A DNA stretch of 64,000 nucleotides from Halovivax limisalsi (lineage in GTDB: Archaea; Halobacteriota; Halobacteria; Halobacteriales; Natrialbaceae). Positions 1 to 64,000 of the stretch are shown here, in pieces. The position numbers and the translations under genes are program-made. The notes below the pieces were generated by a model. That model did not search any database and was not told where the DNA came from. It worked only from the letters and a program-made list of their open reading frames with translations. Positions within the stretch are counted from its first letter, which is position 1. Each line of letters starts with the position of its first letter. The stretch spans positions 3,038,001 to 3,102,000 of the forward strand of contig NZ_CP095757.1 of NCBI RefSeq assembly GCF_023093535.1, in the 5' to 3' direction.

Positions 1-705
1 GAGGTGCCCCCGCCGGATGCTGCGGCCGTCGACGGCGGGACGGGAGCGGTCGACGGTCCGGGAGATTCACTCGACGATGGACGGGGCGAACACGGCCATC
101 GCGCGGGGGACCACGGCGCCCGCCGCGAACTCGCGATCCTCACCGTCGCGCGCCTCCACGAGATCAAGGGACTCGAATACGCCATCCGGGCCGTCGACGG
201 CCTCGCCGATCGGCTGCCGGCCGTCAACGTCACGTACCGGGTCGTCGGCGACGGGCCCCGGCGCGAGCACCTCGAGTCGGTGATCGAGACGCTGGATTGC
301 GGCGATCGCGTCACCCTGTGCGGGGCGAAACCCCACGCGGCGGTCCGCGAGGCGCTTGGCGAGGCGGACGTCTTCTGCCTCCCGAGCCTCCACGAGGGGT
401 TCGGCCTCGTGCTGCTCGAAGCCCAGGCGAGCGGGCTGGCGATCGTCGCCTCGGACGTCGGCGGGGTGCGAGAGGCCGTCCGCGCGGGCGAGAGCGCGCG
501 CCTCGTTCCGCCGAAGGCGCCGGGCGCGATCGCCGACGAACTCGAATCGCTCGCCCGATCGCCGACCGAACGCGATCGGCTGGGGCGGGCCGGTCGACGG
601 TACGTTCGCGAGAACTTCGACGTTCGAACGCTGAACGACGAACTCGAACGGCGCTACGAGCGAGTGCTCGCAGCGGGCGATCCGTCGAGGAGGGTCGACG
701 CGTGA
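1..705 (+). CDS. GT4-family glycosyltransferase, 5'-truncated by the window edge
   Basis: The reading frame is open from the first base, so the gene starts upstream; a GTG at 4 is in frame but is probably not the start. The visible part is the C-terminal nucleotide-sugar-binding half of a GT-B enzyme of family GT4. It has the strand VLTVARLHEIKG-type entry (LTVARLHEIKG), a VVGDGP turn, and the family E-x7-E motif in HEGFGLVLLEA, which contacts the donor sugar nucleotide. The role would be addition of a sugar to a lipid-linked or surface glycan on the cytoplasmic face of the membrane. A GT2 enzyme follows 31 bp later on the same strand, so the two are probably co-transcribed. Acceptor and sugar cannot be told from sequence. 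Confidence 0.85.
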   Translation, partial: EVPPPDAAAVDGGTGAVDGPGDSLDDGRGEHGHRAGDHGARRELAILTVARLHEIKGLEYAIRAVDGLADRLPAVNVTYRVVGDGPRREHLESVIETLDCGDRVTLCGAKPHAAVREALGEADVFCLPSLHEGFGLVLLEAQASGLAIVASDVGGVREAVRAGESARLVPPKAPGAIADELESLARSPTERDRLGRAGRRYVRENFDVRTLNDELERRYERVLAAGDPSRRVDA

Positions 706-736
706 ATCGACTCGGTCGAGTCGGGCCGCGGAGGGC

Positions 737-1753
737 GTGACCGTGACCGAGATCTCCGTCATCGTGCCCGTGTACGACGATCCCGACGGGCTCCGGGCGA
801 CGCTCGAGTCGTTCGAGCGAGTCGAGTACCCGCCGGATCGCTACGAACTCCTCGTCGTGGACAACGGTTCGACGGACCATACGCGCGCGATCGCCCGCGC
901 CGCCGCTCGCGAATCGGAGCCGGTCGAGCTGGTCGTCGAGGACGAGATTCAGAGTTCTTACGCCGCCAGGAACGCGGGAATCGCGCGGGCACGCGGCGAT
1001 CTCCTGGCGTTCGTCGACGCCGACGTCACCGTTCCGCCGTCGTTCCTCGCGGACGTCGCGGCGCTGTTCGACGAGCGCGACGTGGACTACGTCGCCCCCT
1101 CGGTCGAGGTGGTCGTCGAGGACGGGCGGTCGCCGACCGACGCGGACGGGCGGTCGACGCTCGTCGGGGCCTACGACGCCGCCGTCGGGTTTTCGACGGC
1201 CGTCACGATCCGCGAGCGCGACTACGCGCCGACGTGCTGTCTGATCGTTCGGCGATCCGTCCTCGAGGCCGTCGGCCCGTTCGACGAACGCCTGGTCTCG
1301 AGCGGCGACCGCGAGTTCGGTCGCCGGGTCGCCGACGCGGGGTTCGTCCAGCACCGCGCGACCGAGATCACCGTCTCCCACCCCGCGCGGACGACGGTTC
1401 GCGAGATGGTTTCGAAGGCCGCCCGGCTCGGAACCGGGCAGGCCCAGATCGCTCGACTGTACCCGGAGACCGGGTGGGTCAGACCCTGGCACCACCCGTA
1501 CAACGTCCTCCCGCCGCGGCCGGGTCACCTCCTTGCGAAGGTCGGGTCGGAGACACCGACGGGGCGCGCGCTCGCGTTCTACGTCTTCGCGTACGCGCTC
1601 AAGCTGACGCGCTGGGGGTTTCGCCTGCGGGCCCGGATCACCGGCGAGGCGGAACCGGAACGGCGAGAGCGGTGGCGACCGCGGGTCGAATCTGCGCTGA
1701 CCGGGCGCGAGCGAGACGAGGCGGCGCAGGCAGTCGGCGATCGGCGAGAGTAG
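737..1753 (+). CDS. GT2-family glycosyltransferase
   Basis: 338 aa with an N-terminal GT-A fold. It begins with the strand ISVIVPVYDDP, then VVDNGSTDHT, and has the metal/nucleotide-binding DxD as FVDAD near residue 94. The C-terminal third contains a hydrophobic patch (ALAFYVFAYALKL), suggesting membrane association but not a multi-pass synthase. GTG at 737 and GTG at 743 are both possible starts. It lies just after the GT4 gene and converges on another GT2 gene, within a glycan-assembly locus. The product would transfer one sugar to a growing surface polysaccharide or N-glycan. Donor and linkage are unknown. Confidence 0.85.
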   Translation: MTVTEISVIVPVYDDPDGLRATLESFERVEYPPDRYELLVVDNGSTDHTRAIARAAARESEPVELVVEDEIQSSYAARNAGIARARGDLLAFVDADVTVPPSFLADVAALFDERDVDYVAPSVEVVVEDGRSPTDADGRSTLVGAYDAAVGFSTAVTIRERDYAPTCCLIVRRSVLEAVGPFDERLVSSGDREFGRRVADAGFVQHRATEITVSHPARTTVREMVSKAARLGTGQAQIARLYPETGWVRPWHHPYNVLPPRPGHLLAKVGSETPTGRALAFYVFAYALKLTRWGFRLRARITGEAEPERRERWRPRVESALTGRERDEAAQAVGDRRE

Positions 1754-1801
1754 TGAGCGCCGACGGCGATCCGAACGCCCCGCTGTTGGCTCGCACCTCG
1801 A

Positions 1802-2791
1802 TTACGACCGACGCCCGGCGATCTCGCTCGAGAGGAGTCGATAACCCTTGCGGATTCCCGTCGCCAGCCGATAGGACCGGTCGAAGACTCGCTCGCCGAG
1901 CGTCGTCGCGAGGTAGAAGTAGAGGGTTCGAAGGTCCGGGCGGGTGCGGAGGGCGCGCTCGAACCGGTCGCGCGCGAGCGTCCGCCGGCCGGCCCGCCCC
2001 GCGAGGATTCCCTCCGCGAAGTACTGGGCGGCCAGCCGGCGATCGGTCAGGACGTCGCCGTGTTTCTCCCTGATCGCGCGGTTGCCGGCGAGCTTCGCGT
2101 CGAGCTGGAAGCCGATCGAATCGGGCTGCTTGTAGACGGTCGCCAGGGCCTCGTCGATCCCGCGGACGTGGTACTCTTCGAGGAGGCGGACGTAGAGGTC
2201 GTAGTCCTGGGCGGCCGCGAGGTCCCCGTCGAGGCCGCCGACCGCGCGGAGGGCGTCGCGCCGGAACGTCGTGGCCGAGAAGGACCCGATGACGTTCCCG
2301 GCGAGGATGTCCTCCCGCGTGACCAGCGACCGGGCGCGGGAGACGTCGACGAACGACTCGTCGTGGTAGACGCGGAACGCCGTGTAGACGCCCGCGCATG
2401 AGTCGGGAGCCGCCTCCAGCACTTCGATGGCCCGCTCGACGTGGGTCGGTTCGAGTTCGTCGTCGGAATCGAGGAAGGAGACGTACGTCCCGCTCGCGCG
2501 CTCGATTCCCGCGTTTCTGGCCGCGTTCGCGCCCCGGTTCTCCGGGAACCGGACGTACTCGAGTCGGTCCGCGACAGTCTCGGTCCGGTCCGTTCCGACC
2601 TGCGGCCCGCCGTCGGCGGCCTCGACTCGATCGGCGACGGTCGCGACGCGGTCGGGCGTCTCGTCTGTCGAGCCGTCGTCGACGATGACGACCTCGACGT
2701 CGTCGCAGGTCTGGGCGAACGCGCTCTCGATGGCTCGCGGGAGCGTCTCGGCCCGATTGTACGTCGGAATTACGATGCTCACGCGCGTCAT
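1802..2791 (-). CDS. GT2-family glycosyltransferase
   Basis: 329 aa. The GT-A domain fills the first 220 residues: VSIVIPTYNRAETL at the N-terminus, VIVDDGSTDET near 35-45, NRGANAARNAG near 85-95 and the DxD motif as FLDSDDE near 107-112, which binds Mn/Mg and UDP/GDP sugar. No membrane segments are evident. The start overlaps the stop of the O-antigen-ligase-like gene by 4 bp (ATGA), so the pair forms a translationally coupled unit transcribed toward the window start. It probably extends the same surface glycan that the neighbouring ligase/polymerase handles. Confidence 0.87.
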   Translation of the reverse strand: MTRVSIVIPTYNRAETLPRAIESAFAQTCDDVEVVIVDDGSTDETPDRVATVADRVEAADGGPQVGTDRTETVADRLEYVRFPENRGANAARNAGIERASGTYVSFLDSDDELEPTHVERAIEVLEAAPDSCAGVYTAFRVYHDESFVDVSRARSLVTREDILAGNVIGSFSATTFRRDALRAVGGLDGDLAAAQDYDLYVRLLEEYHVRGIDEALATVYKQPDSIGFQLDAKLAGNRAIREKHGDVLTDRRLAAQYFAEGILAGRAGRRTLARDRFERALRTRPDLRTLYFYLATTLGERVFDRSYRLATGIRKGYRLLSSEIAGRRS

Positions 2792-4080
2792 CGGTCACCA
2801 CCTCGTCTCGTCGGGCGAGCCGCCTCGCGAACTCGACCCTCGCCTCGCCAGTCGACGCCGGGTTCGATCGCGCCGCCGCCGAGAGCGTGCGAGCGTTCGG
2901 CCGCAAGGATGCCGAGGAGGATCCAGAACGACCGGAAGGTGTCGACGTCCGTGACGAATCCCTGGACGAGCATGGCGACGAACGCGCCGAGCAGAAAGAG
3001 CGACGCGCCCTCGCGGCGCCCGAGGCGAATCGCGTCGCGGGCGACCAGGGCGATCAACCCGAACAGGATAAGGAGTCCGACGAAACCCGTCTCGCCCCCG
3101 ACGAGCAGGTAGACGTTGTGCGTCCCGCGATACTCCCCGATGGTCGCCGCCAGGTAGGTGTGAATCTGTCCGTAGCCGATTCCCAAAATCGGGTTGGACA
3201 GGAGGGCCTCCAAGCTCGCCTCCCACAGCCTGAGGCGAATGTCGACGTTTCGGCTCCCGACGAAGCGCCCGACGACCGACGGCGCGAAGATGGCGGGGAC
3301 GGCGACGGCGGTGAACGCGGCGCCCACGGCCGCCCCGACCGACCGGCGCGTCAGGGTCACCGAACGACGGGTTCCGACGGCGCACGCAGCGACGGCCGCG
3401 AGCCCGCCGAGCAGCCCCAGGATCGACCCTCGCGACCCCGTACTCACCAGTGCGATCGAGAGGAGCACGATCGCGAGCGCGACTACCTCGCGTCGAGGAC
3501 GCTCGTCCCACCAGGTCCGGAGGAACGAAAGCGAGACGAACGCGTGCAGGACGAGGTAGTTACCGAACAGGTTGGGGTTCTCGAACGGCCCGCTCGCGCG
3601 GTCGAACCCGTCGATCAGGAAGAACGTCCGGAGGAGCGACCAGACCGAGACGAGCGTCGCGACCGCGACCGAGACCACCAGCGCAGCTCGAAGCACGCGG
3701 ATACCGAACTCGCTGTACAGCGCGTAGACGGCGATCAACCACGCGATCGCGCCGAGCAGCTTCGCCAGCGCGAGTGCGCCCCCCGCGGCCGTGAAGTACG
3801 CGGGGTCGGCGAAAGAGACGGCGATCAGCGATCCGACGGCGGCGACGACGAGGCCCCCGGCCACCGCCGCGTACCGTGGGAGCGTGTGCGACCCGACCGC
3901 CCCGAGGAGCCAGAGCACGCCGATCAGCGCGACGACGGGGTCGCCGAAACTCAGGTTGATGACGAGCGATCCCTCGCGGACGACCGCGTGGAAGGGATAA
4001 CAGACGAACAGCGCGCACGCGAGCGCGAGGCCGGCAAAGGACGCCGGCCGGGCGTCGGCCGTGTCACCGATCCAGGCCAT
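2788..4080 (-). CDS. O-antigen ligase / Wzy-type polymerase-like membrane protein
   Basis: 430 aa, very hydrophobic, with roughly ten to twelve predicted membrane segments. The Wzy_C/O-antigen-ligase signature is in the C-terminal third: STGSRGS, then ILGIGYGQIH, then THNVYLLVGGETGFVG, i.e. the large periplasmic-type loop with its conserved R and H. Such proteins join or polymerise lipid-linked oligosaccharides on the outer face of the membrane. I chose ATG at 4080 (MAWIGDTA) because the first membrane helix follows at once. The frame stays open further upstream only through the 26-bp repeat tract, which is not plausible coding sequence. It overlaps the downstream GT2 gene by 4 bp. Confidence 0.8.
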   Translation of the reverse strand: MAWIGDTADARPASFAGLALACALFVCYPFHAVVREGSLVINLSFGDPVVALIGVLWLLGAVGSHTLPRYAAVAGGLVVAAVGSLIAVSFADPAYFTAAGGALALAKLLGAIAWLIAVYALYSEFGIRVLRAALVVSVAVATLVSVWSLLRTFFLIDGFDRASGPFENPNLFGNYLVLHAFVSLSFLRTWWDERPRREVVALAIVLLSIALVSTGSRGSILGLLGGLAAVAACAVGTRRSVTLTRRSVGAAVGAAFTAVAVPAIFAPSVVGRFVGSRNVDIRLRLWEASLEALLSNPILGIGYGQIHTYLAATIGEYRGTHNVYLLVGGETGFVGLLILFGLIALVARDAIRLGRREGASLFLLGAFVAMLVQGFVTDVDTFRSFWILLGILAAERSHALGGGAIEPGVDWRGEGRVREAARPTRRGGDR

Positions 4081-4462
4081 GCGAACTGGTCGTACCACCC
4101 GCAACCGTCCCAAAAAAGGTACGGCCACAAAGCGGCCATTACCATCCCGCGTGGCGCGATTCGATTCTCCATCGTCGAACCGAATGTCACAAGACCGACC
4201 TGCCACCGTCGGCGTCCGGGAGACCCGATGGCCACCGAGATACAGAGGGCCCGATGGCCACCGAGATACAGAGGGCCCGATGGCCACCGAGATACAGAGG
4301 ACCCGATGGCCACCGAGATGGCGAGAACTCGATGGCCGTCGACGGATAGACAACCCCGACGGCCGCCACCGTCCAGGCCGTCCGGTTCGAGAGCGTGTAC
4401 GCGACGATTACCGCCGTCTGCCGGGCCAATCCTCAAGGGCGCATTGGTGGTAGTGGGCCGGG
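4081..4462. other. Intergenic region carrying a tandem repeat
   Basis: About 380 bp separate two divergent glycan-locus genes. No plausible gene is seen. The stretch near 4110-4140 (a run of A then alternating G/C) is lower in G+C and probably holds the promoter for the leftward pair. The middle is occupied by a 26-bp tandem repeat, described separately. Confidence 0.6.
4224..4350. repeat. 26-bp tandem direct repeat, four clear copies plus one decayed
   Basis: Copies begin with CCCGATGGCCACCGAGAT at 4224, 4250, 4276 and 4302, exactly 26 bp apart. A fifth, mutated copy starts at 4328 (CTCGATGGCC). Copies 1-3 differ only at the last base or two. The period is not a multiple of three and the tract lies between divergent genes, so it is not coding. 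It looks like a minisatellite that could vary in copy number between strains. A regulatory role is possible but nothing shows it directly. Confidence 0.9.
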
Positions 4463-5134
4463 ATGCCCGAAGAGGACGCCTTCGACTACGCCTCGGAGAT
4501 GAAGGAGTACTACCGGTCCGAGGAGGTCGCCTCGTCGTACCACGACGCCTACGGCGAGGACGGACACTGGCGCCATCGGCTGATCGCGAGTCGCGAGCGG
4601 GCGGTCGTCGAGTCGCTGGTGTCGGCGGTACCCTGCGAGACCGTCCTCGACCTGCCGACGGGTACCGGCAAGCTCGCGCCCGTCTTCGCCGAGACGGGGT
4701 CGGCGGTCCTGGCCTGCGACATCTCCGAAGCCATGCTCGGTCGCGCCGAGCGGGAGTACGCGCGGGCCGGCGTCGTCAACCGACGGTTCGCCGTCTGCGA
4801 CGCGACGTCCGTCTCCGAGGTGGTCGGGAACCGATTCGACGTTGCCGTCTGCCTCCGATTACTCCATCGCGTGCCGACGGACGTGAAACGGCGGATCCTG
4901 TCGGAACTCGCCGCGGTCGCCGACCACGTCGTGGTCTCGACCGGGATCGAATCGCCGTTTCACGCCGCCCGGCGCCGGCTTCGCTACCGGTTGCTCGGCG
5001 GTGACGAGCGCGGACACTGTTACGAGACGGCGGCAAAAACCCGCGACCTGTTCACCCGCGAGTTCGACGTTCTCGACGCGAGGTGGGTGCTTCCGGTGCT
5101 CTCGCAGGAACGGGTCTACCTGCTCCGGTCATGA
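4463..5134 (+). CDS. Class I SAM-dependent methyltransferase
   Basis: 223 aa. Motif I reads VLDLPTGTGKLAP (residues about 56-68), followed by an acidic residue after the second strand (LACDISEAML), a CDAT motif near residue 113 and a post-motif strand FDVAVCLRLLHR. This is the SAM-binding Rossmann fold of UbiE/type-11 methyltransferases. The N-terminal region rich in Tyr, Glu and Asp resembles small-molecule or sugar-modifying enzymes. It ends in ATGA overlapping the next gene, so both are in one operon within the glycan locus. A sugar or lipid-carrier substrate is the likely inference; the exact one is unknown. Confidence 0.8.
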   Translation: MPEEDAFDYASEMKEYYRSEEVASSYHDAYGEDGHWRHRLIASRERAVVESLVSAVPCETVLDLPTGTGKLAPVFAETGSAVLACDISEAMLGRAEREYARAGVVNRRFAVCDATSVSEVVGNRFDVAVCLRLLHRVPTDVKRRILSELAAVADHVVVSTGIESPFHAARRRLRYRLLGGDERGHCYETAAKTRDLFTREFDVLDARWVLPVLSQERVYLLRS

Positions 5135-6009
5135 CCGAGAGAGGCGGCGACGGATCGGTCGGTACCGACCGCGGCGACGTCGGATCGGGCCGGGACGTCA
5201 CCGGCCCCGCGATCGTCGAGCCGTTCGGTGCGCCGGGGGCGGGGAAGACGACCCTCGCTCGCGAGGTACTCGCGGCGCTGCCCGACGACGTGGCCGTCGC
5301 GCGACCGACGCTCGCGATCAACGAGTCGCTCGAGACGCCGCGACGCCAGCTCGCGAAACTCCCGTTCGTCGGTCGCGGCCTCCGCGCCGCACCGACGGAT
5401 CCGCTCCGATACGCTGCCGTCGCGGGGAGCGACCTGCGACCGTCGCTGCTGTTCAACTGGCTCTACGCGGCGGGCGCGGTCGACCGGTCGGCGCGTCGGC
5501 CGCGCGTGACGGTCTTCGACCAGGCGATAGCGCAGGCGTACTGGTCGATCGCGGTGACGGAGCCCGAGGCAGTTAAGGGGTTCGCTCGACGACGGCTGGC
5601 GGCCGCAATTCCGCCGGTCCCGTACGTTCTCGTCTGCGTTCGCGCCTCGGCGGAGGTCGTCGCGGACCGCCTCGGCGCGAGAACCGAACCGCAGAGCCGG
5701 ATCGGGGCGGCCGAGCCGGGAACGCCCACCGTGGCGGACGCGGTCGAGACCACCGAAACGGTTCGCACCGTCGCGGCCGACATCGCCGCGGAGCGACCGA
5801 CGCTATTCCTCCGCACGATCGAAGCCGACGATCGGGTCGCCCTCGACGCCGGCGTGAAACGAGTCGTTCGGACTGTCCGGCGCGAAGCGACGGACGGATC
5901 GAACCCGAGCGGTCGGAAGAAATCGGCCTCGGTGACCGAAGACGGAGAGCCCGTTCGAGGGGGCGGGGCGACCGCCTCGGGAGACGGCGGGACTGGCTAC
6001 CCCGAGTGA
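5131..6009 (+). CDS. P-loop NTPase of the glycan locus
   Basis: 292 aa. A Walker A motif (GAPGAGKTT) lies near residues 33-41, preceded by a strand IVEPF, as in nucleotide or small-molecule kinases. A later VTVFDQAIAQAYW segment may be the DxxxxQ-containing helix of thymidylate-kinase-like folds. No clear Walker B with DE is seen. The start at 5131 overlaps the stop of the methyltransferase gene (ATGA), which supports this ATG over the upstream in-frame one at 5083. Its 3' end overlaps the converging sugar-transferase gene by 13 bp. Related P-loop proteins occur in haloarchaeal and bacterial polysaccharide clusters, but the substrate is unknown. Confidence 0.65.
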   Translation: MTERGGDGSVGTDRGDVGSGRDVTGPAIVEPFGAPGAGKTTLAREVLAALPDDVAVARPTLAINESLETPRRQLAKLPFVGRGLRAAPTDPLRYAAVAGSDLRPSLLFNWLYAAGAVDRSARRPRVTVFDQAIAQAYWSIAVTEPEAVKGFARRRLAAAIPPVPYVLVCVRASAEVVADRLGARTEPQSRIGAAEPGTPTVADAVETTETVRTVAADIAAERPTLFLRTIEADDRVALDAGVKRVVRTVRREATDGSNPSGRKKSASVTEDGEPVRGGGATASGDGGTGYPE

Positions 6010-7181
6010 ACCAGGTTTCCCACGTCGCGGACGATCGCCCGGAACTGGGCCAGGACGAGGCGCACGTCCAGCCAGAACGTCCGGCTGGTGGCGTACTCCA
6101 GGTCGAGCGCGAGCTTTCGTTCGGCGTCGACGCTGGTGACGCCCCTGGTCTGGGCCAGTCCCGTCAGTCCGGGTTTGACCAGCCACCGCTTCTGCCAGGG
6201 GTGGCCGCTGGCCGCGATCTCGGCGTCGAAGACCGGTCGTTCCGGTCGCGGCCCGACGACGCTCATGTCGCCCCGAAGCACCGAGACGAGTTGCGGGAGT
6301 TCGTCCAGGTGGGTCGTCCGTAACACGCGACCGACGCGGGTCACGCGCGGGTCTTCCTCGCCGGCGTCCTCGCCGCTCAACGTCGCCCCGCGTTCGGCCT
6401 CCGCGTCCGCGACCATGCTCCGGAACTTGTAGACGGTGAACCGATCCCCGAAGGCCGCCGTCCGGGTCTGGCTGTACAGCACCGGGCCGGGCGAGTCGAG
6501 TTTGATCGCCGCCGCGATGAGACACAGAAGCGGCGCCGTCGCCAGGAGCGCGGCCCCAGCGAACAGGACGTCGAACAGCCGCTTGGCGAGCCGCGAGTAC
6601 CACGGCCAGGGGCGATGCTCGACGGTGACGAGCGAACCTGGCCCGTCGAGCGTGAGGACCCCGTCGGCGTTCGATTCGTGCGCGAGTACGGCTACTCCGC
6701 AATCCGCGGCGACCGCGAGGACGCCGAAGAACTCGCCGCGGTCGGCCTCGTCGAACGCCAGCGCGAGGGTGTCGACGGACTCGCGACGGATCAGCTGCCG
6801 GAGCCGCGTCAGGCCGCCGAGGCGGTCGATCCCGGCGATGGCGACCACGCCGTCTGTCGGCGTGCGGATGAGGGCTCCGTCCGCGTCGAGGGGGAGCACC
6901 GAGCGCCGAGCGATCCGCTCCGACGGACCGACGCCGACGCGGTTCGACTCGACGTCCGGATCGGCGGTCTCCCTCCCGGCCGAACGGGACGCCGGATCGT
7001 CGAGTCGAGGAGAGACGAATCCGACGGGCTCGACGGGGAGGTCGTCGGCGACCGTCTCGATCAATCCGGCGTCGGTTCCGACGACGAGCGCCCGGGATGG
7101 CGTCGGCGTCTCGGCCCCTCGGCCGACCGCGGACGCGGCGGCACCAGCCGACCGCACTCGCGAGGCCAGGCGTCGAAGCAT
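5997..7181 (-). CDS. Polyprenyl-phosphate sugar-1-phosphate transferase (bacterial sugar transferase family)
   Basis: 394 aa. The C-terminal 200 residues are the catalytic domain: [14 protein letters not shown] begins the single re-entrant membrane helix, followed by [36 protein letters not shown] and KPGLTGLAQ. All are hallmarks of the enzymes that start glycan assembly by moving a sugar phosphate onto a lipid carrier. The N-terminal 190 residues look like a soluble nucleotide-binding (CoA-binding-like) domain; the usual four N-terminal membrane helices of WbaP are absent. ATG at 7181 was preferred to the upstream in-frame start at 7235. It probably initiates the polysaccharide built by the neighbouring transferases. 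Confidence 0.88.
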
Positions 7182-7391
7182 CGTCGAAGCCTGGCCCGCG
7201 CGGACAATAATGACCGACTCCCGTTTCGGGACCAACCCGCCACTACCCGATCGCGGTCGACCGACGCCGCGGTGAAAGTCGCCACAACGGTCCAGAGTTC
7301 GAGTCTCCGCGCCCGACGCGTCGCGGTAACACGCGATTGGGCGCCCGATTCGAAGGCAGGATCACTCGCCGCGCCCATCGACACGCGGGCC

Positions 7392-8168
7392 TCACCGGCC
7401 CGAAGCGGCCAGCACCCGACCGACGGACGGTCGCGTCGTGAGCCACCAGCCGGCCGCGGCGCCGATGGTGCCGACGAACGCGAGGAGTCCGTCCGTCGTC
7501 GCGCCCGTGATCACGAGCGCGATCGTACCCAGAACCGCCGCGAGACCCATCGAACGGCGCGGATCAGCCGCGAGGGCGGTTCGCGCGACGCCCAGATAGC
7601 CGAGCCCAACCGCGACGGAGGCGAGGACGTCGACCAGAAAGTGGACGCCGAGGGCGAGCCGGGAGAGCGCGACGGTCGAGACGAGCAGCGACGCCAGGAT
7701 CGCCCGGGTCCGCGGTCGCGGTCGATCGCACCAGTACGCGAGCGCCCCCCAGAGGATCGTCGCGGCCATCGCGTGCCCGCTCGGAAAGCCGTACCCGTCG
7801 CGGACCGTCGCCTGCAAAGCCGGCGGCGGGCGGGGAAGACCGAGAACGGTCTTGAGGATCAGCGTCAGCGCGAGCCCGCCGGTGACGACGCCGACGACGA
7901 ACGCCGTCCGCGGCCGCAGGAGCGAACGGCGACCGACCGCGGATTCGCGAGCCCCGCGATCGGTCGTTCGAGCATCCCGGGAGGGTTCGCGGAGAGGAGA
8001 ATTGCCCCCGTCGGAGAGCGCATCGCGGACATCCACGAGGACGACCGCGGCGAGGACGCCGGCGACGACGGGGAGGTCGCCCGGGAGCGCGGCCAGTTCG
8101 AACAGCGGAGTCGACCACTCGGGCAGGACGGCTCTGATCGCCTCGGTGACGCCGATTCCTCGGCTCAT
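7392..8168 (-). CDS. PAP2-family membrane phosphatase
   Basis: 258 aa with about six membrane helices. All three phosphatase motifs are present: K-x6-RP (KTVLGLPRP, residues 106-114), PSGH (129-132) and S-R-x5-H-x3-D (SRLALGVHFLVD, 169-180). The enzyme removes phosphate from a lipid phosphate or pyrophosphate at the membrane. Next to a polyprenyl-linked glycan locus, recycling of the polyprenyl carrier is the simplest inference. The ATG at 8168 gives an N-terminus just before the first helix. The in-frame extension to 8264 is rich in Arg and looks non-coding. Confidence 0.85.
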   Translation of the reverse strand: MSRGIGVTEAIRAVLPEWSTPLFELAALPGDLPVVAGVLAAVVLVDVRDALSDGGNSPLREPSRDARTTDRGARESAVGRRSLLRPRTAFVVGVVTGGLALTLILKTVLGLPRPPPALQATVRDGYGFPSGHAMAATILWGALAYWCDRPRPRTRAILASLLVSTVALSRLALGVHFLVDVLASVAVGLGYLGVARTALAADPRRSMGLAAVLGTIALVITGATTDGLLAFVGTIGAAAGWWLTTRPSVGRVLAASGR

Positions 8169-8507
8169 CCGCCCACCACTACGCCGCCGAGTGCCATCAA
8201 TCGTCGGCCGAGGTTCGCAACGAGAGGGACGACGATACAGGACGAGACGCACGACGATTCGCAATGAGACGGGTGGTTACCGGGCGACGACGAGGTTCGG
8301 AGCAAATCTGCTGGTCGTTCCGACCACCGAAATCTGTCGACTCGTCGCTCTCGAGGTACTGCCGTCAGTGGCATCGTCGGCATCGCTCACCGGTTGACGC
8401 CCCGGTTTCGACTGCACCTCAGCGAACAACGCCGTGAGCGTTGACCCGGTAACCGATCGAGATCGCGGTGAGCGTTCGGAATCGACTGTGCGGGGTGTTC
8501 TGGAGAT

Positions 8508-8520
8508 GACTTTTAATGTG
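8508..8520 (+). promoter_or_regulatory. Putative TATA box of the methyltransferase gene
   Basis: CTTTTAATG at about 8510 sits in a local AT-rich dip 35-40 bp before the start codons at 8544 (GTG) and 8550 (ATG). This is consistent with a short leader. Confidence 0.5.
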
Positions 8521-8549
8521 ACGAGGTTCGAAGAAAGGAACCAGTGGCG

Positions 8550-9230
8550 ATGAGCGTTCAACAGGAATTCGATCGATGGGCGACGTCGGGGAGAGATCGT
8601 GAGATGGAAGACGAGCACTGGCACACGGCAAAACAGGCTCTCGCGATGATGCCGGTGGAGGCTGGCGATACCATCCTGGATCTCGGTACCGGTTCGGGGT
8701 ACGCGCTGCGAGCGCTCGGCGAGATACACGACCTCGCCCGGGGCGTTGGGCTCGATGGGAGTCCGGAAATGACGACGAACGCGCGCGAGTACGCGCAAGA
8801 TGACTCTCTGGATTTCACGGTCGCCGACTTCCATCACCTCCCGTTCTCCGACGACAGTGTCGACCACGTCTGGAGCATGGAGGCGTTCTTCTTCGCGCAG
8901 GAGCCGGTCGAGATGCTCTCGGAAATCCGACGGGTGCTCCGCCCCGGCGGGACGTTCTTCTGTGCGGTGAACTTCTTCGAGGAATCCGAACAATCCCATC
9001 AGTGGCAGGAGCGGATCGATCTCCCGATGTACCTCTGGAGCCGACAGGAGTATCGAACCCTGTTCCGCGAGGCCGGATTGAGCGTCGCCGTACAGGACAC
9101 GATTCCGGACGAAGAAATCGAGATTCCTCCCGAGAACCAATTCCCGACCGACGAATGGGAGACTCGCGAAGCGATGGTCGATCGCTATCGGACGTGGGGG
9201 ACGCTGCTGACCGTCGGTGTCGCACCCTGA
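8550..9230 (+). CDS. Class I SAM-dependent methyltransferase (type 11)
   Basis: 226 aa. SAM-binding motif I is ILDLGTGSGYALRAL (residues about 43-57), the acidic residue after strand 2 is in GVGLDGSPEM, motif II is in FTVADFHHLPF, and the LRPGG turn follows strand 4. Residues 100-226 carry an unusual number of aromatic and acidic residues (MEAFFFAQEP, NFFEESEQ), as in halophilic enzymes. Base composition is a little lower in G+C than the neighbours. A GTG six bases upstream (8544) is an alternative start. It stands alone; the substrate is unknown. Confidence 0.85.
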   Translation: MSVQQEFDRWATSGRDREMEDEHWHTAKQALAMMPVEAGDTILDLGTGSGYALRALGEIHDLARGVGLDGSPEMTTNAREYAQDDSLDFTVADFHHLPFSDDSVDHVWSMEAFFFAQEPVEMLSEIRRVLRPGGTFFCAVNFFEESEQSHQWQERIDLPMYLWSRQEYRTLFREAGLSVAVQDTIPDEEIEIPPENQFPTDEWETREAMVDRYRTWGTLLTVGVAP

Positions 9231-9864
9231 CAGTTACTCCACGCTGAAGCGTGAGGATTCCGTTGGGATCGTGTGGTTTTGACGTGATCCGTTTCGTTGG
9301 TGGGAAGCACTCGCCGTCAAGGTCGAACAGATGCGACGGTCGACAGCCCACGAAGTGGCGGTGAGCATTCGTTACTGGCGTTCCCCGGGACGAACTGGAC
9401 GGAGATCAAATCCGACCTCCAAGACGATCCGGTCGCATGGAAGAGTTCGGCCGTCGAGAACGGACGAATCACCTCCTCGCGGTTCGATTCGGTGGCCCAA
9501 TCCTGAACCGCTTCCGACTCGATACGGCCGCGAAAGCGCTCTACCCCGAGCGGTTCGGTGACCAGCCGGCCTACGATGGTGGCGTTCGCCCTGAAATCTC
9601 GGACGGAGAGCATTGTTCGGCCGCCAGCGGTGCGCAAACGTAATCCCCGGGATGTAAATCAACGGACGCGTCTCAGGTTTCGCTGTCTATTGGTTGCGAA
9701 TTGTTCCGAAGATCGATGCTCCGAATCTGTTCCTAATTTAGATATGTTTCGATAATATTCACCGGAATTGTGTCGAATCCGCCACTGTGATTTTGTTTCA
9801 AAAGTCGAGATGGGTTAGATAGGAACGCTTTAACCCCTCCTCTGAGTAGCCGCGCCTGTCCACG
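9231..9864. other. Long intergenic region, no recognisable gene
   Basis: 634 bp. The first 40 bases hold an IS-end-like hairpin (separate entry). From 9300 to 9650 short open frames exist but none resembles a known protein. From 9650 to 9860 the DNA becomes clearly AT-rich and serves as the promoter region of the purine permease; a TATA-like GCTTTAACC lies near 9827. Confidence 0.5.
9240..9253 (+). repeat. Possible right-end remnant of an IS200/IS605 (IS1341-type) element
   Basis: CACGCTGAAGCGTG folds into a perfect 5-bp stem with a TGAA loop, followed by AGGATTCC. Haloarchaeal IS1341-type elements commonly end in very similar hairpins just after the tnpB-like gene. No tnpB reading frame precedes it here; the upstream gene is a methyltransferase. 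So at most a solo end is left. This rests on memory of the family's ends. Confidence 0.35.
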
Positions 9865-11340
9865 ATGTCAACAGGGTCGACGGACGGGGACGGACTCGGG
9901 GCGCGCATCGCCGACTACTTCGATTTCGCGGAGTACGGAACCAATCTCAAAACGGAGACCATCGCCGGCGTGACGACGTTCCTGGCGATGGCGTACATCA
10001 TCGTCGTGAACCCGTCGATCATCGCGCCGGCGATCATCGGGGAGTATCCCCCGATCGAACCGGGGACGACGACGACCATCAACGGGGAGATCTTCACCTA
10101 CGGCGAGGTGGTGCAGATGCTCACCGTCGTGACGATACTCGCGTCGGTGATCGCCATCCTCGTGATGGCGCTGTACGCCAACCGGCCGTTCGGCCTGGCG
10201 CCGGGGATGGGGCTGAACGCCTTCTTCACGTTCACCGTCGTCCTCTTGCTGGGCGTCCCGTGGCAGGTCGCGCTGGCCGCGGTGTTCGTCGAGGGGATCG
10301 TCTTCATCGTCCTCACTGCCGTCGGCGCCCGTCGGTACATCATCGAACTGTTCCCCGAACCCGTGAAGTTCGCCGTCGGTGCCGGGATCGGTGTCTTCCT
10401 CCTCTTCCTCGGATTCCAGGAGATACAGGTGGTCACCGGTGATCCCGAGACGCTCGTCACGCTCGGGAACGTCCTCGAATCGCCGGTCGCCGCGGCCGGC
10501 CTCGCCGGACTCCTCCTGACGCTCCTGCTGTACGCCCGGGGCGTCACCGGCTCGATCGTCATCGGGATCCTGCTGACCGCCGCCGGCGCCTGGCTCGCGA
10601 CCATCGCCGGATTCGTCGAGCGCGGGACGATCACGCCGAGCGAGGGAGACGTCGTGACGAGCGTCCAGTACGACTTCACGCCGCTGGTCTACGAATTCGT
10701 CGACGGACTCGGCATGATCACGGAAGACCCGCTCGTCTTCCTGCTGGTCGTGTTCACGTTCTTCTTCGTCGACTTCTTCGACACCGCCGGGACGCTCATC
10801 GGCGTCTCCCAGATCGGTGACTTCCTCGACGAGGACGGAAATCTGCCGGATATCGACGAGCCGCTAATGGCCGACGCCGTCGGCACGACCGCCGGCGCCG
10901 TGATGGGCACCTCGACGGTGACGACGTACATCGAGTCCTCGACCGGCGTCGAGGAAGGCGGGCGAACCGGCTTCACCGCGCTCGTCGTCGGCGTGCTGTT
11001 CGCCCTCTCGCTCGTCCTTGTCCCCGTCGTGACGGCGATTCCGACCTTCGCCACCTACATCGCGCTCGTCGTCGTCGGGATCATCATGCTCCAGGGCGTC
11101 GCCGACATCGACTGGCAGGACCCGTCGTGGGCGATCGCCGCGGGACTCACCATCACGATCATGCCGCTCACCGCGTCGATCGCGAACGGCCTCGCCGCCG
11201 GAATCATCAGCTACCCGTTCATCAAGCTCGCCACGGGCGAACGCCGGGACGTCTCGGCCGGGCAGTGGGTCCTCGCGGTCGCGTTCATCGTCTACTTCGC
11301 CGTCTACTTCAGCGTCCAGGCCGGGGACTTCGCCTTCTAA
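9865..11340 (+). CDS. NCS2-family purine (guanine/hypoxanthine-type) permease
   Basis: 491 aa, about 13-14 membrane segments. The N-terminal TTFLAMAYIIVVNP motif and the later GLNAFFTFTVV, VKFAVGAGIGVFLLFLG and FFVDFFDTAGTLIGV segments are those of the AzgA-like branch of the NCS2 superfamily, which imports adenine, guanine or hypoxanthine with protons. The last includes the conserved acidic residue of helix 8. Length is close to the usual 430-490. The ATG at 9865 follows an AT-rich promoter by about 35 bp. The glutaredoxin-like gene follows 83 bp later on the same strand and may be co-transcribed. Confidence 0.9.
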   Translation: MSTGSTDGDGLGARIADYFDFAEYGTNLKTETIAGVTTFLAMAYIIVVNPSIIAPAIIGEYPPIEPGTTTTINGEIFTYGEVVQMLTVVTILASVIAILVMALYANRPFGLAPGMGLNAFFTFTVVLLLGVPWQVALAAVFVEGIVFIVLTAVGARRYIIELFPEPVKFAVGAGIGVFLLFLGFQEIQVVTGDPETLVTLGNVLESPVAAAGLAGLLLTLLLYARGVTGSIVIGILLTAAGAWLATIAGFVERGTITPSEGDVVTSVQYDFTPLVYEFVDGLGMITEDPLVFLLVVFTFFFVDFFDTAGTLIGVSQIGDFLDEDGNLPDIDEPLMADAVGTTAGAVMGTSTVTTYIESSTGVEEGGRTGFTALVVGVLFALSLVLVPVVTAIPTFATYIALVVVGIIMLQGVADIDWQDPSWAIAAGLTITIMPLTASIANGLAAGIISYPFIKLATGERRDVSAGQWVLAVAFIVYFAVYFSVQAGDFAF

Positions 11341-11423
11341 CCGGCGACCGTCGATCCGGCGATTTCGACGATCGGGTCTCCCCGACCGACGCCCTCTTTC
11401 GCCTCCAGGACGTACGCGCCGCT

Positions 11424-11675
11424 ATGTCCGACATCACGTTCTACGAACTCCCGGGCTGTCCCTTCTGTGCGAACGTCCGCTCGAAACTCGACGAACTCGG
11501 GCTCGACTACGAGACGGTCGAAGTTCCTGCGGCCCACCACGAACGCACTCGCGTGCGGGACGTGAGCGGACAGACCGGCGTTCCGGTCATCACGGACGAG
11601 GCCCACGGCGTCGAGGGGATGGCCGAGAGCGACGAGATCGTCGCCTACCTGGAGGAGACGTACGAGAAGGCCTGA
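11424..11675 (+). CDS. Glutaredoxin-like / GST N-terminal domain protein
   Basis: 83 aa, a complete small thioredoxin fold. The redox motif CPFC lies at residues 12-15 after a TFYELPGC entry, the cis-Pro loop is TGVPVI, and the C-terminal helix starts ESDEIVAYLEE, as in GrxC or the N-terminal domain of glutathione transferases. It would reduce protein or small-thiol disulfides (gamma-glutamylcysteine is the main haloarchaeal thiol). The frame upstream of this ATG is Arg-rich read-through from the permease gene and was discarded. Confidence 0.82.
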   Translation: MSDITFYELPGCPFCANVRSKLDELGLDYETVEVPAAHHERTRVRDVSGQTGVPVITDEAHGVEGMAESDEIVAYLEETYEKA

Positions 11676-11694
11676 ACAGTACTCTCGCGGTTAT

Positions 11695-14601
11695 TCACCG
11701 GTACCAGCGATCGAGCACCCGTTCACGAAGAACGAGGAGCGACGGCAGTACCGTCAGGCTCGCGACGAACGCGAGGACGATACTCAACCCCGTCACGAGG
11801 CCGAACCGCTGGAGTGGCGGCGAGAGCGCCAGTGCGAGGACGCCGAAGCCGGCGGCGGTCGTCGCGGCGCTCCCGAGGAGGGCGCCGCCGGTGCCCTGTA
11901 CCGTCGCCCGGACCGACTCTTCAACGACGTCGTCCGACGACTGACCCGCCGATCGGTCCACGCCAGGTCGACGATCGGTCTCGTTCCGTCGGCGCGCACG
12001 TTCCTCGCTCCCCCGCACTGCCGCGTCCCGACGCGCCGCGACTTCCCAGACGAATCGCTCGCCCACGTGGATGCTGTAGTCGACCCCGAGTCCGATCGCC
12101 AGGCTCGTCATCACGACCGTCTCTGTGTTGAACGGGACGGACAGGAGCGCCATCGCGCCGAGGAGCGACGCGAGCGCGGCGACCACGGGGACGAGCGTGA
12201 GCACGCCGAGCGCGAGCGAGCGGTGGCGAACCCAGTAGAGGACGGTAAGCAAGACGAGCACGACGACGACCGTGACGGCGAACGCCCGGACGAACGTCTC
12301 GAGCAACGCGTCTTGCACAGCGGCCGTGACGACGGGGCCGCCGGTCGCGACGACCGAAATCGGCGAAGCGGCCGAGCCGGTCGCTCGGTCCCTCGACGCC
12401 GCGGACGAGTCGCCGGATTCGCGAGTGACTGGCACTCCGGTTTCCGACGACTCGGCGGCTGCGCGTTCGATCGCCGCCGCGAACGCCTCCGCGTCGGCGG
12501 TCACGGCCTGGACCGACGCGTCGCTGCGGACCGAGAGGGTGAGTCTGGCCGACTCGTACGATCCGTCGGCCGTTCGATGGAGGACCGACGACGCCCGCTC
12601 GGGAGCCGCCTCGAAGACGAGCGCGTAGAGCCCGGCGACGTCCGCGTCCGGCAGCCCGTCACCCTCCGTGTCCCGTTCGTGAAGGGCCGCTGCGACGGTT
12701 TCGTTTTCCGACGCGACGGACGCGACGAACGTGGAAGGACCTTCCATCGCCACCGATCCGTCCGCGCGGACGTCGATCGTCTCCGCCGAGCGGAGCGAAT
12801 CCGACGCGCTCGACCCGCCGTCGATACCAGCACCGCCACTGACGCCGGTGTCGCCACCGACCGCAGTTGCCGCGGATTCGATCCCGTCGAACAGCGCAGG
12901 ATCCGTCACGTTTCCGCGTATCAGGAACTGCACCTGCGAGCCCGAACGCCGGTCCTGAAAGTTGCTACTGAGATAAGCGACTTCCTCGCGAACGGTGTAG
13001 GTATCCGGCTCCAGCGGGTCCGGGAGCGACGCCGTCCACTCGGGTGGATCCTCGGGGAGGAAATCCGTGCGATCGAACTCGGTGTCGAGGTCAGTCGCCG
13101 CTGTGGCCCCGAACGCGGCGACGAGGACGGCGAGGACGACGACGGCGACGGGGGCCCTCCGAGCGAGTACGCTCACCGCGGAGAGAGCGCGGTCGCCGGC
13201 GGATCCGTCCGTCCCGAGCGGCGGCTGCCGTCGAGAGCGACCGAATCGGCGCTCGAGTAGGTCGTCGACGGTCACCTTCAGCGCGGGCAGGAAGACGCCG
13301 AACGCGACGAACGTCGCGACGATGCCCGCCGCGCTCAAAATCGCGAAGTGCTCGATCGCCGGCAACGGGCTGAGCGCGTTCGCGAGGAAGCCGACCCCGG
13401 TCGAGATCGTCGCCGCCACCAGCGCGAGGACCACCCCCGTGAGACCGATTCGCATCCCGTTCGCGGGCGACTCGCGACCGTCGTCGGTCCGCTCGTCCGT
13501 GGTGCGTTCCAGCGAGCCCGACCTGGCCTCCCGATAGCGCATCACCACGTGCAGGGAGTAATCGATCGAGAGCCCGACGAGCAAGAACGGGATCGCGACG
13601 AGCATCGAGCCGCCGGGAATCGCGAGCCACCCCTGGATCCCCGCGAACCAGCAAAGCACGATCACGATCCCGACCAGCGAGAGCACCACGTCGACGAGGT
13701 CGCGATAGGCGACCGCGAGGATAGCGAGGACGAGAGCCAGCGCGACGGGCGTGATGATCGCGAAGCTGTCCCCGACGGCGTTCGCGCTGGCGGCGTCGAC
13801 GATGCCGGCCCCGAAAACGAAGCCGCCCGCGAACCGCTCCTCGAACGCAGACTCGATCTCGAACTGGGCGTCGTGAGCCAGCGCCTCGCCGTCGGCGCCG
13901 GTCGCGTCGGTGTGAAACGCGAACGTAATCCGCGACTCCGACCTGGTCGATCCGGGCTCGTACGACGTCGGGAGGAAGGCGTACGGATCGCCGATCGCGT
14001 TCCCGGCCGAGTCCGACGCGTTTCCGCTCGATACGGGGTCGTTCCCCGTTGATCCGGAGTCATTCCCGGTCGGCGCGTCGGAGGCGAGGACGTCCGCGAG
14101 GAGGGATTCGACGGCCGCCGGCGACCGCCGTTCGAGCGCCCGAATCTGTTGGTCGAGCGTCGGCGTCCGACCGGCTGCGTCGACCTCACCGGAACCGCCG
14201 CCACCGGAGCGATCCTCCATCGCGGCGGCGGTGGCGACGACGTTCTCGATGCCCTGGAACCGCCGATCGGTGAGCGTCTCGTTCACCGTCGGCCGCTCGG
14301 AGAGCTCGCGCTGCAGCCGCAGACTCTCGAGTAGCGAATCCCGCGTCAACACGTCACCGTCGTCCGATCGAACCACGAGTTGCGTGACGATCGCGTTCTC
14401 GGACCGGTACGTCGCGTCGATCCGGTCGAGCGCCGCGGTCGACTCCGTCTCGACGGCGAACTCGTCGGCGTCGCCCGCGGGCTCCGCACCGAACACTGCT
14501 CCAGCACCGATCGCCGCCGTACAGAGCAACACGGTCACCAGGACGAGAAGACGGTTCTCGACGATCCAGGCCGCGTACCGAGCCGATCGCGAGCCGGTCA
14601 T
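11695..14601 (-). CDS. RND/MMPL-family transporter with sterol-sensing-like repeats
   Basis: 968 aa with the RND layout: one N-terminal helix, a large extracytoplasmic domain (about residues 40-290), five or six helices, then the same arrangement repeated (second outer domain about 500-740). The conserved charged motif at the start of each second helix is GLSIDYSLHV in the first half and GLGVDYSIHV in the second; the Asp is the proton-relay residue. Haloarchaeal members are proposed lipid or hydrophobic-compound exporters, by analogy with MmpL/HpnN. ATG at 14601 is used; a GTG three codons upstream is possible. It converges on the glutaredoxin-like gene with a 19-bp gap. Confidence 0.88.
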   Translation of the reverse strand: MTGSRSARYAAWIVENRLLVLVTVLLCTAAIGAGAVFGAEPAGDADEFAVETESTAALDRIDATYRSENAIVTQLVVRSDDGDVLTRDSLLESLRLQRELSERPTVNETLTDRRFQGIENVVATAAAMEDRSGGGGSGEVDAAGRTPTLDQQIRALERRSPAAVESLLADVLASDAPTGNDSGSTGNDPVSSGNASDSAGNAIGDPYAFLPTSYEPGSTRSESRITFAFHTDATGADGEALAHDAQFEIESAFEERFAGGFVFGAGIVDAASANAVGDSFAIITPVALALVLAILAVAYRDLVDVVLSLVGIVIVLCWFAGIQGWLAIPGGSMLVAIPFLLVGLSIDYSLHVVMRYREARSGSLERTTDERTDDGRESPANGMRIGLTGVVLALVAATISTGVGFLANALSPLPAIEHFAILSAAGIVATFVAFGVFLPALKVTVDDLLERRFGRSRRQPPLGTDGSAGDRALSAVSVLARRAPVAVVVLAVLVAAFGATAATDLDTEFDRTDFLPEDPPEWTASLPDPLEPDTYTVREEVAYLSSNFQDRRSGSQVQFLIRGNVTDPALFDGIESAATAVGGDTGVSGGAGIDGGSSASDSLRSAETIDVRADGSVAMEGPSTFVASVASENETVAAALHERDTEGDGLPDADVAGLYALVFEAAPERASSVLHRTADGSYESARLTLSVRSDASVQAVTADAEAFAAAIERAAAESSETGVPVTRESGDSSAASRDRATGSAASPISVVATGGPVVTAAVQDALLETFVRAFAVTVVVVLVLLTVLYWVRHRSLALGVLTLVPVVAALASLLGAMALLSVPFNTETVVMTSLAIGLGVDYSIHVGERFVWEVAARRDAAVRGSEERARRRNETDRRPGVDRSAGQSSDDVVEESVRATVQGTGGALLGSAATTAAGFGVLALALSPPLQRFGLVTGLSIVLAFVASLTVLPSLLVLRERVLDRWYR

Positions 14602-14888
14602 CCGAACCACCAGCGGCGACCTTCGCCCGCCCGTCCTCGTCGATCACACCAGGTCGTCCGGGTGAGCCACCCCCCGCAGCCCTCCGTTCGCGCCGTCGTC
14701 CGACGACGCAAACCGATGATCCGCCGCGGTCTGTCGCGCCCAGCGCGATACGGCTGCCTTCGATCGCTCGAATTGATCTGCCGGAATTGGCTGATAGGGT
14801 CTCCCATCACGTCAGTCTCGGTGATAGTCGGATAAGGCTCGTCGGAGGTGTCCAACCGAATGGGAAAACCGGTTTCGACCGGGCCAGG

Positions 14889-15158
14889 TTAGCGCCAGTA
14901 GAGTGCGTAACTGATGACGACGAAGCCGGCCCCAATAAAGAGGCTCTCGATCAGTAGTCCGGCGGTGAGGCCGATGCCGACTGCGTGGTGGAGGACGCCG
15001 ACGAGCGCCGTCCCGAGTGTAATGATCAGGAGGCCGACGGCGAAGAACTGGAGGCCGTCTATCCCGGTCCGTCGGTAGGCGCGATAGGCCAGGAGCGAAA
15101 CGGCACTCCCGAGGACGAGGAGGCCGATTTTCACGACGACGAGTACGGTTTCTAGCAT
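14889..15158 (-). CDS. Small three-helix membrane protein
   Basis: 89 aa, almost entirely three hydrophobic segments (VVKIGLLVLGSAVSLLAY; FFAVGLLIITLGTALVGVL; GLTAGLLIESLFIGAGFVV) with an RAYRRTG loop on one side. I recognise the pattern of a conserved haloarchaeal small membrane protein that sits beside a winged-helix regulator, but no biochemical function is known. It starts 2 bp after the stop of the regulator gene, so the two are one operon. The membrane protein may be a partner or sensor for the regulator. Confidence 0.7.
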   Translation of the reverse strand: MLETVLVVVKIGLLVLGSAVSLLAYRAYRRTGIDGLQFFAVGLLIITLGTALVGVLHHAVGIGLTAGLLIESLFIGAGFVVISYALYWR

Positions 15159-15160
15159 CG

Positions 15161-15583
15161 TTATCCCTCCCGCGACCGATCCTCGTCGGTCGAACGATCC
15201 CGGTTCGATTCCGATTTCATGCCCGCCCAGAACGCGGCCATCCGATCGGTCGCTTCGGCGGGCGGGCGCCGTACCTCCAGTTCGAACTCGTCGTCGTCAT
15301 CGATCTCGATGGTGATGCCGGTGACGTCGCGCTCGTAGAGGGTCGCGTTCGGTCCGTCGCGGCGAATCTCCGTGTATTCCCGGACGAGATCCGCCTCCCT
15401 GAGACCGTCCAGCTTCCGGTAGAGGGTCGACCGTGGGAGTTCGGTCTCAGCCCGAAGGTCGGCGGCGGATTTCGGGCTGTCGAGCAGGGCGAGCAGTCGT
15501 CGGGAGTCGCGGTCCTCGAGGCTCGCGAGGACGGCCTCCAGCGACGGCTCCCCGTCGGCGTCGTCTCCTGGGTCGCGCGTCAT
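15161..15583 (-). CDS. Winged-helix (ArsR/TrmB-like) transcriptional regulator
   Basis: 140 aa. Residues about 15-85 form a winged HTH: LEDRDSRRLLALLDSPKSAADL, then the recognition helix LPRSTLYRKLDGL, then a wing. The C-terminal part has a strongly acidic beta stretch (TIEIDDDDEFELEV). I chose ATG at 15583; ATG at 15658 is also in frame and would add 25 residues. It lies first in an operon with a three-helix membrane protein, a common haloarchaeal arrangement. Target genes are unknown; autoregulation is plausible. Confidence 0.75.
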   Translation of the reverse strand: MTRDPGDDADGEPSLEAVLASLEDRDSRRLLALLDSPKSAADLRAETELPRSTLYRKLDGLREADLVREYTEIRRDGPNATLYERDVTGITIEIDDDDEFELEVRRPPAEATDRMAAFWAGMKSESNRDRSTDEDRSREG

Positions 15584-16210
15584 CCGTCGGGAGGGATCAC
15601 GATGGCGTGAAGTACCCGGCACGGGCCAGCGGTCCCAGCCGGTCGGTGTTTCTGTCATGTGCGTCGTCACCGGTCGGTCGCCTGTCCGCGATATCGAACC
15701 CGTCCGGGTTGGGTCCATCGATGTCGATCGGCGGGGACGCGGTCGAGTCACGATTCGGCGGTGCGCTCACACGATCGGTGCACGCTCGACCGATGGGGAA
15801 CGGGGCCTAAAGCGACCCCGTCCAATCCCAATTCGCTGGACAACCTGCCCGCGCGATCGGGATCGCGCCCTCGGGTCCGTCGAAGCGCCAACAGAGGCAA
15901 AACGGTGTCCGCTCGAGCCCCTCGTAGAGGTCGTCCGAGAGCTACGTCAATCCGGTGTCGCAGGCGACGGTGACGACCGTCTCGTCCGGGCGCATCGACG
16001 GTAACTCGACTATCGGCGTGTCGCCAATGGCCGCTAGCGTGGTCCTCGTCGGCTCGGCGTCCGTTCGGGACGGGTCCTGGAATCGACTCATGCCGGTCGC
16101 GTAATCGGCCGCTACCCCGAACGTCTCGACTCGTCCTGGTAACAGCTACAAAGACAGTCGCCGCGGGGGTCGAACGAGATTGGCGAAAACGCAGGAGTCA
16201 GTCCCGTCCC
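15584..16210. other. Intergenic region holding a decayed gene
   Basis: 627 bp between two leftward genes. Open frames are short and Arg/Ser-rich. The only recognisable content is the cysteine-synthase remnant at 15905-16091. The sequence from 15584 to 15900 shows nothing I can name. Confidence 0.5.
15905..16091 (-). pseudogene. Remnant of a cysteine synthase-family gene, internally deleted and interrupted
   Basis: Read leftward from ATG 16091, the frame gives a 49-residue product ending at TAG 15942-15944. Its middle reads LAAIGDTPIVELPS, like the N-terminal IGNTPLVRL signature of PLP-dependent cysteine synthases (CysK/CysM). It then runs straight into DETVVTVACDTGLT, like the family's C-terminal end. 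After the stop the same frame continues LSDDLYEGLE, as expected for that C-terminus, with the stop where a Tyr is usual. So about 250 central residues, including the PLP lysine, are missing. This is inference from remembered family motifs; an alignment would settle it. Confidence 0.55.
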
Positions 16211-17179
16211 TCAGGCCGCTTCTTCGCGATCGGCGCGTTCACGAATGAGCGAGCGCAGTTCCGCGGCGTCCCCGACGGCCTCCAGTTCCTCGTGTTCGAC
16301 GAGGGCCGTGCCGTCGACCGACTCTTGCTTGGCGCGTTCGACGACGTAGACGGAGCGCGTTCCGGCGACGTGGCCGATCGAGGACATGATCTTCGCGCGC
16401 TTTTCGGCCGCCTTCGTAAAGGCGGAGTGGCCGGTCAGGACCGGCTCGTCGTCGTCCCCTTCGTCAGTACTGACCGCCTTGAACGGCGATCGGTTCGTCG
16501 GGTGGACGGTGAAGCCGGTTCGGACCAGCGTCGCGACGACGTCTTCGTCGTCCGGGTCAGCCGCAGGATCCTCCGGCGTCGGTTCGGCGTCGTGGACGTC
16601 GTCGGCGCCGTCGAGGACGTCCACCGGGCTGGTCAGCTCGTCCTCGAACAGCTCTTCGAGCGCCATCGCCACCTCGACGGAGGCGTTCATCCCGTCCTCG
16701 TACTTCGAGACCGTCCGGCGGGAGACGCCCAATTCCGAGGCCAGCCGACCGAGACTCCAGTCGCGCTTCTCGCGCTCGTCGGCCAGCAGATCGCCGTCGA
16801 TGTTGACGTAGAGACCGCCCGGAGCCGCGTAGATCAACGGCGGGACGTTCTCGATGAAGAGGTTGTACGCCGTGTCCGGGCTGAATACGGGCACGCCGTG
16901 ACGGAAGTAGACCACGTCGGGTTTGAGATCCTCGTCGCGACTGCGAAGGCCGATCACGAGCGGCGTTGCCTGTAGATGGGTCCCCAGGCGGCGCATCTCG
17001 TGGCCGGTCGCCTCGTTGAACGCGTCGATGTTACCGAGGATCTTCACGAGGATGACGTTCGACCCCCGGCGGGCCGCCACGTCGAAGCTCTTCGGTCGAA
17101 TCGCACACCGGTCACTCACCACGAAGCCTGCGTCTTCGAGCATCGCAGTGACGTTTCCCACCAGTGCGGACCGAGACAT
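16211..17179 (-). CDS. Archaeal HTH-type transcriptional regulator (MF_00584-like)
   Basis: 322 aa. The N-terminal 130 residues form an archaea-specific domain ([42 protein letters not shown]). A Cro/CI-type HTH lies near residues 125-180 with [23 protein letters not shown], and a C-terminal domain follows an acidic linker. This architecture matches the conserved putative HTH regulator found in most archaea. Its target is not established. It is divergent from tiaS across 364 bp that contain a 21-bp palindrome array. The frame is open far upstream through that array, but ATG 17179 gives the usual length. Confidence 0.85.
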
Positions 17180-17543
17180 ACACGGGCCTAGCCATTCATC
17201 GGATAAATGCTTTTCCCCCCGGTACGCAACGCCTTCTGGTGGTTCACGGATTCGAGACGCCGACGAGAGACAGTCCGCTCGGTGCGACCGTTCGGTGACG
17301 AAGAACTCGCTACCGGTCGAACCATCGGCCTGGAGATCCACGTGACCGCCCGGGTGACGTGCACGGCTGTCCGGGTGACGTGCACGGCTGTCCGGGTGAC
17401 GTGCACGGCCGTCCGGATGATGTGCACGGCCGCCCGGGAGGTGTGCACGACCGCCCGAGGCGAGGTCGACCCCCGATGCGAAGTTGGCCGTCGACGCGAG
17501 TTTCGACCGAAACGCGTACCCTCTGACGCTCCCAACTCCGACC
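17180..17543. other. Divergent intergenic region with repeat array
   Basis: 364 bp between the HTH regulator and tiaS. The first 40 bp (ATCGGATAAATGC, on the regulator side) are AT-richer and probably contain that gene's promoter. The centre holds a 21-bp repeat array. No gene is supported, although frames stay open on both strands because the period is a multiple of three. Confidence 0.6.
17348..17460. repeat. 21-bp tandem array of CGTGCACG palindromes, five copies
   Basis: Units start at 17348, 17369, 17390, 17411 and 17432, with a partial sixth at 17453. The consensus is GYCCGGGTGACGTGCACGGCY. Each unit carries the palindrome GTGCAC; in the first three it is flanked to CGTGCACG. Palindrome centres are exactly 21 bp apart, two helical turns, so they face the same side of DNA. 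Copies four and five are more diverged. The location between divergent genes suggests an operator array, perhaps for the adjacent HTH regulator; this is inference. Confidence 0.85.
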
Positions 17544-18860
17544 ATGACCATCGTCGGGCTCGACGACACGGATTCCCGCGAGAACGGGATGTGTACCACG
17601 TACGTGGGCGCCCGACTCGCCGAGCGGCTCCGGGACGTCGGAACGGTCGACCGCCTCCTGCTCGTCAGGCTCAATCCGGCCGTCGAGTACAAGACGCGGG
17701 GCAACGCCGCGGTCGCCGTCCAGACGTCCGTCGAGCCCGAACGCGCGTTCGAGCTCGCCGCGGAACTGATCGACTCGCTCGCGCTCGCGTCGGAGCCGAA
17801 CACGAACCCCGGCGTCGTCGTCGCCCCGCACCGCGTGCACCCGGACGGCGTCGAGACGGACGGGACCGGACCAGCGGCCGACCGATCGATCCCGGACGAC
17901 GTGAGCGCCTGGACCGTGCAGGCGATCCGAGGCCACTGTACGATCGCCGACGCCGAGCGACGGATCGAGTCGGCGGGCTACCGACAGGACGCGAGGGGAA
18001 ACGGCCGCGGGCGCATCGGCGCGCTCGCCGCCGTCGGAGCACAGGCCACCCTCGCCGAGTGGACGTACGAGCGCATCGCCTACCGGACAAAATCGCGCCG
18101 GGGGACCGATCGGTCGGTCGACGCGGAGTCCGTGTTCGACGCCGCGAACGCGGCGTACCCGACCGTCTGGGACACCGTCGACCGCGGCAGCGGCGAACTG
18201 GTGTGCGTCCCGCGAACGCCCGGCCCGGTCCTGGTCGGGATTCGCGGGGACGATCCCGCCGCGGTCGATCGGGTTCTCGACCGCATCGAGGCCGAGCCGG
18301 TCGCGGCGAGCGAGCGGTTCCTGACGAACCAGGGGACCGACGTCCACCTCCGCGAGGGGCGACTCGGGGCGCTCGAAGACGGCCGCGCCTATCGCGTCGA
18401 CGGCGTCGTCGACGGCGACCCGGAGACGCGCCGCGGCGGGCACGTCTTCGTTCCGATCGTCGACCAGCACGGCGAGAATCGAACCGAGTGCGCGGCGTTC
18501 GAACCGACGAAGCGATTCCGCGACCGGGTGCGGGCGCTCCGGCCCGGCGACCGCGTCACCGTCTGCGGCGAGCGATCGCGGGGGACGATCAAGCTGGAGA
18601 AGTTCGCCGTTCGCGAACTCGAATCCCGCGAGCTGGTGACCCCGACGTGTCCGTCCTGCGATCGGACAATGGAGAGCGCCGGCCGCGACCAGGGCTATCG
18701 CTGTCGCGACTGCGGGACGAGCGCCGACGGACGCGAGCGGGTCCCGATCGACCGGGCGCTCGAGTCCGGCTGGTACGAAGTGCCCCCGCGCGCCAGGCGA
18801 CACGTCGCCAAACCGCTCGTCCGCGGCGGGTTCGACGGTCCCACGCATCCCGAACGGTGA
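17544..18860 (+). CDS. tiaS: tRNA(Ile2) 2-agmatinylcytidine synthetase
   Basis: 438 aa. TiaS attaches agmatine to C34 of tRNA-Ile2 so that it reads AUA in archaea. The N-terminus [20 protein letters not shown] is the family's kinase-like signature (GLDDTDS). A ferredoxin-like and a central domain follow. An OB-fold lies near residues 285-365, and a C-terminal zinc ribbon has the pattern CPSC-x12-CRDC near residues 370-390. Length is normal. ATG 17544 begins exactly at the family N-terminus. The Sm-like and small genes that follow run in the opposite direction. Confidence 0.93.
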
Positions 18861-18968
18861 CCGGGCGATCCGTCGGCGCGGCTGATCCGGTCACCGGGGC
18901 CGACTCGCGATGGTCGATCGAGCGTCCCGGTCGCCGTCCGAACCGGTCGGTTCGGGAGCCGATCCAGT

Positions 18969-19232
18969 TCAGCGATCGGCGGTGTCCAGGCGCGTCACCA
19001 GATCGATTTCGTCGTATCGGACGCTCGTCGACTCGGGCGAGTCGCCGTCGAGTTCCAGGTAGCCGTGTTCGAACGCGGTGATCGTCCCCCGGACGTCAGT
19101 CGGGGTCTCGCCGACCGTGTCGGTCCGCGTTCCGGATCGGACCTCGACCGCCGCACCGACGTCGACGAAGTCCTCGAGCAGCGACTGGGCCCGCTGTGCG
19201 TCCGCCTCTGAAGGGATCTCGAGTTCTGTCAC
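18969..19232 (-). CDS. Small Sm/RNA-binding-like hypothetical protein
   Basis: 87 aa, acidic, starting with GTG at 19232 (product MTELEIPSEADAQ). The second half resembles a short beta barrel (VRGTITAFEHGYLELDG, then SVRYDEIDLVTRL), like an Sm/LSM fold in which an element affects RNA or DNA binding. I do not recognise it with certainty. The upstream open frame (to 19460) is Arg/Gly-rich and overlaps another gene's region, so it was excluded. It lies 56 bp downstream of a 66-aa gene on the same strand. Confidence 0.6.
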   Translation of the reverse strand: MTELEIPSEADAQRAQSLLEDFVDVGAAVEVRSGTRTDTVGETPTDVRGTITAFEHGYLELDGDSPESTSVRYDEIDLVTRLDTADR

Positions 19233-19288
19233 GGCACGTCCTTCACCGCGGAGCCCAATAATGATCGCCCGCCGGGTCGGGAACCGAT

Positions 19289-19489
19289 TCAGGAACGCAA
19301 CAGATCTCGGTTCGCCTCCGCTTCCTCCTCGGAGTCGACGTCCGGACGGAACTCGTCCGGCACGTCGTCGACACAGCCCGCTTGCATGACCGTTCGGATG
19401 TGGTAGTTCTTCTCCTGGGGGTCCTCGGCCGCCAGTGCCAGTTCGAGATGGGTGCGACATTCGTCGCTGAGCTGACTCAGCCTTCGCAT
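19289..19489 (-). CDS. Conserved haloarchaeal small protein
   Basis: 66 aa, acidic and helical (LSQLSDECRTHLELALAAEDPQEKNYHIRTVMQA, then a loop with one Cys and an EEEAEAN stretch). No enzymatic motif is visible. The type is familiar among short haloarchaeal hypothetical proteins. A TATA-like AAATAGTTTA (leftward) lies about 38 bp before the ATG, supporting expression. Confidence 0.65.
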   Translation of the reverse strand: MRRLSQLSDECRTHLELALAAEDPQEKNYHIRTVMQAGCVDDVPDEFRPDVDSEEEAEANRDLLRS

Positions 19490-19966
19490 GGATGTAACCG
19501 ATCGCTTTCGGTTGGATGACTAAACTATTTCTATCGTTTACCCGTCACGCTCGAGGAAATGTCTCGTTTCTCGGCCGAAGCGACCGCCCCAGGCGGCCGG
19601 GACAGCGGGCGTATCGGTCGGACTCCGGGTCTCGATAACCGTCGCCCCGCTCGGCGGTCGAAAACTGGCGAGGGGAGTCGAGCCCCCTGTCGGCAACGAC
19701 AGTCGATCGTCCCTCGCCACCGAAGAGACGGTGTCGACCCAAGTTAGGTGTACTGGCCGGCGACCGAAGTCGCGGCCCGCGAGACCGTCCAGCGCACCGG
19801 ATTCGGTCGCTCGCCTCGGCCAGGAGAGGGCGATCGCCGAGCTGGCAGTGTTCTTACTATAACGCTCGTCCGGGAATGTTCTTCAGCCGGGGGCGCGAAC
19901 GACGGCCCGAGCGATGATCCACGCCCGGCACCGCGACTTCGATTCGAACCCACCGGAGGGTCGACG
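19490..19966. other. Divergent intergenic region
   Basis: 477 bp. The left end carries an AT-rich promoter for the 66-aa gene. Near 19853 the sequence TTACTATAAC looks like a TATA box for the aldo/keto reductase, about 105 bp before its ATG. A 60-residue leftward frame at 19538-19720 and other frames show no familiar motif, and I did not call them. Confidence 0.5.
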
Positions 19967-20806
19967 ATGACCGATCCCGAAACGACGGGTAGGATGCAGG
20001 CTACCGGCTGGCCGACCGATCCGGCTCTCGGCATCGGAACCTACGGCGTCGAGCCGGACGCCGCTACGCAGGCGGTGACGACCGCACTCGAATACGGCTA
20101 CCGACACGTCGACACGGCCGAAATGTACGGCACGGAGACCGCGGTGAGACGGGCCATCGACCGGGCGTCGGTCGATCGCGAGGCGGTGTTCGTCGCGACC
20201 AAGCTCCACTCGCGCCACCTCGACTCCGACGACGTCATCGACCACGCCCGGGCGTGTCGCGACCGCCTCGGCGTCGACGCGATCGACCTCCTCTACGTCC
20301 ACTGGCCCATCCGAACGTACGATCCCGAGGCGACGCTTTCCGCCTTCTCGGCGCTCCATGAACGGGGGACGATCCGCCACGTCGGCCTCTCGAACTTCAC
20401 ACCCGAACTGCTCGAAGACGCGCTCGATCGGCTCGACGCACCCCTCCTCGCCCACCAGATCGAGTGCCACCCACTCCTCCAGCAAGAGCGCCTCCGGGCA
20501 CTGGCCGACCGGCACGGCCACACCGTCGTCGCCTACTCGCCGCTCGCGAAGGGTGCGGTCACGGACGTCCCTGAACTCCAGTCGATCGCCGCGGCCTACG
20601 ACGCCACCCCCGCACAGATCTCGCTCGCCTGGCTCCGCGCGAAGGGCGTCGTCCCGATCCCGAAATCGACGACTCCGGCCCACGTCCGCGAGAATCTCGA
20701 CGCCCGATCGATCGCCCTCGACCCGGCGGACGTCGCCCGGATCGACGCGATCGATCGGACCGAACGCGTGGTCGACGTTCCCGAGGCGCCGTGGAACGCC
20801 GACTGA
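19967..20806 (+). CDS. Aldo/keto reductase
   Basis: 279 aa, a single TIM barrel. The catalytic tetrad of the superfamily is visible: Asp in YRHVDTAEMYG (with Tyr following), Lys in VATKLHS and His in LYVHWPI. The NADPH-binding end reads VVPIPKSTTPAHVREN. It reduces aldehydes or ketones with NADPH in the cytoplasm; the natural substrate is unknown. ATG 19967 follows a CGGAGGGT sequence and fits the usual family N-terminus; the frame stays open 73 codons further upstream without homology. Confidence 0.9.
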   Translation: MTDPETTGRMQATGWPTDPALGIGTYGVEPDAATQAVTTALEYGYRHVDTAEMYGTETAVRRAIDRASVDREAVFVATKLHSRHLDSDDVIDHARACRDRLGVDAIDLLYVHWPIRTYDPEATLSAFSALHERGTIRHVGLSNFTPELLEDALDRLDAPLLAHQIECHPLLQQERLRALADRHGHTVVAYSPLAKGAVTDVPELQSIAAAYDATPAQISLAWLRAKGVVPIPKSTTPAHVRENLDARSIALDPADVARIDAIDRTERVVDVPEAPWNAD

Positions 20807-20884
20807 CGGTGCGCGGACCGTCGGACGACGGACCAGTCACACGGTACAGTCGCTGCGACGGCTAGTGTGAGACAGTCGTAGCAG

Positions 20885-20905
20885 TGGGACCGCTGAGAGT
20901 CGAAC
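20885..20905 (-). repeat. Duplicate of the 3' end of tRNA-Pro (att-like direct repeat)
   Basis: The 21 bases at 20885-20905 are identical to 21020-21040, the discriminator base, acceptor strand and T-arm part of the tRNA-Pro gene. Such partial copies arise when an integrase inserts an element into a tRNA 3' end. Only 114 bp now separate the copies, so any element has been almost fully deleted. Confidence 0.75.
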
Positions 20906-21019
20906 AGGTGCAAGACGGTCGCCCTCGCTCCCGTCGGTCGCTCGGCCGCTGCGACTTGCATGTTCGATCTCATCGCCATCCAGAGTCCTGTCGCTCGCGA
21001 GGATGCTCGCGACAGAATA

Positions 21020-21090
21020 TGGGACCGCTGAGAGTCGAACTCAGGTCCTACGGACCCCATCCGCAGAGGATACCACTACCCCACGGTCCC
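21020..21090 (-). tRNA. tRNA-Pro (anticodon GGG)
   Basis: Read leftward, the gene folds as a complete cloverleaf. The acceptor stem is GGGACCG/CGGTCCC with discriminator A. The D-arm contains GGTAGTGGTA, the anticodon stem TGCGG/CCGTA encloses a seven-base loop ATGGGGT (anticodon GGG, codon CCC), and the T-arm is CTGAG/CTCAG with loop TTCGACT. There is no intron and CCA is not encoded. It lies 85 bp downstream of cbf5. Confidence 0.93.
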
Positions 21091-21175
21091 GTACTCGAAC
21101 GGATGGCCGGTTCGTCTTTAAGACTATCGGTTACGGGTCGCGCCGACGGCTGCGAGTCCCCGTCCGCTCGCGGTC

Positions 21176-22102
21176 TCAGACGAGGACGCGTTCGAGATCG
21201 ACCACCGTCCCCGACCCCGCGTCCGGGTCGCCGACGAGGCGGCCGAGACAGATCGCGGAGCCGTCCGGCGTGAAACAGGCGACGAGCGGACCGTCCGCGG
21301 AGTCGCCGATCGACGCCCAGTCGACGCCGTCGGTGCTCAGCACGCCCGGGGCGTAGACTGGCGCGCCGGTGGCCACCTCGCGCGCCGCGCTCGGTGCGAT
21401 CGTCACCGACGGGAGCTCCGAGAGGATCCGTTCGGCCGGGTCGACGATCGACGCCAGCGGGTCGGGGTCGTCGTCCTCGCGCCAGAACGCGAGCGCGTCC
21501 TGCAGGTCGGTCCCGCTGACGAGGTCGCGGTCGTCGAACGGCTCGGTCGCCGTCCGGCGGAGGTCGCCCATGTGCGCGCCGGTTCCCAGCGCCAGCCCCA
21601 GGTCGTGACAGAGTTTGCGGACGTACGTCCCGCTCTCGCAGCGGACGCGGAGGAGGACCCGGCGATCGCACACTTCGAGGACGTCGAGGGCGTGGATCTC
21701 CCGGACGCGCAACCGCCTGGCGACGGCGCTCTTTCTCGGCGGTTTCTGGTAGATCCGCCCCTCGAACTCGCCGACGATCGACTCGACGTCGGTCGGGGGC
21801 GGCGCGTGACACTCGAGCACCGCGACGTACTCCTTTTCCCCTTCGAGAAAGACCGGCGCGAGCCTGGTCGCGTCGCCCAGCATCACGGGGAGACAGCCCG
21901 TGACCTTCGGGTCGAGGGTGCCCGCGTGAGCCGCGCGATCGATCGACTCGGTGTCCATCGCGGAGAGCGTTTCGTCGACGGCGTCGCGTATCCAGGCGCT
22001 AATCTGGTGTGACGAGGGACCGGCGGGTTTGTCGAGGTTGACGACGCCGAAGCTGAGTCGGTCGGCGAGCGAGCGGTCGTCCGGGGGATCGCGGAGCGTC
22101 AT
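21176..22102 (-). CDS. cbf5: Cbf5/TruB-type pseudouridine synthase with PUA domain
   Basis: 308 aa. The catalytic Asp is in AGTLDPKVTG (residues about 60-69), preceded by VNLDKPAGPSSHQ. RIYQKPPRKSAVARRLR and SGTYVRKL are further TruB-family motifs. The last 80 residues are a PUA domain that binds tRNA or guide-RNA ACA. In archaea Cbf5 works with Nop10, Gar1 and L7Ae in H/ACA RNPs to make pseudouridine in rRNA, and can act on tRNA position 55. The gene lies next to cmk and the EMC3-like gene, the usual archaeal order. Confidence 0.93.
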   Translation of the reverse strand: MTLRDPPDDRSLADRLSFGVVNLDKPAGPSSHQISAWIRDAVDETLSAMDTESIDRAAHAGTLDPKVTGCLPVMLGDATRLAPVFLEGEKEYVAVLECHAPPPTDVESIVGEFEGRIYQKPPRKSAVARRLRVREIHALDVLEVCDRRVLLRVRCESGTYVRKLCHDLGLALGTGAHMGDLRRTATEPFDDRDLVSGTDLQDALAFWREDDDPDPLASIVDPAERILSELPSVTIAPSAAREVATGAPVYAPGVLSTDGVDWASIGDSADGPLVACFTPDGSAICLGRLVGDPDAGSGTVVDLERVLV

Positions 22103-22139
22103 GGTCGAAAGCGTCGCGCGCGGTTCGGGTAGCGGTCGG

Positions 22140-22715
22140 TCACAGCGCGATGTCGAGCTCGACGGGGACCTTTCCGTCGTCGCCGTCGGCGTCGTACTCC
22201 TCGACGGCGGTGACGAGCATGTCGAGGACGGCGTCGGGCTCCCAGCGGGCCGTGTTCACCGAGAGGTCGTAGAGCTTGAGGTCCTCGATGTCGATGCCGT
22301 AGTACTCCCGGTAGCGCTGGGCTTCGCTGGCCTCGCGAGCGCGCGTCTCCTCGGTCGCGTCCGTCGGATCCTTCGCCTCGCGCTCGGCGATGCGCTCGCC
22401 GCGGACGTGGGCCGGAGCGTCGAGCCAGAAGCGAAAGTCCGCGTGCTCGCCGGCGAGCCAGCCGGCCAGGCGGGATTCGAGGACGAGGTCGTCGCGTTCG
22501 ATCGCCACCTCGCGCAGGCGCCGGTCGAGATCGCGGTCGATCTCGTCGTTCTCCTCGGCGAGCTTGTTGAACTCCAGCGGTGTGTAGCCGCGCTCGTCCG
22601 CGAGTTCCCGGAAGATGTCACCGCCGCTGACGTGGTCGAGGCCGAAGTGCTCGGCCAGCAGGGCCGCGGTGGTGCTCTTTCCGCTCCCGGGTGGGCCGGA
22701 GACGGTGAGTAACAT
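22140..22715 (-). CDS. cmk: (d)CMP kinase, archaeal type
   Basis: 191 aa. Walker A is [10 protein letters not shown] (residues 6-15) and the substrate-binding [11 protein letters not shown] motif follows. The lid and acidic region are typical of archaeal cytidylate kinase ([26 protein letters not shown]-like). It phosphorylates CMP/dCMP with ATP. It is 37 bp upstream of cbf5 and 102 bp downstream of the EMC3-like gene on the same strand, a conserved archaeal cluster. Confidence 0.92.
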
Positions 22716-22817
22716 ACCGGGAGTGGGCGGGCGCCGGTAAAAGGGGTTTTGAATCGGCCGGGCGAGGACGAAACCAGCGGCCGCAATCGGAGGGAGCTGG
22801 GGTCGAATCGGCGCCGT

Positions 22818-23774
22818 TCAGTCCGTCGTCGGGCTCATATTGATGTTGACGGCCTTTCGCAGCAGTTGCGAGAAGCCCATCGAGCAGAGGAAGTACCAGA
22901 CGATCCACGCCGGCATCGGACCCAGGAGCCCCTGGTTGAACGAGACCTCCCCGGTGATCGGCATGATCATCTGCAGCTCCGTCTCGGAGACGGCCTGCGG
23001 ACCGGACGAGCGCAGTTTCCAGTACATCCAGAGGAACAGCGGCGCGATGAAGAGCATCGACCAGACCATCATGCGGCCCTGCTCTTTGAACATCCCGAGG
23101 TTCTCGGCCATCGACTCCATCTGCTGCTCCTGGATGCGGTCGAGTTCGTTTTCGAGGCGTTCGATCTCCGCCTCGGGCGCGTCGCGCTCTTTGGCCTCGT
23201 CGAGGGCGTCCTGAGCCTCGGATCGCTTTTCCTGGACGGCCTGCATGCGCTTCTGGTACTTGCCCATCCGCTCGGGATCCATCACGTTCGACTGGACGAG
23301 CGCCGAAGCCAGCCCCGTCAACAGCGCGACCGAGAGGATGACGGCGTAGAACGGCAACGTCGCGTCGAGCGGCGCGAGCACGAGGTTCAGCGTCTCGCCG
23401 ACGACGTTTCGCACGGCGTTCGTCCAGTAGCCGAGCATCAACAGGAGCGCGCTGACGCCGGCGAGTTTGTCCCACTGCGACCACTTCGAGGCCTCCGGAT
23501 CGATCTCGACGCCGCCGATCGGTTCGTCGCGCTCGTCGTCGAGCGCCTCGTCGAGCGCGTCCCGGTCGGCAATCTCGAAGCCCTCGTCGCCGTCGACCAG
23601 CACGCCCTGTTCGATGATCCGGCCCCACTGGCCGCTGGTGAGGTCGTCGCTGACGTCGGCCCAGGCGACCTCGCCCCCGTTCTGGTCTGCGCGCTCGCGG
23701 ATTGACTCGAGGGCGGCCTCCATCTCCTCGTCTTCACGAAGGAGCGTGTTCACTTTCTCCGCCGTGCGCGTCAT
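22818..23774 (-). CDS. EMC3/TMCO1 (DUF106) family membrane insertase-like protein
   Basis: 318 aa. An N-terminal acidic soluble part (about 1-105) is followed by a first helix pair (SALLLMLGYW; FYAVILSVALLTGLASALV). A long charged coiled coil then runs from MGKYQKRMQAVQEKRSE to EQQMESM, followed by the C-terminal helices MMVWSMLFIAPLFLWMYW and IVWYFLCSMGFSQLLRK. This hairpin-between-helices layout is the archaeal Oxa1/Get1/EMC3 superfamily, which helps insert membrane proteins. ATG 23774 is preferred to GTG 23792. It heads the cluster with cmk and cbf5. Confidence 0.88.
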   Translation of the reverse strand: MTRTAEKVNTLLREDEEMEAALESIRERADQNGGEVAWADVSDDLTSGQWGRIIEQGVLVDGDEGFEIADRDALDEALDDERDEPIGGVEIDPEASKWSQWDKLAGVSALLLMLGYWTNAVRNVVGETLNLVLAPLDATLPFYAVILSVALLTGLASALVQSNVMDPERMGKYQKRMQAVQEKRSEAQDALDEAKERDAPEAEIERLENELDRIQEQQMESMAENLGMFKEQGRMMVWSMLFIAPLFLWMYWKLRSSGPQAVSETELQMIMPITGEVSFNQGLLGPMPAWIVWYFLCSMGFSQLLRKAVNINMSPTTD

Positions 23775-23927
23775 TCGTCCGAGTGTAGCCACGGTCGGTA
23801 TACAAGCCTTTTTCTTCTCTCGTCCGGACGGTCGGTGCCGTCGACGGTCCGGCCTCCCTGTCGACAGTGCGTCGACCAGGGGACGGATCTGGCAAACTGT
23901 TTCAAGGGGGAGGCAGTACGAGCGGGT

Positions 23928-24860
23928 ATGGAGAAACTGAACCGGATGGCGATCGAGCTGGTCGACGAGGCCCTCGAGTACGCCGAGGAGCTCAACGTCG
24001 GCGCGTTCGAGCTCGACGCCGGGACGACCGTCCTCGACTTCGGACTGGACTTTCCCGGCGGGATGGAAGCCGGACTGCTGTGTACGGAGATCCAGACGGC
24101 CGGGCTCGCGACCATCCAGCGCGACCTCGGACGGCTCGGCGACGCGACGATACCCTACGTCGAACTCTCGACCGACCAGCCCGCCCGCGCCCTGCTCGGC
24201 TCACAGAAGGCCGGCTGGGAACTCGCGACCGACGACTTCGAGGGCCTTGGCAGCGGCCCCGCTCGGGCGCTGGTCGCCGAGGAGGACATCTACCAGCGGA
24301 TGGGCTACACCGAACACTTCGACCTCACCGCGCTGGTCGTCGAGACCGACGCGGAGCCGACCGAGGCCGCCGCGGACCAGGTGGCCGCCTTCGCGGACGT
24401 CACGCCCGAAAGCGTCTTCCTCGTCGCGTTCCCGACCGCCAGCGTCGTCGGAAGCGTCACCAACGCCGCCCGCGCCGCGGAGATGGCAACCTACCAGCTC
24501 TGCGAAGTGGGATACGATCCGCTGGATATCGTCTCCGCGAGCGGGCGCGCACCCGTGCCACCCGTTCCGGACGACGAGGAGACGGCCATCGCGCGGACGA
24601 CCGACGCCGTCGCCTACGGCGGCCGGGTCCACCTCGTCGTCGACGAACCGTTCGACCGCTTCGACGAGATTCCTTCGAGCGCGAGCGCGGAGTACGGCCG
24701 ACCGTTCGCCGAGATATACGGCGACCGTGACTGGTCCTTCGAGGAGGTTCCCGCGGACCTGTTCGGCCCCGCCACCGTCACCGTCGACGTGATCGGCGGC
24801 GAGACGCACACCTTCGGCGACGTGGACGAAGACCTCCTGGTCGAGTCGTTTGATCTCTAA
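23928..24860 (+). CDS. mch: Methenyltetrahydromethanopterin cyclohydrolase
   Basis: 310 aa, full length for the family. Starting MEKLNRMAIELVDEALEYAEEL, it shows family motifs FPGGMEAGLLCTEIQTAGL, SQKAGWEL, GSGPARAL and VVAFPTASVVGSV-like (LVAFPTASVVGSVTNAAR). Mch interconverts 5,10-methenyl- and N5-formyl-tetrahydropterins. In haloarchaea, which are not methanogens, it serves folate/pterin one-carbon metabolism. ATG 23928 follows a GAGGCAGTACGAGCGGGT sequence and fits the family start. It is divergent from the EMC3-like gene. Confidence 0.93.
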   Translation: MEKLNRMAIELVDEALEYAEELNVGAFELDAGTTVLDFGLDFPGGMEAGLLCTEIQTAGLATIQRDLGRLGDATIPYVELSTDQPARALLGSQKAGWELATDDFEGLGSGPARALVAEEDIYQRMGYTEHFDLTALVVETDAEPTEAAADQVAAFADVTPESVFLVAFPTASVVGSVTNAARAAEMATYQLCEVGYDPLDIVSASGRAPVPPVPDDEETAIARTTDAVAYGGRVHLVVDEPFDRFDEIPSSASAEYGRPFAEIYGDRDWSFEEVPADLFGPATVTVDVIGGETHTFGDVDEDLLVESFDL

Positions 24861-24912
24861 GCCACGGTCGGAGCAATCGCGACAGAGAGCACCAACCGCC
24901 GACGGCCTGCCG

Positions 24913-25431
24913 ATGCAATTCAAACCCGTTCCCCGGCCGCCGACCGACGCGGACCCGATCGAGACCGTCGGGTCCGTCCACGCCGCGTTACCGACCGAGG
25001 CCGACCCCGAGATCGACTGTTGTACGCGCGTTATCGAGCAGACCGACGTCGAATCTCGCGACGCGGCGGGTGACTGGCTTACGTTCCTTCGAGCGCTCGA
25101 ACTCGCCGTCGCCGAACCGGAGGGGTACCGACGGGTGACGGTCGACGGGCCGCCCGAACCCCGTCGACTCGCCGCGAGGTTCCGCGATCGGGTCGTCGGG
25201 GCGGCCGACGTTCTGGATGCGCTGCCGAATCGATCCGAACCGGCGATCGACGCGGCCGCCGCGTTCGATCGGCTCGACGGGACGGACGGGATCCCCCGAT
25301 CGGCCCGGCGACGCCACGGTGACCGGCTCGAACCGATCTGGACCGACCGGATCGATCGGGTGCTCCGGTGGGCCGTCGCGTTCGGCCTGGTCGAGCGGGT
25401 GGACGGTGGCTATCGCGCCAGAACGGAATAG
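24913..25431 (+). CDS. Haloarchaeal hypothetical protein
   Basis: 172 aa, acidic and mainly helical, starting MQFKPVPRPP. No membrane segments or catalytic motif. The C-terminal 50 residues (RHGDRLEPIWTDRIDRVLRWAVAFGLVERVDGGYRAR) look like a small winged-helix end. It follows mch by 52 bp on the same strand and may be co-transcribed. I do not recognise a named family. Confidence 0.65.
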   Translation: MQFKPVPRPPTDADPIETVGSVHAALPTEADPEIDCCTRVIEQTDVESRDAAGDWLTFLRALELAVAEPEGYRRVTVDGPPEPRRLAARFRDRVVGAADVLDALPNRSEPAIDAAAAFDRLDGTDGIPRSARRRHGDRLEPIWTDRIDRVLRWAVAFGLVERVDGGYRARTE

Positions 25432-25484
25432 GCCGCCGCGCTCTTCGCGTCGGGCGGCCCGTCTCCCCTCCAAAATCCCGCGTC

Positions 25485-26471
25485 TCACCCGACCCACTCG
25501 TAACCGTCGTCGGTCTCGACGATCGTGCCGTCGTCCAGCCAGGTCTCGACGACGGCGTCGATCCCGTCCTCGCAGGTCGGGTACGCCGGCTCCCAGTCCG
25601 TCTCCGCGTAGAGACGGTCCGCACCGGTCGGCATGGAGTTCGTCAGGAGCCGGACGGTGTCCTGACCCACGACGAAGCGTGCGAGCCAACCGGGAACCCG
25701 ACGAGGGCCAGCGGCGTCGAGCCGGTCGGCGAGCGTCCGAAGGAAGTGCGCGAACGTGACCGGTTGGTCGTCGACGACGTGGTACCGGCTCGTCAGTTCG
25801 TGCTCGGCCGCCTCGACGTAGGCCGTAGCTGCGTCGTCAGCGTGGACGACTGACAGCCGAGCATCCCGCCGGCCCAACAACCCGCCGCCGACGATCGGCA
25901 TGCGACCGGAAAGCAGCCCCTCACCGAGCTGTCGAGTGTGGTCGGCGTCCGGAGCGTAGAACCAGCCGCCGCGGAGGATGCAAGGCTCGACGGCCGAATC
26001 GTCCGCGGCTGACAGGACGAACCGCTCCGCTGTCAGCGCCGACTCGGTGGTTCGATCCGGGTAGGACGGAGAGTCCTCGTCGAACGCGGTGCCGTCGGGC
26101 TGTCGCGCCACCCAGACGACGCTCTGGAGAACGAACCGATCGACGTCGGCCATCCGGGCCGCGTCCCAGAGGTGTCGCGTTCCCTCGACACGGATCCGGT
26201 CGTTTCGCTCCCAGTCGGCCGCCGAAGGCTTCGTCTTCGTCGGGATCGCCGTCGCGGCGTGGATCACCGCGTCGGTGTCGGCGTCGACCGCCGACCGGAG
26301 CGAGTCGCGATCGAGGACGTCGCCGCGGCGGGGCGTTCCACCGCGATCCCGAACCGATTCGGCGCCTGCCTCGTCCCGGACGAGGCCGACGACGTCGTGA
26401 CCGCGATCGACGAACTCGGGTACCAGTCGTCGGCCGAGGACCCCGGTCGCGCCGGCGACGAAGACGTTCAT
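25485..26471 (-). CDS. NAD(P)-dependent epimerase/dehydratase-like (atypical extended SDR)
   Basis: 328 aa. The N-terminal dinucleotide-binding motif is VAGATGVLGRRLV (GxxGxxG), and the VIHAATAIP turn and VEGTRHLWDAA helix are those of extended SDRs. The catalytic Y-x3-K is not seen at the expected position (the region reads SPSYPDRTTESALTAE), so it may be a redox-inactive or atypical member (NmrA/NDUFA9-like). It converges on the mch-associated gene. Substrate unknown. Confidence 0.82.
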   Translation of the reverse strand: MNVFVAGATGVLGRRLVPEFVDRGHDVVGLVRDEAGAESVRDRGGTPRRGDVLDRDSLRSAVDADTDAVIHAATAIPTKTKPSAADWERNDRIRVEGTRHLWDAARMADVDRFVLQSVVWVARQPDGTAFDEDSPSYPDRTTESALTAERFVLSAADDSAVEPCILRGGWFYAPDADHTRQLGEGLLSGRMPIVGGGLLGRRDARLSVVHADDAATAYVEAAEHELTSRYHVVDDQPVTFAHFLRTLADRLDAAGPRRVPGWLARFVVGQDTVRLLTNSMPTGADRLYAETDWEPAYPTCEDGIDAVVETWLDDGTIVETDDGYEWVG

Positions 26472-26549
26472 ACGAGGGATATTCGCGGCAACTTACGTAA
26501 GTGTGACCGACGGACCGGTCGGCCACGGGGCCGGTGCTGGCCAACCGGA

Positions 26550-27695
26550 TCACCACTCGGGGCGCGAGGTGGCCCGGTACACGACGTGTTCCGATCCGGT
26601 CGTGCACCGATCGACCGTGTCGAACGCTCTCGCGTGTTCGCTCAGATCCAGGTGACGGTGGTGGACGAACCAGCACTCGCCGTCGGGGGTGAGGACGTCG
26701 GCCGCACCAGCGAACAGCGACGAGACGACGCCGTCACCGGCGTGGGTCGGCGGGTTGCTCAGGACGGCGTCGAACTCGCGATCGGCGACCCCGCGAAGGC
26801 AATCGGCCGTACGCACGGTTCCGGTGACGTCCGAGCGTTCCAGCGTCTGCTCGGCACACCAGGTGGCCAGCCGAGAATCGTCGGTGAACCGGACGTCGCT
26901 CTCGGTTGCGGCCGCCGCGTACGCGCCGATCGGGCCGTAGCCACAACACAGGTCGAGGATTCGACCGTTCGCGGGGAGTTCGGGGCCGACCGTCTCGAGG
27001 AGCAATCGGGTGCCGTGGTCGAGTGCCGACGCGGCGAACGTACCCGGTAGCGTCACGAGTTCGAGGTCGACGCCCCGGATGGTCGGTGTGAGGACGGTCG
27101 TGTCGACGTGGCACGACGGTTCGAACGAAGGCGGGCGGACAGCCCGGAGCACTGAGACGTCGCCGATCGTCTCGATTCGCTCGACGTCGTCACAGTACGA
27201 TTCGAGGACGGCCCGGTATCGGGATCGGCCGCTCCGTTTCGTCGCGGCGAGGAAGAACTCGCCGCCGGGGCCCAGGGCATCGAGACCGGCCGTCACGAGC
27301 TGGGCGCCCACGTCGTTCGGGGTGTACGGCTTCGGGGCGTAGACGACCGCCTCGTAGCGCTCCAACACGGACGCCGGATCGAGGGTGACCGCGACCGTCG
27401 CGTCGACGGCGTTTTCGCGCGCGTTCGCGCGGCAGAGCCGGGCCGCGCGGGCGCTCGTCTCGATCATCGTCACCGCCTCGACCTGCGGGGCGAGGAGCGT
27501 TGCCGCGACACCATAGTTCGCCTGCAGACAGCAGAGGTGGCCATCGACTCGGTCCCAACAGGCCTCCGCGAGCGCCAGTTCCGAGGGCCGGAAGTCGTCC
27601 GGGGAGACCACGCCGTCCGCGGTTCGAAATCGATAGACGTCGGGGGTTCCCTCGACGCGGGATTCCAGCTGGAGGGGCGGGGTCGTCGCGCTCAT
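26550..27695 (-). CDS. RsmC-like two-domain rRNA guanine methyltransferase
   Basis: 381 aa, two Rossmann domains as in RsmC/RlmG. The C-terminal one is active: motif I ILDLCCGYGPIGAYAA (about 245-260), motif IV SNPPTHAG (NPPxH, the guanine-N2 signature) and a final HHRHLDL segment. The N-terminal one (LCCLQANYGVAATLLA) is degenerate and probably recognises the substrate. RsmC-type enzymes methylate N2 of a guanosine in 16S rRNA. ATG 27695 is used; the frame extends 23 codons upstream without similarity. Exact rRNA position in archaea is not established. Confidence 0.82.
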   Translation of the reverse strand: MSATTPPLQLESRVEGTPDVYRFRTADGVVSPDDFRPSELALAEACWDRVDGHLCCLQANYGVAATLLAPQVEAVTMIETSARAARLCRANARENAVDATVAVTLDPASVLERYEAVVYAPKPYTPNDVGAQLVTAGLDALGPGGEFFLAATKRSGRSRYRAVLESYCDDVERIETIGDVSVLRAVRPPSFEPSCHVDTTVLTPTIRGVDLELVTLPGTFAASALDHGTRLLLETVGPELPANGRILDLCCGYGPIGAYAAAATESDVRFTDDSRLATWCAEQTLERSDVTGTVRTADCLRGVADREFDAVLSNPPTHAGDGVVSSLFAGAADVLTPDGECWFVHHRHLDLSEHARAFDTVDRCTTGSEHVVYRATSRPEW

Positions 27696-28450
27696 TGCGA
27701 CCACCGCCGGAGGAGTCCCGCCGTGGGTCGGAGTGGCCGCTTGGGCGGGGTCGGCCGTTCCCATTCGGGCCCAGGCAACGGCAGCCGGCAGGCGCGCGTT
27801 CGCGTTTCGTTGCTGTGGACTCGCCGTCGAGAGCTAGCTGCGACGAAGCGGTGGAACAGACTCGCTGACGGCGATCGTGCGTGTTCGGTGAAACGGTGCG
27901 ATCGGGGTCGTTCGGGTGGGTTTGGGGTAGTGTACGACATCGACGCGGCGTCGGCGGCTCGCTCGATTCGGTGACGAGACGAGCGCTTCGCTCGCGACGA
28001 CGCAGGTTACTGGGTCGACCGCTTCGGAGTTGCACCCCCGTGGATCGGTACCACATGTATCGCAGTGACGATACTACCGGCCCGAAACCGGAGAGAAGCG
28101 AACCCACGCGTCGCTGACGGCGAAGCGCGAGCCTGGTACCGAACAGCGTGACGCCAGGCGGAACGCCGATCGATCGCGTTCCGATCGGGCCGCCGGACGT
28201 CCACAGTCGGCGAGCCGGCCGAACCGCCGGATCAGTACACCGACGCGAGCCGTCGACGCCGGCGAACCGGGACCGTCAGTTCGACCCCGAGGTCGTGTTC
28301 AATGCGGGCGGATATCGCAACCGCTGGCACGTAAACGTTTGTACATCGGACGAGTCCTCACCGAATCGGGCTCGGTTCTCGCGGCATTCCTCGCGCCTGG
28401 AAGCGAAATCGGTTGGTGCGGTCTCTCACACGGGCGGCGGTGATCTCCGG
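27696..28450. other. 755-bp intergenic region, no gene recognised
   Basis: This lies between the starts of the RsmC-like gene and the 3' end of the GTPase gene. Frames are open on both strands but their products are Arg/Ser-rich and unlike known proteins. The segment 28300-28360 (GCAACCGCTGGCACGTAAACG) is less G+C-rich. No tRNA, tandem repeat or coding motif was seen. Confidence 0.45.
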
Positions 28451-30112
28451 TCACTCGATCGGCGAGACGTCGGTCACCGTGCCGACGCCCTTGCTGCGAC
28501 CCTCGCGGAAGACGAACTTCTGGCCCGGCTCGACGAGGTACGGACGGAACTTGAATCGGACCCGGGTCCGGCCCGTATCGCCCGGCAGCAGTCGGCCGTC
28601 GTCGGGGTAGAAGGCGGCGGCCTCGCCGATCGTCTCCAGGTGGACGACGGGTTCGTAGCCCTCGCCGATGCGGGTCGGGTGGTTGAGCACCATCACCTCG
28701 GCCTCGAACTCGCGGACGGGCTCGGGGTCGGCGTCGGCCGGGAGGAGGACCATCCCGCGCTCCAGGGCCGACTCCTTGATGCCTTTCAGCGCGATGCCGA
28801 CGATGCGGCCCGACCGGGCCTGGTCGACGCGGTGATAGTGCATCTCGATCGAGCGCACCTCGACCTCGCGGAACCGGCCGTCGGCCATCGGTCCGACGAG
28901 CAGTTCGTCGCCGGCTTCGACCTCGCCGGACTTGATCGTCCCCGAGGCGACCGCGCCGACGCCGGTGACGGCGTAGCTGCGGTCGACGTACATCCGGAAG
29001 TCGCCGTCCTCGGTCGAGGTCTTCGGCAGTCGGTCGAAGAGCTCGTCGAGCGTTGCCATCCCGTCCATCGTGACGGCGCTCGTGCGCACGATCGGGACGA
29101 CCCGCTCGCCGATCTCCTCGACGGCGGCGTCGACGCCGGCGCGCGCGACAGAGAGCGGCGATTTCTCGACGTCGCGCAGCAGTCGCTCGACTTCGCGTTC
29201 GACCTCGGCGACCCGCTCGTCGGAGACGGCGTCGGCCTTCGTGATCGCGACGATGGTCGGCAGTTCCGTCGCCAGCAGGACGCCCAGGTGCTCGCGCGTG
29301 ACGCGCGTCGGTCCGTCGTCGGCGGCGACGACGAGCAATCCGTAGTCGAGCTTCTGGCCGACGAGGCCGCGGATCGTCGTGCGCAACCAGGGTTCGTGCC
29401 CGACCGTGTCGACGAAGGAGACGAGCCGGTCCGCGGCCTCGACGACCGCGGCGCGATCCTGCTTGCGATTCGGATTCCGGACGCGGACCGGGCCCTCGTC
29501 GTCGAAGCCGTAGACCGCGTAGGAGAGGTCGGCCGAGAGGCCGCGCTCGACCTCGTGGGGCTTGACGTCGAGGAACGCCCGCGTTCCGCCCTCGCCGTCG
29601 TCGGCCCGGCCGGTGACGAGCGAGCCGACGAGCGTCGACTTACCGTGGTCGACGTGGCCCGCCGTGCCGATCACGACGTGTTCGTCGTCGGTCTCGAGGA
29701 CGGCGCCGTCGCGAATCGTCGCGACGCCGACGAGCCCGTTGTCGTCGGTGGGAGCCGCCGAATCGGTCGCTGCCCGGGTTCCGGTACCGTCGAGCGTGCC
29801 ATCGACGCCCCACGTCTCGACGTCCTCGATGTGAGCGTCGGCCTCCTCGGCCAGCAGGGAGAGGACGTCCATCGACTCGGAGAACGCCTCGGGGGCGATG
29901 CCCGCGAGGCCGCCGTCGTCCGTCACGCCGACGACGTACGTCGCCTCGCCGTCGCCCGAGAGGACGCGGTGGCGCAGCTGCGCGGCCAGACTCTCGCGTC
30001 GGCCCTCCGAGAGGTGGACCTCGCGGGTGAGCCGCTCCTTGAATTCGACGCTGCCGCCGTCTTCCTCGCCACGGTCCAGGGCCCGCTGCAACAGGGCCCG
30101 GTCACGGGACAT
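28451..30112 (-). CDS. GTPBP1-type translational GTPase
   Basis: 553 aa. After an N-terminal domain of about 150 residues, the GTPase domain shows G1 GTAGHVDHGKST, G3 DTVGHEPW and G4 TKAD. Two EF-Tu-type beta barrels follow, with the motif SYAVTGVGAVASGTI at the start of domain II. The architecture is that of GTPBP1/GTPBP2 and archaeal relatives, linked in eukaryotes to mRNA decay and stalled ribosomes. The archaeal role is not proven. ATG 30112 is preferred over the longer frame to 30460, which lacks similarity. Confidence 0.9.
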   Translation of the reverse strand: MSRDRALLQRALDRGEEDGGSVEFKERLTREVHLSEGRRESLAAQLRHRVLSGDGEATYVVGVTDDGGLAGIAPEAFSESMDVLSLLAEEADAHIEDVETWGVDGTLDGTGTRAATDSAAPTDDNGLVGVATIRDGAVLETDDEHVVIGTAGHVDHGKSTLVGSLVTGRADDGEGGTRAFLDVKPHEVERGLSADLSYAVYGFDDEGPVRVRNPNRKQDRAAVVEAADRLVSFVDTVGHEPWLRTTIRGLVGQKLDYGLLVVAADDGPTRVTREHLGVLLATELPTIVAITKADAVSDERVAEVEREVERLLRDVEKSPLSVARAGVDAAVEEIGERVVPIVRTSAVTMDGMATLDELFDRLPKTSTEDGDFRMYVDRSYAVTGVGAVASGTIKSGEVEAGDELLVGPMADGRFREVEVRSIEMHYHRVDQARSGRIVGIALKGIKESALERGMVLLPADADPEPVREFEAEVMVLNHPTRIGEGYEPVVHLETIGEAAAFYPDDGRLLPGDTGRTRVRFKFRPYLVEPGQKFVFREGRSKGVGTVTDVSPIE

Positions 30113-30475
30113 ACGGTTCGCTACCCACTCACACAGCAAAAATCTTCGCCAGTGGTGCGTGCTAGCACTCCGAATCACCCGGCAGCCGTCCCGCGTTGCG
30201 GACGTATCGTCACGCATCCCTCCCGAGCGGGAGGCGGACGAGCAGCTGGCGAGGCGGTGTAGCCCGATGCTTTCGACGGCATCCATCGAACCCATTCGCC
30301 CGTCGATCTGGACGACGAATGCTGTTGTGACCTCCATCACACGTTTGACAGTATGATATTCTCGGCCCGTCCGAACTGCGTTATAAGTGTTCGGTACTGG
30401 TCCATATACGCCGGGGTCGGGAACGCAGTCCGTACGACGGATGCGTCGTATCCGGCTCACAACGGGAACCCAATT
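30113..30475. other. Divergent intergenic region
   Basis: 363 bp. It contains the GTPase promoter at the left (AT-rich CAGCAAAAATCTTCG near 30140) and the ferritin-like gene promoter at the right. Two small inverted repeats are visible: CCTCCCG/CGGGAGG at 30219-30234 and TACGACG/CGTCGTA at 30433-30450. No gene is supported. Confidence 0.5.
30379..30390 (+). promoter_or_regulatory. TATA box of the Tat ferritin-like gene
   Basis: GTTATAAGTG is a good archaeal TATA element, predicting a transcript start near 30410 and an untranslated leader of about 65 nt, longer than usual here. The leader contains the hairpin TACGACG-GATG-CGTCGTA at 30433-30450, which could affect translation. Confidence 0.65.
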
Positions 30476-31210
30476 ATGACAGCCAACGATACTCGCAGGA
30501 ACGCGATCCCGGAATCGACGACCGACCGAACCGCCTCACGGCGACGAGTGCTTGCGGCCTCCGCAGCAATCGGTGTAGCCACGGTCGGTGGGTCACCGTT
30601 CGTCTCGGCCGCCGCGGCCCACGAGGAGGACGATGAGCACGAGAACGGCGGGGACGAGAACCCGCAGCCGCCCGAGGCCGTCCCCAACGAGTTCGAGAGC
30701 GACGTCGACATTCTCAACTTCGCTCGAACCCTCGAGTTCCTCGAGGCGACGTTCTACCAGCGGGGGATCGAAAACATCGGCGACGACGGACTGACACAGC
30801 ACTTCGAGGGATGGGGACCGATACAGGACCGGGTCGCAGATCGCATCCGCGTCGTTCGAAATCACGAGGTCACGCACGCCGAAGTGCTCGGTTCGACCGT
30901 CGAAGCCCTCGGCGGCGAGCCGGTTCCGAGCCCGGAGTTCGACTTCGGCACGGCCGTCGAGGATCCGGCGGAGTTCATCGCGACCGGCGCGCTGCTCGAG
31001 GACGTCGGCGTCTCGGCCTACGCCGGTGCGGCGCCGTCGATCGAGAACCCCGATATCGTCCCACCCGCGCTCAGCATTCACAGCGTCGAGGCGCGACACG
31101 CTTCCTTCCTCCGAGAGCTGAACACCGAGATCGGCTTCCCGACAGCATTCGACGAGCCGCGCTCTCGTTCGGAGGTGCTCGAACTCGCGAGCGGATTCAT
31201 CGTCGAATAG
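30476..31210 (+). CDS. Tat-exported ferritin-like domain protein
   Basis: 244 aa. The N-terminus has a twin-arginine signal (ASRRRVLAASAAIGVATVGG) followed by an AAAAHEEDDEHENG stretch, so the protein is exported folded. The rest is a four-helix ferritin-like bundle (Ferritin_2 type) with iron-ligand patterns: E in RTLEFLEATFYQ, ExxH in VRNHEVTHAEVLG and E/H in SVEARHASFLRE. Members are common in haloarchaea, with unknown physiology; metal binding or oxidative-stress roles are guesses. ATG 30476 sits just before the Tat signal. Confidence 0.85.
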   Translation: MTANDTRRNAIPESTTDRTASRRRVLAASAAIGVATVGGSPFVSAAAAHEEDDEHENGGDENPQPPEAVPNEFESDVDILNFARTLEFLEATFYQRGIENIGDDGLTQHFEGWGPIQDRVADRIRVVRNHEVTHAEVLGSTVEALGGEPVPSPEFDFGTAVEDPAEFIATGALLEDVGVSAYAGAAPSIENPDIVPPALSIHSVEARHASFLRELNTEIGFPTAFDEPRSRSEVLELASGFIVE

Positions 31211-31423
31211 AGCGACGGCCAAGTCGGGTCGGCAGTGCCCTTTTCGGAGTCCGGGTTACGCGTCGGCGAAGCCGTGACGACGCTCGTTCACACGCCGCGG
31301 ATGATCGCGAGCGCGCCGGACGTCTGGACGTTCCCGACGGGCAAGACGTTCTCGACGTGCGCGTCGACCGCCTCGGAGGACCCACAAAGTACTATCCGGA
31401 GAGATGTGGACCGTTCGGACGCG

Positions 31424-31987
31424 ATGGTAGACATAATGGGCCACGTCGCGTTCGGACTCCTGTTCGCCCTGCCGGCGTGGTTCGTCTGGGACGACAGAGC
31501 GAGCGTCGCATTCGTCGGCCTGGCGGTCGTCGCATCGCTCGTTCCGGATATCGATCTGTGGCTCAGGAGGGTATTTCCCGGCGCGATTCACCACCACGGG
31601 GTGACTCACACCGTGTTGTTCGTGACGGTAGCGAGTCTGGTCGTCGGCGCGGTGCTGACCGGACTGCTCGGCGAGCAGGTAGACGACTGGATCGGGGGCG
31701 AGCAGTTCGACGCGTCCAGCCTGTTCGTGTTCTCGACCCTGGGGTTCCTAGCGGGTGGACTGAGCCACCTGGTCGCCGATATCCTCTCGGCGCCCGATAT
31801 CTCGACCCCGATCGAACCCCTCTGGCCCGTGGTGTCCGAGCCCGTCGGAATCGACCTGATCTGGTACAACGCCGCGTGGATCAACGTGGGGTTCCTTTCG
31901 GTGATGGTGGGGGTCCACATCGTCCTCGCGTCCGTGACCACGCCGGTCGACCACCGGTATCGACTGCGCCCGGGTGAGAGGCGGTGA
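31424..31987 (+). CDS. Metal-dependent membrane hydrolase, YdjM/DUF457-like
   Basis: 187 aa with about five membrane helices. The family motifs are MGHVAFGLLFALP at the start, LVPDIDLWLRR near residue 43, HHHGVTHTVLF and GFLAGGLSHLVADIL. The His and Asp residues are thought to bind a metal in the membrane. Function in haloarchaea is unknown. ATG 31424 was chosen because the family begins with MGH; the upstream 63 codons are not similar. A TATA-like AAAGTACTATCC lies about 35 bp before. Confidence 0.82.
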   Translation: MVDIMGHVAFGLLFALPAWFVWDDRASVAFVGLAVVASLVPDIDLWLRRVFPGAIHHHGVTHTVLFVTVASLVVGAVLTGLLGEQVDDWIGGEQFDASSLFVFSTLGFLAGGLSHLVADILSAPDISTPIEPLWPVVSEPVGIDLIWYNAAWINVGFLSVMVGVHIVLASVTTPVDHRYRLRPGERR

Positions 31988-32048
31988 CCGGACGCACCAG
32001 CCGACTACCCGGCCGTGCTTTCAAGCCCGTCGGTGACGTACGACGCGT

Positions 32049-32225
32049 ATGAGCGTCAGTGGGCTCTGCCAGATCTGCGAGTCGCGCCAGGCGCAGGAGC
32101 GCTGTGACAACTGCGGCGCGCTCGTCTGTGAGCAACACTACGACCGGGGACTGGGTCTCTGTGCGGACTGTTCGGCCCAGGCGCGTCCCGGCGAGGACGA
32201 GGATACGGAGATTCACCGGTTCTGA
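32049..32225 (+). CDS. Small Cys-rich zinc-finger protein
   Basis: 58 aa (MSVSGLCQICESRQAQE...). Eight potential ligands are spaced CxxC-x8-CxxC-x5-C-x2-H and CxxC: CQIC, CDNC, CEQH and CADC. This is a compact double-zinc B-box or AN1-like cross-brace. The C-terminal tail is acidic (GEDEDTEIHRF). The start ATG follows GTACGACGCGT. Such tiny zinc proteins are abundant in haloarchaea and some regulate biofilm or motility; no target can be assigned. It lies 61 bp after the YdjM-like gene, on the same strand. Confidence 0.8.
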   Translation: MSVSGLCQICESRQAQERCDNCGALVCEQHYDRGLGLCADCSAQARPGEDEDTEIHRF

Positions 32226-32269
32226 TCGCACGGCTCGAACCGGGTAGCCGAGGCGCGCCCCGACGGGGG

Positions 32270-33091
32270 CTACGCCTCGCGATACCGGTTCAGCCGCTCT
32301 TTCAGTCGCTTCGCCGCGTGCCCGGCAGCGGCGTCGAAGTCCGTCCCGGCATCCTCGCCCGCGAAGATGATCCCGCGCGAGGAGTTGACGAGGCCGACGC
32401 CGTCGGCCAGGCCGTGCTCGACGGCGGCTTCGGCGTCGCCGCCCTGTGCACCGATCCCGGGGACGAGGAACGGCAGGTCGGGTACCTGCTCGCGAAGCGC
32501 TTCGAGTTCCTCGGGCGCGGTCGCGCCGACGACGAGCCCCACGTTGTCGTTCTCGTTCCACAGGTCGGCCAGGGCGGCCACCCGCTCGTAGAGGGGTTCG
32601 CCGGTTTCGAGTTCGAGGGCCTGGAGGTCCGCCCCGCCGGGGTTCGAGGTGCGACAGAGGACGAAGACGCCAGCCTCCTCGTTGGCGAGGAACGGTTGCA
32701 GCGAGTCCCGGCCCATGTAGGGGTTGACGGTGATGGCGTCGGCCGACGGCCCGGGCGAGTCCGGGTTCAGCAGTTCGGCGTACTGGCGCGTCGTGTTGCC
32801 GATATCGGCTCGCTTGGCGTCGAGCAGGACGGGCACGCCGTTGCCGCGGGCGTACGCTATCGTCTCCTCCAGCGCGCGAAACCCGTCCGGATCCTCGTAG
32901 AAGGCCGCGTTGGGTTTGAAGACGGCCGCGTGTTCGTGCGTCGCGTCGATGATTCGCCGGTTGAACGCCCACCGCGGGAGGTCGTGATCCTGCAGGTGAT
33001 CCGGGAGCCGCGACGGGTCGGGATCGAGACCGACCGAGACGACGCTGTCGACCGTGACGATCCGGTCGTGCAACCGGTCGAAGAAGTTCAT
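32270..33091 (-). CDS. pyrF: Orotidine 5'-phosphate decarboxylase (type 2)
   Basis: 273 aa. The catalytic Lys/Asp array lies in VLLDAKRADIGNTTRQYAE (residues about 88-106), the mycobacterial-type OMP decarboxylase signature. The start reads MNFFDRLHDRI. Further motifs are AVFKPNAAFYE and LVPGIGAQGGD. The enzyme makes UMP from OMP. It converges on the small zinc-finger gene. Length matches the type-2 family. Confidence 0.94.
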   Translation of the reverse strand: MNFFDRLHDRIVTVDSVVSVGLDPDPSRLPDHLQDHDLPRWAFNRRIIDATHEHAAVFKPNAAFYEDPDGFRALEETIAYARGNGVPVLLDAKRADIGNTTRQYAELLNPDSPGPSADAITVNPYMGRDSLQPFLANEEAGVFVLCRTSNPGGADLQALELETGEPLYERVAALADLWNENDNVGLVVGATAPEELEALREQVPDLPFLVPGIGAQGGDAEAAVEHGLADGVGLVNSSRGIIFAGEDAGTDFDAAAGHAAKRLKERLNRYREA

Positions 33092-33428
33092 GCCCCGGCT
33101 TCGGGGGTCGACGGCCGAAAGCGTTGCTATCGACGCCGATGCAGTTATGTCGACGCCGCCGTGACGCGACCGGATCCCACGCGTTGCGTTTCCTCGGACG
33201 ACGTTCGCTGACGGGCTGGACCTTGCGGTACCCGGTTGTAGCCCGCACCCTCCCGGGGCGCCCGGGGACCAGGGTTCATTCGGACCCGCCCAACCCTCGC
33301 ACAGCCGAGCCGGCCGCGATCATCGCCCGTATGACACGTGACTCGAACCGTCACGGCCGCCTGACAGTCCGTCGACGACGAGATTCCAGTTGCAAACAAT
33401 TATTAGGAGAAGTGATGTCGTGGCAGCC
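33092..33428. other. Divergent intergenic region
   Basis: 337 bp between pyrF and the gamma-glutamyltransferase gene. The right end is AT-rich with a TATA-like CAATTATTAGG near 33397, followed by a purine run GGAGAAGTGATG. The left part has no recognisable feature. Confidence 0.5.
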
Positions 33429-35459
33429 ATGCCATCCGATACAGCACGGCATGGCGACGCAGCGAGGCAGGACGAGGCGGACGACGAGACAGCCGACCGT
33501 TCCTCGAACCCTGCTACCGACGACGGTGGGACGGATCGCGAGACCGACGGCGAACCCGGCCCAACGGGACCGACCAGGCGGGACGCGGTCCGGGGATCGA
33601 TGGCCGTACTCGGCGCGAGTGCGATTCCGGCGAGCGTGAGCGCAGCGCCCGGCACATCCGAGTGCGACGACGACAGTCCCGCCGCCGGTCCGGCCGCCTG
33701 CGAGACGAGCGAGGCGGGGATGGTCACGACGTCGCACGCGGCCGCGACGGACGTCGGCGTCACCGTCCTGGAGCGCGGCGGGAACGCGGTCGATGCGGCG
33801 GTCGCCGTCCAGTTCGCGCTCAACGTCGTCCAGCCCCACGCGTCGGGGATCGGCGGGGGTGGATTCGTGCTGGTCTACGACGCCGAACGCGACGACGTCA
33901 CCTGCATCGACGGCCGCGAACGAGCGCCGCTGGGCGCCGAACCCGACATGTTCCTCGACGAGGACGGCGACGTCGTCCCGTTTCTCGAACGGCACACGAA
34001 CGGCAAAGCCGTCGGCGTCCCGGGAACGCTGCGGGCCTGTGACGTCGCCCTCAAGCGGTTCGGGACGAAACCGCTCGCCGAGTTGATCCAGCCGGCGATC
34101 GAACTGGCGGGGCCGGAACGCCCCGTCACGGTCGACGCCCACCTGGCCGAAAGCATCGCCGAGAACGTCGACGACGGGTCGCTGAGCAAGACGGCGATGA
34201 CGGTCTTCGCACCAGGGGGTGACCCCCTGGAGGAGGGCGACCTGCTCGTCCAGCCGGACCTGGCCGAGACGTTCTCGATCATCCGCGACGAGGGGATCGA
34301 ACCCTTCTACCGGGGCGAGATCGCCGACGACATCGCGACGACCGTCCAGGAAGCGGACCGCTACCGCGAGGAGGGCGGCTCGATGACCGTCGAGGACCTC
34401 GGCAACTACGCCGTCGAGACGCCGGTCCCGACCCACGTCACCTACGAGGGGTCGGCGGCGGAGATCACCGTCAGAACCATGCCGTCGCCGACGTCGGGCG
34501 GCTACGCGATCGGCCAGATCCTCTCGATCCTGGAACCGTTCGAGCTGGATTCGTTCGATCGGCGCTCGTTCGAGACCTACCACCACCTCGCCCAGGCGTT
34601 CAAACTCGCGTTCGCGGACCGGGGAGCGTACCTCGGCGACGTCGAATTCGTTGACATCCCCTGGCAGGGACTGCTCGACGAGACGTACATCGACGAACGA
34701 CGTGCGCTGATCGATCCAGAGGAGGTCTCCGATGCCGTCCTCGAACCCGGCGACCCGTTCGACCACCAACCCGGCGATCGGTACGCCGTGACACCCCGGG
34801 AGGACTGTCCGGGCGGACCGCCGTGGGGTCCGCCGGGCGCCGGTTCGCCGCCCGAGTCACCGGGGCCGAAGAACGATACCGGACCGGCGGGGTCGATACC
34901 GATCGACGGTCACACCGACCACTTCACGATCGCCGACGCCGAAGGGAACGTCGTCTCCTGGACGAGCACCATCGAGCAGTTCTTCGGGTCGGGCATCATG
35001 GTCCCCGGCCGCGGGTTCATGTTGAACAACGAGCTGACGGACTTCGACGAGATCCCGGGCGGACCGAACGAGGTCCAGCCCGAGAAGCGACCGCTCAGCA
35101 GCATGAGTCCGACGATCGCCTTCCGTGACGGCGAGCCCTTCCTGGCGCTCGGCTCGCCCGGCGGCTTCGCGATCATCGTCGCGGTCGCGCAGGTGATCCT
35201 CAACGTCGCCGAGTTCGGCCTGTCCCTCGAGGAAGCGGTCGCGGAGCCGCGCATCTACACCGCCACCGGTGACTGGCTGCAGGTCGAACCCGGCGTCCCG
35301 GACGCAGCCGTCGAGGCGCTCGCCGACGCCGGCCACGGCGTCAGCGAGACGGAAGCGATCGGCAACGTCCAGGCCGTTCTCAGCGACGACGGCTACGTCG
35401 GCGTGGCCGACGAACGGCGCGACGGCGAGGCCGGTTCGCCGTCCGGGGCAGCCGACTGA
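33429..35459 (+). CDS. ggt: Gamma-glutamyltransferase, Tat-exported
   Basis: 676 aa. An N-terminal extension of about 70 mostly acidic residues precedes a twin-arginine signal (TRRDAVRGSMAVLGASAIP). Then the large subunit has GGNAVDAAVAVQFALNVVQPHASGIGGGGF and a VPG motif. The autocleavage/catalytic Thr lies in GHTDHFTIAD (usual TTH; here T-D-H). The small subunit has SSMSPTIAF and GSPGGFAIIV. The enzyme cleaves gamma-glutamyl bonds; haloarchaea use gamma-glutamylcysteine, so thiol turnover is likely. A Pro/Gly-rich insertion (about 440-475) precedes the cleavage site. The start ATG 33429 is chosen over 33390. Confidence 0.9.
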   Translation: MPSDTARHGDAARQDEADDETADRSSNPATDDGGTDRETDGEPGPTGPTRRDAVRGSMAVLGASAIPASVSAAPGTSECDDDSPAAGPAACETSEAGMVTTSHAAATDVGVTVLERGGNAVDAAVAVQFALNVVQPHASGIGGGGFVLVYDAERDDVTCIDGRERAPLGAEPDMFLDEDGDVVPFLERHTNGKAVGVPGTLRACDVALKRFGTKPLAELIQPAIELAGPERPVTVDAHLAESIAENVDDGSLSKTAMTVFAPGGDPLEEGDLLVQPDLAETFSIIRDEGIEPFYRGEIADDIATTVQEADRYREEGGSMTVEDLGNYAVETPVPTHVTYEGSAAEITVRTMPSPTSGGYAIGQILSILEPFELDSFDRRSFETYHHLAQAFKLAFADRGAYLGDVEFVDIPWQGLLDETYIDERRALIDPEEVSDAVLEPGDPFDHQPGDRYAVTPREDCPGGPPWGPPGAGSPPESPGPKNDTGPAGSIPIDGHTDHFTIADAEGNVVSWTSTIEQFFGSGIMVPGRGFMLNNELTDFDEIPGGPNEVQPEKRPLSSMSPTIAFRDGEPFLALGSPGGFAIIVAVAQVILNVAEFGLSLEEAVAEPRIYTATGDWLQVEPGVPDAAVEALADAGHGVSETEAIGNVQAVLSDDGYVGVADERRDGEAGSPSGAAD

Positions 35460-35592
35460 CTGCGGTCCCTGCCAGTGGCGAACCGTCGAGGGTCGGCCGT
35501 AAATCCGGGCGTGGACCGACCGAAGGCGGGCGGCGCCGGGAGTGGCCGGTCGGCACCCTCGCCGCCGATCGGGACGGCCTCCGCGACGGCGA

Positions 35593-35970
35593 TCACTCGC
35601 CCGGATAGGCCATCGTGGAGAGGAGCGCGTTCTCGGCCTGGCGCGAGTCGAGTCGCGTGTGCTGGCAGACGATCGGGACGTCGGACTCGATGACGCTGGC
35701 GTACTCCGTCCCGCGCGGAACCGGCTCCGGGTCCGAGAGATCGTCGAACCTGACGTGGCGGGTTCGTCTCGCCGGGACCGTCACGACGTACGGACCCGCC
35801 GGTTCCCGATCCGCGAAGTAGATCGTCAGTTCGACGGTTGCGTCGTCGTCACCGGCGTTCAACGCGCAGACGGTCTCGTGACTCTCCATCTCGGGCGCTG
35901 GGCCGGTGCTTCCCTCGGGAATGTACCCCTCCGGGATGACCCACGTCGTCTTGCCGAGCACTGGGTACAC
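35593..35970 (-). CDS. Sensory rhodopsin transducer (ASRT)-like protein
   Basis: 125 aa, one domain. It has the characteristic run of the Anabaena sensory rhodopsin transducer family: KTTWVIPEGYIPEGS, SHETVCALNAGDDDA, TIYFADREPAGPY, VPARRTRHVRFDDLSDPEP and QHTRLDSRQAENALLS. ASRT is a beta-sandwich tetramer that can bind DNA and rhodopsin. Many bacterial and archaeal members occur without any rhodopsin and may bind carbohydrate. None is encoded in this window. It converges on the gamma-glutamyltransferase gene. Confidence 0.85.
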   Translation of the reverse strand: MYPVLGKTTWVIPEGYIPEGSTGPAPEMESHETVCALNAGDDDATVELTIYFADREPAGPYVVTVPARRTRHVRFDDLSDPEPVPRGTEYASVIESDVPIVCQHTRLDSRQAENALLSTMAYPGE

Positions 35971-36111
35971 CCGTTCGGCGGACCACGGCGACCGTGAAAA
36001 CGCGATCCCCTGGAGGTTCAGGCCGAACGGTCGTGTCGTCCAGTGCGGTTCGTATCACCAATCAAAACGTTGATGTAATCGCAAAAGGGACGGATACCAA
36101 CGGAGATAGCC

Positions 36112-37149
36112 ATGTCGCTCGCTCGACGCCGCCTGTCCCTGCTCGTTCGCAGTCTCGGCGCCCTCGCGATCGTCGCGTGCGTGACGCTCACGATCGCGCT
36201 GGTCGCGGCCGCCGTGGTCGGTGTCGCGGTCCTCCTCGTCGCCGGGGTCGTGCTGGCCCTCGTAACGGGACTGTTCTTCCCGATTCTCGAGGGGACGTGG
36301 CTGGTGCGTCTCTGGGACATCACGCCACAGACGATCGGTCTCGCGGCGATCGCGATCGGTCTCGCGGCCATCCCCGTCGCCTACGTTCGGCCGGTCGGAG
36401 CCGAGATTCGCGCGTTCGAGCGGGCGATCGCCGGTCCCGGAGCGCCCGCGGCCGATCGCCACCCCGAACTCGCGTCGGCGGTCAGGAACCTGGCCGCACA
36501 GGCGGGTATTCCGGAACCAGACCTCCGCATCGTCAACCGTCGGCGGCCGGCGTCGTACGCGATCGGGGGCCGGAACGACGGGACGATCGTACTCACCCGC
36601 GGTCTGGTGCGCGAACTCACCGACGAGGAGCGAACGGCGGTACTCGCACACGAAGTGGCGCATCTGGCGAACGGGGATAGCGAGATCTTGCGCCGCTTGC
36701 TCGTCCCGATGCTCGTCGCCGAGCGGATCGAGGCCGACGAGCGACCGCGACTGAACCGACTCCACTCGATGAGCCCGATCACCCACGCCGCCCGCCTCGT
36801 CGCGTGGGGCGTCCTGACCGTCGTGACGACGGCCCAGGTTCGCCTCTGTGAACTCGGCGTCGGATGCTTCTCGCGCGGACGGGAATTCGCGGCCGACCGC
36901 GCCGCGGCGGAACTGACGGGGTCGCCCGCTGCCCTGGCCGGCGCGCTCGAGACGCTCGACGATAGTCGCGGGCCGCCGACGCGGGACGGGCGCGAGTACG
37001 GTCGATCGACGAGCGCGCTCGACATCCTCCCGCCCGCCGAGCGATCGGGTTCGCACCGGCTTCTCCGGACCCACCCCGCTACCGAGCGCCGCATCGAACG
37101 GCTCAGAGCGATGGTCGGCCCGGAGCGTACGTCGCGAGCGGCGCCATAG
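36112..37149 (+). CDS. HtpX-like membrane metalloprotease (M48)
   Basis: 345 aa. Two N-terminal helices (ALAIVACVTLTIALVAAAVV; GIAIGL-type second region around 75-95) precede the protease domain. The zinc motif is HEVAH at residues 180-184 in VLAHEVAHLANGD. The third ligand Glu is in SRGREFAADRAAAEL. HtpX degrades damaged membrane proteins. A Shine-Dalgarno-like GGAGAT lies just before ATG 36112. It is divergent from the ASRT-like gene. Confidence 0.9.
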   Translation: MSLARRRLSLLVRSLGALAIVACVTLTIALVAAAVVGVAVLLVAGVVLALVTGLFFPILEGTWLVRLWDITPQTIGLAAIAIGLAAIPVAYVRPVGAEIRAFERAIAGPGAPAADRHPELASAVRNLAAQAGIPEPDLRIVNRRRPASYAIGGRNDGTIVLTRGLVRELTDEERTAVLAHEVAHLANGDSEILRRLLVPMLVAERIEADERPRLNRLHSMSPITHAARLVAWGVLTVVTTAQVRLCELGVGCFSRGREFAADRAAAELTGSPAALAGALETLDDSRGPPTRDGREYGRSTSALDILPPAERSGSHRLLRTHPATERRIERLRAMVGPERTSRAAP

Positions 37150-37305
37150 GCCGCACGCAGTCGGGCTCCCGAACGATCCAGGCGGAGCGATCCGTGGAAG
37201 TCCGGCGCCGGTCCGTGCCGTCGCTCCTGGCGGAGGGTACCTGACGGTACGCGATCCGGGACCGATCCGAAAAATGGTTCGACGGGTGCTCGCGGATCGA
37301 TCGCC

Positions 37306-37659
37306 TCAGGCCGAGGCCATCTCCCGGCAGGAGTCGACGCAGTCGCGCAGTTTGTCGGCACAGACCTGGCAGTGCTCGTGGTCGAACTGCTCGCACTCGT
37401 CGGCGCACTCCTCGCAGGCGTCCGCGCAGATCTCCGCCAGCTCGGCGCTGTAACCGGAGTTGCGCGACATGAAGCGGGCGTGCAGCGACGTCAGGTCGGC
37501 GACGTCGCGACAGAGCCGGATGCAGCGGGCCATCTCCTCGCCCATCCCGATGCACTCGTCGGCACACCACTCGCAGGCCTGGGCGGCTTCCGAGCAGTTG
37601 TCGATACACTCGTCCATCAATTCGCTGTCGGCGACGTGGCTGATCTGTTTGAGTGCCAT
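37306..37659 (-). CDS. Cys-rich four-helix-bundle metal-binding protein (DUF326/Csp-like)
   Basis: 117 aa with 15 cysteines mostly spaced CxxxC or CxxC within helices: DECIDNC, ACEWCADEC, RCIRLC, ICADACEECADEC, HCQVC, DCVDSC. This matches the Csp/DUF326 four-helix family in which Cys line the bundle and store copper(I). No export signal is visible, so it would act in the cytoplasm. ATG 37659 is preferred to the upstream in-frame start at 37731. Copper storage or detoxification is the likely role. Confidence 0.85.
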   Translation of the reverse strand: MALKQISHVADSELMDECIDNCSEAAQACEWCADECIGMGEEMARCIRLCRDVADLTSLHARFMSRNSGYSAELAEICADACEECADECEQFDHEHCQVCADKLRDCVDSCREMASA

Positions 37660-37771
37660 CACCGCTCGCTCCACCGGGGCGAACCGTATAACGAACGCTG
37701 GCACACGCAACTCGGCAACGGGCGACCTCACCGGCCGCCTTTGACGTAGCTAGGCGGCGTAATCGGGTTCG

Positions 37772-38782
37772 ATGCGCTGGCTGTACCTGGTCCTCGGCTG
37801 CGTCGTCCTCCTGGCGACGGTGATCGACATCCTCTGGACGGCGCTGTGGGTCGACGGCGGCGCCGGACCGATATCGGGCCGCCTGACGACGGCCATCTGG
37901 GACGGGCTCAGGCGCGTCGGGACCGACGACGAACGGCTGTTGAGCACCGCCGGACCGCTCACCCTGGTCGCGACGCTCACGCTGTGGATCGTCGGTATCT
38001 GGGCCGGCTGGACCCTGCTGTTCGTCGCCGATCGCTGGGCGCTCGTCGCCAGCCAGACCGGCGCGCCCGCCGACCTCGTCGGCCGAATTTACTTCGTCGG
38101 GTACATGATGTTCACCGCGGGCAACGGCGACTACGTCCCGACGGCCGACGGCTGGCAGCTCGCGGCCGGCGCCACCACCGCCAGCGGCATGGCCCTGGTG
38201 ACCCTCGCCGTCTCGTACGTGCTCACGGTGCTCGGGGCCGTCTCCGAGAAGCGCGCGTTCGCCAGCGGCGTCACCGGGCTCGGCGAGCGAAGCGAGGCCT
38301 TCGTCAGGAACGGGTACGACGAGCGCGACGGGTTCGGCGGCCTCGAACGCCGCTTCGAATCGCTCTCCGACCAGTTAGACTTGCTCGCGGACAAACACCG
38401 CGCGTATCCGATCCTGCACTACTACCACAGCGAGCGGGCCGAACACTCCTCGGCGGTCGCCGTGGCCATCTTCGACGACGCGCTGACCCTCATCGAACAC
38501 GGCGTCGATCCGGACGCGCAGCCGAACGCGACGCTCCTCCAGGCCGCCCGCGCGAGCACGGACGAGTACCTGCACACGCTCGATCAGGCGTTCATCGATC
38601 CGGCCGAGGAGGTCCCGCCGCCGCCGGAACTCGAGCGCCTCCGCATCGCGGGCATCGAAACGGTCTCCGACGACGCGTTCGCCGACGCGCTGGCCGCCGC
38701 CCGCGAGCGGCGGCGACGGCTGCTCGGGGTCGTCCAGGGCGACGCCTGGGCCTGGCCGCCGGTCACGGCGGACGAGGACTGA
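37772..38782 (+). CDS. Two-TM potassium-channel-like protein with altered selectivity filter
   Basis: 336 aa. Two outer helices near 5-22 and 63-83, a pore helix with filter TAGNGDYVP (residues 115-123), then another helix (ALVTLAVSYVLTVLGAV) and a cytoplasmic C-terminal domain of about 180 residues (helical). Canonical K+ filters are TVGYGD; here Tyr is replaced by Asn, so selectivity may differ. It begins an ion-transport island and converges on the CPA1 antiporter gene. The C-terminal domain is not a recognisable RCK/TrkA domain. Confidence 0.78.
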   Translation: MRWLYLVLGCVVLLATVIDILWTALWVDGGAGPISGRLTTAIWDGLRRVGTDDERLLSTAGPLTLVATLTLWIVGIWAGWTLLFVADRWALVASQTGAPADLVGRIYFVGYMMFTAGNGDYVPTADGWQLAAGATTASGMALVTLAVSYVLTVLGAVSEKRAFASGVTGLGERSEAFVRNGYDERDGFGGLERRFESLSDQLDLLADKHRAYPILHYYHSERAEHSSAVAVAIFDDALTLIEHGVDPDAQPNATLLQAARASTDEYLHTLDQAFIDPAEEVPPPPELERLRIAGIETVSDDAFADALAAARERRRRLLGVVQGDAWAWPPVTADED

Positions 38783-38827
38783 CCGTCGGCCAGCGGGGTC
38801 GCGCCCGTCAGTTCACCCGGGCCCGGG

Positions 38828-40081
38828 TCAGGACCCGCCGACCCGATCGACGACCGGGGTCGCCGCGATCCCGTGGACGACGATCGAGACGAGCACGACC
38901 GCCCCGACGAGCGCCCAGAGCAGGTCGGCGCCGGCGAAGACGGCCTCGTTCAGCCCGTGGGAGAGGTAGTAGAACGAGCCGATGCCGCGGATGCCGAAGA
39001 ACGCGATCGTGGCCCGCTCGGCCCAGGGCAGCCCGACTCCGAGGAGCGAGACGACGCCGGCGAGCGGGCGGACGACGAAGACGATGGCGATCGCGGCGAT
39101 CGCCGCCTCGGCGGTCAGCGGGGCAAGCAGTCCGTTGGCGATCGCCCCGCCGAAGAAGATCATGATGACCCCCATCGCGAGCTGCTCGGCGAGTTCGGCG
39201 ACCTCGTGGAGCGACTCGTTGTACTCGTGGGTGCGCTCGGAGCTGCGGATCGTCACGGCGGCGACGAAGACCGCGATGAAGCCGTAGCCGCCGACGACCT
39301 CGGTGAGCCCGTAGATGACGAGCGTCCCGGCCACGGCCTCGAGACCCTGCACCGACTGGGCGACTTTGGTCTCCGGCGCCGTGAGGAAGATGAGCCGCGA
39401 GACGAGCCACCCCAGGACGACGCCGAGGACGGTGCCGACGACGATCCGGTAGCCCACGTCGACGACGAGCCACTCGACGGCCCAGTTCGCGGGCGCCAGC
39501 CCGACCAGCGCGACGGCGATCGCGAGGTTGGTAAAGGGGAAGGCGAGACCGTCGTTGAGCCCCGCCTCCGAGGAGAGGGCGAACGCTACCTCGTCGTCCC
39601 CACATTCCCGGTCCGGGTCGTCCGAATCGCCGGTGCGGGGTTCGTCGACCTGCACCTCGGCGGCGAGGACGGGGTCCGTCGGCGCGATGACCGCCCCGAG
39701 CAGGACCGCCGAGGGCAGGGCGAACCCGGCCACCCACCAGCCGAGCAGCGCGGCCCCGACGATCGACAGCGGCATCGCGACGGCGAGCAGTCGCCAGGTC
39801 GACGCCCAGGCGCTCAGTCCCGGCGGTCGGTCGAGCTTCAGGCCGAGCCCCATCAGCGCGATGATCACGCCGAACTCGGAGAGGCGTTCGGTCGTCTCCG
39901 GTTGTTCCAGCGGATCCAGCGGCGGGAGTCCGACCGGGAGTCCGAAGACGAGGAAGCCGAACCCGACGAAGAAGATGGGCAGGGAGATGGCGCGCTGGGC
40001 CACGAAGCGGGGCAGGATCGCGATGCCGAACAGGAGGACGCCGGCCACGATCACCAGCAGGTCGTACAGTTCGAGGACCAC
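38828..40081 (-). CDS. CPA1-family Na+(K+)/H+ antiporter, NhaP-like
   Basis: 417 aa, about 12-13 helices. The CPA1 motif of the two acidic ion-binding residues reads APTDPVLAAEV (residues about 132-142) and SEAGLNDGLAFPF (Asn-Asp, about 170-183). A FFGIRGIGSFYYL motif lies near the end. These carriers exchange Na+ or K+ for H+. A polar insert DEPRTGDSDDPDRECGDDE lies between the TDP and ND helices. It forms a convergent pair with the channel gene and is followed by KhtT/KhtU-like genes. Confidence 0.9.
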   Translation of the reverse strand: MVLELYDLLVIVAGVLLFGIAILPRFVAQRAISLPIFFVGFGFLVFGLPVGLPPLDPLEQPETTERLSEFGVIIALMGLGLKLDRPPGLSAWASTWRLLAVAMPLSIVGAALLGWWVAGFALPSAVLLGAVIAPTDPVLAAEVQVDEPRTGDSDDPDRECGDDEVAFALSSEAGLNDGLAFPFTNLAIAVALVGLAPANWAVEWLVVDVGYRIVVGTVLGVVLGWLVSRLIFLTAPETKVAQSVQGLEAVAGTLVIYGLTEVVGGYGFIAVFVAAVTIRSSERTHEYNESLHEVAELAEQLAMGVIMIFFGGAIANGLLAPLTAEAAIAAIAIVFVVRPLAGVVSLLGVGLPWAERATIAFFGIRGIGSFYYLSHGLNEAVFAGADLLWALVGAVVLVSIVVHGIAATPVVDRVGGS

Positions 40082-40224
40082 GGGCCGGGCCTACGACGAC
40101 GACCGACAAAAATCTCCGTCAGCGCCGAGTACGAGGGGTTCTGGGCTGTGAATAGGTGACGCGACGCCGCCGGCCCGACGTACGCAGGCCCGCCGCAGTT
40201 CTGGCGGCGTCCGCTTGCACCGCC

Positions 40225-40908
40225 ATGGATTCGAATCCGCGCTCCGGGCCGCCGGACGGGGCCCGCGCGAAGAGCGCCCGAGACGAGCGAAGGTCGTCGC
40301 GTTCGCCCCGCGAGCCGACGGGACGACAGGCGAACGGGACCGCGTCACGTCGACGATTCCTCCGAGCCGGAGGCGCCGTCGGCCTCACCGCGCTCGCCGG
40401 CTGTACCGAGGACGTCGGTAGTGAACTGCCCGAGAACCGGGCGTGGCCGATCGCGGGCCTGCTCCCATCGCTTCCCTTCGAAACCAGGGCCGATCGATTC
40501 GACGCCCGCCTCGAGTCGGCGGCGGCCGAACCCATCGACGACGTCAACGCCTTCACCGAGGTCGTCCAGAATCGGGTCTCGCGTCTCGACTCGATCGAGG
40601 AGGACCGGGACGTCCTCGCCGTCGAGTACGTCACCGACGTCGATCGATCGGACGGCGTGGGCCACGACATCGCCGCCATCGCGGGCGCCTACGCCGCCCT
40701 GATCGAGGCCGGCTACCAGTCCTACGCCCTCACGACGACGATCCGCGAGGCGCCGTCGGGCCCCGTCGGCAGCGCGGTCGTCTACACCGAGTGGGCCGTG
40801 GCGTACAACGAGGGTCGCTACGATACCGGCGAGTACAGGGAACTCGTCTGGACGACGATCGAGTCCACGCGCCACCCGCCGGCCATCGAGGTCGAGCCCG
40901 ACGAGTGA
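40225..40908 (+). CDS. Tat lipoprotein of unknown function
   Basis: 227 aa. A twin-arginine signal (ASRRRFLRAGGAVGLTALAGC) ends in a lipobox with Cys at about 71, so the protein should be exported folded and lipid-anchored. Before it lies an unusually long basic/Ser-rich leader of about 50 residues; a later start is possible. The mature part (about 155 residues) is alpha/beta with no known motif. It lies between ion-antiporter genes but nothing links it to them. Confidence 0.65.
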   Translation: MDSNPRSGPPDGARAKSARDERRSSRSPREPTGRQANGTASRRRFLRAGGAVGLTALAGCTEDVGSELPENRAWPIAGLLPSLPFETRADRFDARLESAAAEPIDDVNAFTEVVQNRVSRLDSIEEDRDVLAVEYVTDVDRSDGVGHDIAAIAGAYAALIEAGYQSYALTTTIREAPSGPVGSAVVYTEWAVAYNEGRYDTGEYRELVWTTIESTRHPPAIEVEPDE

Positions 40909-41136
40909 GTGGCAGCCGGTGAGCGCGCCGTCGCTCGGCGGGCCGGTCGACGACTCGCTGGGCGAACGATCGACCTCCGACAGGCCGATCGGTGACATTC
41001 AACGGACCGATCGATCGGTCGACGTCCGGAAGGTCGATCGGCGGGTCGTCCGGAAGGTCGATCTGGTAGGGCCCGTCCGATCGATCGGCTCGATACGCGA
41101 CAGGCGTTTTATGGGGGTTCGCTCCCGTATTCCGGT
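40909..41136. promoter_or_regulatory. Control region of the KhtT-like gene with a 16-bp perfect palindrome
   Basis: GACCGATCGATCGGTC at 41005-41020 is a perfect palindrome. It is followed by CGTCCGGAAGGTCGATC twice, at 41023 and 41047 (24 bp apart). A TATA-like GCGTTTTATG lies at about 41104, some 30 bp before ATG 41137. A palindromic operator and a leaderless promoter fit this arrangement. GATC-rich motifs are common in haloarchaeal DNA, so chance is possible. Confidence 0.45.
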
Positions 41137-41628
41137 ATGGACATCTACGAGAGCGACCTCCCGGGCGTCGGCAAGAAACACGAGGTCGAACTCGAGGACG
41201 ACGCGCGGCTGGTCGTCATCACGCACAACACCGGCAAGCGGGAGGTCTACCGGAAGGAGACGCCGGACTCGGACGGCGAGAAGCTGTTCGAACTCTCCGA
41301 TCGCCTGGCGCGAACGGTCGGCACGATCCTCGAGGGCGCGTACTTCCAGCCGGTCGAGACCCAGGAGGTCGAGACGATGCTCTCCGAGGAGACGCTCATC
41401 GAGTGGTTCAACGTCGACCCCGAGGGCGTACTGGTCGGGCAAACCCTCGCGGACGCGGGTGTCCGCGAACGGACCGGGGTCTCGGTCGTCGCCATCCAGC
41501 GCGACGGCGACGTCCTCTCGCCGCCGACCCCCGACACCGTGGTCGAGGCCGACGACACGGTCGTCGTCATCGGCGAGCGCGAGGGCTGCCAGGCGTTCGA
41601 GTCGCTGATCTCGGGTGACGGCGAGTGA
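41137..41628 (+). CDS. KhtT-like TrkA-C domain regulator of a K+/H+ antiporter
   Basis: 163 aa. An N-terminal segment (MDIYESDLPGVGKKHEVEL) matches the KhtT start, and the C-terminal 80 residues form a TrkA_C/RCK_C domain (TLADAGVRERTGVSVVAIQRDG and VVEADDTVVVIGER). In Bacillus KhtT binds nucleotide and gates the antiporter KhtU. The antiporter-like gene follows on the same strand after 138 bp, supporting a two-part system for K+ efflux. Confidence 0.88.
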   Translation: MDIYESDLPGVGKKHEVELEDDARLVVITHNTGKREVYRKETPDSDGEKLFELSDRLARTVGTILEGAYFQPVETQEVETMLSEETLIEWFNVDPEGVLVGQTLADAGVRERTGVSVVAIQRDGDVLSPPTPDTVVEADDTVVVIGEREGCQAFESLISGDGE

Positions 41629-41766
41629 CGAGATGACCGTGCGACTCCCCCAGAGACGACGAGCCGACGCTCCCGAGCGATCGGGCGAACGGTGGCGGCC
41701 ACCTGGTTGGGTGCAGGGCTGGAACGGCCGTATCACCGGTCGGGGCGACGGCGTCGAGGGTGTCCG

Positions 41767-43053
41767 ATGGCCGAGGTGAGCCTGTTCGCGGTCGGCGTCC
41801 TGTTCACCACGGCCGCGATCGGCGGCGTCGTCGCCGACCGGCTCGGCCAGTCGGTGATCCCGTTCTACATCCTCGGCGGGATGGGACTCGGGCCGTTCGT
41901 CCTCGGACGAGCCCCCGAGGTCCTGCCCGCCATCGAGGTCGCGGGTGTCGATCTGGTCGCGCAGGCGAGCACCCTCGCGGTCGACGGGTCGGCCGGCTTC
42001 GTCGAACTCGGCGCCGAACTCGGGATCGTCCTCCTGCTGTTCTTCCTGGGCCTGGAGTTCAACTTAGAGCGGCTGTTCGCCTCTCGGCGGAAGATCGGCA
42101 CGGCCGGCACGATCGACCTGCTCAACTTCGTCGTCGGGTTCGCCCTCGGCTGGGTGCTCTTCGACGGCGCGTTCGCCGCGTTCCTCGTCGCCGGCATCGT
42201 CTACATCTCCTCGTCGGCGATCATCACCAAGTCGCTGATCGACCTGGGCTGGATCGCGAACGACGAGGCGAACCCGATCCTCGGCATCCTCGTCTTCGAG
42301 GACCTCTTCATCGCGATCTACCTGGCGATCGCGACGGCCCTCGCGACCGGCGGTGGCGGCGCCGGCGAGGCGCTATCGTCGGTCGCCGTCGGCATGGGGT
42401 TCATCCTCGCGCTGCTCGCCTTCGTCGCCGTCGGCGACGCCGTCTTCCAGCGACTGCTCGAGGACGCGTCCCACGAGATCACCGTCATCCGGACGCTCGG
42501 CGTCACGATCCTGATCGCCGGCGGCGCCTACGCCCTCGGCGTGAGCGAGGCGGTCGCCGCCTTCTTCGTCGGGATGGGCTTTTCGGCGACCGACCACGTC
42601 CACGACCTCGAACGCCTGCTGGAACCGCTCCGCGACGCCTTCGCTGCGCTCTTCTTCCTCTGGATCGGGCTGCTCACCGACCCGACGACGTTCGGGCCGG
42701 TGCTCGGGCTCATCGCCGTCGCGGTCGTCCTCACCACGGGCTCGAAGCTCGTCAGCGCGTACTGGGGCGGCCGCGTCTACGGTCTCTCGCCGCGGCGGTC
42801 GATCCGCGTGGCGCTCGGATTGACCACCCGCGGGGAGTTCTCGCTGATCGTCGCGAGCGTCGCCCTGACCGCGGGCGCGAACGGCGTCGTCCCGAACGGC
42901 GTCGCAGACGAGATCTACGCGCTGGCCGTCGGATACGTGCTCGCGATGAGCATCCTCGGGACGACGCTCATGGGCTACTCTGATCGGATCGAGTCGGCGC
43001 TCGTCCCGCGCCTCCCGGGCGGGTCGACGCCGGCCGGCGCCGGCGGCGAGTGA
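41767..43053 (+). CDS. CPA2-family K+/H+ antiporter, KhtU/KefB-like
   Basis: 428 aa, about 12-13 helices. CPA2 motifs are LLLFFLGLEFNLERL (about residue 85), VYISSSAIITKSLIDLGW (with the family's acidic residues in the next helix, LGILVFEDLFIAIYL), AAFFVGMGFSATDH and a final TTRGEFSLIVASVAL. No RCK domain is fused; that role is probably filled by the KhtT-like protein before it. ATG 41767 is used; the upstream 25 codons of the longer frame are Arg-rich. Confidence 0.9.
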   Translation: MAEVSLFAVGVLFTTAAIGGVVADRLGQSVIPFYILGGMGLGPFVLGRAPEVLPAIEVAGVDLVAQASTLAVDGSAGFVELGAELGIVLLLFFLGLEFNLERLFASRRKIGTAGTIDLLNFVVGFALGWVLFDGAFAAFLVAGIVYISSSAIITKSLIDLGWIANDEANPILGILVFEDLFIAIYLAIATALATGGGGAGEALSSVAVGMGFILALLAFVAVGDAVFQRLLEDASHEITVIRTLGVTILIAGGAYALGVSEAVAAFFVGMGFSATDHVHDLERLLEPLRDAFAALFFLWIGLLTDPTTFGPVLGLIAVAVVLTTGSKLVSAYWGGRVYGLSPRRSIRVALGLTTRGEFSLIVASVALTAGANGVVPNGVADEIYALAVGYVLAMSILGTTLMGYSDRIESALVPRLPGGSTPAGAGGE

Positions 43054-43083
43054 TATTGGGTCGAACGGCCCGAGATTCGCTGG

Positions 43084-43109
43084 CGGGTTTCGAACGGTCC
43101 CGAAACCCG
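43084..43109 (+). terminator. Candidate terminator hairpin after the KhtU-like gene
   Basis: CGGGTTTCG and CGAAACCCG form a 9-bp perfect stem with an 8-base loop, 31 bp after the stop. There is no long U tract, so it could equally be a processing signal or simple palindrome. Confidence 0.4.
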
Positions 43110-43136
43110 TTCGCCGGCCGTCGACCGATCCTCAGA

Positions 43137-43147
43137 ACGCTTAAGGT
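43137..43147 (+). promoter_or_regulatory. TATA-like element before the APC-USP gene
   Basis: CGCTTAAGG centred on 43142. The A of the ATG at 43170 (a 27-codon uORF) is 28 bp downstream, so a leaderless transcript would start with that uORF rather than with the permease gene. Confidence 0.45.
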
Positions 43148-43169
43148 GGGTCGCTAGAAGCCATTGAGC

Positions 43170-43253
43170 ATGAACCTGAGCGTCGAAACCGTACGGGAGT
43201 TGCAACGTCCCCCACCGAGCGGCGGCGATCGACCGGCGGACGGAGCCTCCTGA
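43170..43253 (+). CDS. Short upstream ORF (27 aa) of the APC permease gene
   Basis: ATG 43170 to TGA 43251-43253 encodes MNLSVETVRELQRPPP..., 27 residues. The stop is 3 bp before the permease ATG 43257, and the likely transcript start coincides with this ATG. It could be a leader peptide that couples translation to the permease. It is too short to tell from chance; low conservation would argue against it. Confidence 0.35.
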   Translation: MNLSVETVRELQRPPPSGGDRPADGAS

Positions 43254-43256
43254 CAG

Positions 43257-45638
43257 ATGAGCGACGAGGAACTCGCGAAGGACCTCGGGCTGGTCTCGGC
43301 GCTGATGATCGGGATCGGCACCATGATGGGCGCCGGGATTTTCGTCCTCCCGGGCATCGCTTCACGGGAGGCGGGCCCGATCGTCGTCGTCTCGTTCGTC
43401 ATCGGCGGCCTCATCGCCATGATCAACGCGCTCGCCGTGAGCGAACTCGGGACGGCGATGCCGAAAGCCGGGGGCGGGTACTACTACATCAATCGCGGAC
43501 TCGGGCCCATGTTCGGTTCGATCTCGGGCATGGGCGACTGGATGGGGCTCGCCTTCGCGTCGGCGTTCTACTGCATCGGCTTCGGCGGCTACCTCACCGG
43601 CATGCTCGAAGGAACGATGCTCGAACTTCCCTCCCTCTCGTTCGGGACGCTCTCGCTCCCGTCGATATCGCTCCCCGAAATATCCCTCTTCGGGGCCGAG
43701 TTTCTGGGCACGACCCTGCTCGGCGGGACGGCAGCGCTCGGCGTCTCCGACATCCAGATCGGTGGACTGATCGCGGGCGTGGCGTTCGTCGGCGTCAACT
43801 ACATCGGCGCGAAGGAAACCGGCGGCATCCAGACGATCATCGTCTCCATGTTGCTGTTGATCTTGACCGTCTTCGCCGCCGCCGGCTTCTTCGAGTTCGA
43901 GTGGGCGACGCTCCTCCAGGAGGGCGGCATCGCGCCGACCGACCGCGGCTACGGGGCGATCCTTCCGGGTACGGCGCTCGTCTTCGTCTCGTTTCTGGGC
44001 TACGCGAAGATCGCCACCGTCGCGGAGGAGTTGAAGAACCCGGGGCGCAATCTGCCCCTGGCCGTGATCGGCAGCGTCGCGATCGTCACGGTCTTCTACG
44101 CGATCCTGGTCAGCATCATGGTCGGCATCGTCCCCTGGGACGAACTGCACCAGGAGACGCCGGTCTCGCAGGTGGCCGAGCTCAGCTTCGCCGGCATTCC
44201 CCTCCTCGAACTGGTCGGCGTCGGCGCCATCTCGATCGCGGCGCTGCTCGCGACCGCCTCCTCGGCGAACGCCTCGATCCTCGCCTCGGCGCGCATCAAC
44301 TTCGCGATGGGGCGCGATAAACTCATCTCGGACGAGCTCAACGCGATTCACCCCCGGTACGCGACGCCGTACCGGTCGATCGCGCTGACCGGCGGCCTCA
44401 TCATCCTCTTCATCGTGGCGCTCGGACAGGACCTCAAGATCCTGTCCAACGCGGCGAGCGTCCTCCACCTCGTCGTCTACGCCCTGATGAACGTCGCACT
44501 CATCGCGTTTCGCGAAGCCGACGTCCCGGAGTACGATCCCGATTTCCGGGTCCCCTTCTATCCGATCACGCCCATCCTGGGAGCGCTCTTTTCCTTCGGG
44601 CTCATCTACTTCATGGACGGGATCGTCATCGCGCTGAGCATGGCGTTCGTCGTCGGCTCGGTCGCCTGGTACTGGTTCTACGCCCGCAAGCACACGACAG
44701 TTCAAGGCGTCCTCAGCGAACACATCCTCGATCGCTCGGAGGAGATGCCCGACGCCGCCGTTTCGGCCGCCGAAGCCGCGGCACCGTCGGAGGCCACTCC
44801 CAGTCGCGTGATGGTCCCGCTCTCGAACCCGCGAACCGAGGGCGCGTTGATGGAACTCGCGAGTACGATCGCCGCGGACCGAGACGGCATCGTCCACGCC
44901 GTCCACATCGTGCAGGTGCCGGACCAGACGCCACTGGACCGTGGCGCGGCGATGACCGACCGTATCGACGCCGAATCCCAGAAACTGCTCGACCAGGCCC
45001 GCGAGAGCGTCTCCCGATCCGACGTCGACATCGAAACGACGACCGTCGTCTCTCACCGTCCCTTCGAGGCGATCTTCGACGCCGCGCAGCGACACGACGC
45101 CGATACGGTCGTCATGGGGTGGGGAGAGGATCGGCCGTGGGCGGCCGGCCGCGCCGAGCGTCCGCTGGACGAACTCACGCACAACCTGCCGTGTGACTTC
45201 CTTGTGCTAAACGACCGGGACTTCGACACCTCACGCATCTTGCTACCGACCGCCGGCGGGCCGGACTCGGACCTGAGCGCGGAAGTGGCACGCACGCTGC
45301 AGCGGACGACCGACGCGGACGTCGAGCTCCTGTACGTCGTCGACGACGCGTCCGAACGGGAGGAAGGCGAGGCGTTCCTCACCGCGTGGGCCGAGGAGCA
45401 CGAACTGGCCGACGCCGCCCTCACCATCGACACGACGGGCGACGTCGAGGCGGCGATCCGACGCGAGTCGGCCGATCGAACGCTCCTGCTCATCGGGGCG
45501 ACCGAGCGCGGACTGCTCTCCAGGCTCGTCGATCGCTCGCTCGTCTACGACGTCGTCGACGAGGTGGAGTGTTCGGTCCTGCTGGCCGAGCGGCCGACGA
45601 AGCGGTCCCTCTTCGAACGGCTGTTCGGCCGATCGTAG
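43257..45638 (+). CDS. APC-family amino-acid permease fused to two universal stress (USP) domains
   Basis: 793 aa. Residues about 10-480 are a 12-helix APC transporter (start GLVSALMIGIGTMMGAGIFVLPG; later FVSFLGYAKIATVAEELKNP). Residues about 515-793 hold two USP domains, the first starting VMVPLSNPRTEGALMEL and the second ILLPTAGGPDSDLSAEV, ending GATERGLLSRLV. Such fusions are known in haloarchaea; the USP part probably binds ATP and tunes uptake of an amino acid or other cation. The C-terminus (AERPTKRSLFERLFGRS) is very like that of the FNT fusion protein at 50897-52789. A GGAG lies 16 bp before the ATG. Confidence 0.9.
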   Translation: MSDEELAKDLGLVSALMIGIGTMMGAGIFVLPGIASREAGPIVVVSFVIGGLIAMINALAVSELGTAMPKAGGGYYYINRGLGPMFGSISGMGDWMGLAFASAFYCIGFGGYLTGMLEGTMLELPSLSFGTLSLPSISLPEISLFGAEFLGTTLLGGTAALGVSDIQIGGLIAGVAFVGVNYIGAKETGGIQTIIVSMLLLILTVFAAAGFFEFEWATLLQEGGIAPTDRGYGAILPGTALVFVSFLGYAKIATVAEELKNPGRNLPLAVIGSVAIVTVFYAILVSIMVGIVPWDELHQETPVSQVAELSFAGIPLLELVGVGAISIAALLATASSANASILASARINFAMGRDKLISDELNAIHPRYATPYRSIALTGGLIILFIVALGQDLKILSNAASVLHLVVYALMNVALIAFREADVPEYDPDFRVPFYPITPILGALFSFGLIYFMDGIVIALSMAFVVGSVAWYWFYARKHTTVQGVLSEHILDRSEEMPDAAVSAAEAAAPSEATPSRVMVPLSNPRTEGALMELASTIAADRDGIVHAVHIVQVPDQTPLDRGAAMTDRIDAESQKLLDQARESVSRSDVDIETTTVVSHRPFEAIFDAAQRHDADTVVMGWGEDRPWAAGRAERPLDELTHNLPCDFLVLNDRDFDTSRILLPTAGGPDSDLSAEVARTLQRTTDADVELLYVVDDASEREEGEAFLTAWAEEHELADAALTIDTTGDVEAAIRRESADRTLLLIGATERGLLSRLVDRSLVYDVVDEVECSVLLAERPTKRSLFERLFGRS

Positions 45639-45663
45639 CCGAGAAGATCGGTCGGCGTCCGGA

Positions 45664-46083
45664 CTATTCGGCCGGTTCGGGGAGCGAGACGACCGGGACC
45701 GCCGGATCCGTCACGAGCCGCGTCGAGACGTCACCCGCCAACAGCCGGGCGATGCGACTGCCGCCGCGTGCGCGGAACGCGACAGCGTCCGCGTCGACGT
45801 CGTCGGCGGCCTCGAAGATCGTCTCCGCGACGTCGGTGCCGTAGTATCGGTCCGTTTCGACCCGAACCCGATCGTCGAGTGCGTCTTCGACGGCCTCGAG
45901 GATGTCCGCCGAGTCGTCCTTTCGTTTTTCGAGCGGCGCCTTGTCGATCGCGCCGCCCGCCTTCTCGATGACGTGGACCGCCGTGACCCGATCGACGTCG
46001 TCGAGGTGGCCCGAGAGCGCGTGACAGGTGACGGTCGCGTCGGCCTCGGAGGCGACCGGAATCAGCAGGTGTCGAAAGTGCAT
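45664..46083 (-). CDS. Single-domain universal stress protein
   Basis: 139 aa USP fold. The start MHFRHLLIPVASEADA, a VTAVHVIEKAGGA strand and the C-terminal nucleotide-binding part RARGGSRIARLLAGDVSTRLVTDPAVPVV (G-x2-x-G-x9-G-S/T pattern) suggest ATP binding. It lies between two converging transporter genes and transcribes toward the APC gene, 81 bp downstream of trkH. A regulatory role for neighbouring transporters is possible. Confidence 0.85.
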   Translation of the reverse strand: MHFRHLLIPVASEADATVTCHALSGHLDDVDRVTAVHVIEKAGGAIDKAPLEKRKDDSADILEAVEDALDDRVRVETDRYYGTDVAETIFEAADDVDADAVAFRARGGSRIARLLAGDVSTRLVTDPAVPVVSLPEPAE

Positions 46084-46163
46084 GTGGATACCCGACCGTT
46101 CGCGGGGTGCGAGGAAAAACGTTGGTCTCGCACACCGCGAAGTGGACGGCAATTTGAGGCGGC

Positions 46164-47711
46164 TCACTCGCGCCAGAACGCCGGCAGCAACAGGACGAGC
46201 ACGGGGACGAACTCGATCCGCCCGATCCACATCATGAGGACCATGACGAACCGGCTCGACGTGGGAAAGACGAGGTAGTTGCCCATCGGTCCCGCCGCGC
46301 CGAACGCGGGGCCGATGTTGAGCACGATCGAGGCCGCGGCGCCGAGGGCTTCGAACTCCGAGACGGGGTCGGCCGCGCGCGAGGCGTCCGCGACCAGCAG
46401 AACCGTCAGCCCGAAGAAGATCAGCAGGGCGAGCATCACGTACGAGAAGATGTCGCCGATCGTCTCCTCGTCGACGACCGAGTCGCCGAGCCGGACCGGC
46501 CGGACCGCCTGCGGGTGGGCGGCGACGAACAGGTTTCGCCGCAGACCCTTCAGGATGACGAGCCAGCGGACCGTCTTGATCGAACACGTCGTCGACCCGG
46601 CCATCCCGCCGACGAACATGCACAGAAAGAGGATGTGCTGGGCGCCGGGACCCCACGCGGTGTAGTCGACCGAGGCGTAGCCGGTCGTCGTGAGTATCGA
46701 GACGACGTTGAACAGCCCGTGTCTGATCGACGCCTCGACCGTCTGGCCGATCTCCGGATCGCCGATCAGGATCGCGATCACGAGCGTCGCGGCGACGGCG
46801 ACGACGCCGAGGTAGAATCGCAGTTCCTCGGATCGAAGCGGCCGTTCGACGTCGCCCTGGACGAGGTACCACAGCAGGATGAAGTTCGTGGCCCCGACGA
46901 GCATCACGGGGATGACGGCCCACTGCACTGCGGGTGAGAAGGCCGCGATACTCCGGGCCTCGGGCGAGAACCCCGCCGTCGAGACGCTCGTCAGCGCGTG
47001 GGCGACGGCGTTGAAGAGGGTCATCTCGTCCGCGAGGCCCACCAGGTTGAGCCCGTAGAAGACGGCGGTGGCGAGGATCGTCAATCCGACGTACAGTCCC
47101 CAGATGATCCGGGCCGTCTGCTCGATCTCGGGGGTGAGTTTGGTGACGTTCTTCGTCTGCGTCTCGGTCTCCATCAGCTGGGCGCCGCCGACCATCAGGT
47201 TCGAGAGGAGGCCGATCGCGATGATCAAGATGCCCAGCCCGCCCAGCCACTGCAGGAGCTGTCGCCAGAGCAGGATGGCCCGCGACTGGTTCTCGAAGTC
47301 CCACTCGGTCATGATCGTCGCCCCGGTCGTCGTGAGCCCGCTCGTGCTCTCGAAGAGGGCGTTGACGAGCCCGCCGAGTTCGCGGGGAAAGCCGGCGAGG
47401 GAGAACGCCGACGCGTCCGCCGGCAGCGTCGATCCGACGACGAGAAACGGGATCGCGCCGACCAGCGCGACGCCGAGCCAGATCGCGGCGACGACCAGCA
47501 ATCCCTCGCGGTGGTCGAGGTCGCGCTCGTCCGACAGCCGTTCGAGCGCGAACCCGACGACGGCCGTCACGGCGATCGTCGCGCCGAACGCGAGGACGTC
47601 GTCCCCGTCGAAGAGCGCGAGCGCGAGCGGGGCGGCGAGCGGCACCGAGAGCCACTTCAGGACCGTCCCGGTGAAGCTCAAACTCGACCGCCAGTCGACC
47701 CGGATGCGCAT
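46164..47711 (-). CDS. trkH: TrkH-type K+ uptake channel subunit
   Basis: 515 aa, four repeats of M1-P-M2. The four P-loops with filter Gly are STSGLTTTGAT, TSVSTAGFSPE, SILTTTGYASVD and SIVLNIGPAFG. A motif GSTTCSIKTVRWL contains the Arg/Lys-bearing pore-blocking loop region. Trk/Ktr systems import K+, essential for salt-in haloarchaea. It is divergent from trkA and a second trkH; the intergenic region is 199 bp. Confidence 0.92.
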   Translation of the reverse strand: MRIRVDWRSSLSFTGTVLKWLSVPLAAPLALALFDGDDVLAFGATIAVTAVVGFALERLSDERDLDHREGLLVVAAIWLGVALVGAIPFLVVGSTLPADASAFSLAGFPRELGGLVNALFESTSGLTTTGATIMTEWDFENQSRAILLWRQLLQWLGGLGILIIAIGLLSNLMVGGAQLMETETQTKNVTKLTPEIEQTARIIWGLYVGLTILATAVFYGLNLVGLADEMTLFNAVAHALTSVSTAGFSPEARSIAAFSPAVQWAVIPVMLVGATNFILLWYLVQGDVERPLRSEELRFYLGVVAVAATLVIAILIGDPEIGQTVEASIRHGLFNVVSILTTTGYASVDYTAWGPGAQHILFLCMFVGGMAGSTTCSIKTVRWLVILKGLRRNLFVAAHPQAVRPVRLGDSVVDEETIGDIFSYVMLALLIFFGLTVLLVADASRAADPVSEFEALGAAASIVLNIGPAFGAAGPMGNYLVFPTSSRFVMVLMMWIGRIEFVPVLVLLLPAFWRE

Positions 47712-47910
47712 TGGCTACCCACTCCTCTAGGGGGCGACGGGATAATGTGTTCGACTCGACCGCTGATTCGGCTCTCGATGCGAGGATTCGCCCCGTCTGA
47801 CGACGATGGCCGACTGATTTTCAGTTCGAACGCGGCGGCGCGAGTGTGATGACGGAACGTATTTGAAAGTGGCACAGTAATCGCCAGCAAATGAGCCACG
47901 GGGGATCGCC
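47712..47910. promoter_or_regulatory. Divergent promoter region of trkH and trkA-trkH
   Basis: 199 bp. Rightward TATA-like GTATTTGAA at 47859-47867, about 45 bp before the trkA start. The leftward gene's promoter lies in GATAATGTGTTCGA near 47745. Both K+ uptake units may be co-regulated from here. Confidence 0.45.
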
Positions 47911-49245
47911 GTGCGCGTCGTGATCGTCGGCGCCGGCGCGGTCGGCCGGACGATCGCGGAGAACCTGGCGGACGGGCACGACGTCATCGTGATCGACCAG
48001 GACGAGGACATCGTCGAGGAGCTCACCTACGAGCTCGACGTGCTCTCGATCGCCGGCGACGGGACCGAGATCGGGACGCTCAGGGAGGCGGAGATCGGCG
48101 AGGCCGACATGGTCATCGCGTGTACGGACAACGACGAGACGAACGTCGTAATCTGCGGCGCGACGAAGACCGAGAGCGATGCGTTCACCATCGCTCGCGT
48201 CCGCCGCCGAACCCTCCTCGAAACGTGGCAGGGCTCGGAGGGCGCCTTCGGCGTCGACTTCATGGTCTGTACCGATCTCCTGACGGCCCAGGCCATCTTC
48301 CGCATCACCGGCCTGCCCGCGGCGACCGACGTCGACATGTTCGCCGGCGGGCTCGTCAGGATGGCGGAGTTCGAGGTCCGGGAAGAGAGTCCCGTCGCCG
48401 GCCAGACCGTCAAGGAGGCCGATCGCTACGACTCGCTGACCTTCGCCGCGGTCTTCCGGGACGAGGAGATGCTCGTCGCCACGGGCGAGACGGTCATCTG
48501 CGAGGGCGATCGCATCGTCGTCATCGGGAGCCCGGAATCGATCACCAAATTCGCGAACGAGGTCGCCTCGGTCACCGACAACGGTCGGAAGGAGGTCGTC
48601 ATCGTCGGGGCGAGCGAGATCGGGTTCCAGGCCGCCCGGGAGTTCGAAGAGCACGGCCACAACCTCCGGTTGATCGAACGCGATCCCGATCGGGCCAGGG
48701 AGGCCGCCGAAGCCCTCCCGAACACGATGGTGCTGCAGAGCGACGCCACCGATACCGACTTTCTCATGCGCGAGCACATCGACGAGGCCGACGTCCTCGT
48801 CGCCGCCCTCGACAGCGACGAGAAGAACCTCCTGGCCGCGCTGCTGGCCCACCGCGTCGGCGTCGAACGCACCGTGGCGGTCATCGAGAACGTCGAGTAC
48901 GCCGCCCTGTTCGAGATGGTCGGCGTCGACGTCGTGATCAATCCGCGCGAGGAGACCGCCGAGGAGATCGTTCGTTTCACGCGCGCTGCGCGGACCGAGA
49001 AGGTGGCGATGCTCGAACACGATCGAGCGGAAGTCATCGAGATCGAGGTCGGTCCCGGGAGTACGCTGACCGGGCGGACGATCGAAGAGGGGACGCGCGA
49101 CCTGCCGGATGGGGTCGTCATCGGCGCCATCTCCCGGGGCGGAGAGCTCGTCACCCCGCGCGGCACCACCGTCGTCAGGGAGGGCGACCACGTCGTCGTC
49201 TTCGTCGACGCCGCGATCCTCGACGAGGTCATCGATCTCCTATAG
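47911..49245 (+). CDS. trkA: TrkA-type NAD-binding regulatory subunit
   Basis: 444 aa, two tandem RCK units. The first Rossmann domain starts RVVIVGAGAVGRTIAENL (GxGxxG) and the second EVVIVGASEIGFQAAREF near residue 230. Each is followed by a TrkA_C domain (VAGQTVKEADRYDSL; LTGRTIEEGTRDL). TrkA binds NADH/ADP/ATP and gates TrkH. The start codon is GTG. The gene is directly joined to the following trkH (no gap). Confidence 0.93.
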   Translation: MRVVIVGAGAVGRTIAENLADGHDVIVIDQDEDIVEELTYELDVLSIAGDGTEIGTLREAEIGEADMVIACTDNDETNVVICGATKTESDAFTIARVRRRTLLETWQGSEGAFGVDFMVCTDLLTAQAIFRITGLPAATDVDMFAGGLVRMAEFEVREESPVAGQTVKEADRYDSLTFAAVFRDEEMLVATGETVICEGDRIVVIGSPESITKFANEVASVTDNGRKEVVIVGASEIGFQAAREFEEHGHNLRLIERDPDRAREAAEALPNTMVLQSDATDTDFLMREHIDEADVLVAALDSDEKNLLAALLAHRVGVERTVAVIENVEYAALFEMVGVDVVINPREETAEEIVRFTRAARTEKVAMLEHDRAEVIEIEVGPGSTLTGRTIEEGTRDLPDGVVIGAISRGGELVTPRGTTVVREGDHVVVFVDAAILDEVIDLL

Positions 49246-50781
49246 ATGAACGCACACCTCCGCGTCGACGTCCGTGCGGGCCTGAGCCTGGTCGGGACGC
49301 TCACGGCGGCGCTCTCGGCCGCCTACGTCGTTCCGATCGTCGTCTCGCTCGCGTACGGCGGCGAGGATCTGTGGGTGTTCGTCGCGACGCTCCTCATCAC
49401 CGCCGGGTTCGGACTGGCGCTGCGGACGCTCGACCCCGATCCGGATCCGGGGGCCAGGGAGGCGTTCATGGTCGTCGCGCTCACCTGGCTGTTCGCGGCC
49501 ATCTTCGGCGCGCTCCCGTACGTCCTGGCCGGGAACGGGACCGTCGCCACGCCGGTCAACGCCGTCTTCGAGAGCATGAGCGGGTTCACCACGACCGGAG
49601 CCACCGTGATGGACGAGATTTCGCTCGAGACGCACTCGCACGCGATGCTCATGTGGCGCCAGCTCACGCAGTGGCTCGGCGGCATGGGGATCATCGTCCT
49701 CGCGGTGGCGATCCTCTCCGAGATGGCCGTCGGGGGCGCGCAGTTGATGCGCGCGGAGACGCCCGGTCCCGGCGTCTCGAAGCTGACGCCTCACATCGCC
49801 CAGACGGCACGGGTTCTCTGGCTCGCCTACGTCTTCTTCACGGTGGCGTTCATCGTCATCCTCGCTATCCTCGGCGCCTTCGAGATTGCACCGGAGATGA
49901 ACCTGTACAACGCGATCGCCCACGGCTTCTCGACGCTGCCGACCGGCGGCTTCTCGCCGGAGGGCCAGAGCATCGCGGCGTTCTCCCCGATCGTCCAGTG
50001 GACGTTCGTCCCGTTCATCTTCGTCGCCGGCGTGAACTTCGTCCTCTGGTGGCACGTCCTCACCGGCGACGCGTGGTCGCTCGTCAGCGATTCGGAGTTC
50101 CGGGCCTACCTGGGCGTCGTCACCGCGCTCTCGGCCCTCGGGACGCTCGTCCTCTTTTTCTCCTCGCTCGAGACGGAAGCGACCGGCATGATCGGTGGCA
50201 ACATCGAAAAGTCGCTTCGCTACGCCGTCTTCCAGATCGTCTCGCTGACCAACTCGACCGGGTTCGCGAACATGGACTTCTACGAGTGGAGCGGTCCGGC
50301 GAAGGGCGTGCTCCTGTTCGCGATGTTCGTCGGCGGCTCGACCGGGTCGACCGGCGGGGGCATCAAGATCCTTCGCTGGCTCGTGATCCTGAAGACCCTT
50401 CGGCGCCAGCTCTTCACCACTGTCCACCCCGAGGCCGTCCGACCGGTTCGAATGAACGGGCGCATCCTCGACGAGGACGCCGTCCGCGGCATCTACGCCT
50501 TCACCCTCCTGTACCTCGTGCTCTTCTTCGTCGGCATCGCCCTGTTCGCCGCGGACGCCTCGCGCGCCGGCGTCGATTTCACGCTGCTCGACGTCATCAG
50601 CGCCTCGGTCGCCAGTCTCGGGAACATCGGCCCCGGCCTGGGCCAGCTCACCGGCCCGATGGGCGGCTACCTGGAGTTCCCGATCCCGTCGAAACTCCTC
50701 ATGATCTGCTACATGTGGATCGGTCGTCTCGAAATCTTCCCCGTCCTCGTCCTCCTGACGCGGGCGTACTGGCGGTCCTGA
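49246..50781 (+). CDS. trkH: Second TrkH-type K+ uptake channel subunit
   Basis: 511 aa, paralogue of the leftward trkH. P-loops: SMSGFTTTGAT, STLPTGGFSPE, SLTNSTGFANMD and ASLGNIGPGLG. Glycine filters are intact; the GSTGGGIKILRWLV loop replaces the STTCSIK of the paralogue. It starts at the base after the trkA stop, so the two are coupled. Having two TrkH genes around one TrkA suggests channels with different affinity or regulation. Confidence 0.92.
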   Translation: MNAHLRVDVRAGLSLVGTLTAALSAAYVVPIVVSLAYGGEDLWVFVATLLITAGFGLALRTLDPDPDPGAREAFMVVALTWLFAAIFGALPYVLAGNGTVATPVNAVFESMSGFTTTGATVMDEISLETHSHAMLMWRQLTQWLGGMGIIVLAVAILSEMAVGGAQLMRAETPGPGVSKLTPHIAQTARVLWLAYVFFTVAFIVILAILGAFEIAPEMNLYNAIAHGFSTLPTGGFSPEGQSIAAFSPIVQWTFVPFIFVAGVNFVLWWHVLTGDAWSLVSDSEFRAYLGVVTALSALGTLVLFFSSLETEATGMIGGNIEKSLRYAVFQIVSLTNSTGFANMDFYEWSGPAKGVLLFAMFVGGSTGSTGGGIKILRWLVILKTLRRQLFTTVHPEAVRPVRMNGRILDEDAVRGIYAFTLLYLVLFFVGIALFAADASRAGVDFTLLDVISASVASLGNIGPGLGQLTGPMGGYLEFPIPSKLLMICYMWIGRLEIFPVLVLLTRAYWRS

Positions 50782-50896
50782 TCGGGACGCGCCGGCGGAT
50801 ACCGTTACCGGGCGCCGCGGTCATCGGTCGGATGCCTGCGGTCGATCAGCGACAGGCACTCCCCCGGTCCGGTTCGACCGCCATCCGTCACTCGAC

Positions 50897-52789
50897 TCAG
50901 TCGTCGCCAGGCGTGCGCTCGGCCGAGTGTTCGCGCCGCCCGGTGCCGAAGAGGCGTTCGCGAAGCGAGCGCTCGGACGGTCGTTCCGCGAGCATCACGG
51001 TCCCCTCAACCTCGCCGACGACGTCGAGGTGCAGCGAGTCCGAGAGGAGCCGTGTCAGGAGTCCCCGTTCGGTCGCGCCGAGGAGGACGATCGAGTGGGT
51101 CTCCGCTTCCCGTTCGATCGCCGCCTCGACGTCGCCCGAGTCGTCGACGATCAGGGTGGCGTCTCCGAGCCCGTGGTCGTCGGCCCACTCGGAGAGGAAC
51201 CGCTCGCCGGCCTCCGCGTACGACGGGTCGTCGACGACGTGCAGCAGCGAGACCTCGGTCCCCGCGACCGCGCGGAGCGCGCGAGCGACCTCCGCGCTCA
51301 GATCGGAATCGGGGCCGCCGGCGGTCGGCAGGAGGATGCTCGAGGCGTCGTGGCCGCGATCGCTGACGATGAGGAAATCGCAGGGCAGCTGGTTCGTCAG
51401 CTCCTCGACGGGGCGCTCGGCGCGGGCCGCCGTCCAGAGCTGGTTCTCGCCCCACTTCATGACGACCATGTTCGGCCGCGTCCGCCTGGCCGCGCTGAAG
51501 ATCTCCTCGAACGAGCGGTGCGTGGCCACCGAGGAGGTCTCGATGTCCACGTCGTAGCGATCGGCCAGCTCGTGGGCGCCTTCCAGGTGCTTCTCGGACT
51601 CGCCGCGAATGCGCTCGTCGTGACCCCCGCTGCCGAGCGACAGGGCGTCGGGCGCCTGCACGACGTGGAGGACGTGTACCGTCGGGTCGTTCTCCTGCTG
51701 ACTGGCGATGATGGCGCCGAGTTCGACGAGGTCCGCGTCGGTCCGCGGGTTCGTGATCGGGACCATCACGCGGTAGCAGTCGTCGTCGACGAGGGCGGCC
51801 TCCGCCGCGTCGAGGATCGGCACGTACGATCGCCCCGCCACCCGGCCGAACAGCACCTCCGGGACGGTGAGCCGGCGGTCCAGCCCCTTGATCCGCGCGG
51901 AGGAGAGCCGATCCTCGCTCGTCTGGTAGTAGTTGACGACGGTGACGAGGACCACCCCGCCGATGGTGTTGCCGAGCAACACCGGAAGCACGAAACCGGA
52001 GAGACCCCGTAAGAGTGCCAACTCCTGGTTAAACACGAGAAAGAGCACCTCGGTGAACGAGACGACGACGTGAAAGAGGTTCCCGAGTGGAATCGCCAGA
52101 AACGCCAGGTAGACCACGAGCACCCGCGAAATGGTGTCGGTCGCAGCGAAGCCGACCCAGACGACGCCGGCGACGATCAGCCCGGCGAACAGAGCCTTGA
52201 AGAACAACGACCACCAGCCCGTCTCGAATGCGCCCTTTCGGGCGATGTCGATGGCTTTCCTGGTGGCATCCGGTTCGAAAACGCCTCCCCAGGTCAGGAC
52301 CACCGCCCCCAGGGCGCCGCCGGTAAAGTTCCCCGAGAGGACGATCCCCCAGTGGCGAAGCAACGCGGGAATGCTCGCCAGCCGTTCGAGCGTCAGCGCG
52401 ACCGGCGGGAGCGTGTTCTCCGTGTAGAGCTGGTAGCCGCCGATGATGATGTAGACGAAGCCGAGCGGGTAGAGCATCGAGGCAACGACGGCGCTCTCGG
52501 TCTGGGCGGAGACCGAGGCGTACAGCAGGAAGGTGATCGTGATGGCGAAGCCGGCGGCCAGGCCGCTGAAGTACAACTCGCGGCTGCTCTCGGTGACTTC
52601 CTCGTCGGCCGCCGCGATGATCCGCTGGAACACCTCGTCCGACGAGAATCGGTCGCGGACGACCGACCCGACCGCCGGCGCCCCGCTCCGGGACCGCTCG
52701 ACGGCGTCCCGGACGGATTCGTTGGCGTCCGACGGCGGCGGCACTCGACCTCCCTCTTCACCGCCGTCCGGTCGCGTCGGTCCGCTCAT
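50897..52789 (-). CDS. Formate/nitrite-transporter-family channel fused to tandem USP domains
   Basis: 630 aa. Residues about 45-320 form the six-helix FNT/FocA-type channel: GLAAGFAITITFLLYA, VLSGNFTGGALGAVVL, AIPLGNLFHVVVSFTEVLFL (with the pore His) and VLLGNTIGGVVLVTVVNYY. Then two USP domains occupy about 345-615: VMVPITNPRTDADLVEL, then ILLPTAGGPDSDLSAEV, then GATERGLLTRLL, ending AERPSERSLRERLFGTG. The channel would pass small monovalent anions or acids. The USP part is closely related to that of the APC fusion at 43257-45638, so module shuffling is likely. Substrate cannot be told. Confidence 0.88.
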   Translation of the reverse strand: MSGPTRPDGGEEGGRVPPPSDANESVRDAVERSRSGAPAVGSVVRDRFSSDEVFQRIIAAADEEVTESSRELYFSGLAAGFAITITFLLYASVSAQTESAVVASMLYPLGFVYIIIGGYQLYTENTLPPVALTLERLASIPALLRHWGIVLSGNFTGGALGAVVLTWGGVFEPDATRKAIDIARKGAFETGWWSLFFKALFAGLIVAGVVWVGFAATDTISRVLVVYLAFLAIPLGNLFHVVVSFTEVLFLVFNQELALLRGLSGFVLPVLLGNTIGGVVLVTVVNYYQTSEDRLSSARIKGLDRRLTVPEVLFGRVAGRSYVPILDAAEAALVDDDCYRVMVPITNPRTDADLVELGAIIASQQENDPTVHVLHVVQAPDALSLGSGGHDERIRGESEKHLEGAHELADRYDVDIETSSVATHRSFEEIFSAARRTRPNMVVMKWGENQLWTAARAERPVEELTNQLPCDFLIVSDRGHDASSILLPTAGGPDSDLSAEVARALRAVAGTEVSLLHVVDDPSYAEAGERFLSEWADDHGLGDATLIVDDSGDVEAAIEREAETHSIVLLGATERGLLTRLLSDSLHLDVVGEVEGTVMLAERPSERSLRERLFGTGRREHSAERTPGDD

Positions 52790-53014
52790 TGTCGGAACAC
52801 TGGCTACCGGATCCTAAGAAGGGTTTGGGTTCGGGACGGTCGCATCTGATCGACAACGCGCCCACGACGCCGGAGCGTCGCTCGCCGCAGCGAGCGCGGC
52901 GCCGGATCGGATCGTTCGACGCGGTCCACACTACCGCGGCCGCCCACACCCCGCCGGACGCGGTTCGCGTCGCGAGGGTAACCTTCAACACCCGCCGCTG
53001 CCTCGCTTCTGACG

Positions 53015-53689
53015 ATGTACCGCGCGGTGGTCTTCGACCTCGACGAGACGCTCGCCGTGCCCGACCGCGACCGGGAGACGCTGCTGGCCGAAGCGGCCGA
53101 ATCGGTCGGCGAACCCCCGCTCTCACGGGCGGCCTACCTCGAGGCCCACCGCCGGAACCTGACGAGCGAGACGCGCGAGCCCATCTTCGCGGAGTTGCTC
53201 GCCGAGCGCGAGACCGAAACCGACCCGGAAGCGTTCGCCGCAGCCTACCGCGAGTCGGTCACCGCCTCGCTCGCGCCGGTACCAGGCGTCGAATCCGCGC
53301 TCGAAACCCTCCGGGAGTCCTACCGCGTCGGTCTCCTGACGAACGGGCCCGTCCGGGCTCAGCGGGCCAAACTCGACGCGCTCGGCTGGGAGGACGCCTT
53401 CGACGCGGCCCTGGTCACCGGCGAACTCGACGCCGGGAAACCCCAACCCGAGGCGTTCGCCGCGATCCTCGACGAACTCGACGTCTCCGCCGACGAGGCC
53501 GTCTACGTCGGCGACGACGTCGACGCCGACGTGCGGGGCGCGAGCGACGCCGGCATGGACGTCGTCCAGGTGCTCGTCGGGGACGCGACGCCCGATCCGC
53601 GGGCGGACGCCGCCGTCGAACAGGAGCGGCTCGGACGCGAACTCCCGGCGATCATCGCCCAACTCGAGGCGGATCGCCGCCAAGAGTAA
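53015..53689 (+). CDS. HAD-family hydrolase
   Basis: 224 aa. The nucleophile motif DLDETLAVPD lies at residues 8-17; motif II LLTNGP near 106-111, motif III Lys in ELDAGKPQPEAF and motif IV YVGDDVDADVRGA. A helical cap lies between motifs I and II, as in phosphoglycolate phosphatase or haloacid dehalogenase types. It hydrolyses a phosphate ester, with an unknown substrate. TATA-like GGTAACCTTCAAC lies about 35 bp before the ATG. Confidence 0.9.
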   Translation: MYRAVVFDLDETLAVPDRDRETLLAEAAESVGEPPLSRAAYLEAHRRNLTSETREPIFAELLAERETETDPEAFAAAYRESVTASLAPVPGVESALETLRESYRVGLLTNGPVRAQRAKLDALGWEDAFDAALVTGELDAGKPQPEAFAAILDELDVSADEAVYVGDDVDADVRGASDAGMDVVQVLVGDATPDPRADAAVEQERLGRELPAIIAQLEADRRQE

Positions 53690-53724
53690 CCGGCCCAGCG
53701 GCTCGAGTCAGCCACCCACTCACC

Positions 53725-54162
53725 TTACAGCGATCGAGCGACGGCGTCGAGCACGCCCACGCCCCGTTTGACCGCCGCGCCGGAGTCAAGAAACACGAGG
53801 GTTTGTGGCGGTCGGCTCGCCTTCGGCCGCGCCCGGAGGTCGCGCTCGGTCGCCGCCTCGCGGGCCGCGTCGGGCCCCTCGCGAAATGCCACGTGCGCGC
53901 GATCCGGCTGGACGAAGACGCTCGCGATGGTGTCACCGTGCGCTGATCGCCCGTTCGCGTCCGATGCCGCGGATTCGCCCGACTCGGCGGTCGACGACTC
54001 GCGGGTGATGTCGTACGCGCGAGCGCCGTCGACGGTCGGCTCCACGTCGGCCACCGCGTCCGTCACGGCGAGCCCGCCGAGCGGGCCGTCGCTCCGCCCG
54101 TCGACCTCCGAGGCGAACAGCTCCGCGATTCGGACGCCGTCCTCGATCCGCTCTTCGACCAT
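53725..54162 (-). CDS. Haloarchaeal hypothetical protein
   Basis: 145 aa, acidic. No catalytic motif. A core (MVEERIEDGVRIAELFASEVDG, GGLAVTDAVADVEPTVDGARAYDI, IASVFVQPDRAHVAFREGPDAAREAA) reads as a conserved alpha/beta domain of unknown function with a Ser/Ala-rich insert (about 55-75). It converges on the HAD gene with 35 bp between and has 100 bp to the DUF2240 gene upstream. Confidence 0.65.
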   Translation of the reverse strand: MVEERIEDGVRIAELFASEVDGRSDGPLGGLAVTDAVADVEPTVDGARAYDITRESSTAESGESAASDANGRSAHGDTIASVFVQPDRAHVAFREGPDAAREAATERDLRARPKASRPPQTLVFLDSGAAVKRGVGVLDAVARSL

Positions 54163-54262
54163 GCGCGTCGATTCGACGGGGAGGAAAAAGCGACTTCGGG
54201 TTTGGCGGCGGTCGGCGGGCGAGAGCCGTCGACCGGCCTCGATCGCCCCCGCTCGTCGCCGA

Positions 54263-54712
54263 TCAGTCCTCCAGCGCGGCGGCCCGCGCAGCGTCGAGGT
54301 ACGACTCGACCGACAGGCCGCGACGCCTCGCGTGGACGACCGCCGCCACCTCGATCGTCACGCCGAGTTCCTGCTGGCAGGCGTTGATCGCCCCCACCGC
54401 CTCGTGTTTCGGGTGCCCCTCGGCGACCAGCGCGTCGAGGACGCGCTCGAAGGTCGACCGGCCGAGCAGGAGGTCCTCGTCCGGGACGAAGTCCTCGGGC
54501 ACCGTCACCTCGGCCGGGTCGAACGTCACCGCGAGGTCGTCTGCGGTCCGTTCGAGTAATCCTTCCTCCGTCGCCACGTCGACGAGGCGCTTGGCCTGGT
54601 CGGGCGAGAACCAGTCGCGATCCATCGACAGCGCGACGACGAACTCGTTTTCGCGAAGCGTTCGCGTCCCGCGCTGCCCGAACGGCGCGGCGACGACGAC
54701 CCGGAGACTCAT
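54263..54712 (-). CDS. DUF2240-family protein
   Basis: 149 aa. It begins MSLRVVVAAPFGQRGTRTL and holds a helical region (LSMDRDWFSPDQAKRLVDVATEEGLLER) and a second region with DFVPDEDLLLGRSTFERVLDALVAEG, as in the archaeal DUF2240 family. Function unknown; possible nucleic-acid binding. ATG 54712 is preferred to the in-frame GTG 54718. Confidence 0.75.
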   Translation of the reverse strand: MSLRVVVAAPFGQRGTRTLRENEFVVALSMDRDWFSPDQAKRLVDVATEEGLLERTADDLAVTFDPAEVTVPEDFVPDEDLLLGRSTFERVLDALVAEGHPKHEAVGAINACQQELGVTIEVAAVVHARRRGLSVESYLDAARAAALED

Positions 54713-54834
54713 CGACACCCGGTTTCACCAGGGCGGAATTAATCCTGACGGTTCGGCTGGTCTCGGATCGGAAAAGCCCTCCAAAGAAAAACCGGCTACG
54801 ACTACTCGAACCGACAGTAGACGGAAACGATGTC

Positions 54835-54854
54835 TATTGGTTCCCTCACCAATA
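54835..54854 (+). promoter_or_regulatory. Palindromic operator candidate of the toxin-antitoxin locus
   Basis: TATTGGT-TCCCTC-ACCAATA is a perfect 7-bp inverted repeat with a 6-bp spacer. Its right arm runs into the AT-rich AATAAGCTTATC, a good TATA element about 30 bp before ATG 54891. A HVO_A0114-type DNA-binding protein encoded downstream could bind here for autoregulation. Confidence 0.6.
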
Positions 54855-54890
54855 AGCTTATCGCGTTGGTCCGTGTACCGATAATCGTGG

Positions 54891-55228
54891 ATGGCCCCAT
54901 TCACGGAAGACGACCTCGACGGAGTAAGCGAGGGGAGGAAGTACCCCGACGGAACCGTCATCCGGGTGTTCTGCATGCGGACGACCCGTGACGCGTACCC
55001 GTCCGGATGGGCCTCAAGCTTCACTACGGCACGACGGATCCAGACCCACCCCGCACGCTCGACGATGGGACGATTCGGCGGTACGATAACTCGCACGAGG
55101 ATACCAAAGGACACGAACTTCACGTCGCTCCGGACCCCGATCCGGTCGTAATCGAGTTCCCCGGGATGATCGAACTGTGGGAACGGTTCTGGAGGGAAAT
55201 TCCGAAATCCGAGTTGAAAGTTAACTGA
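54891..55228 (+). pseudogene. TumE-like (DUF6516) toxin gene with a -1 frameshift
   Basis: The first 39 codons from ATG 54891 give MAPFTEDDLDGVSEG...DAYPSG. The family then expects YxLHYGT. That continuation (MGLKLHYGTTD, RRYDNSHEDTKGHE, IEFPGMIELWERFW) is found in another frame starting at 55007. One base appears to be missing at about 55004-55007 (YPSG/GLKLHYGT aligns without gaps if one base is restored). The toxin of this TA pair would therefore be inactive, unless programmed frameshifting or a sequencing error is involved. The antitoxin-like gene follows 25 bp later and is intact. Confidence 0.7.
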
Positions 55229-55252
55229 GACCATCACACCACGGTGATACCA

Positions 55253-55702
55253 ATGAACGACACCACGCCGCCGCTGCACCCGATGGAGCGCGAACAGCTT
55301 CGGGCCGAGTCAACGCTCGTCGTTACCGTGAAGGCGTCCCGTGAATTCCACGACGACGTCGTCGACGGGATCGAGGCGCTCGAACGCGGGAACTCGGTGA
55401 ATTCTCCGCCCACGCTCTCGTTCGCGAGTTACGACGACCTCATGGAGACGCTGACACCGCGCGCCCTCGACCTCATCGAAGCTATCCGTCGGGAAGGGCC
55501 AGCCAGCATCAACGAGACCGCACGTGTGGTCGACCGAGACGTGAAGAACGTCCACGAGGAACTCAGTCGGCTCGCTCGATTGGGAATCATCTTTTTCGAG
55601 GAGGAGGGACAGCGAATGCGCCCGGTCGTCTGGTTCGACGAACTCGTCATCACTCTCCCATTCGATCCGGAGGCTGGCGACACGGCGACTGCGGCACCGT
55701 GA
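55253..55702 (+). CDS. HVO_A0114-type putative DNA-binding antitoxin (TumA-like)
   Basis: 149 aa. A MarR/winged-helix fold: SYDDLMETLTPRALDLIEAIRREGPASINETARVV, recognition helix DVKNVHEELSRLARLGIIFF, wing RPVVWFDELVITLPF. This family pairs with TumE-type toxins in haloarchaea. The ATG is preceded by GGTGAT (complementary to the 16S rRNA 3' end), spaced 4 bases. With the toxin frame broken, this gene may survive as an orphan regulator of the palindromic operator at 54835-54854. Confidence 0.82.
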   Translation: MNDTTPPLHPMEREQLRAESTLVVTVKASREFHDDVVDGIEALERGNSVNSPPTLSFASYDDLMETLTPRALDLIEAIRREGPASINETARVVDRDVKNVHEELSRLARLGIIFFEEEGQRMRPVVWFDELVITLPFDPEAGDTATAAP

Positions 55703-55882
55703 CTCACCCGGACGCTGACCTCGATGCCGAAGACGAAGCGGCCGTCCCCGCAAACTGTTCGAGGTATGTAAAATGTATCCAATCTCAACCGAACGCTTCG
55801 ACCGTTGGCGGGCGAACGGCAGAACGTATCGAGATTTTATCCAGTGAACGTTTCCCGATACAAAATTAATCTTATTTCCAAC

Positions 55883-55896
55883 AGATATAATATACT
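55883..55896 (+). promoter_or_regulatory. TATA box of the candidate RNA
   Basis: AGATATAATATACT is close to an ideal archaeal TATA box. Its centre (about 55888) is 26-28 bp before the first base of the long stem at 55916, the expected distance to a transcription start. Confidence 0.65.
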
Positions 55897-55910
55897 GCGA
55901 TGTGTACGCC

Positions 55911-56005
55911 CGACCGGAAGCTCACGTCTCCACACGAGCCGCAGGGGGCATGCGCCCAGAGAAATGCCCCGGGTGTTAGGGCCACCCGAGACGTGGCTTC
56001 CAAAC
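55911..56005 (+). ncRNA. Candidate structured non-coding RNA, three-way junction with possible kissing loops
   Basis: A closing stem pairs 55916-55930 with 55988-56001: GGAAGC/GCTTCC (6 bp), one bulged T at 55922, then CACGTCTC/GAGACGTG (8 bp). Inside, hairpin A is GGGGCAT/ATGCCCC (55945-55951 with 55964-55970, 12-base loop) and hairpin B is GGGTG/CACCC (55971-55975 with 55983-55987, 7-base loop). B is directly flanked by A and the closing stem, so they may stack coaxially. Loop A contains GCCC (55954-55957) and loop B GGGC (55979-55982), which can pair. A 14-base single strand (55931-55944) completes the junction. Orientation is inferred from the TATA box. It matches no RNA family I know. 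Confidence 0.55.
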
Positions 56006-56175
56006 CGGATCACCGATTTGGTCACCATGATTGCGAACACACTACCGAGACAAAAAGGTCTCGCACGCTCGCGGTATCGAGAGATGAATCGCCGTCCCGC
56101 TTCTGGTTTCGATCGTTCGGAGTGGGGACGCTGTCGTCACGAGTGGACGACGCGACTGGTTCGGAGGAATTTCCG

Positions 56176-56397
56176 ATGAAATCTCTCGGTGCGGTGCGGG
56201 GTGACCAGTCGGCCGACTCGACGGCCGAGCGCGAGTGCTACCGGTGCGATCGCGACCTGGCGACCGACCAGCTGTTTCGCGTGACGGCCCGGCCGCCCGC
56301 CGCGTCGGAGCGATTCGCGGCGGCCACGCGATTTTGCTGCGCCGACTGCGTGGCTGGCATTGGGGATGCTGGAGTTCGCAGATCGGGTAGTGACTGA
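56176..56397 (+). CDS. Small zinc-binding protein
   Basis: 73 aa, with paired Cys motifs CYRC and CCADC in an acidic/basic mixed small domain (ERECYRCDRDLATDQLFRVTA; RFCCADCVAGI). One zinc-ribbon is likely. The ATG is 175 bp after the structured element and follows GGAGGAATTTCCG, where GGAGG is a strong ribosome-binding site. Function unknown. The structured element might be in its 5' leader instead of an independent RNA. Confidence 0.72.
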   Translation: MKSLGAVRGDQSADSTAERECYRCDRDLATDQLFRVTARPPAASERFAAATRFCCADCVAGIGDAGVRRSGSD

Positions 56398-56501
56398 AAG
56401 TCGTCGTTGATAGGTGGATTCGTTTTGAGAGTAGCTGAATACGTCCTGACGTGGCGGACTCGGTGCAGCGATCGACGAGGTTGCAAAACGATCGGATCGA
56501 G

Positions 56502-56513
56502 CCTTATAAGTAT
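56502..56513 (+). promoter_or_regulatory. TATA box of the S8e gene
   Basis: CCTTATAAGTAT, centred about 28 bp before ATG 56536, so the transcript is probably leaderless. Confidence 0.7.
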
Positions 56514-56535
56514 CGTCCGCCGGTTTCGTTCGGGT

Positions 56536-56907
56536 ATGCAAGACCAGGTCCGCTCGACTCGCAAGCGAACCGGAGGCCGACTCAAGCACGCGCGCAACCA
56601 CCGCAAGGACGAACTCGGGCGCGAACCGACCGAGACGCAGGTGGGCGAGCCGCGCTACAAGACCGTCGACGTCCGCGGCGACAACGTCAAGACCCGCGCG
56701 CTCGCGACCGACGTCGCCCACGTCAACACCGGCGGCGAGACGGTCACTGCCGAGATCGAGAACGTCGTCGAGAACGAGGCCAACCCCAACTACGTCCGCC
56801 GGAACATCATCACGAAGGGCGCGGTCATCGAGACCGGCGAGGGCACCGCCCGCGTCACCTCGCGACCCGGCCAGACCGGCCAGGTCAACGCCGTCCTGCT
56901 CGACTGA
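56536..56907 (+). CDS. rps8e: 30S ribosomal protein S8e
   Basis: 123 aa, normal length. The start MQDQVRSTRKRTGGRLKHARN is the eS8 signature. Later TRALATDVAHVNT, NPNYVRRNIITKGAVIET and VTSRPGQTGQVNAVLLD are family motifs. It is a small-subunit protein that binds 16S rRNA. A TATA box 28 bp upstream implies leaderless transcription. Confidence 0.95.
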   Translation: MQDQVRSTRKRTGGRLKHARNHRKDELGREPTETQVGEPRYKTVDVRGDNVKTRALATDVAHVNTGGETVTAEIENVVENEANPNYVRRNIITKGAVIETGEGTARVTSRPGQTGQVNAVLLD

Positions 56908-56975
56908 GACCCACGTCTCGCTGCGCTCTCGTTCTCGCGAGTCAGGGTTCATTCGACCCAGGGTACGGGCGCGAC

Positions 56976-57530
56976 TCAGCACCCGCGGGTCAGCCGGACG
57001 GTCCGGTGGTCCGGATCGACGCCGTCGACGACGTCGGTCCGCCGGGTGCTGACGCGCTCGAACCCGTGATGTTCGTAGAAGCCGATCGCCTGCGCGTGTC
57101 CGTCGAACACCTCGACGCACTGGTCGATCTCCGGGGGATGCCCGGCGCAGTCCGCTCGCTGTCTCGCCGTGATCGCTTCCAGGAGCGCGCTCCCGACCCC
57201 CAGTCCCTGGGCCTCCGGGTGAACGTAGAGCGTCGACACCTCGCACGTCCCGTTCGTCGGCGACGATCCCCGGCCGGCCCCGCAAACCGCCGGCGCGGCC
57301 GAATCGTCGGCCGAGGCGGCGACGAGCCACCGGCCCGCGTCCGTTGGCGCCCGAATCTCCGCCCGGAGCCAGTCGGTCGTGTAAAACGTCTCGAGGTTCG
57401 CCTCGACGTAGGCGTCGGGCAGGAGTCCGTCGTACGCTCGTCGCCACGCGGTCGCACAGACCGTCCGAATCGCCGGTGCCTCGTCGGGGCGTGCCGGTCG
57501 GACGGTCACGTCGACGGTGCCGTCGGTCAT
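56976..57530 (-). CDS. GNAT-family N-acetyltransferase
   Basis: 184 aa. Acetyl-CoA motif A is LYVHPEAQGLGVGSALLEAI (Q/RxxGxG/A), with motif B around AIGFYEHHGFERVS. The N-terminus VRPARPDEAPAIRTVCATAWRRAYDGLLP is typical of the acetyltransferase_1/10 subgroup. The substrate is unknown. ATG 57530 is preferred over the codon three positions upstream. It converges on S8e. Confidence 0.9.
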   Translation of the reverse strand: MTDGTVDVTVRPARPDEAPAIRTVCATAWRRAYDGLLPDAYVEANLETFYTTDWLRAEIRAPTDAGRWLVAASADDSAAPAVCGAGRGSSPTNGTCEVSTLYVHPEAQGLGVGSALLEAITARQRADCAGHPPEIDQCVEVFDGHAQAIGFYEHHGFERVSTRRTDVVDGVDPDHRTVRLTRGC

Positions 57531-57598
57531 CGGGTTCACGTCGAATCACCCGGCTCATATCGCTGACGATACCGGATCGACCGATCGACGCGAGGCGG

Positions 57599-58594
57599 CT
57601 ACGGTCGCGGCGCCGCCTTCTGGAGGGCCGTCTCGGCGATGTTACCGCCGTAGTCCGCACACCGCGAGAGCGAGTCGACGATGAGGCCGAGCGACTGGGC
57701 CTCGACCGGATCGAGGTCGCGCAGGCGATCGTCGATCTTCCGGGTGTGTTCGTCGATCTCGCGGACCGCCTGTCGGGCGGTGTGGCCGAGTTCCGTCGCC
57801 CGGTCTGCGTCCTCGGCGTCGAGCGCGTCCATCGACGTGCGGATCACGCGGTCGGCGTCCTCGTAGAGCGCCACGAGCGCGTCGGCGACGTCCTCGGGCA
57901 CGTCGTCGAGCTTCTGGGCGAGCTGGCTCACCTTGACCGCGTGGTCCGCGACGCGTTCGAGTTGGCGGGCGCTCGAGTGATAGTCGAAGCAATCCTCGCG
58001 GGTGACGCCGAGGGATTCGGCCGCCGTCGGCGAGCGAAGCGTCGCACGGAAGATGCGCGAGACGACCAGAAAGAGCCTGTCGACGTCGTCGTCGCGCTGG
58101 ATGACGTCCGCCGCGATGTCGTCGTCGTTTTCGACCAGGGCGGTCACGGCGTCTTCGAGCATCGATTCGGCGATCAGGCGCATCCGGTCGACCGCGTTCA
58201 CGATCGAGAGCTCCGCCGAGTCAAGCAGATCCTGGATCACGACGCTGTCGGTGGTCTCCGAGAGCACCTCGACGCCGACGAGGTTCTGCGTCGCCTCCCG
58301 GATGGCCCGCCGCTGTTCGGTCGTCACCCGATCGGCGGTCAGGCGGATGATGTCGAACCCGCTGACGTACATGGTCATCACCGCGCGCGTGAGCTGGGTG
58401 CCCGTCAGGTTCGAGACGTCGAGTTCGCCCTCCTGGTGGGCCGACTCCCGCTTCGGCGTCAGCAAGAGCGCGCCGTCCTCGGGGTAGAACTCGACGGTGC
58501 TGCCCGCCTCCACGCCGTTGTCCGTCGCCCACTCCTTCGGTAACGAGACCGTGTAGGTCGACCCGCCCGTCACTTGCACTTTGCGCGTCTCCAT
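57599..58594 (-). CDS. phoU: AbrB-PhoU phosphate-uptake regulator
   Basis: 331 aa. An N-terminal AbrB/SpoVT DNA-binding domain (METRKVQVTGGSTYTVSLPKEWATDNG) is fused to two PhoU helical repeats with metal-binding acidic patterns (SARQLERVADHAVKVSQL; SLSRCADYGGNIAET). The haloarchaeal form links DNA binding to phosphate sensing. It is divergent from the pst operon across 365 bp, which suits control of pst transcription. Confidence 0.9.
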   Translation of the reverse strand: METRKVQVTGGSTYTVSLPKEWATDNGVEAGSTVEFYPEDGALLLTPKRESAHQEGELDVSNLTGTQLTRAVMTMYVSGFDIIRLTADRVTTEQRRAIREATQNLVGVEVLSETTDSVVIQDLLDSAELSIVNAVDRMRLIAESMLEDAVTALVENDDDIAADVIQRDDDVDRLFLVVSRIFRATLRSPTAAESLGVTREDCFDYHSSARQLERVADHAVKVSQLAQKLDDVPEDVADALVALYEDADRVIRTSMDALDAEDADRATELGHTARQAVREIDEHTRKIDDRLRDLDPVEAQSLGLIVDSLSRCADYGGNIAETALQKAAPRP

Positions 58595-58959
58595 AACGGC
58601 ACCTCTGCAGCCACACCCTAAAGAAACAGCGATCTATTGATATCCGCCCACAACTCCGTATTCAGCTTCGAAAGTAAGGTCGAGTCACGAACGATTCAGT
58701 GAAGGGTAAACGCTCCTGCGGTCGGTGGTGTCGATCGAACGCGCCAGTGCCGGACGAACGAGGCAATAGACGGGTCCGATCGTCGCGCCTGTTCCTCGAC
58801 TAGCGTGGTCGCGACGGCGGCGTGTGTGCGATCTGACGACTCAATACCGACCGGAGATGACCGCCGGTCCATCGCCGTCGGCCGTGACCTACTGTGACAA
58901 TACATACCTCTATATAGCAATCATAGTAGTCTACTTACCTGCACCGCCGCTCACATTCG
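58595..58959. promoter_or_regulatory. Divergent control region of phoU and the pst operon
   Basis: 365 bp, AT-rich toward the right. A TATA box CTCTATATAG at 58908-58917 lies about 47 bp before the pstS ATG. The left half (58620-58680: AACAGCGATCTATTGATATCCG, AGCTTCGAAAGTAAGG) carries the phoU promoter. Binding of the AbrB-PhoU protein in this region is a reasonable inference; no P-box could be verified by eye. Confidence 0.55.
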
Positions 58960-59934
58960 ATGATGTCGAGAGACGCTACGGGGCCGTCGGCGGGGCTCGG
59001 CCGGCGAGCGGTGCTCGCGGGTACAGGGGCGGCGATCTCCGGCGCGCTAGCGGGCTGCAGTGGGGTATTCGCGACGGCCAACAACCAGGTGAACGTCGCG
59101 GGAAGTTCTACGGTGTTTCCCGTGACGGAAGCCATCGCCTCCGCGTTCTCGGAGGAGAACCCCACGGCCAACATCTCGCTCAGCAAGACCGGAACCGGGG
59201 GCGGGTTCGGGAACTTCTTCTGTGCGGGCCGAACCGATATCAACAACGCCAGCCGGGAGATCGCCGACGCCGAGGTCGAACAGTGCGCGAGTAACGACGT
59301 GACGCCGATCGAATTTCCGGTCGCCACCGACGCCCTGACGGTCGTGGTCAATCCGAACGCGGAGTTCGTGGACTGCCTCACAGTCGAGGAGTTGCGCCAG
59401 ATCTGGCGCGCCGACGGCGCCCAGCAGTGGAGCGACATCGACGACTCCTACCCGGACGAACCGTTCGAACTCTACGGGGCCGCGACCACCTCCGGGACGT
59501 TCGACTACTTCAAAGAAAAGATCGTGGGCGAGGAGACGAATCATCGAAGCGACTACTACGCGACCGAACAGGATCGGACGATCGTCCAGGGGGTACAGGG
59601 CTCCGAAACGGCGATGGGCTACTTCGGATTCTCGTACTACAGCGAAAACCCCGACTCCGTCAAGGCGATCGCCATCGATAACGGCGACGGCTGTGTCGAA
59701 CCATCGCTCGAAACCGCCCAAACAGGCGAATACGCGCCTCTCACGCGTGACCTGTACATCTATGTGGCAAAGGACTCCCTCGCCGATCCGACGGTCCGGG
59801 ACTTCGTCCGCTACTACATGGAACGAACGACGAGTGACCTGATCGCCGAGATCGGATACGTGCCGCTGAACGAGGAGAAACAGGCGGAGAACATGGACAA
59901 ACTCGAATCGAAGATCGACGAGGTGACCGCATGA
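58960..59934 (+). CDS. pstS: PstS phosphate-binding lipoprotein
   Basis: 324 aa. A Tat-type signal ([20 protein letters not shown]) ends in a lipobox Cys. The mature domain has the phosphate-binding [13 protein letters not shown] motif, TGTGGGF, and a [11 protein letters not shown] motif. PstS captures inorganic phosphate outside the cell for the PstCAB transporter. ATG 58960 or 58963 start it. It is the first gene of pstSCAB and overlaps pstC by 4 bp. Confidence 0.95.
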
Positions 59935-60854
59935 GCGAGCACGACTTTTCACACGACGGCATTCGAACCCTCCGCGGCACGACGTTTCGCTACCTCTTCT
60001 TGCTCTGTGCGCTCCTCTCGATCGCGACCACCCTCGGGATCATCCTCACGCTCGTCGTCGACGCCATCAACTTCTTCGGGTCGGTGTCGATCGTCGACTT
60101 CCTCACGGGAACGAGGTGGACGCCGAGTCACGAACCGATCTCCTTCGGGGTCCTTCCACTCATCTCCGGGACACTCACGGTCACGATCGGCGCCGCGGCG
60201 GTCGCGCTGCCGATCGGCCTGCTGACTGCGATCTACCTCTCCGAGTACGCCTCCGAGCGGCGGCGAGCCTACCTCAAGCCCGCCCTCGAAGTGCTCGCGG
60301 GCGTCCCGACGGTCGTTTACGGCTACTTCGCGCTCGTCTACGTGACGCCGTTTCTCGATCGCTTCCTCCCCATCGGAACGTTCAACGCCCTCTCGGCGTC
60401 GATCATGGTCGGCATCATGATCATCCCGATGGTATCCTCGATCAGCGAGGACGCGATGAGCGCGGTTCCGGACTCGCTCCGACAGGCCGGCTACGGCCTC
60501 GGCGCGACGAAGTTCACCGTCTCCACGACGATCGTCGTCCCGGCCGCGCTGTCGGGCATCTTCTCCTCGTTCATCCTCGCCCTGTCGCGGGCGATCGGCG
60601 AGACCATGATCGTCGCGATGGCGGCCGGCCAGACGCCGCGCATGGTCGACCTCGCGAACCCCACCGGGATTTTCCTCGACTCGATCGAGACGATGACCGC
60701 CGCAATGGTCAAAATCGGGACCGGCGACATGGTCAGCCAGGGAGTCAAGTACCAGAGCCTCTTCGCGGTCGGCCTCACGCTGTTCGTCATCACGTTCGCC
60801 ATGAACCTGATCAGCGAGTTCGTTGCCTCGCGCTACAGGGAGGTGTATCGCTGA
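59931..60854 (+). CDS. pstC: PstC phosphate permease subunit
   Basis: 307 aa, six helices. The binding-protein-dependent transport EAA loop reads [31 protein letters not shown]-type ([25 protein letters not shown]). Start is coupled to pstS by ATGA and the stop overlaps pstA by one base. Confidence 0.94.
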
Positions 60855-61744
60855 TGGCGGCCGAATCGACCGACGCGCGCTCCGACTCCGCATTCGGCCG
60901 GATCAGTCGACGCAAAGACGTCGCATTCAGACTACTCGCACTCGCCGCGACGCTCGTCGGAATCGTCTCGCTGGCACTCCTGCTCGCGAACGTTGCCGTC
61001 GACGCCGTCGGCTGGCTTGACTGGGGATTCCTCACGAATCCGCCCCACCCGTTCCCCGACCAGGCTGGTTTCCTCCCGGCGATCGTCGGTTCGATCGCCA
61101 TTATGCTCCTTATCGCACTGATCACCTTCCCGCTCGGCGTCGGCGCCGCGGTCTACCTCGAAGAGTACGCGGACGACGGCCCGCTGACGACGTTCATCCA
61201 GCTCAACATCGCCAATCTCGCCGGCGTCCCGTCGATCGTCTACGGGCTGCTCGGACTCGGACTCTTCGTCGGGATGCTGGACATCGGCTACGGGTCGATC
61301 ATCGCCGCGGCATTCACCGTCGGCCTGCTCATCCTGCCGATCGTGATCATCTCCGCTCAGGAAGCGATCCGCGCGGTACCCGACTCGCAGCGACAGGCCT
61401 CCTACGGGATGGGCGCGACGAAGTGGCAGACGATCCGCAACGTCGTCCTGCCGCGGGCGATGCCGGGCATCATGACCGGGACGATCCTCGCGCTCGGCCG
61501 CGCGATCGGCGAGACGGCGCCGCTGATCATGATCGCCGCGCCGACGACCGTCTTCGGCGTCCCCAACAGCCTCCTCAGCAAGGTGAGTGCGATGCCGCTG
61601 CAGATCTACAACTGGGCGTCCTACCCGCAGCAGGCCTTCCAGTACGGCGTCGTCGCCGCCGGCGTCGTCACCCTGCTCGTCATCCTGCTCACCATCAACT
61701 CGATCGCGATCGTCATCCGGAACCGATTTGAGCGAACCACCTGA
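60854..61744 (+). CDS. pstA: PstA phosphate permease subunit
   Basis: 296 aa. EAA loop: [29 protein letters not shown], then [13 protein letters not shown]. The [16 protein letters not shown] motif is typical of PstA. Its ATG shares an A with the pstC stop (TGATG) and it is followed by pstB after 2 bp. Confidence 0.94.
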
Positions 61745-61746
61745 CA

Positions 61747-62616
61747 ATGACACACGCACAGATGTCCCACTCGGAGACCGAATCGGCCGACGACCAGCCA
61801 GCCACCACCCTCGATTCCGACCTCGTCTCGGAGGACGACGGCTCGTCCCAGGAGACGACGACGGATCGGACGCTGCTCGAAGCGCGCGACCTCAGCGTCT
61901 ATTACGGTGACGAACAAGCGCTCACCGACGTCGACATCGAGATCCCCGAGAAGCAGGTCACCGCCGTCATCGGCCCCTCGGGTTGTGGCAAGTCCACGTT
62001 CCTCCGGTCGATCAACCGGATGAACGATCTCGTCGACACCGCCCGCGTCGACGGCGACCTGCTCTTCGACGGCAAGAACGTCTACGACGACGACGTCGAT
62101 CCCGTCGCGCTCCGCCGGAAGATCGGCATGGTGTTCCAGTCGCCGAACCCGTTCCCCAAATCGATCCGCGACAACGTCGCCTACGGCCTCAAAGTCCAGG
62201 GCGACGATCAGAACGTCGACCAGAAGGTCGAGACCGCGCTCAGGAACGCGGCCCTCTGGGACGAGGTGAACCACCAGCTCGACGAGAGCGGCCTCGAGCT
62301 CTCCGGCGGCCAACAACAGCGCCTCTGTATCGCCCGCGCGATCGCGCCCGACCCGGAGGTCATCCTCATGGACGAGCCCGCGAGCGCGCTCGACCCCGTC
62401 GCCACCTCGAAGATCGAGGACCTGATCGACGATCTGGCCGAAGAGTACACGGTCGTCATCGTCACCCACAACATGCAACAGGCGGCCCGCATCTCCGACA
62501 AGACGGCGGTCTTCCTCACCGGCGGCGAACTCGTCGAGTTCGACGACACAAACAAGATCTTCGAGAATCCCGATCACCAGCGCGTCGAGGACTACATCAC
62601 CGGGAAGTTCGGTTGA
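61747..62616 (+). CDS. pstB: PstB phosphate-transport ATPase
   Basis: 289 aa. Walker [10 protein letters not shown] (residues 76-84), Q-loop [13 protein letters not shown] signature [10 protein letters not shown], Walker [14 protein letters not shown] and H-loop VTHNMQ. An acidic N-terminal extension of about 40 residues precedes the usual start. ATP hydrolysis drives phosphate import through PstCA. Confidence 0.96.
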
Positions 62617-62637
62617 GGAACTTTTGCGCTGTCGTTC

Positions 62638-62955
62638 GGAAGACGCTTCGCGTCTTCCGTGATGACGAGAGGCGCGAAGCGCCTCTCGAACCACGCTCTG
62701 ACGGAACGGCGCCAGCACGGCTGGCGCACGTTCCGTCGACGCTCGGCAAAATCTTCAAAAGAGCCTCCGGCTCTTTTGGACGGCGAGGGAACGCAGTTCC
62801 CTCGAGCAGTCGGCGCGAAGCGCCGACGACCTCCGCGGGAGCTTCGCTCCCGCTTAGCTTCCATGAAAAGCACTCCTCGCTCCCCTACAGCGCCGCTTCG
62901 CGGCGCTTTGGCTCGCGGCTTCGCCGCTCGCTTTCCCGCGGCGCGCAGCGCCGCG
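62638..62955. repeat. Array of ten triloop hairpins downstream of pstB
   Basis: Consecutive inverted repeats, each a 5- to 17-bp stem with a three-base loop: 62638-62658 (9 bp, TTC loop), 62666-62688 (10 bp, GAA), 62700-62737 (17 bp with one bulge, ACG), 62756-62778 (10 bp, TCC), 62784-62804 (9 bp, GCA), 62809-62827 (8 bp, GAA), 62835-62853 (8 bp, TTC), 62889-62907 (8 bp, TTC), 62915-62927 (5 bp, TTC) and 62937-62955 (8 bp, GCA). Stems have unrelated sequences, so it is not a copied repeat; what is conserved is the shape. It begins 22 bp after the pstB stop. It may terminate or stabilise the pst mRNA, or be a recombination or mobile-element scar. Confidence 0.85.
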
Positions 62956-63252
62956 CTTTCCGGGTCGGTCGTCGGCCCGCTCGCTCACTTCGTTCGCTCG
63001 CGGTGAACGACTCAGGCGCGGAGCCCCGTCCAGGCCGCTGCAACTCGTTACAACCGCATCAAGCCTTTCCCGCCGGGTCTGGCGACGGCATCCGCACCAA
63101 GGGCAGCTGTCACAACGACGAGAACAGCGTTCCGAAGACCCAGATCCAGCCGTTACCAGCGTCGGTCGGCATCGGCAGTTCACGACCCGAGCTCCAGAAC
63201 CGATTCCCGTCGAACCGCACGCGGACCATCGAGAGGCGCCCCGGAACGACCC

Positions 63253-63266
63253 GAGACATAAGCTAC
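63253..63266 (+). promoter_or_regulatory. TATA-like element before the second phoU
   Basis: GACATAAGCTAC, about 33 bp before ATG 63294. It allows phoU to be transcribed separately from pstSCAB, as the hairpin array would otherwise interrupt read-through. Confidence 0.5.
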
Positions 63267-63293
63267 ATACCCGTTCGACGCGGATTCGCGAGT

Positions 63294-63965
63294 ATGGCAA
63301 GAGAGTCCTATCAGGAACAACTGACGGCGCTTCGCGAGGACGTCTGTTATATGGGCGAAGTCGTCATGGAACGCCTTCGGATGGGCCTCGACGCGCTCGA
63401 CCGGAAGGACGATTCGCTCGCCCGTGAGGTCATCGAGGGCGACTACGAGGTCAACCAGATGTACCTCGACCTCGAACAGCAGTGCGTCGACCTGCTCGCG
63501 CTCCAGCAACCGGTCGCGAGCGACCTCCGGTTCATCGCGGCCTCGTTCAAGATCATCACCGACCTCGAACGGATCGCCGACCTCGCGGTCAACCTCGGCG
63601 AGTACACCATCGACGCCGAGCGCGACCTCTTCCCCGACGTCGACATCCAGGAGATGGGCGTCGCGACGCTCGAGATGGTCGACGACGCGGTCCAGGCCTA
63701 CGACACCGAAGACGTCGAGGCCTGTCGCGAACTCGCCGCCCGCGACGACGACGTCGACCTCGTCGCCGAACGGGCCAGCGAGATCGTCGTCCGCGACCTC
63801 ATCGAACGCGAACTCGACGAGTCCGACGAGGTCGAGGACCTCCTCCAGGACGTCTCCCGGCTCCTGTTGACGATCCGCGACTTGGAACGAATCGGCGATC
63901 ACGCCGTCAACATCGCCGCGCGCACGCTGTACATGGTCGAGAACGACGACGAACTCATCTACTGA
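63294..63965 (+). CDS. phoU: PhoU phosphate-signalling protein (free-standing)
   Basis: 223 aa, two PhoU repeats of three helices. Characteristic metal-binding segments are ASFKIITDLERIADLAVNLGEY and LTIRDLERIGDHAVNIAART. Unlike the divergent AbrB-PhoU protein, it lacks a DNA-binding domain. PhoU acts on the Pst transporter and phosphate signalling. It ends 35 bp before the window edge. Confidence 0.94.
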   Translation: MARESYQEQLTALREDVCYMGEVVMERLRMGLDALDRKDDSLAREVIEGDYEVNQMYLDLEQQCVDLLALQQPVASDLRFIAASFKIITDLERIADLAVNLGEYTIDAERDLFPDVDIQEMGVATLEMVDDAVQAYDTEDVEACRELAARDDDVDLVAERASEIVVRDLIERELDESDEVEDLLQDVSRLLLTIRDLERIGDHAVNIAARTLYMVENDDELIY

Positions 63966-64000
63966 CGGCCCTCGGTTCGGGTTCGCCGTCGTTTCGCTAC

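Follow-up and report, generated by a model that had tools for sequence, protein, structure and literature searches.

In Escherichia coli, the tRNA gene at tyrT is followed by tandem units of about 178 bp, in each of which some 19 bp of the tRNA 3' end recur; an RNA is released from these units. The part of a tRNA gene that stretches from the T-loop to the 3' end is also a known kind of recombinase target, and clean site-specific excision of an element from such a target leaves one att copy, not two. Tyrosine-recombinase proviruses at haloarchaeal tRNA genes, for instance SNJ2, use the tRNA 3' end in this way and leave a partial copy of it. In those passages of a published account that deal with Haloquadratum prophages, partial tRNA duplications, with repeats of 22 and 43 bp of the tRNA end, are tied to prophage integration (PMC3119063). 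Here, we describe a haloarchaeal tRNA-end repeat that forms part of a conserved hairpin unit, and we discuss what this unit might do and how it might have spread.

The repeat was found in a window of 64,000 nucleotides, bases 3038001-3102000 of a 3.89-Mb single-contig genome. A 21-bp sequence, TGGGACCGCTGAGAGTCGAAC, occurs there twice, at 20885-20905 and 21020-21040, with 100% identity, a spacing of 135 and 114 bp between the copies; on the tRNA strand, it runs from G53 of tRNA-Pro(GGG) to the last base of this tRNA. The initial annotation had reported that 21 bp of the tRNA 3' end are exactly duplicated 135 bp away and that the interior holds a perfect TCGCGAG/CTCGCGA stem; we find the two copies identical and locate the stem at 20995-21001 and 21006-21012. 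In the minimum-energy fold of the tRNA strand, this stem is replaced by a longer one with internal GA/GA mismatches, which we refer to as H1. Next comes a second hairpin, H2, in which the copy of tRNA positions 53-73 forms the 3' arm and a partial complement of this copy the 5' arm (Table 1). The predicted fold energy of the whole unit is -64.7 kcal/mol.

Table 1. The tRNA-Pro(GGG) gene and the parts of the unit behind it (window coordinates)
Feature	Position	Strand	Basis
tRNA-Pro(GGG), host tRNA	21020-21090	minus	ARAGORN; Rfam RF00005, 48.1 bits
Complete 135-nt unit (H1 and H2, closing in the tRNA tail copy)	20885-21019	minus	sequence, fold, homologous units
H1 hairpin with GA/GA internal mismatches, directly behind the tRNA	20986-21017	minus	fold
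H2 hairpin	20885-20981	minus	fold; match of covariance model R1 at 20889-20975, 67.7 bits
H2 5' arm GAGATCGAACA, imperfect reverse complement of the tRNA T-loop and 3' T-stem	20961-20971	minus	sequence; co-variation with the host tRNA (118 elements)
Conserved internal-loop strand AGTCGCAGC	20948-20956	minus	
Variable GC-rich tip of H2 (long type)	20921-20947	minus	
Conserved internal-loop strand GACCGTCT	20913-20920	minus	
21-nt copy of tRNA positions 53-73, the H2 3' arm	20885-20905	minus	sequence; 5' limit at 52-53 over 134 tRNAs

A DNA search of the same genome and 60 relatives revealed homologous units at tRNA-Pro(GGG) in three other genera (G014, 87% identity; G025, 83%; G006, 78%), with matches spanning most of the region from tRNA to copy. 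In four congeners, by this search and by their downstream sequences, the best match is restricted to the tRNA and adjoining bases, and no copy of the unit lies behind tRNA-Pro(GGG). Three loci (L021, L025 and L032) carry other unit-like types downstream of this tRNA, with a shorter copy of about 7-15 nt that ends in GGTCCCA or GGTTCCA; some of these are hairpins with a matching 5' arm. Parts of the interior of the window unit also gave many weaker matches elsewhere. ARAGORN found a tRNA gene (Leu, His, Asn, Arg, Pro, Gly, Val or Ser) in 17 of 20 stretches with such matches, and the remaining three have a tRNA-Asn-like tail upstream of the unit, which is repeated inside it. The common core of these sequences is AGTCGCAGC ... 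GACCGTCT; 3' of it lies the tail of the respective tRNA, and 5' of it the partial reverse complement of that tail.

The extent of this arrangement within one genome is apparent from a count that involves no model. A copy of at least 17 of the last 20 nt of a tRNA lies within 500 bp of 21 of the 41 tRNAs of the genome that holds the window, compared with 18 of 1640 mismatched pairs. Exact 20/20 copies no more than 500 bp downstream were found for 15 of 41 tRNAs and for 2 of 1640 wrong-tRNA tails and, because of this difference, the own-tail repeats are not due to chance. Some of the 20 tRNAs that have no such close copy still possess an H1-like start or a matching 5' arm. R1, a covariance model built from 13 short-type hairpins, gives a similar picture: in the window, the unit scores 67.7 bits and the next best match 12.7, and the match to the unit begins 45 nt behind tRNA-Pro(GGG) on the same strand, with a tail copy of 21/21. 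Genome-wide, 25 of the 32 matches at E ≤ 0.01 lie within 400 bp downstream of a tRNA and on its strand, behind 19 of the 41 tRNAs, a zone that makes up 0.2% of the genome by strand. Three of the other seven belong to an array at the far end of a provirus at tRNA-Tyr, and two more, at a distance of 2 kb behind tRNA-Phe, are units in which the tRNA-Phe tail can still be recognised at the end (17/20 and 16/20); the last two, at 1836232 and 2774179, do not match any tRNA tail and are probably spurious. Eight matches to a short GC-rich word of the unit, spaced by 70 bp, form a 70-bp tandem array at 909817-910326.

Among relatives, R1 finds matches at E ≤ 0.001 in 36 of 41 genomes (the own genome and 40 others) and none in G037, G044, G045, G046 and G050; Haloferax gibbonsii has 8 matches at this threshold, Natrinema zhouii 11, Haloarcula amylolytica 18 and Halorhabdus salina 32. 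The best locus of a genome lies behind a tRNA, on the same strand, in 28 of 30 genomes, the two exceptions being the displaced tRNA-Tyr array and a match close to a contig end. At E ≤ 1e-5, matches occur in 31 of 196 genomes drawn from the phylum, all of them from the order of the window (the own genome, the same family or the same order), and two order members among the genomes listed from this draw have none. Likewise, a search of genome contigs for the core pattern yielded at least 80 loci, and 27 of the 80 listed, all in haloarchaeal records, match R1 at E ≤ 1e-4. The window unit is one member of an order-wide family of haloarchaeal units, each located behind a tRNA on its strand, which we refer to as tRNA-tail units; that this family is real seems to us hardly open to question.

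These findings bear directly on the proposal of the initial annotation that the locus is the scar of an excised element. One part of this proposal stands, as tRNA-Pro(GGG) is a provirus attachment site in relatives. We took in the 20 kb downstream of this tRNA in 18 relatives, including two congeners with matches, and in line with the forecast that occupied sites would be found, five of them hold homologues of a single tyrosine recombinase; the other 13 loci hold no homologue of the six recombinases queried, though recombinases of other kinds may occur there. At three of the five, the end of the recombinase gene is followed after 49-58 bp by a copy of 13 bp of the tRNA end, at a distance of 18.4-19.1 kb from tRNA-Pro(GGG). 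The initial annotation had proposed to look for an island flanked by the 21-bp repeat; the provirus copies at tRNA-Pro(GGG) in these three relatives match the tRNA end over 13 bp, not 21. At one locus (L435), about 18.4 kb from tRNA-Pro(GGG), the tRNA-adjacent sequence restarts behind the far provirus repeat, with 37 identical bases at once, which suggests two elements integrated in tandem.

The genome under study itself holds a provirus-like element of about 17.4 kb at tRNA-Tyr (3288766-3306176; 767-18177 of locus L059), with a 13-bp tRNA repeat at both ends, a tyrosine recombinase at 17073-18110 of that locus (Pfam Phage_int_SAM_1 above and Phage_integrase below the cut-off), a protein with an archaeal pilin N-terminus and a DUF7845 protein. 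Behind its far end lies an array of four tRNA-tail units that still close in tRNA-Tyr tails. As this provirus separates tRNA-Tyr from its array, the array is separate from the provirus, which most simply entered between the two.

A scar or decayed remnant of a tyrosine-recombinase element, or a mini-element integrated in trans, would fit the copied part of the tRNA, which is of the recombinase-target kind, and the presence of proviruses at tRNA-Pro(GGG) in relatives. It is at odds with the 13-bp length of the provirus repeats, with the presence of copies at 21 of 41 tRNAs of a single genome and with a 5' arm that is matched to the host tRNA; furthermore, none of the 80 loci listed from at least 80 with the core pattern in viral contigs has an R1 match at E ≤ 0.001, and no homologue of the six queried recombinases is encoded within the 64-kb window. 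We therefore consider this explanation mostly refuted and give it very little weight. Specifically, we reject an excision scar at tRNA-Pro(GGG), as the interior is a conserved hairpin unit common to many tRNAs and genera and not the remnant of a lost element. It also follows, as a caution, that short tRNA-end repeats in haloarchaea need not signal lost proviruses, because such a repeat can be the copy within a hairpin unit, as it is here. The 21-bp copy might also be taken for the target duplication of a MITE or insertion-sequence derivative, although here the inverted repeat consists of H2, one arm of which is the copy.

Proviruses would enter the picture differently if the units were kept as spare attachment sites, such that incoming elements use the copies and spare the tRNA. 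An arrangement behind tRNA-Phe is in keeping with this idea: about 1.77 kb (3673384-3675152; 885-2653 of locus L060), comprising a degenerate unit and a gene for a 466-aa ATPase (Pfam ATPase_2, DUF234), lie in a cassette-like manner between two exact 20-nt copies of the tail. The provirus at tRNA-Tyr, however, sits at the tRNA itself and not in the array behind it, a decoy would gain little since integrases restore the tRNA anyway, and H1 and the core would be left unexplained. We regard this explanation as improbable.

A larger set comprised 195 tRNA loci; it is not a fair sample, since most were chosen for a nearby R1 match. Copies of at least 16 of 20 nt were found at 135 of these loci, which together have 200 units; at 125 of the 135, the length of the first unit falls in the range of 97-160 nt, and tandem arrays comprise up to five units. 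An H1 of the strict GA/GA pattern is present in 87 units (84 distinct) and missing in 113. The start of the copy is sharp: over 134 tRNAs, the fraction of matches rises from 0.34 at position 50 to 0.51 at 51, 0.81 at 52 and 0.94 at 53 (control at 51, 52 and 53: 0.40, 0.69 and 0.49) and then stays at 0.90-1.0 up to position 72, where positions from 58 on are uninformative because they served to pick the copies. The lower value of 0.76 at position 73 is attributed to gene-end calls that are off by one base. Past the tRNA end, agreement with the sequence that follows the last copy drops to 0.37-0.63 and stays above the control at most positions (for instance, 0.48 versus 0.24 at +5), as would be expected wherever more degenerate units come next.

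In an alignment of 115 distinct sequences, 94.2% of the cells of the stems are paired, compared with 71.6% after shuffling, and both sides have changed in 276 cells, compared with 86 in shuffles, with such changes at 12 of 12 pairs; this alignment was fitted to the structure and is therefore biased toward it. Sliding the pairing partner by 1-3 columns abolishes the signal. In a count with fixed anchors, at the stem positions that adjoin the conserved words, 602 of 708 cells from 118 elements are Watson-Crick pairs. To judge from these comparisons, the structure of the unit is under constraint.

Moreover, the unit is fitted to its host tRNA. The 5' arm fits its own tRNA better than a swapped one at position 57 (97% versus 52%), 59 (88 versus 60), 62 (73 versus 46), 63 (59 versus 37) and 64 (47 versus 27), with little difference at 60 and 61 and none from 65 onward; positions 54-56 and 58 are uninformative here because the test required a T-loop-like word in both arms. 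When the tail of a unit is swapped for that of another tRNA, the predicted fold is on average 3.5 kcal/mol less favourable, and the own tail gives the lower energy in 139 of 173 units. For the distal tail alone (positions 61-73, unanchored), there was almost no specificity, with a mean score of 11.8 versus 11.1 and the own tail above the mean of the others in 117 of 200 units. Where tRNA and copy differ, the arm follows the tRNA in 46 cases, the copy in five and neither in five, and no arm was found in 21 units; many of the 46 represent one recurrent insertion, and a fresh mutation of the copy would look alike. In seven of 200 units, which belong to Pro, Phe, Thr and Arg tRNAs, and in two more Phe units, the copy has the same extra C in the T-loop word (TTCR-C-AATC). 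It may be a subfamily marker or a functional change (L049, L080, L101, L167, L385 and, in L060, 2786 and 2908).

How, then, did the units come to lie behind so many tRNAs? The plainest answer is that tRNA ends were duplicated locally in tandem, with neither a function nor any movement involved. This would agree with the tandem units of single arrays, which can be identical (maximum core identity of 1.0 for the same tRNA and genome) or nearly so (as behind tRNA-Leu(tag)). The cores, however, are common to different tRNAs and genera and were thus not made anew at each tRNA, so that local duplication as the sole cause is refuted and has the least to recommend it of all the explanations discussed here. 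At one tRNA-Leu(tag) locus (L122), two almost identical tandem units of about 175 nt have an extra long first part and apparently stem from a recent duplication. A CRISPR-like array was likewise rejected: the interiors are homologous across arrays and are not unrelated spacers.

A weightier alternative, which we hold to be doubtful on balance and yet a serious contender, is a palindromic satellite that spreads between tRNAs at the DNA level and needs no RNA function. The T-loop word TTCRAATC, common to most tRNAs here, would provide microhomology for template switching, and outward copying from it would rewrite both arms to the new host tRNA. This would account for pairs of units such as those at tRNA-His and tRNA-Ala in G018, which share a 42-nt core with three differences while both arms are unlike, or those at tRNA-Glu and tRNA-Cys in the own genome, which likewise have a common core. 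G.U pairs are few in the stems (26 of 1297 cells), and the same one-base T-loop insertion at four kinds of tRNA gives the impression that the unit carries a piece of its right arm along. Apparently, cores are transferred or converted from one tRNA to another, with the arms becoming fitted to the tRNA newly occupied, and a template switch at the T-loop word would produce such movement with rewriting of the arms.

However, a satellite gives no account of why the copy stops at the mature tRNA 3' end, where direct DNA copying should pass position 73, nor of the fixed orientation and H1-H2 order. Furthermore, when the nearest core was determined for 197 units, it belonged to the same tRNA in another genome in 62 cases, to another tRNA in another genome in 112, to the same tRNA in the same genome in 16 and to another tRNA in the same genome in seven. 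The same tRNA in other genomes is over-represented (62 of 197, from 642 of 19,306 pairs), so that much of the pattern is inheritance in place, and the 112 cases are weak evidence for a satellite because pairs of that kind form the majority. On average, core identity amounts to 0.645 between units at the same tRNA in different genomes and to 0.607 where both tRNA and genome differ. Inheritance in place and sharing across tRNAs thus both occur.

We favour, tentatively and with slightly less than even confidence, a reading in which the unit acts at the RNA level, be it as a cassette for processing or termination or as a tRNA-linked small RNA. Transcription would run on from the tRNA through the unit, which would form the 3' trailer of the pre-tRNA, and 3' processing, putatively by RNase Z, behind the tRNA and again behind the copy would free a two-hairpin RNA of about 120 nt. 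Pairing of the copy with the 5' arm would keep this arm, which is antisense to the T-loop and 3' T-stem, off the tRNA itself. We infer such read-through transcription, cleavage at both borders and an RNA-level role from the location of the units on the same strand close behind the tRNA, the own-tail copies, the copy start at 52-53, the covariation and the fit between arm and tRNA. We prefer this reading to a pure DNA satellite because the unit is bounded by the mature tRNA 3' end on one side and by the copy of this end on the other, as an RNA freed by tRNA 3' processing would be.

The pairing itself offers a test of strand, as selection on an RNA of the tRNA strand should tolerate G.U and not A.C. 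G.U exceeds A.C by 22 to 9 in the anchored count, by 13 to 6 in the anchored count for H1, by 26 to 21 in alignment A3 and by 146 to 127 in the unanchored outer arm; among the matched comparisons for the outer arm, one favours G.U (76 of 808 versus 26 of 649) and the other does the opposite (70 of 897 for G.U versus 101 of 1198 for A.C). These counts lean weakly toward RNA, two of the four hardly so, and the sequences are related. A clear terminator role is not indicated, since own tRNAs followed by a copy and those without one hardly differ in the T content behind them (3.9 versus 4.0 of 10). Against an action at the RNA level, it can be held that a cruciform or a DNA-templated palindrome would yield covariation too, that the units are patchy, as in the four congeners without a copy at tRNA-Pro(GGG) and the 20 of 41 own tRNAs without a close one, and that the strict-pattern H1 is missing in 113 of 200 units. 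It is a more speculative thought, and rather an unlikely one, that the units constitute a class of element not described so far, namely hairpin cassettes that settle at the 3' ends of many kinds of tRNA gene, rewrite both arms to the host, live as trailer RNAs with the tRNA processing sites as their borders and possibly move via these RNAs.

If half of the tRNA genes in a haloarchaeon carry such self-matched cassettes, and its relatives across the order do so too, haloarchaeal tRNA transcription units hold, apart from the tRNA, another conserved structured RNA or else a selfish element specific to tRNAs. This would bear on tRNA 3' maturation, on the tRNA-derived small RNAs studied in Haloferax and on the use of tRNA 3' ends as integration sites.

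The tRNA-tail unit may be an undescribed kind of genetic element. When the window stretch and eight tRNA loci with units were compared with Rfam 15, only tRNA passed its gathering score, the weaker matches staying far below theirs. RF00391, which we take to be rtT RNA, gave no match in the window stretch at E ≤ 10 or in the eight tRNA loci at E ≤ 1. We found no description of the units in those parts of the open-licence literature that were covered, where absence proves little, and the passages covered of papers on Haloferax RNAs and tRNA genes make no mention of them (PMC2584109, PMC4983044, PMC6490895). The repeats described for Haloquadratum are likewise tRNA-end repeats at haloarchaeal tRNAs but, in the passages that treat them, they appear as prophage-related and not as tRNA-matched hairpin units (PMC3119063). 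The proviruses observed here differ from the unit in having a 13-bp repeat, a recombinase gene and 17-19 kb between the copies; in the unit, the repeat measures 21 bp, and the 114 bp enclosed hold a conserved hairpin and no gene. The nearest likeness to the unit that is known to us is tyrT/rtT of E. coli. Like the tyrT units, those of haloarchaea hold the tRNA 3' end and lie behind the tRNA; to our knowledge, however, a tRNA-matched 5' arm and a two-hairpin plan are not part of tyrT, and while tyrT is one locus in a bacterium, tRNA-tail units are found at about half of the tRNAs of the genome studied here and in most of the sampled genomes of an archaeal order.

Follow-up and report, generated by a model that had tools for sequence, protein, structure and literature searches.

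A candidate class of structured 5′ leader RNA in dispersed zinc-microprotein cassettes of Halovivax limisalsi and related haloarchaea

In a stretch of 64,000 nucleotides from Halovivax limisalsi, hereafter the window, a TATA box is followed by a stem that encloses two hairpins, and a small zinc-protein gene lies downstream. The question raised by this locus is what kind of RNA it encodes. The original prediction named an independent small RNA or a leader-located regulatory RNA, and it implied that homologues should be present in relatives, that stem positions should compensate in these homologues, and that the element should not be a transposon end. Conserved structure, promoter spacing, start-codon placement, coupling geometry, the selection pattern and dispersal were computed from the copies of the element, and the reading that we regard as fairly probable is a 5′ leader RNA of a new class, which would act in cis to control the initiation of a short leader ORF (ORF1) and, by coupling, the zinc gene (ORF2).

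Table 1. Features of the leader RNA cassette and the adjoining genes, in window coordinates.
Feature	Position	Strand	Details	Basis
TumE-like toxin	55007-55228		N-terminal portion seems to lie in a different frame	
HVO_A0114-family HTH gene	55244-55702			
Promoter	55879-55891	+	variant of family motif CAGTAGnTATAAT (window copy: CAACAGATATAAT); TATA box 55886-55891	
Three-way-junction domain, leader RNA	55916-56001	+		folding, copy comparison
P1	55916-55930 with 55988-56001	+	5′ strand with 3′ strand; U55922 bulged	
Hairpin P2	55945-55970	+	55945-55951 with 55964-55970	folding, covariation
Hairpin P3	55971-55987	+	GGGUG 55971-55975 with CACCC 55983-55987	
Hairpin P4	56002-56019	+	56002-56008 with 56013-56019; end 7 nt 5′ of ORF1 start codon	
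ORF1, 50-aa leader ORF	56027-56179	+	MIANTLPRQKGLARSRYR...; stop overlaps ORF2 start (ATGA)	
Hairpin P5, inside ORF1	56046-56063	+	56046-56051 with 56058-56063; loop AAAAAG; codons 7-13	
ORF2, type-A zinc microprotein	56176-56397	+	CxRC...CxxC	

As shown in Table 1, folding reproduces the predicted closing stem of 14 bp with one bulge and the two hairpins enclosed by it, and it agrees with the earlier drawing in that P2 is joined to P3, and P3 to the 3′ strand of P1, without linkers. The minimum free energy of 55916-56001 is −46.3 kcal/mol, compared with −34.5 ± 3.3 kcal/mol for dinucleotide shuffles (z −3.5), and none of the 200 shuffles is equally stable. Hairpins P4 and P5 were absent from the earlier description, as was ORF1, which separates the RNA from the zinc gene. 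The GCCC/GGGC complement, from which kissing loops had been proposed, is present at the window copy but is not conserved across copies; any 4-nt complement between the P2 and P3 loops occurs in 4 of 100 copies, with 3.5 expected from shuffling, and this contact was rejected. Similarly, the 14-nt single strand at 55931-55944, which had been proposed as a binding site, varies in length and is missing in many copies, so it does not represent a conserved binding site. An H-type pseudoknot of at least 3 bp involving the P2 loop is formable in 63 of 83 copies, with 56 expected and a shuffle maximum of 67. A switch between the 3′ strand of P1 (CGAGACGU) and the 3′ strand of P5 (ACGUCUCG) was also rejected; in many copies P5 becomes GUCCCG and P1 stays GAGACG.

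Compensation at stem positions was found in the homologues. Two-sided changes with pairing kept occur in 14 of the 24 modelled pairs, distant homologues included, of which 2 are in P1 and 2 in P3. Standard pairs fill 95.6% of pair cells in 100 copies, compared with 88.1% after shuffling and 22–55% when the strands are slid, and the covariation score in these copies is 0.193 versus 0.079. The number of compensated cells is 93, compared with 23 in shuffles, and 0 of 500 shuffles reach it, a significance that is overstated owing to the relatedness of the sequences and to the adjustment of the alignments to the model structure. Within the 100 copies, the largest share of the covariation comes from P4, where 7 of 7 pairs show compensatory changes; in P2, pair 38-59 of alignment A3 is G-C in 72 copies and A-U in 22. 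P1 and P3 are nearly constant within Natrialbaceae, where P3 is invariant, so the covariation in this family derives from P4, P2 and P5, and that of P1 and P3 derives from few distant homologues; P3 is compensated in other families and in the viral contig L283. Loci L095-L174 were retrieved by the exact P3/P1 pattern, which inflates the invariance in that subset, and the near-invariance of P1 and P3 is also seen in BLAST- and model-derived copies. P1 contains 30 G-U wobbles and 0 A-C mismatches, which indicates that the selected molecule is the RNA of the + strand; P4 has no G-U/A-C asymmetry and shows a recurrent C-A mismatch. When RNAalifold was applied to a MAFFT alignment of all 41 copies from the genus, the placement of gaps hid P2 and P4, and the covariance models R1 and R2 were used instead.

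In the Halovivax genome that contains the window, 25 places were found by BLAST and 29 by model R1, with the best 30 candidates scored per genome, and BLAST with the region found 21–30 places in each of four congeners. Homologues are also present among relatives, as the prediction had called for, with at least one copy found by R1 in 76 of 125 Natrialbaceae species. Outside Natrialbaceae, only 4 genomes gave a match in a draw of 392 Halobacteria, no further genome with the element was added by a draw of 295 genomes from the phylum, and model R2 was positive in 5 of 146 genomes of another haloarchaeal family. Two viral contigs, L247 and L283, carry the leader; the exact pattern gave no match on viral contigs, loosened patterns gave 2 true copies among 35 candidates tested, and no copy was found in the phage collection. 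The P5 loop AUAAACGU of the viral L283 (1951-2051) is identical to that of Natrialbaceae copies, hinting that the cassettes may be of viral origin. The remark that the sequence matches no familiar riboswitch or small RNA holds, as no Rfam 15 family reaches the gathering score in the whole window (chance match with E 3.4 in the region). No description of the leader class was found in the open PMC literature. Structured leaders in general have been described before; this leader class, the coupling ORF and the cassette spread appear to be new.

The predicted TATA box proved real: TATAAT lies 30 bp before G55916, and this spacing is kept in nearly all relatives. An ungapped logo anchored on the first P1 base in 100 copies gives a common motif (CAGTAG-n-TATAAT) with TATA at −30, which is observed in about 97 of the 100, and upstream of the motif the information is near background. 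The 3.89-Mb genome contains 11 instances of the pattern CAGTARNTATAWNA, of which 10 precede RNA copies and 1 precedes a truncated copy; a control pattern has no instance in it. The TATA-to-start spacing of archaea is well established, and a TATA box at −30 from P1 thus predicts a transcription start at P1 or at most 2 bases off; from the promoter spacing we infer a start at the first base of P1. At L230 (1250-1365, minus strand), a truncated copy consists of the family promoter and the 5′ half of the RNA, followed by unrelated sequence.

In nearly every copy, a short ORF1 begins 7 nt 3′ of P4 and is usually followed by ORF2 overlapping as ATGA. Hairpin P5 was tested on a gapless codon alignment of the N-terminal ORF1 codons, which is independent of the structure models; nucleotides 22 and 35 form A-U in 64 and G-C in 37 and are paired in 109 of 117 distinct sequences, with a shuffle maximum of 90. 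P5-like hairpins with other sequences occupy the same place in L241, L242/L247, L244 and L283. The lysine codon of ORF1 is AAA in essentially all copies and the arginine codon is AGA in many (56027-56068), a usage that is unusual for a GC-rich haloarchaeon and that we attribute to the P5 hairpin. Beyond codon 14, neither third-position bias nor protein-level selection was found in ORF1, with changes per codon position from codon 15 of 146/192/177 (pairs of 85–99.9% identity). The length of ORF1 ranges from 23 to 208 codons, and for about 140 of the 150 typed cases its stop is found −14 to +2 nt from where ORF2 starts. Since the peptide is unselected and yet the stop nearly always lies at the ORF2 start, the simplest reading is translational coupling, in which ORF1 would be a translated coupling ORF whose peptide matters little and whose translation does matter. 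A subfamily in Halopiger and Natrinema (L071, L089, L112, L145, L161, L165, L189, L196) has a long ORF1, MIAYPLPRHKRLARxSVRS..., and a zinc ORF2 was not detected in it.

ORF2 itself is under purifying selection, with changes per codon position of 91/84/260 (pairs of 85–99.9% identity). Three kinds are distinguished, namely type A (71 distinct), type B (67) and HalOD1-like (5); A and B are four-cysteine zinc microproteins, and in at least one case a type-B gene stands next to the HalOD1-like ORF2. The type-A profile gives 24 strong matches in the genome of the window, 23 of which lie directly behind an RNA copy, the 24th (2964760) being outside the comparison. No Pfam or NCBIfam family fits the zinc types A or B, and low-confidence AlphaFold models of both have no significant PDB match, and weak similarities to ribosomal zinc ribbons were set aside. 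Outside Natrialbaceae the cargo differs, being PadR-like in L244 and in the viral L283 (judged by eye from the sequence), and consisting of zinc-ribbon and uncharacterised proteins elsewhere. Some copies are decaying; L035, L041, L043 and L048 have frameshifts, in-frame stops or start-codon loss. The ORF2 of the window has an extra T near 56360-56361 relative to its sister copy L028, which puts the C-terminus out of frame with loss of the conserved GMLEF, and it is possibly an early pseudogene.

The structured 5′ UTR with compensatory changes and the leader-ORF stop that overlaps the next start codon or lies directly beside it support the following mechanism. The dedicated promoter would start the mRNA at the first P1 base with the compact P1/P2/P3 junction, and P4 and, within the coding region, P5 would lie on either side of the ORF1 start codon. 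Folding of the leader, on which a shared trans-factor (a protein or a small molecule) most likely acts, would set the efficiency of ORF1 initiation, and ribosomes completing ORF1 would re-initiate on ORF2 at the overlapping ATGA. The leader would thus probably set the amount of zinc proteins made, and the cassette of promoter, leader, ORF1 and ORF2 would have spread to many sites. Translational control and a trans-factor or ligand acting at the near-invariant junction are inferred from sequence comparison. The occurrence of the same leader before zinc types A and B, HalOD1-like and PadR-like genes argues for a shared signal and against autoregulation by any single product.

A constitutive leader, that is, a cap-like structured 5′ element serving to protect the mRNA and to load ribosomes free of a Shine-Dalgarno sequence, with no sensing, is unlikely in our estimation but is the strongest of the competing explanations. 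It would account for an mRNA 5′ end buried in a stem, for one leader preceding unrelated cargo, and for the absence, in the copies inspected, of a Shine-Dalgarno-like GGAGG upstream of the AUG of ORF1, given that this sequence is not strictly required in haloarchaeal translation (PMC8241225). However, the junction core (P3, CACCCGAGACGUGGCUUCC) remains near-invariant while P4 and the cargo of paralogues diverge, which suggests specific recognition. We prefer regulated control to a constitutive loading or stability element because the core is conserved beyond the needs of stability; this is a judgement, and the data do not separate the two.

Of the two forms that the original prediction left open, the leader stood, with compensated homologues, fixed spacing between TATA box and stem, and a start codon downstream; the lone small RNA did not. 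A trans-acting small RNA cut from the transcript's 5′ portion would fit a 5′ domain that is compact, stable and multicopy, but it is very improbable because the conserved structure extends beyond the AUG of ORF1 as far as codon 13, and the loops able to pair with targets are variable.

The cassette of about 0.5 kb is dispersed, and pairwise homology between copies begins near the promoter and stops near the ORF2 stop. In four other Halovivax genomes, the site next to rps8e lacks a segment of about 1.7 kb (about 54757-56492) that comprises the RNA cassette and the TumE/HVO_A0114 pair, and flanks are common with the G004 copies in only 2 of the 24 copies of the window's own genome. Flank searches for further empty sites found that the flanks are not conserved within the genus. 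These features could also be read as those of a MITE-like DNA element whose hairpins serve mobility, and its homology limits would then be the promoter and ORF2. We give this explanation slightly less weight than the small RNA: the element is dispersed, yet, in agreement with the expectation that it is not a transposon end, no terminal, inverted or flanking direct repeats of at least 12 bp were found in 55750-56560, a limit below which very short target duplications would fall. In addition, P1 changes to G-U and never to A-C, the hairpins are internal and at a fixed distance from the TATA box and the AUG, and ORF2 is under protein selection. Least probable of all is an RNA partner of a type III-like toxin-antitoxin or defence-like module with ORF2 as the toxin, for although the order promoter-RNA-small gene, the multiple copies in varied genomic neighbourhoods and the TumE/HVO_A0114 pair adjoining the window copy resemble such modules, there are no tandem repeats around the RNA, ORF1 and ORF2 have no PADLOC or Pfam match, and a single RNA type is combined with more than one ORF2 family, these families being unrelated to one another.

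Bacteria rely heavily on structured leader RNAs for regulation, but in archaea such leaders are, to our knowledge, almost unknown. If the regulated leader is real, haloarchaeal riboregulation would become directly testable, with up to about 30 copies per genome, an own promoter motif, compensatory changes and a coupling ORF; many anonymous zinc microproteins would be grouped into one candidate regulon, and chromosomal cassettes would be linked with haloviruses. We advance more tentatively, as a conjecture with less than an even chance, that this is the first large natural haloarchaeal riboregulator regulon, in which a new ligand- or protein-sensing RNA class, common to (pro)viruses and chromosomal cassettes, would switch translation in as many as about 30 zinc-microprotein operons of a genome by way of a coupling ORF with a free peptide.

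The candidate resembles translational riboswitches and structured leaders, such as the purine three-way junction and preQ1, in its 5′ location, its junction, the hairpin close to the start codon and the presence of one RNA type before many genes. Unlike them, it has no match in Rfam by sequence or structure and no conserved loop-loop contact, and behind it stands a leader ORF that carries a hairpin of its own. A 2021 paper (PMC8241225) names only one experimentally supported natural riboswitch from archaea, the fluoride riboswitch of Thermococcus kodakarensis. Operons with uORFs or leader peptides are similar in that a short ORF1 of free peptide sequence overlaps ORF2 by ATGA, whereas the ORF1 described here has a conserved hairpin at codons 7–13, a structured RNA upstream and cassette dispersal. 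The haloarchaeal C(P)xCG zinc-finger micro-proteins (Haloferax, PMC11241148, PMC6562870; Brz, PMC2253796) are like ORF2, which is mostly below 100 aa with two CxxC-like pairs; however, types A and B fit no Pfam or NCBIfam family, and a link of such proteins to a structured leader was not found in the open PMC literature. It has been reported that stem-loops in 5′-UTRs are needed for translational regulation in haloarchaea (PMC2636863), but those UTRs belong to individual genes, whereas in the present case dozens of predicted transcripts begin with members of one homologous RNA class.
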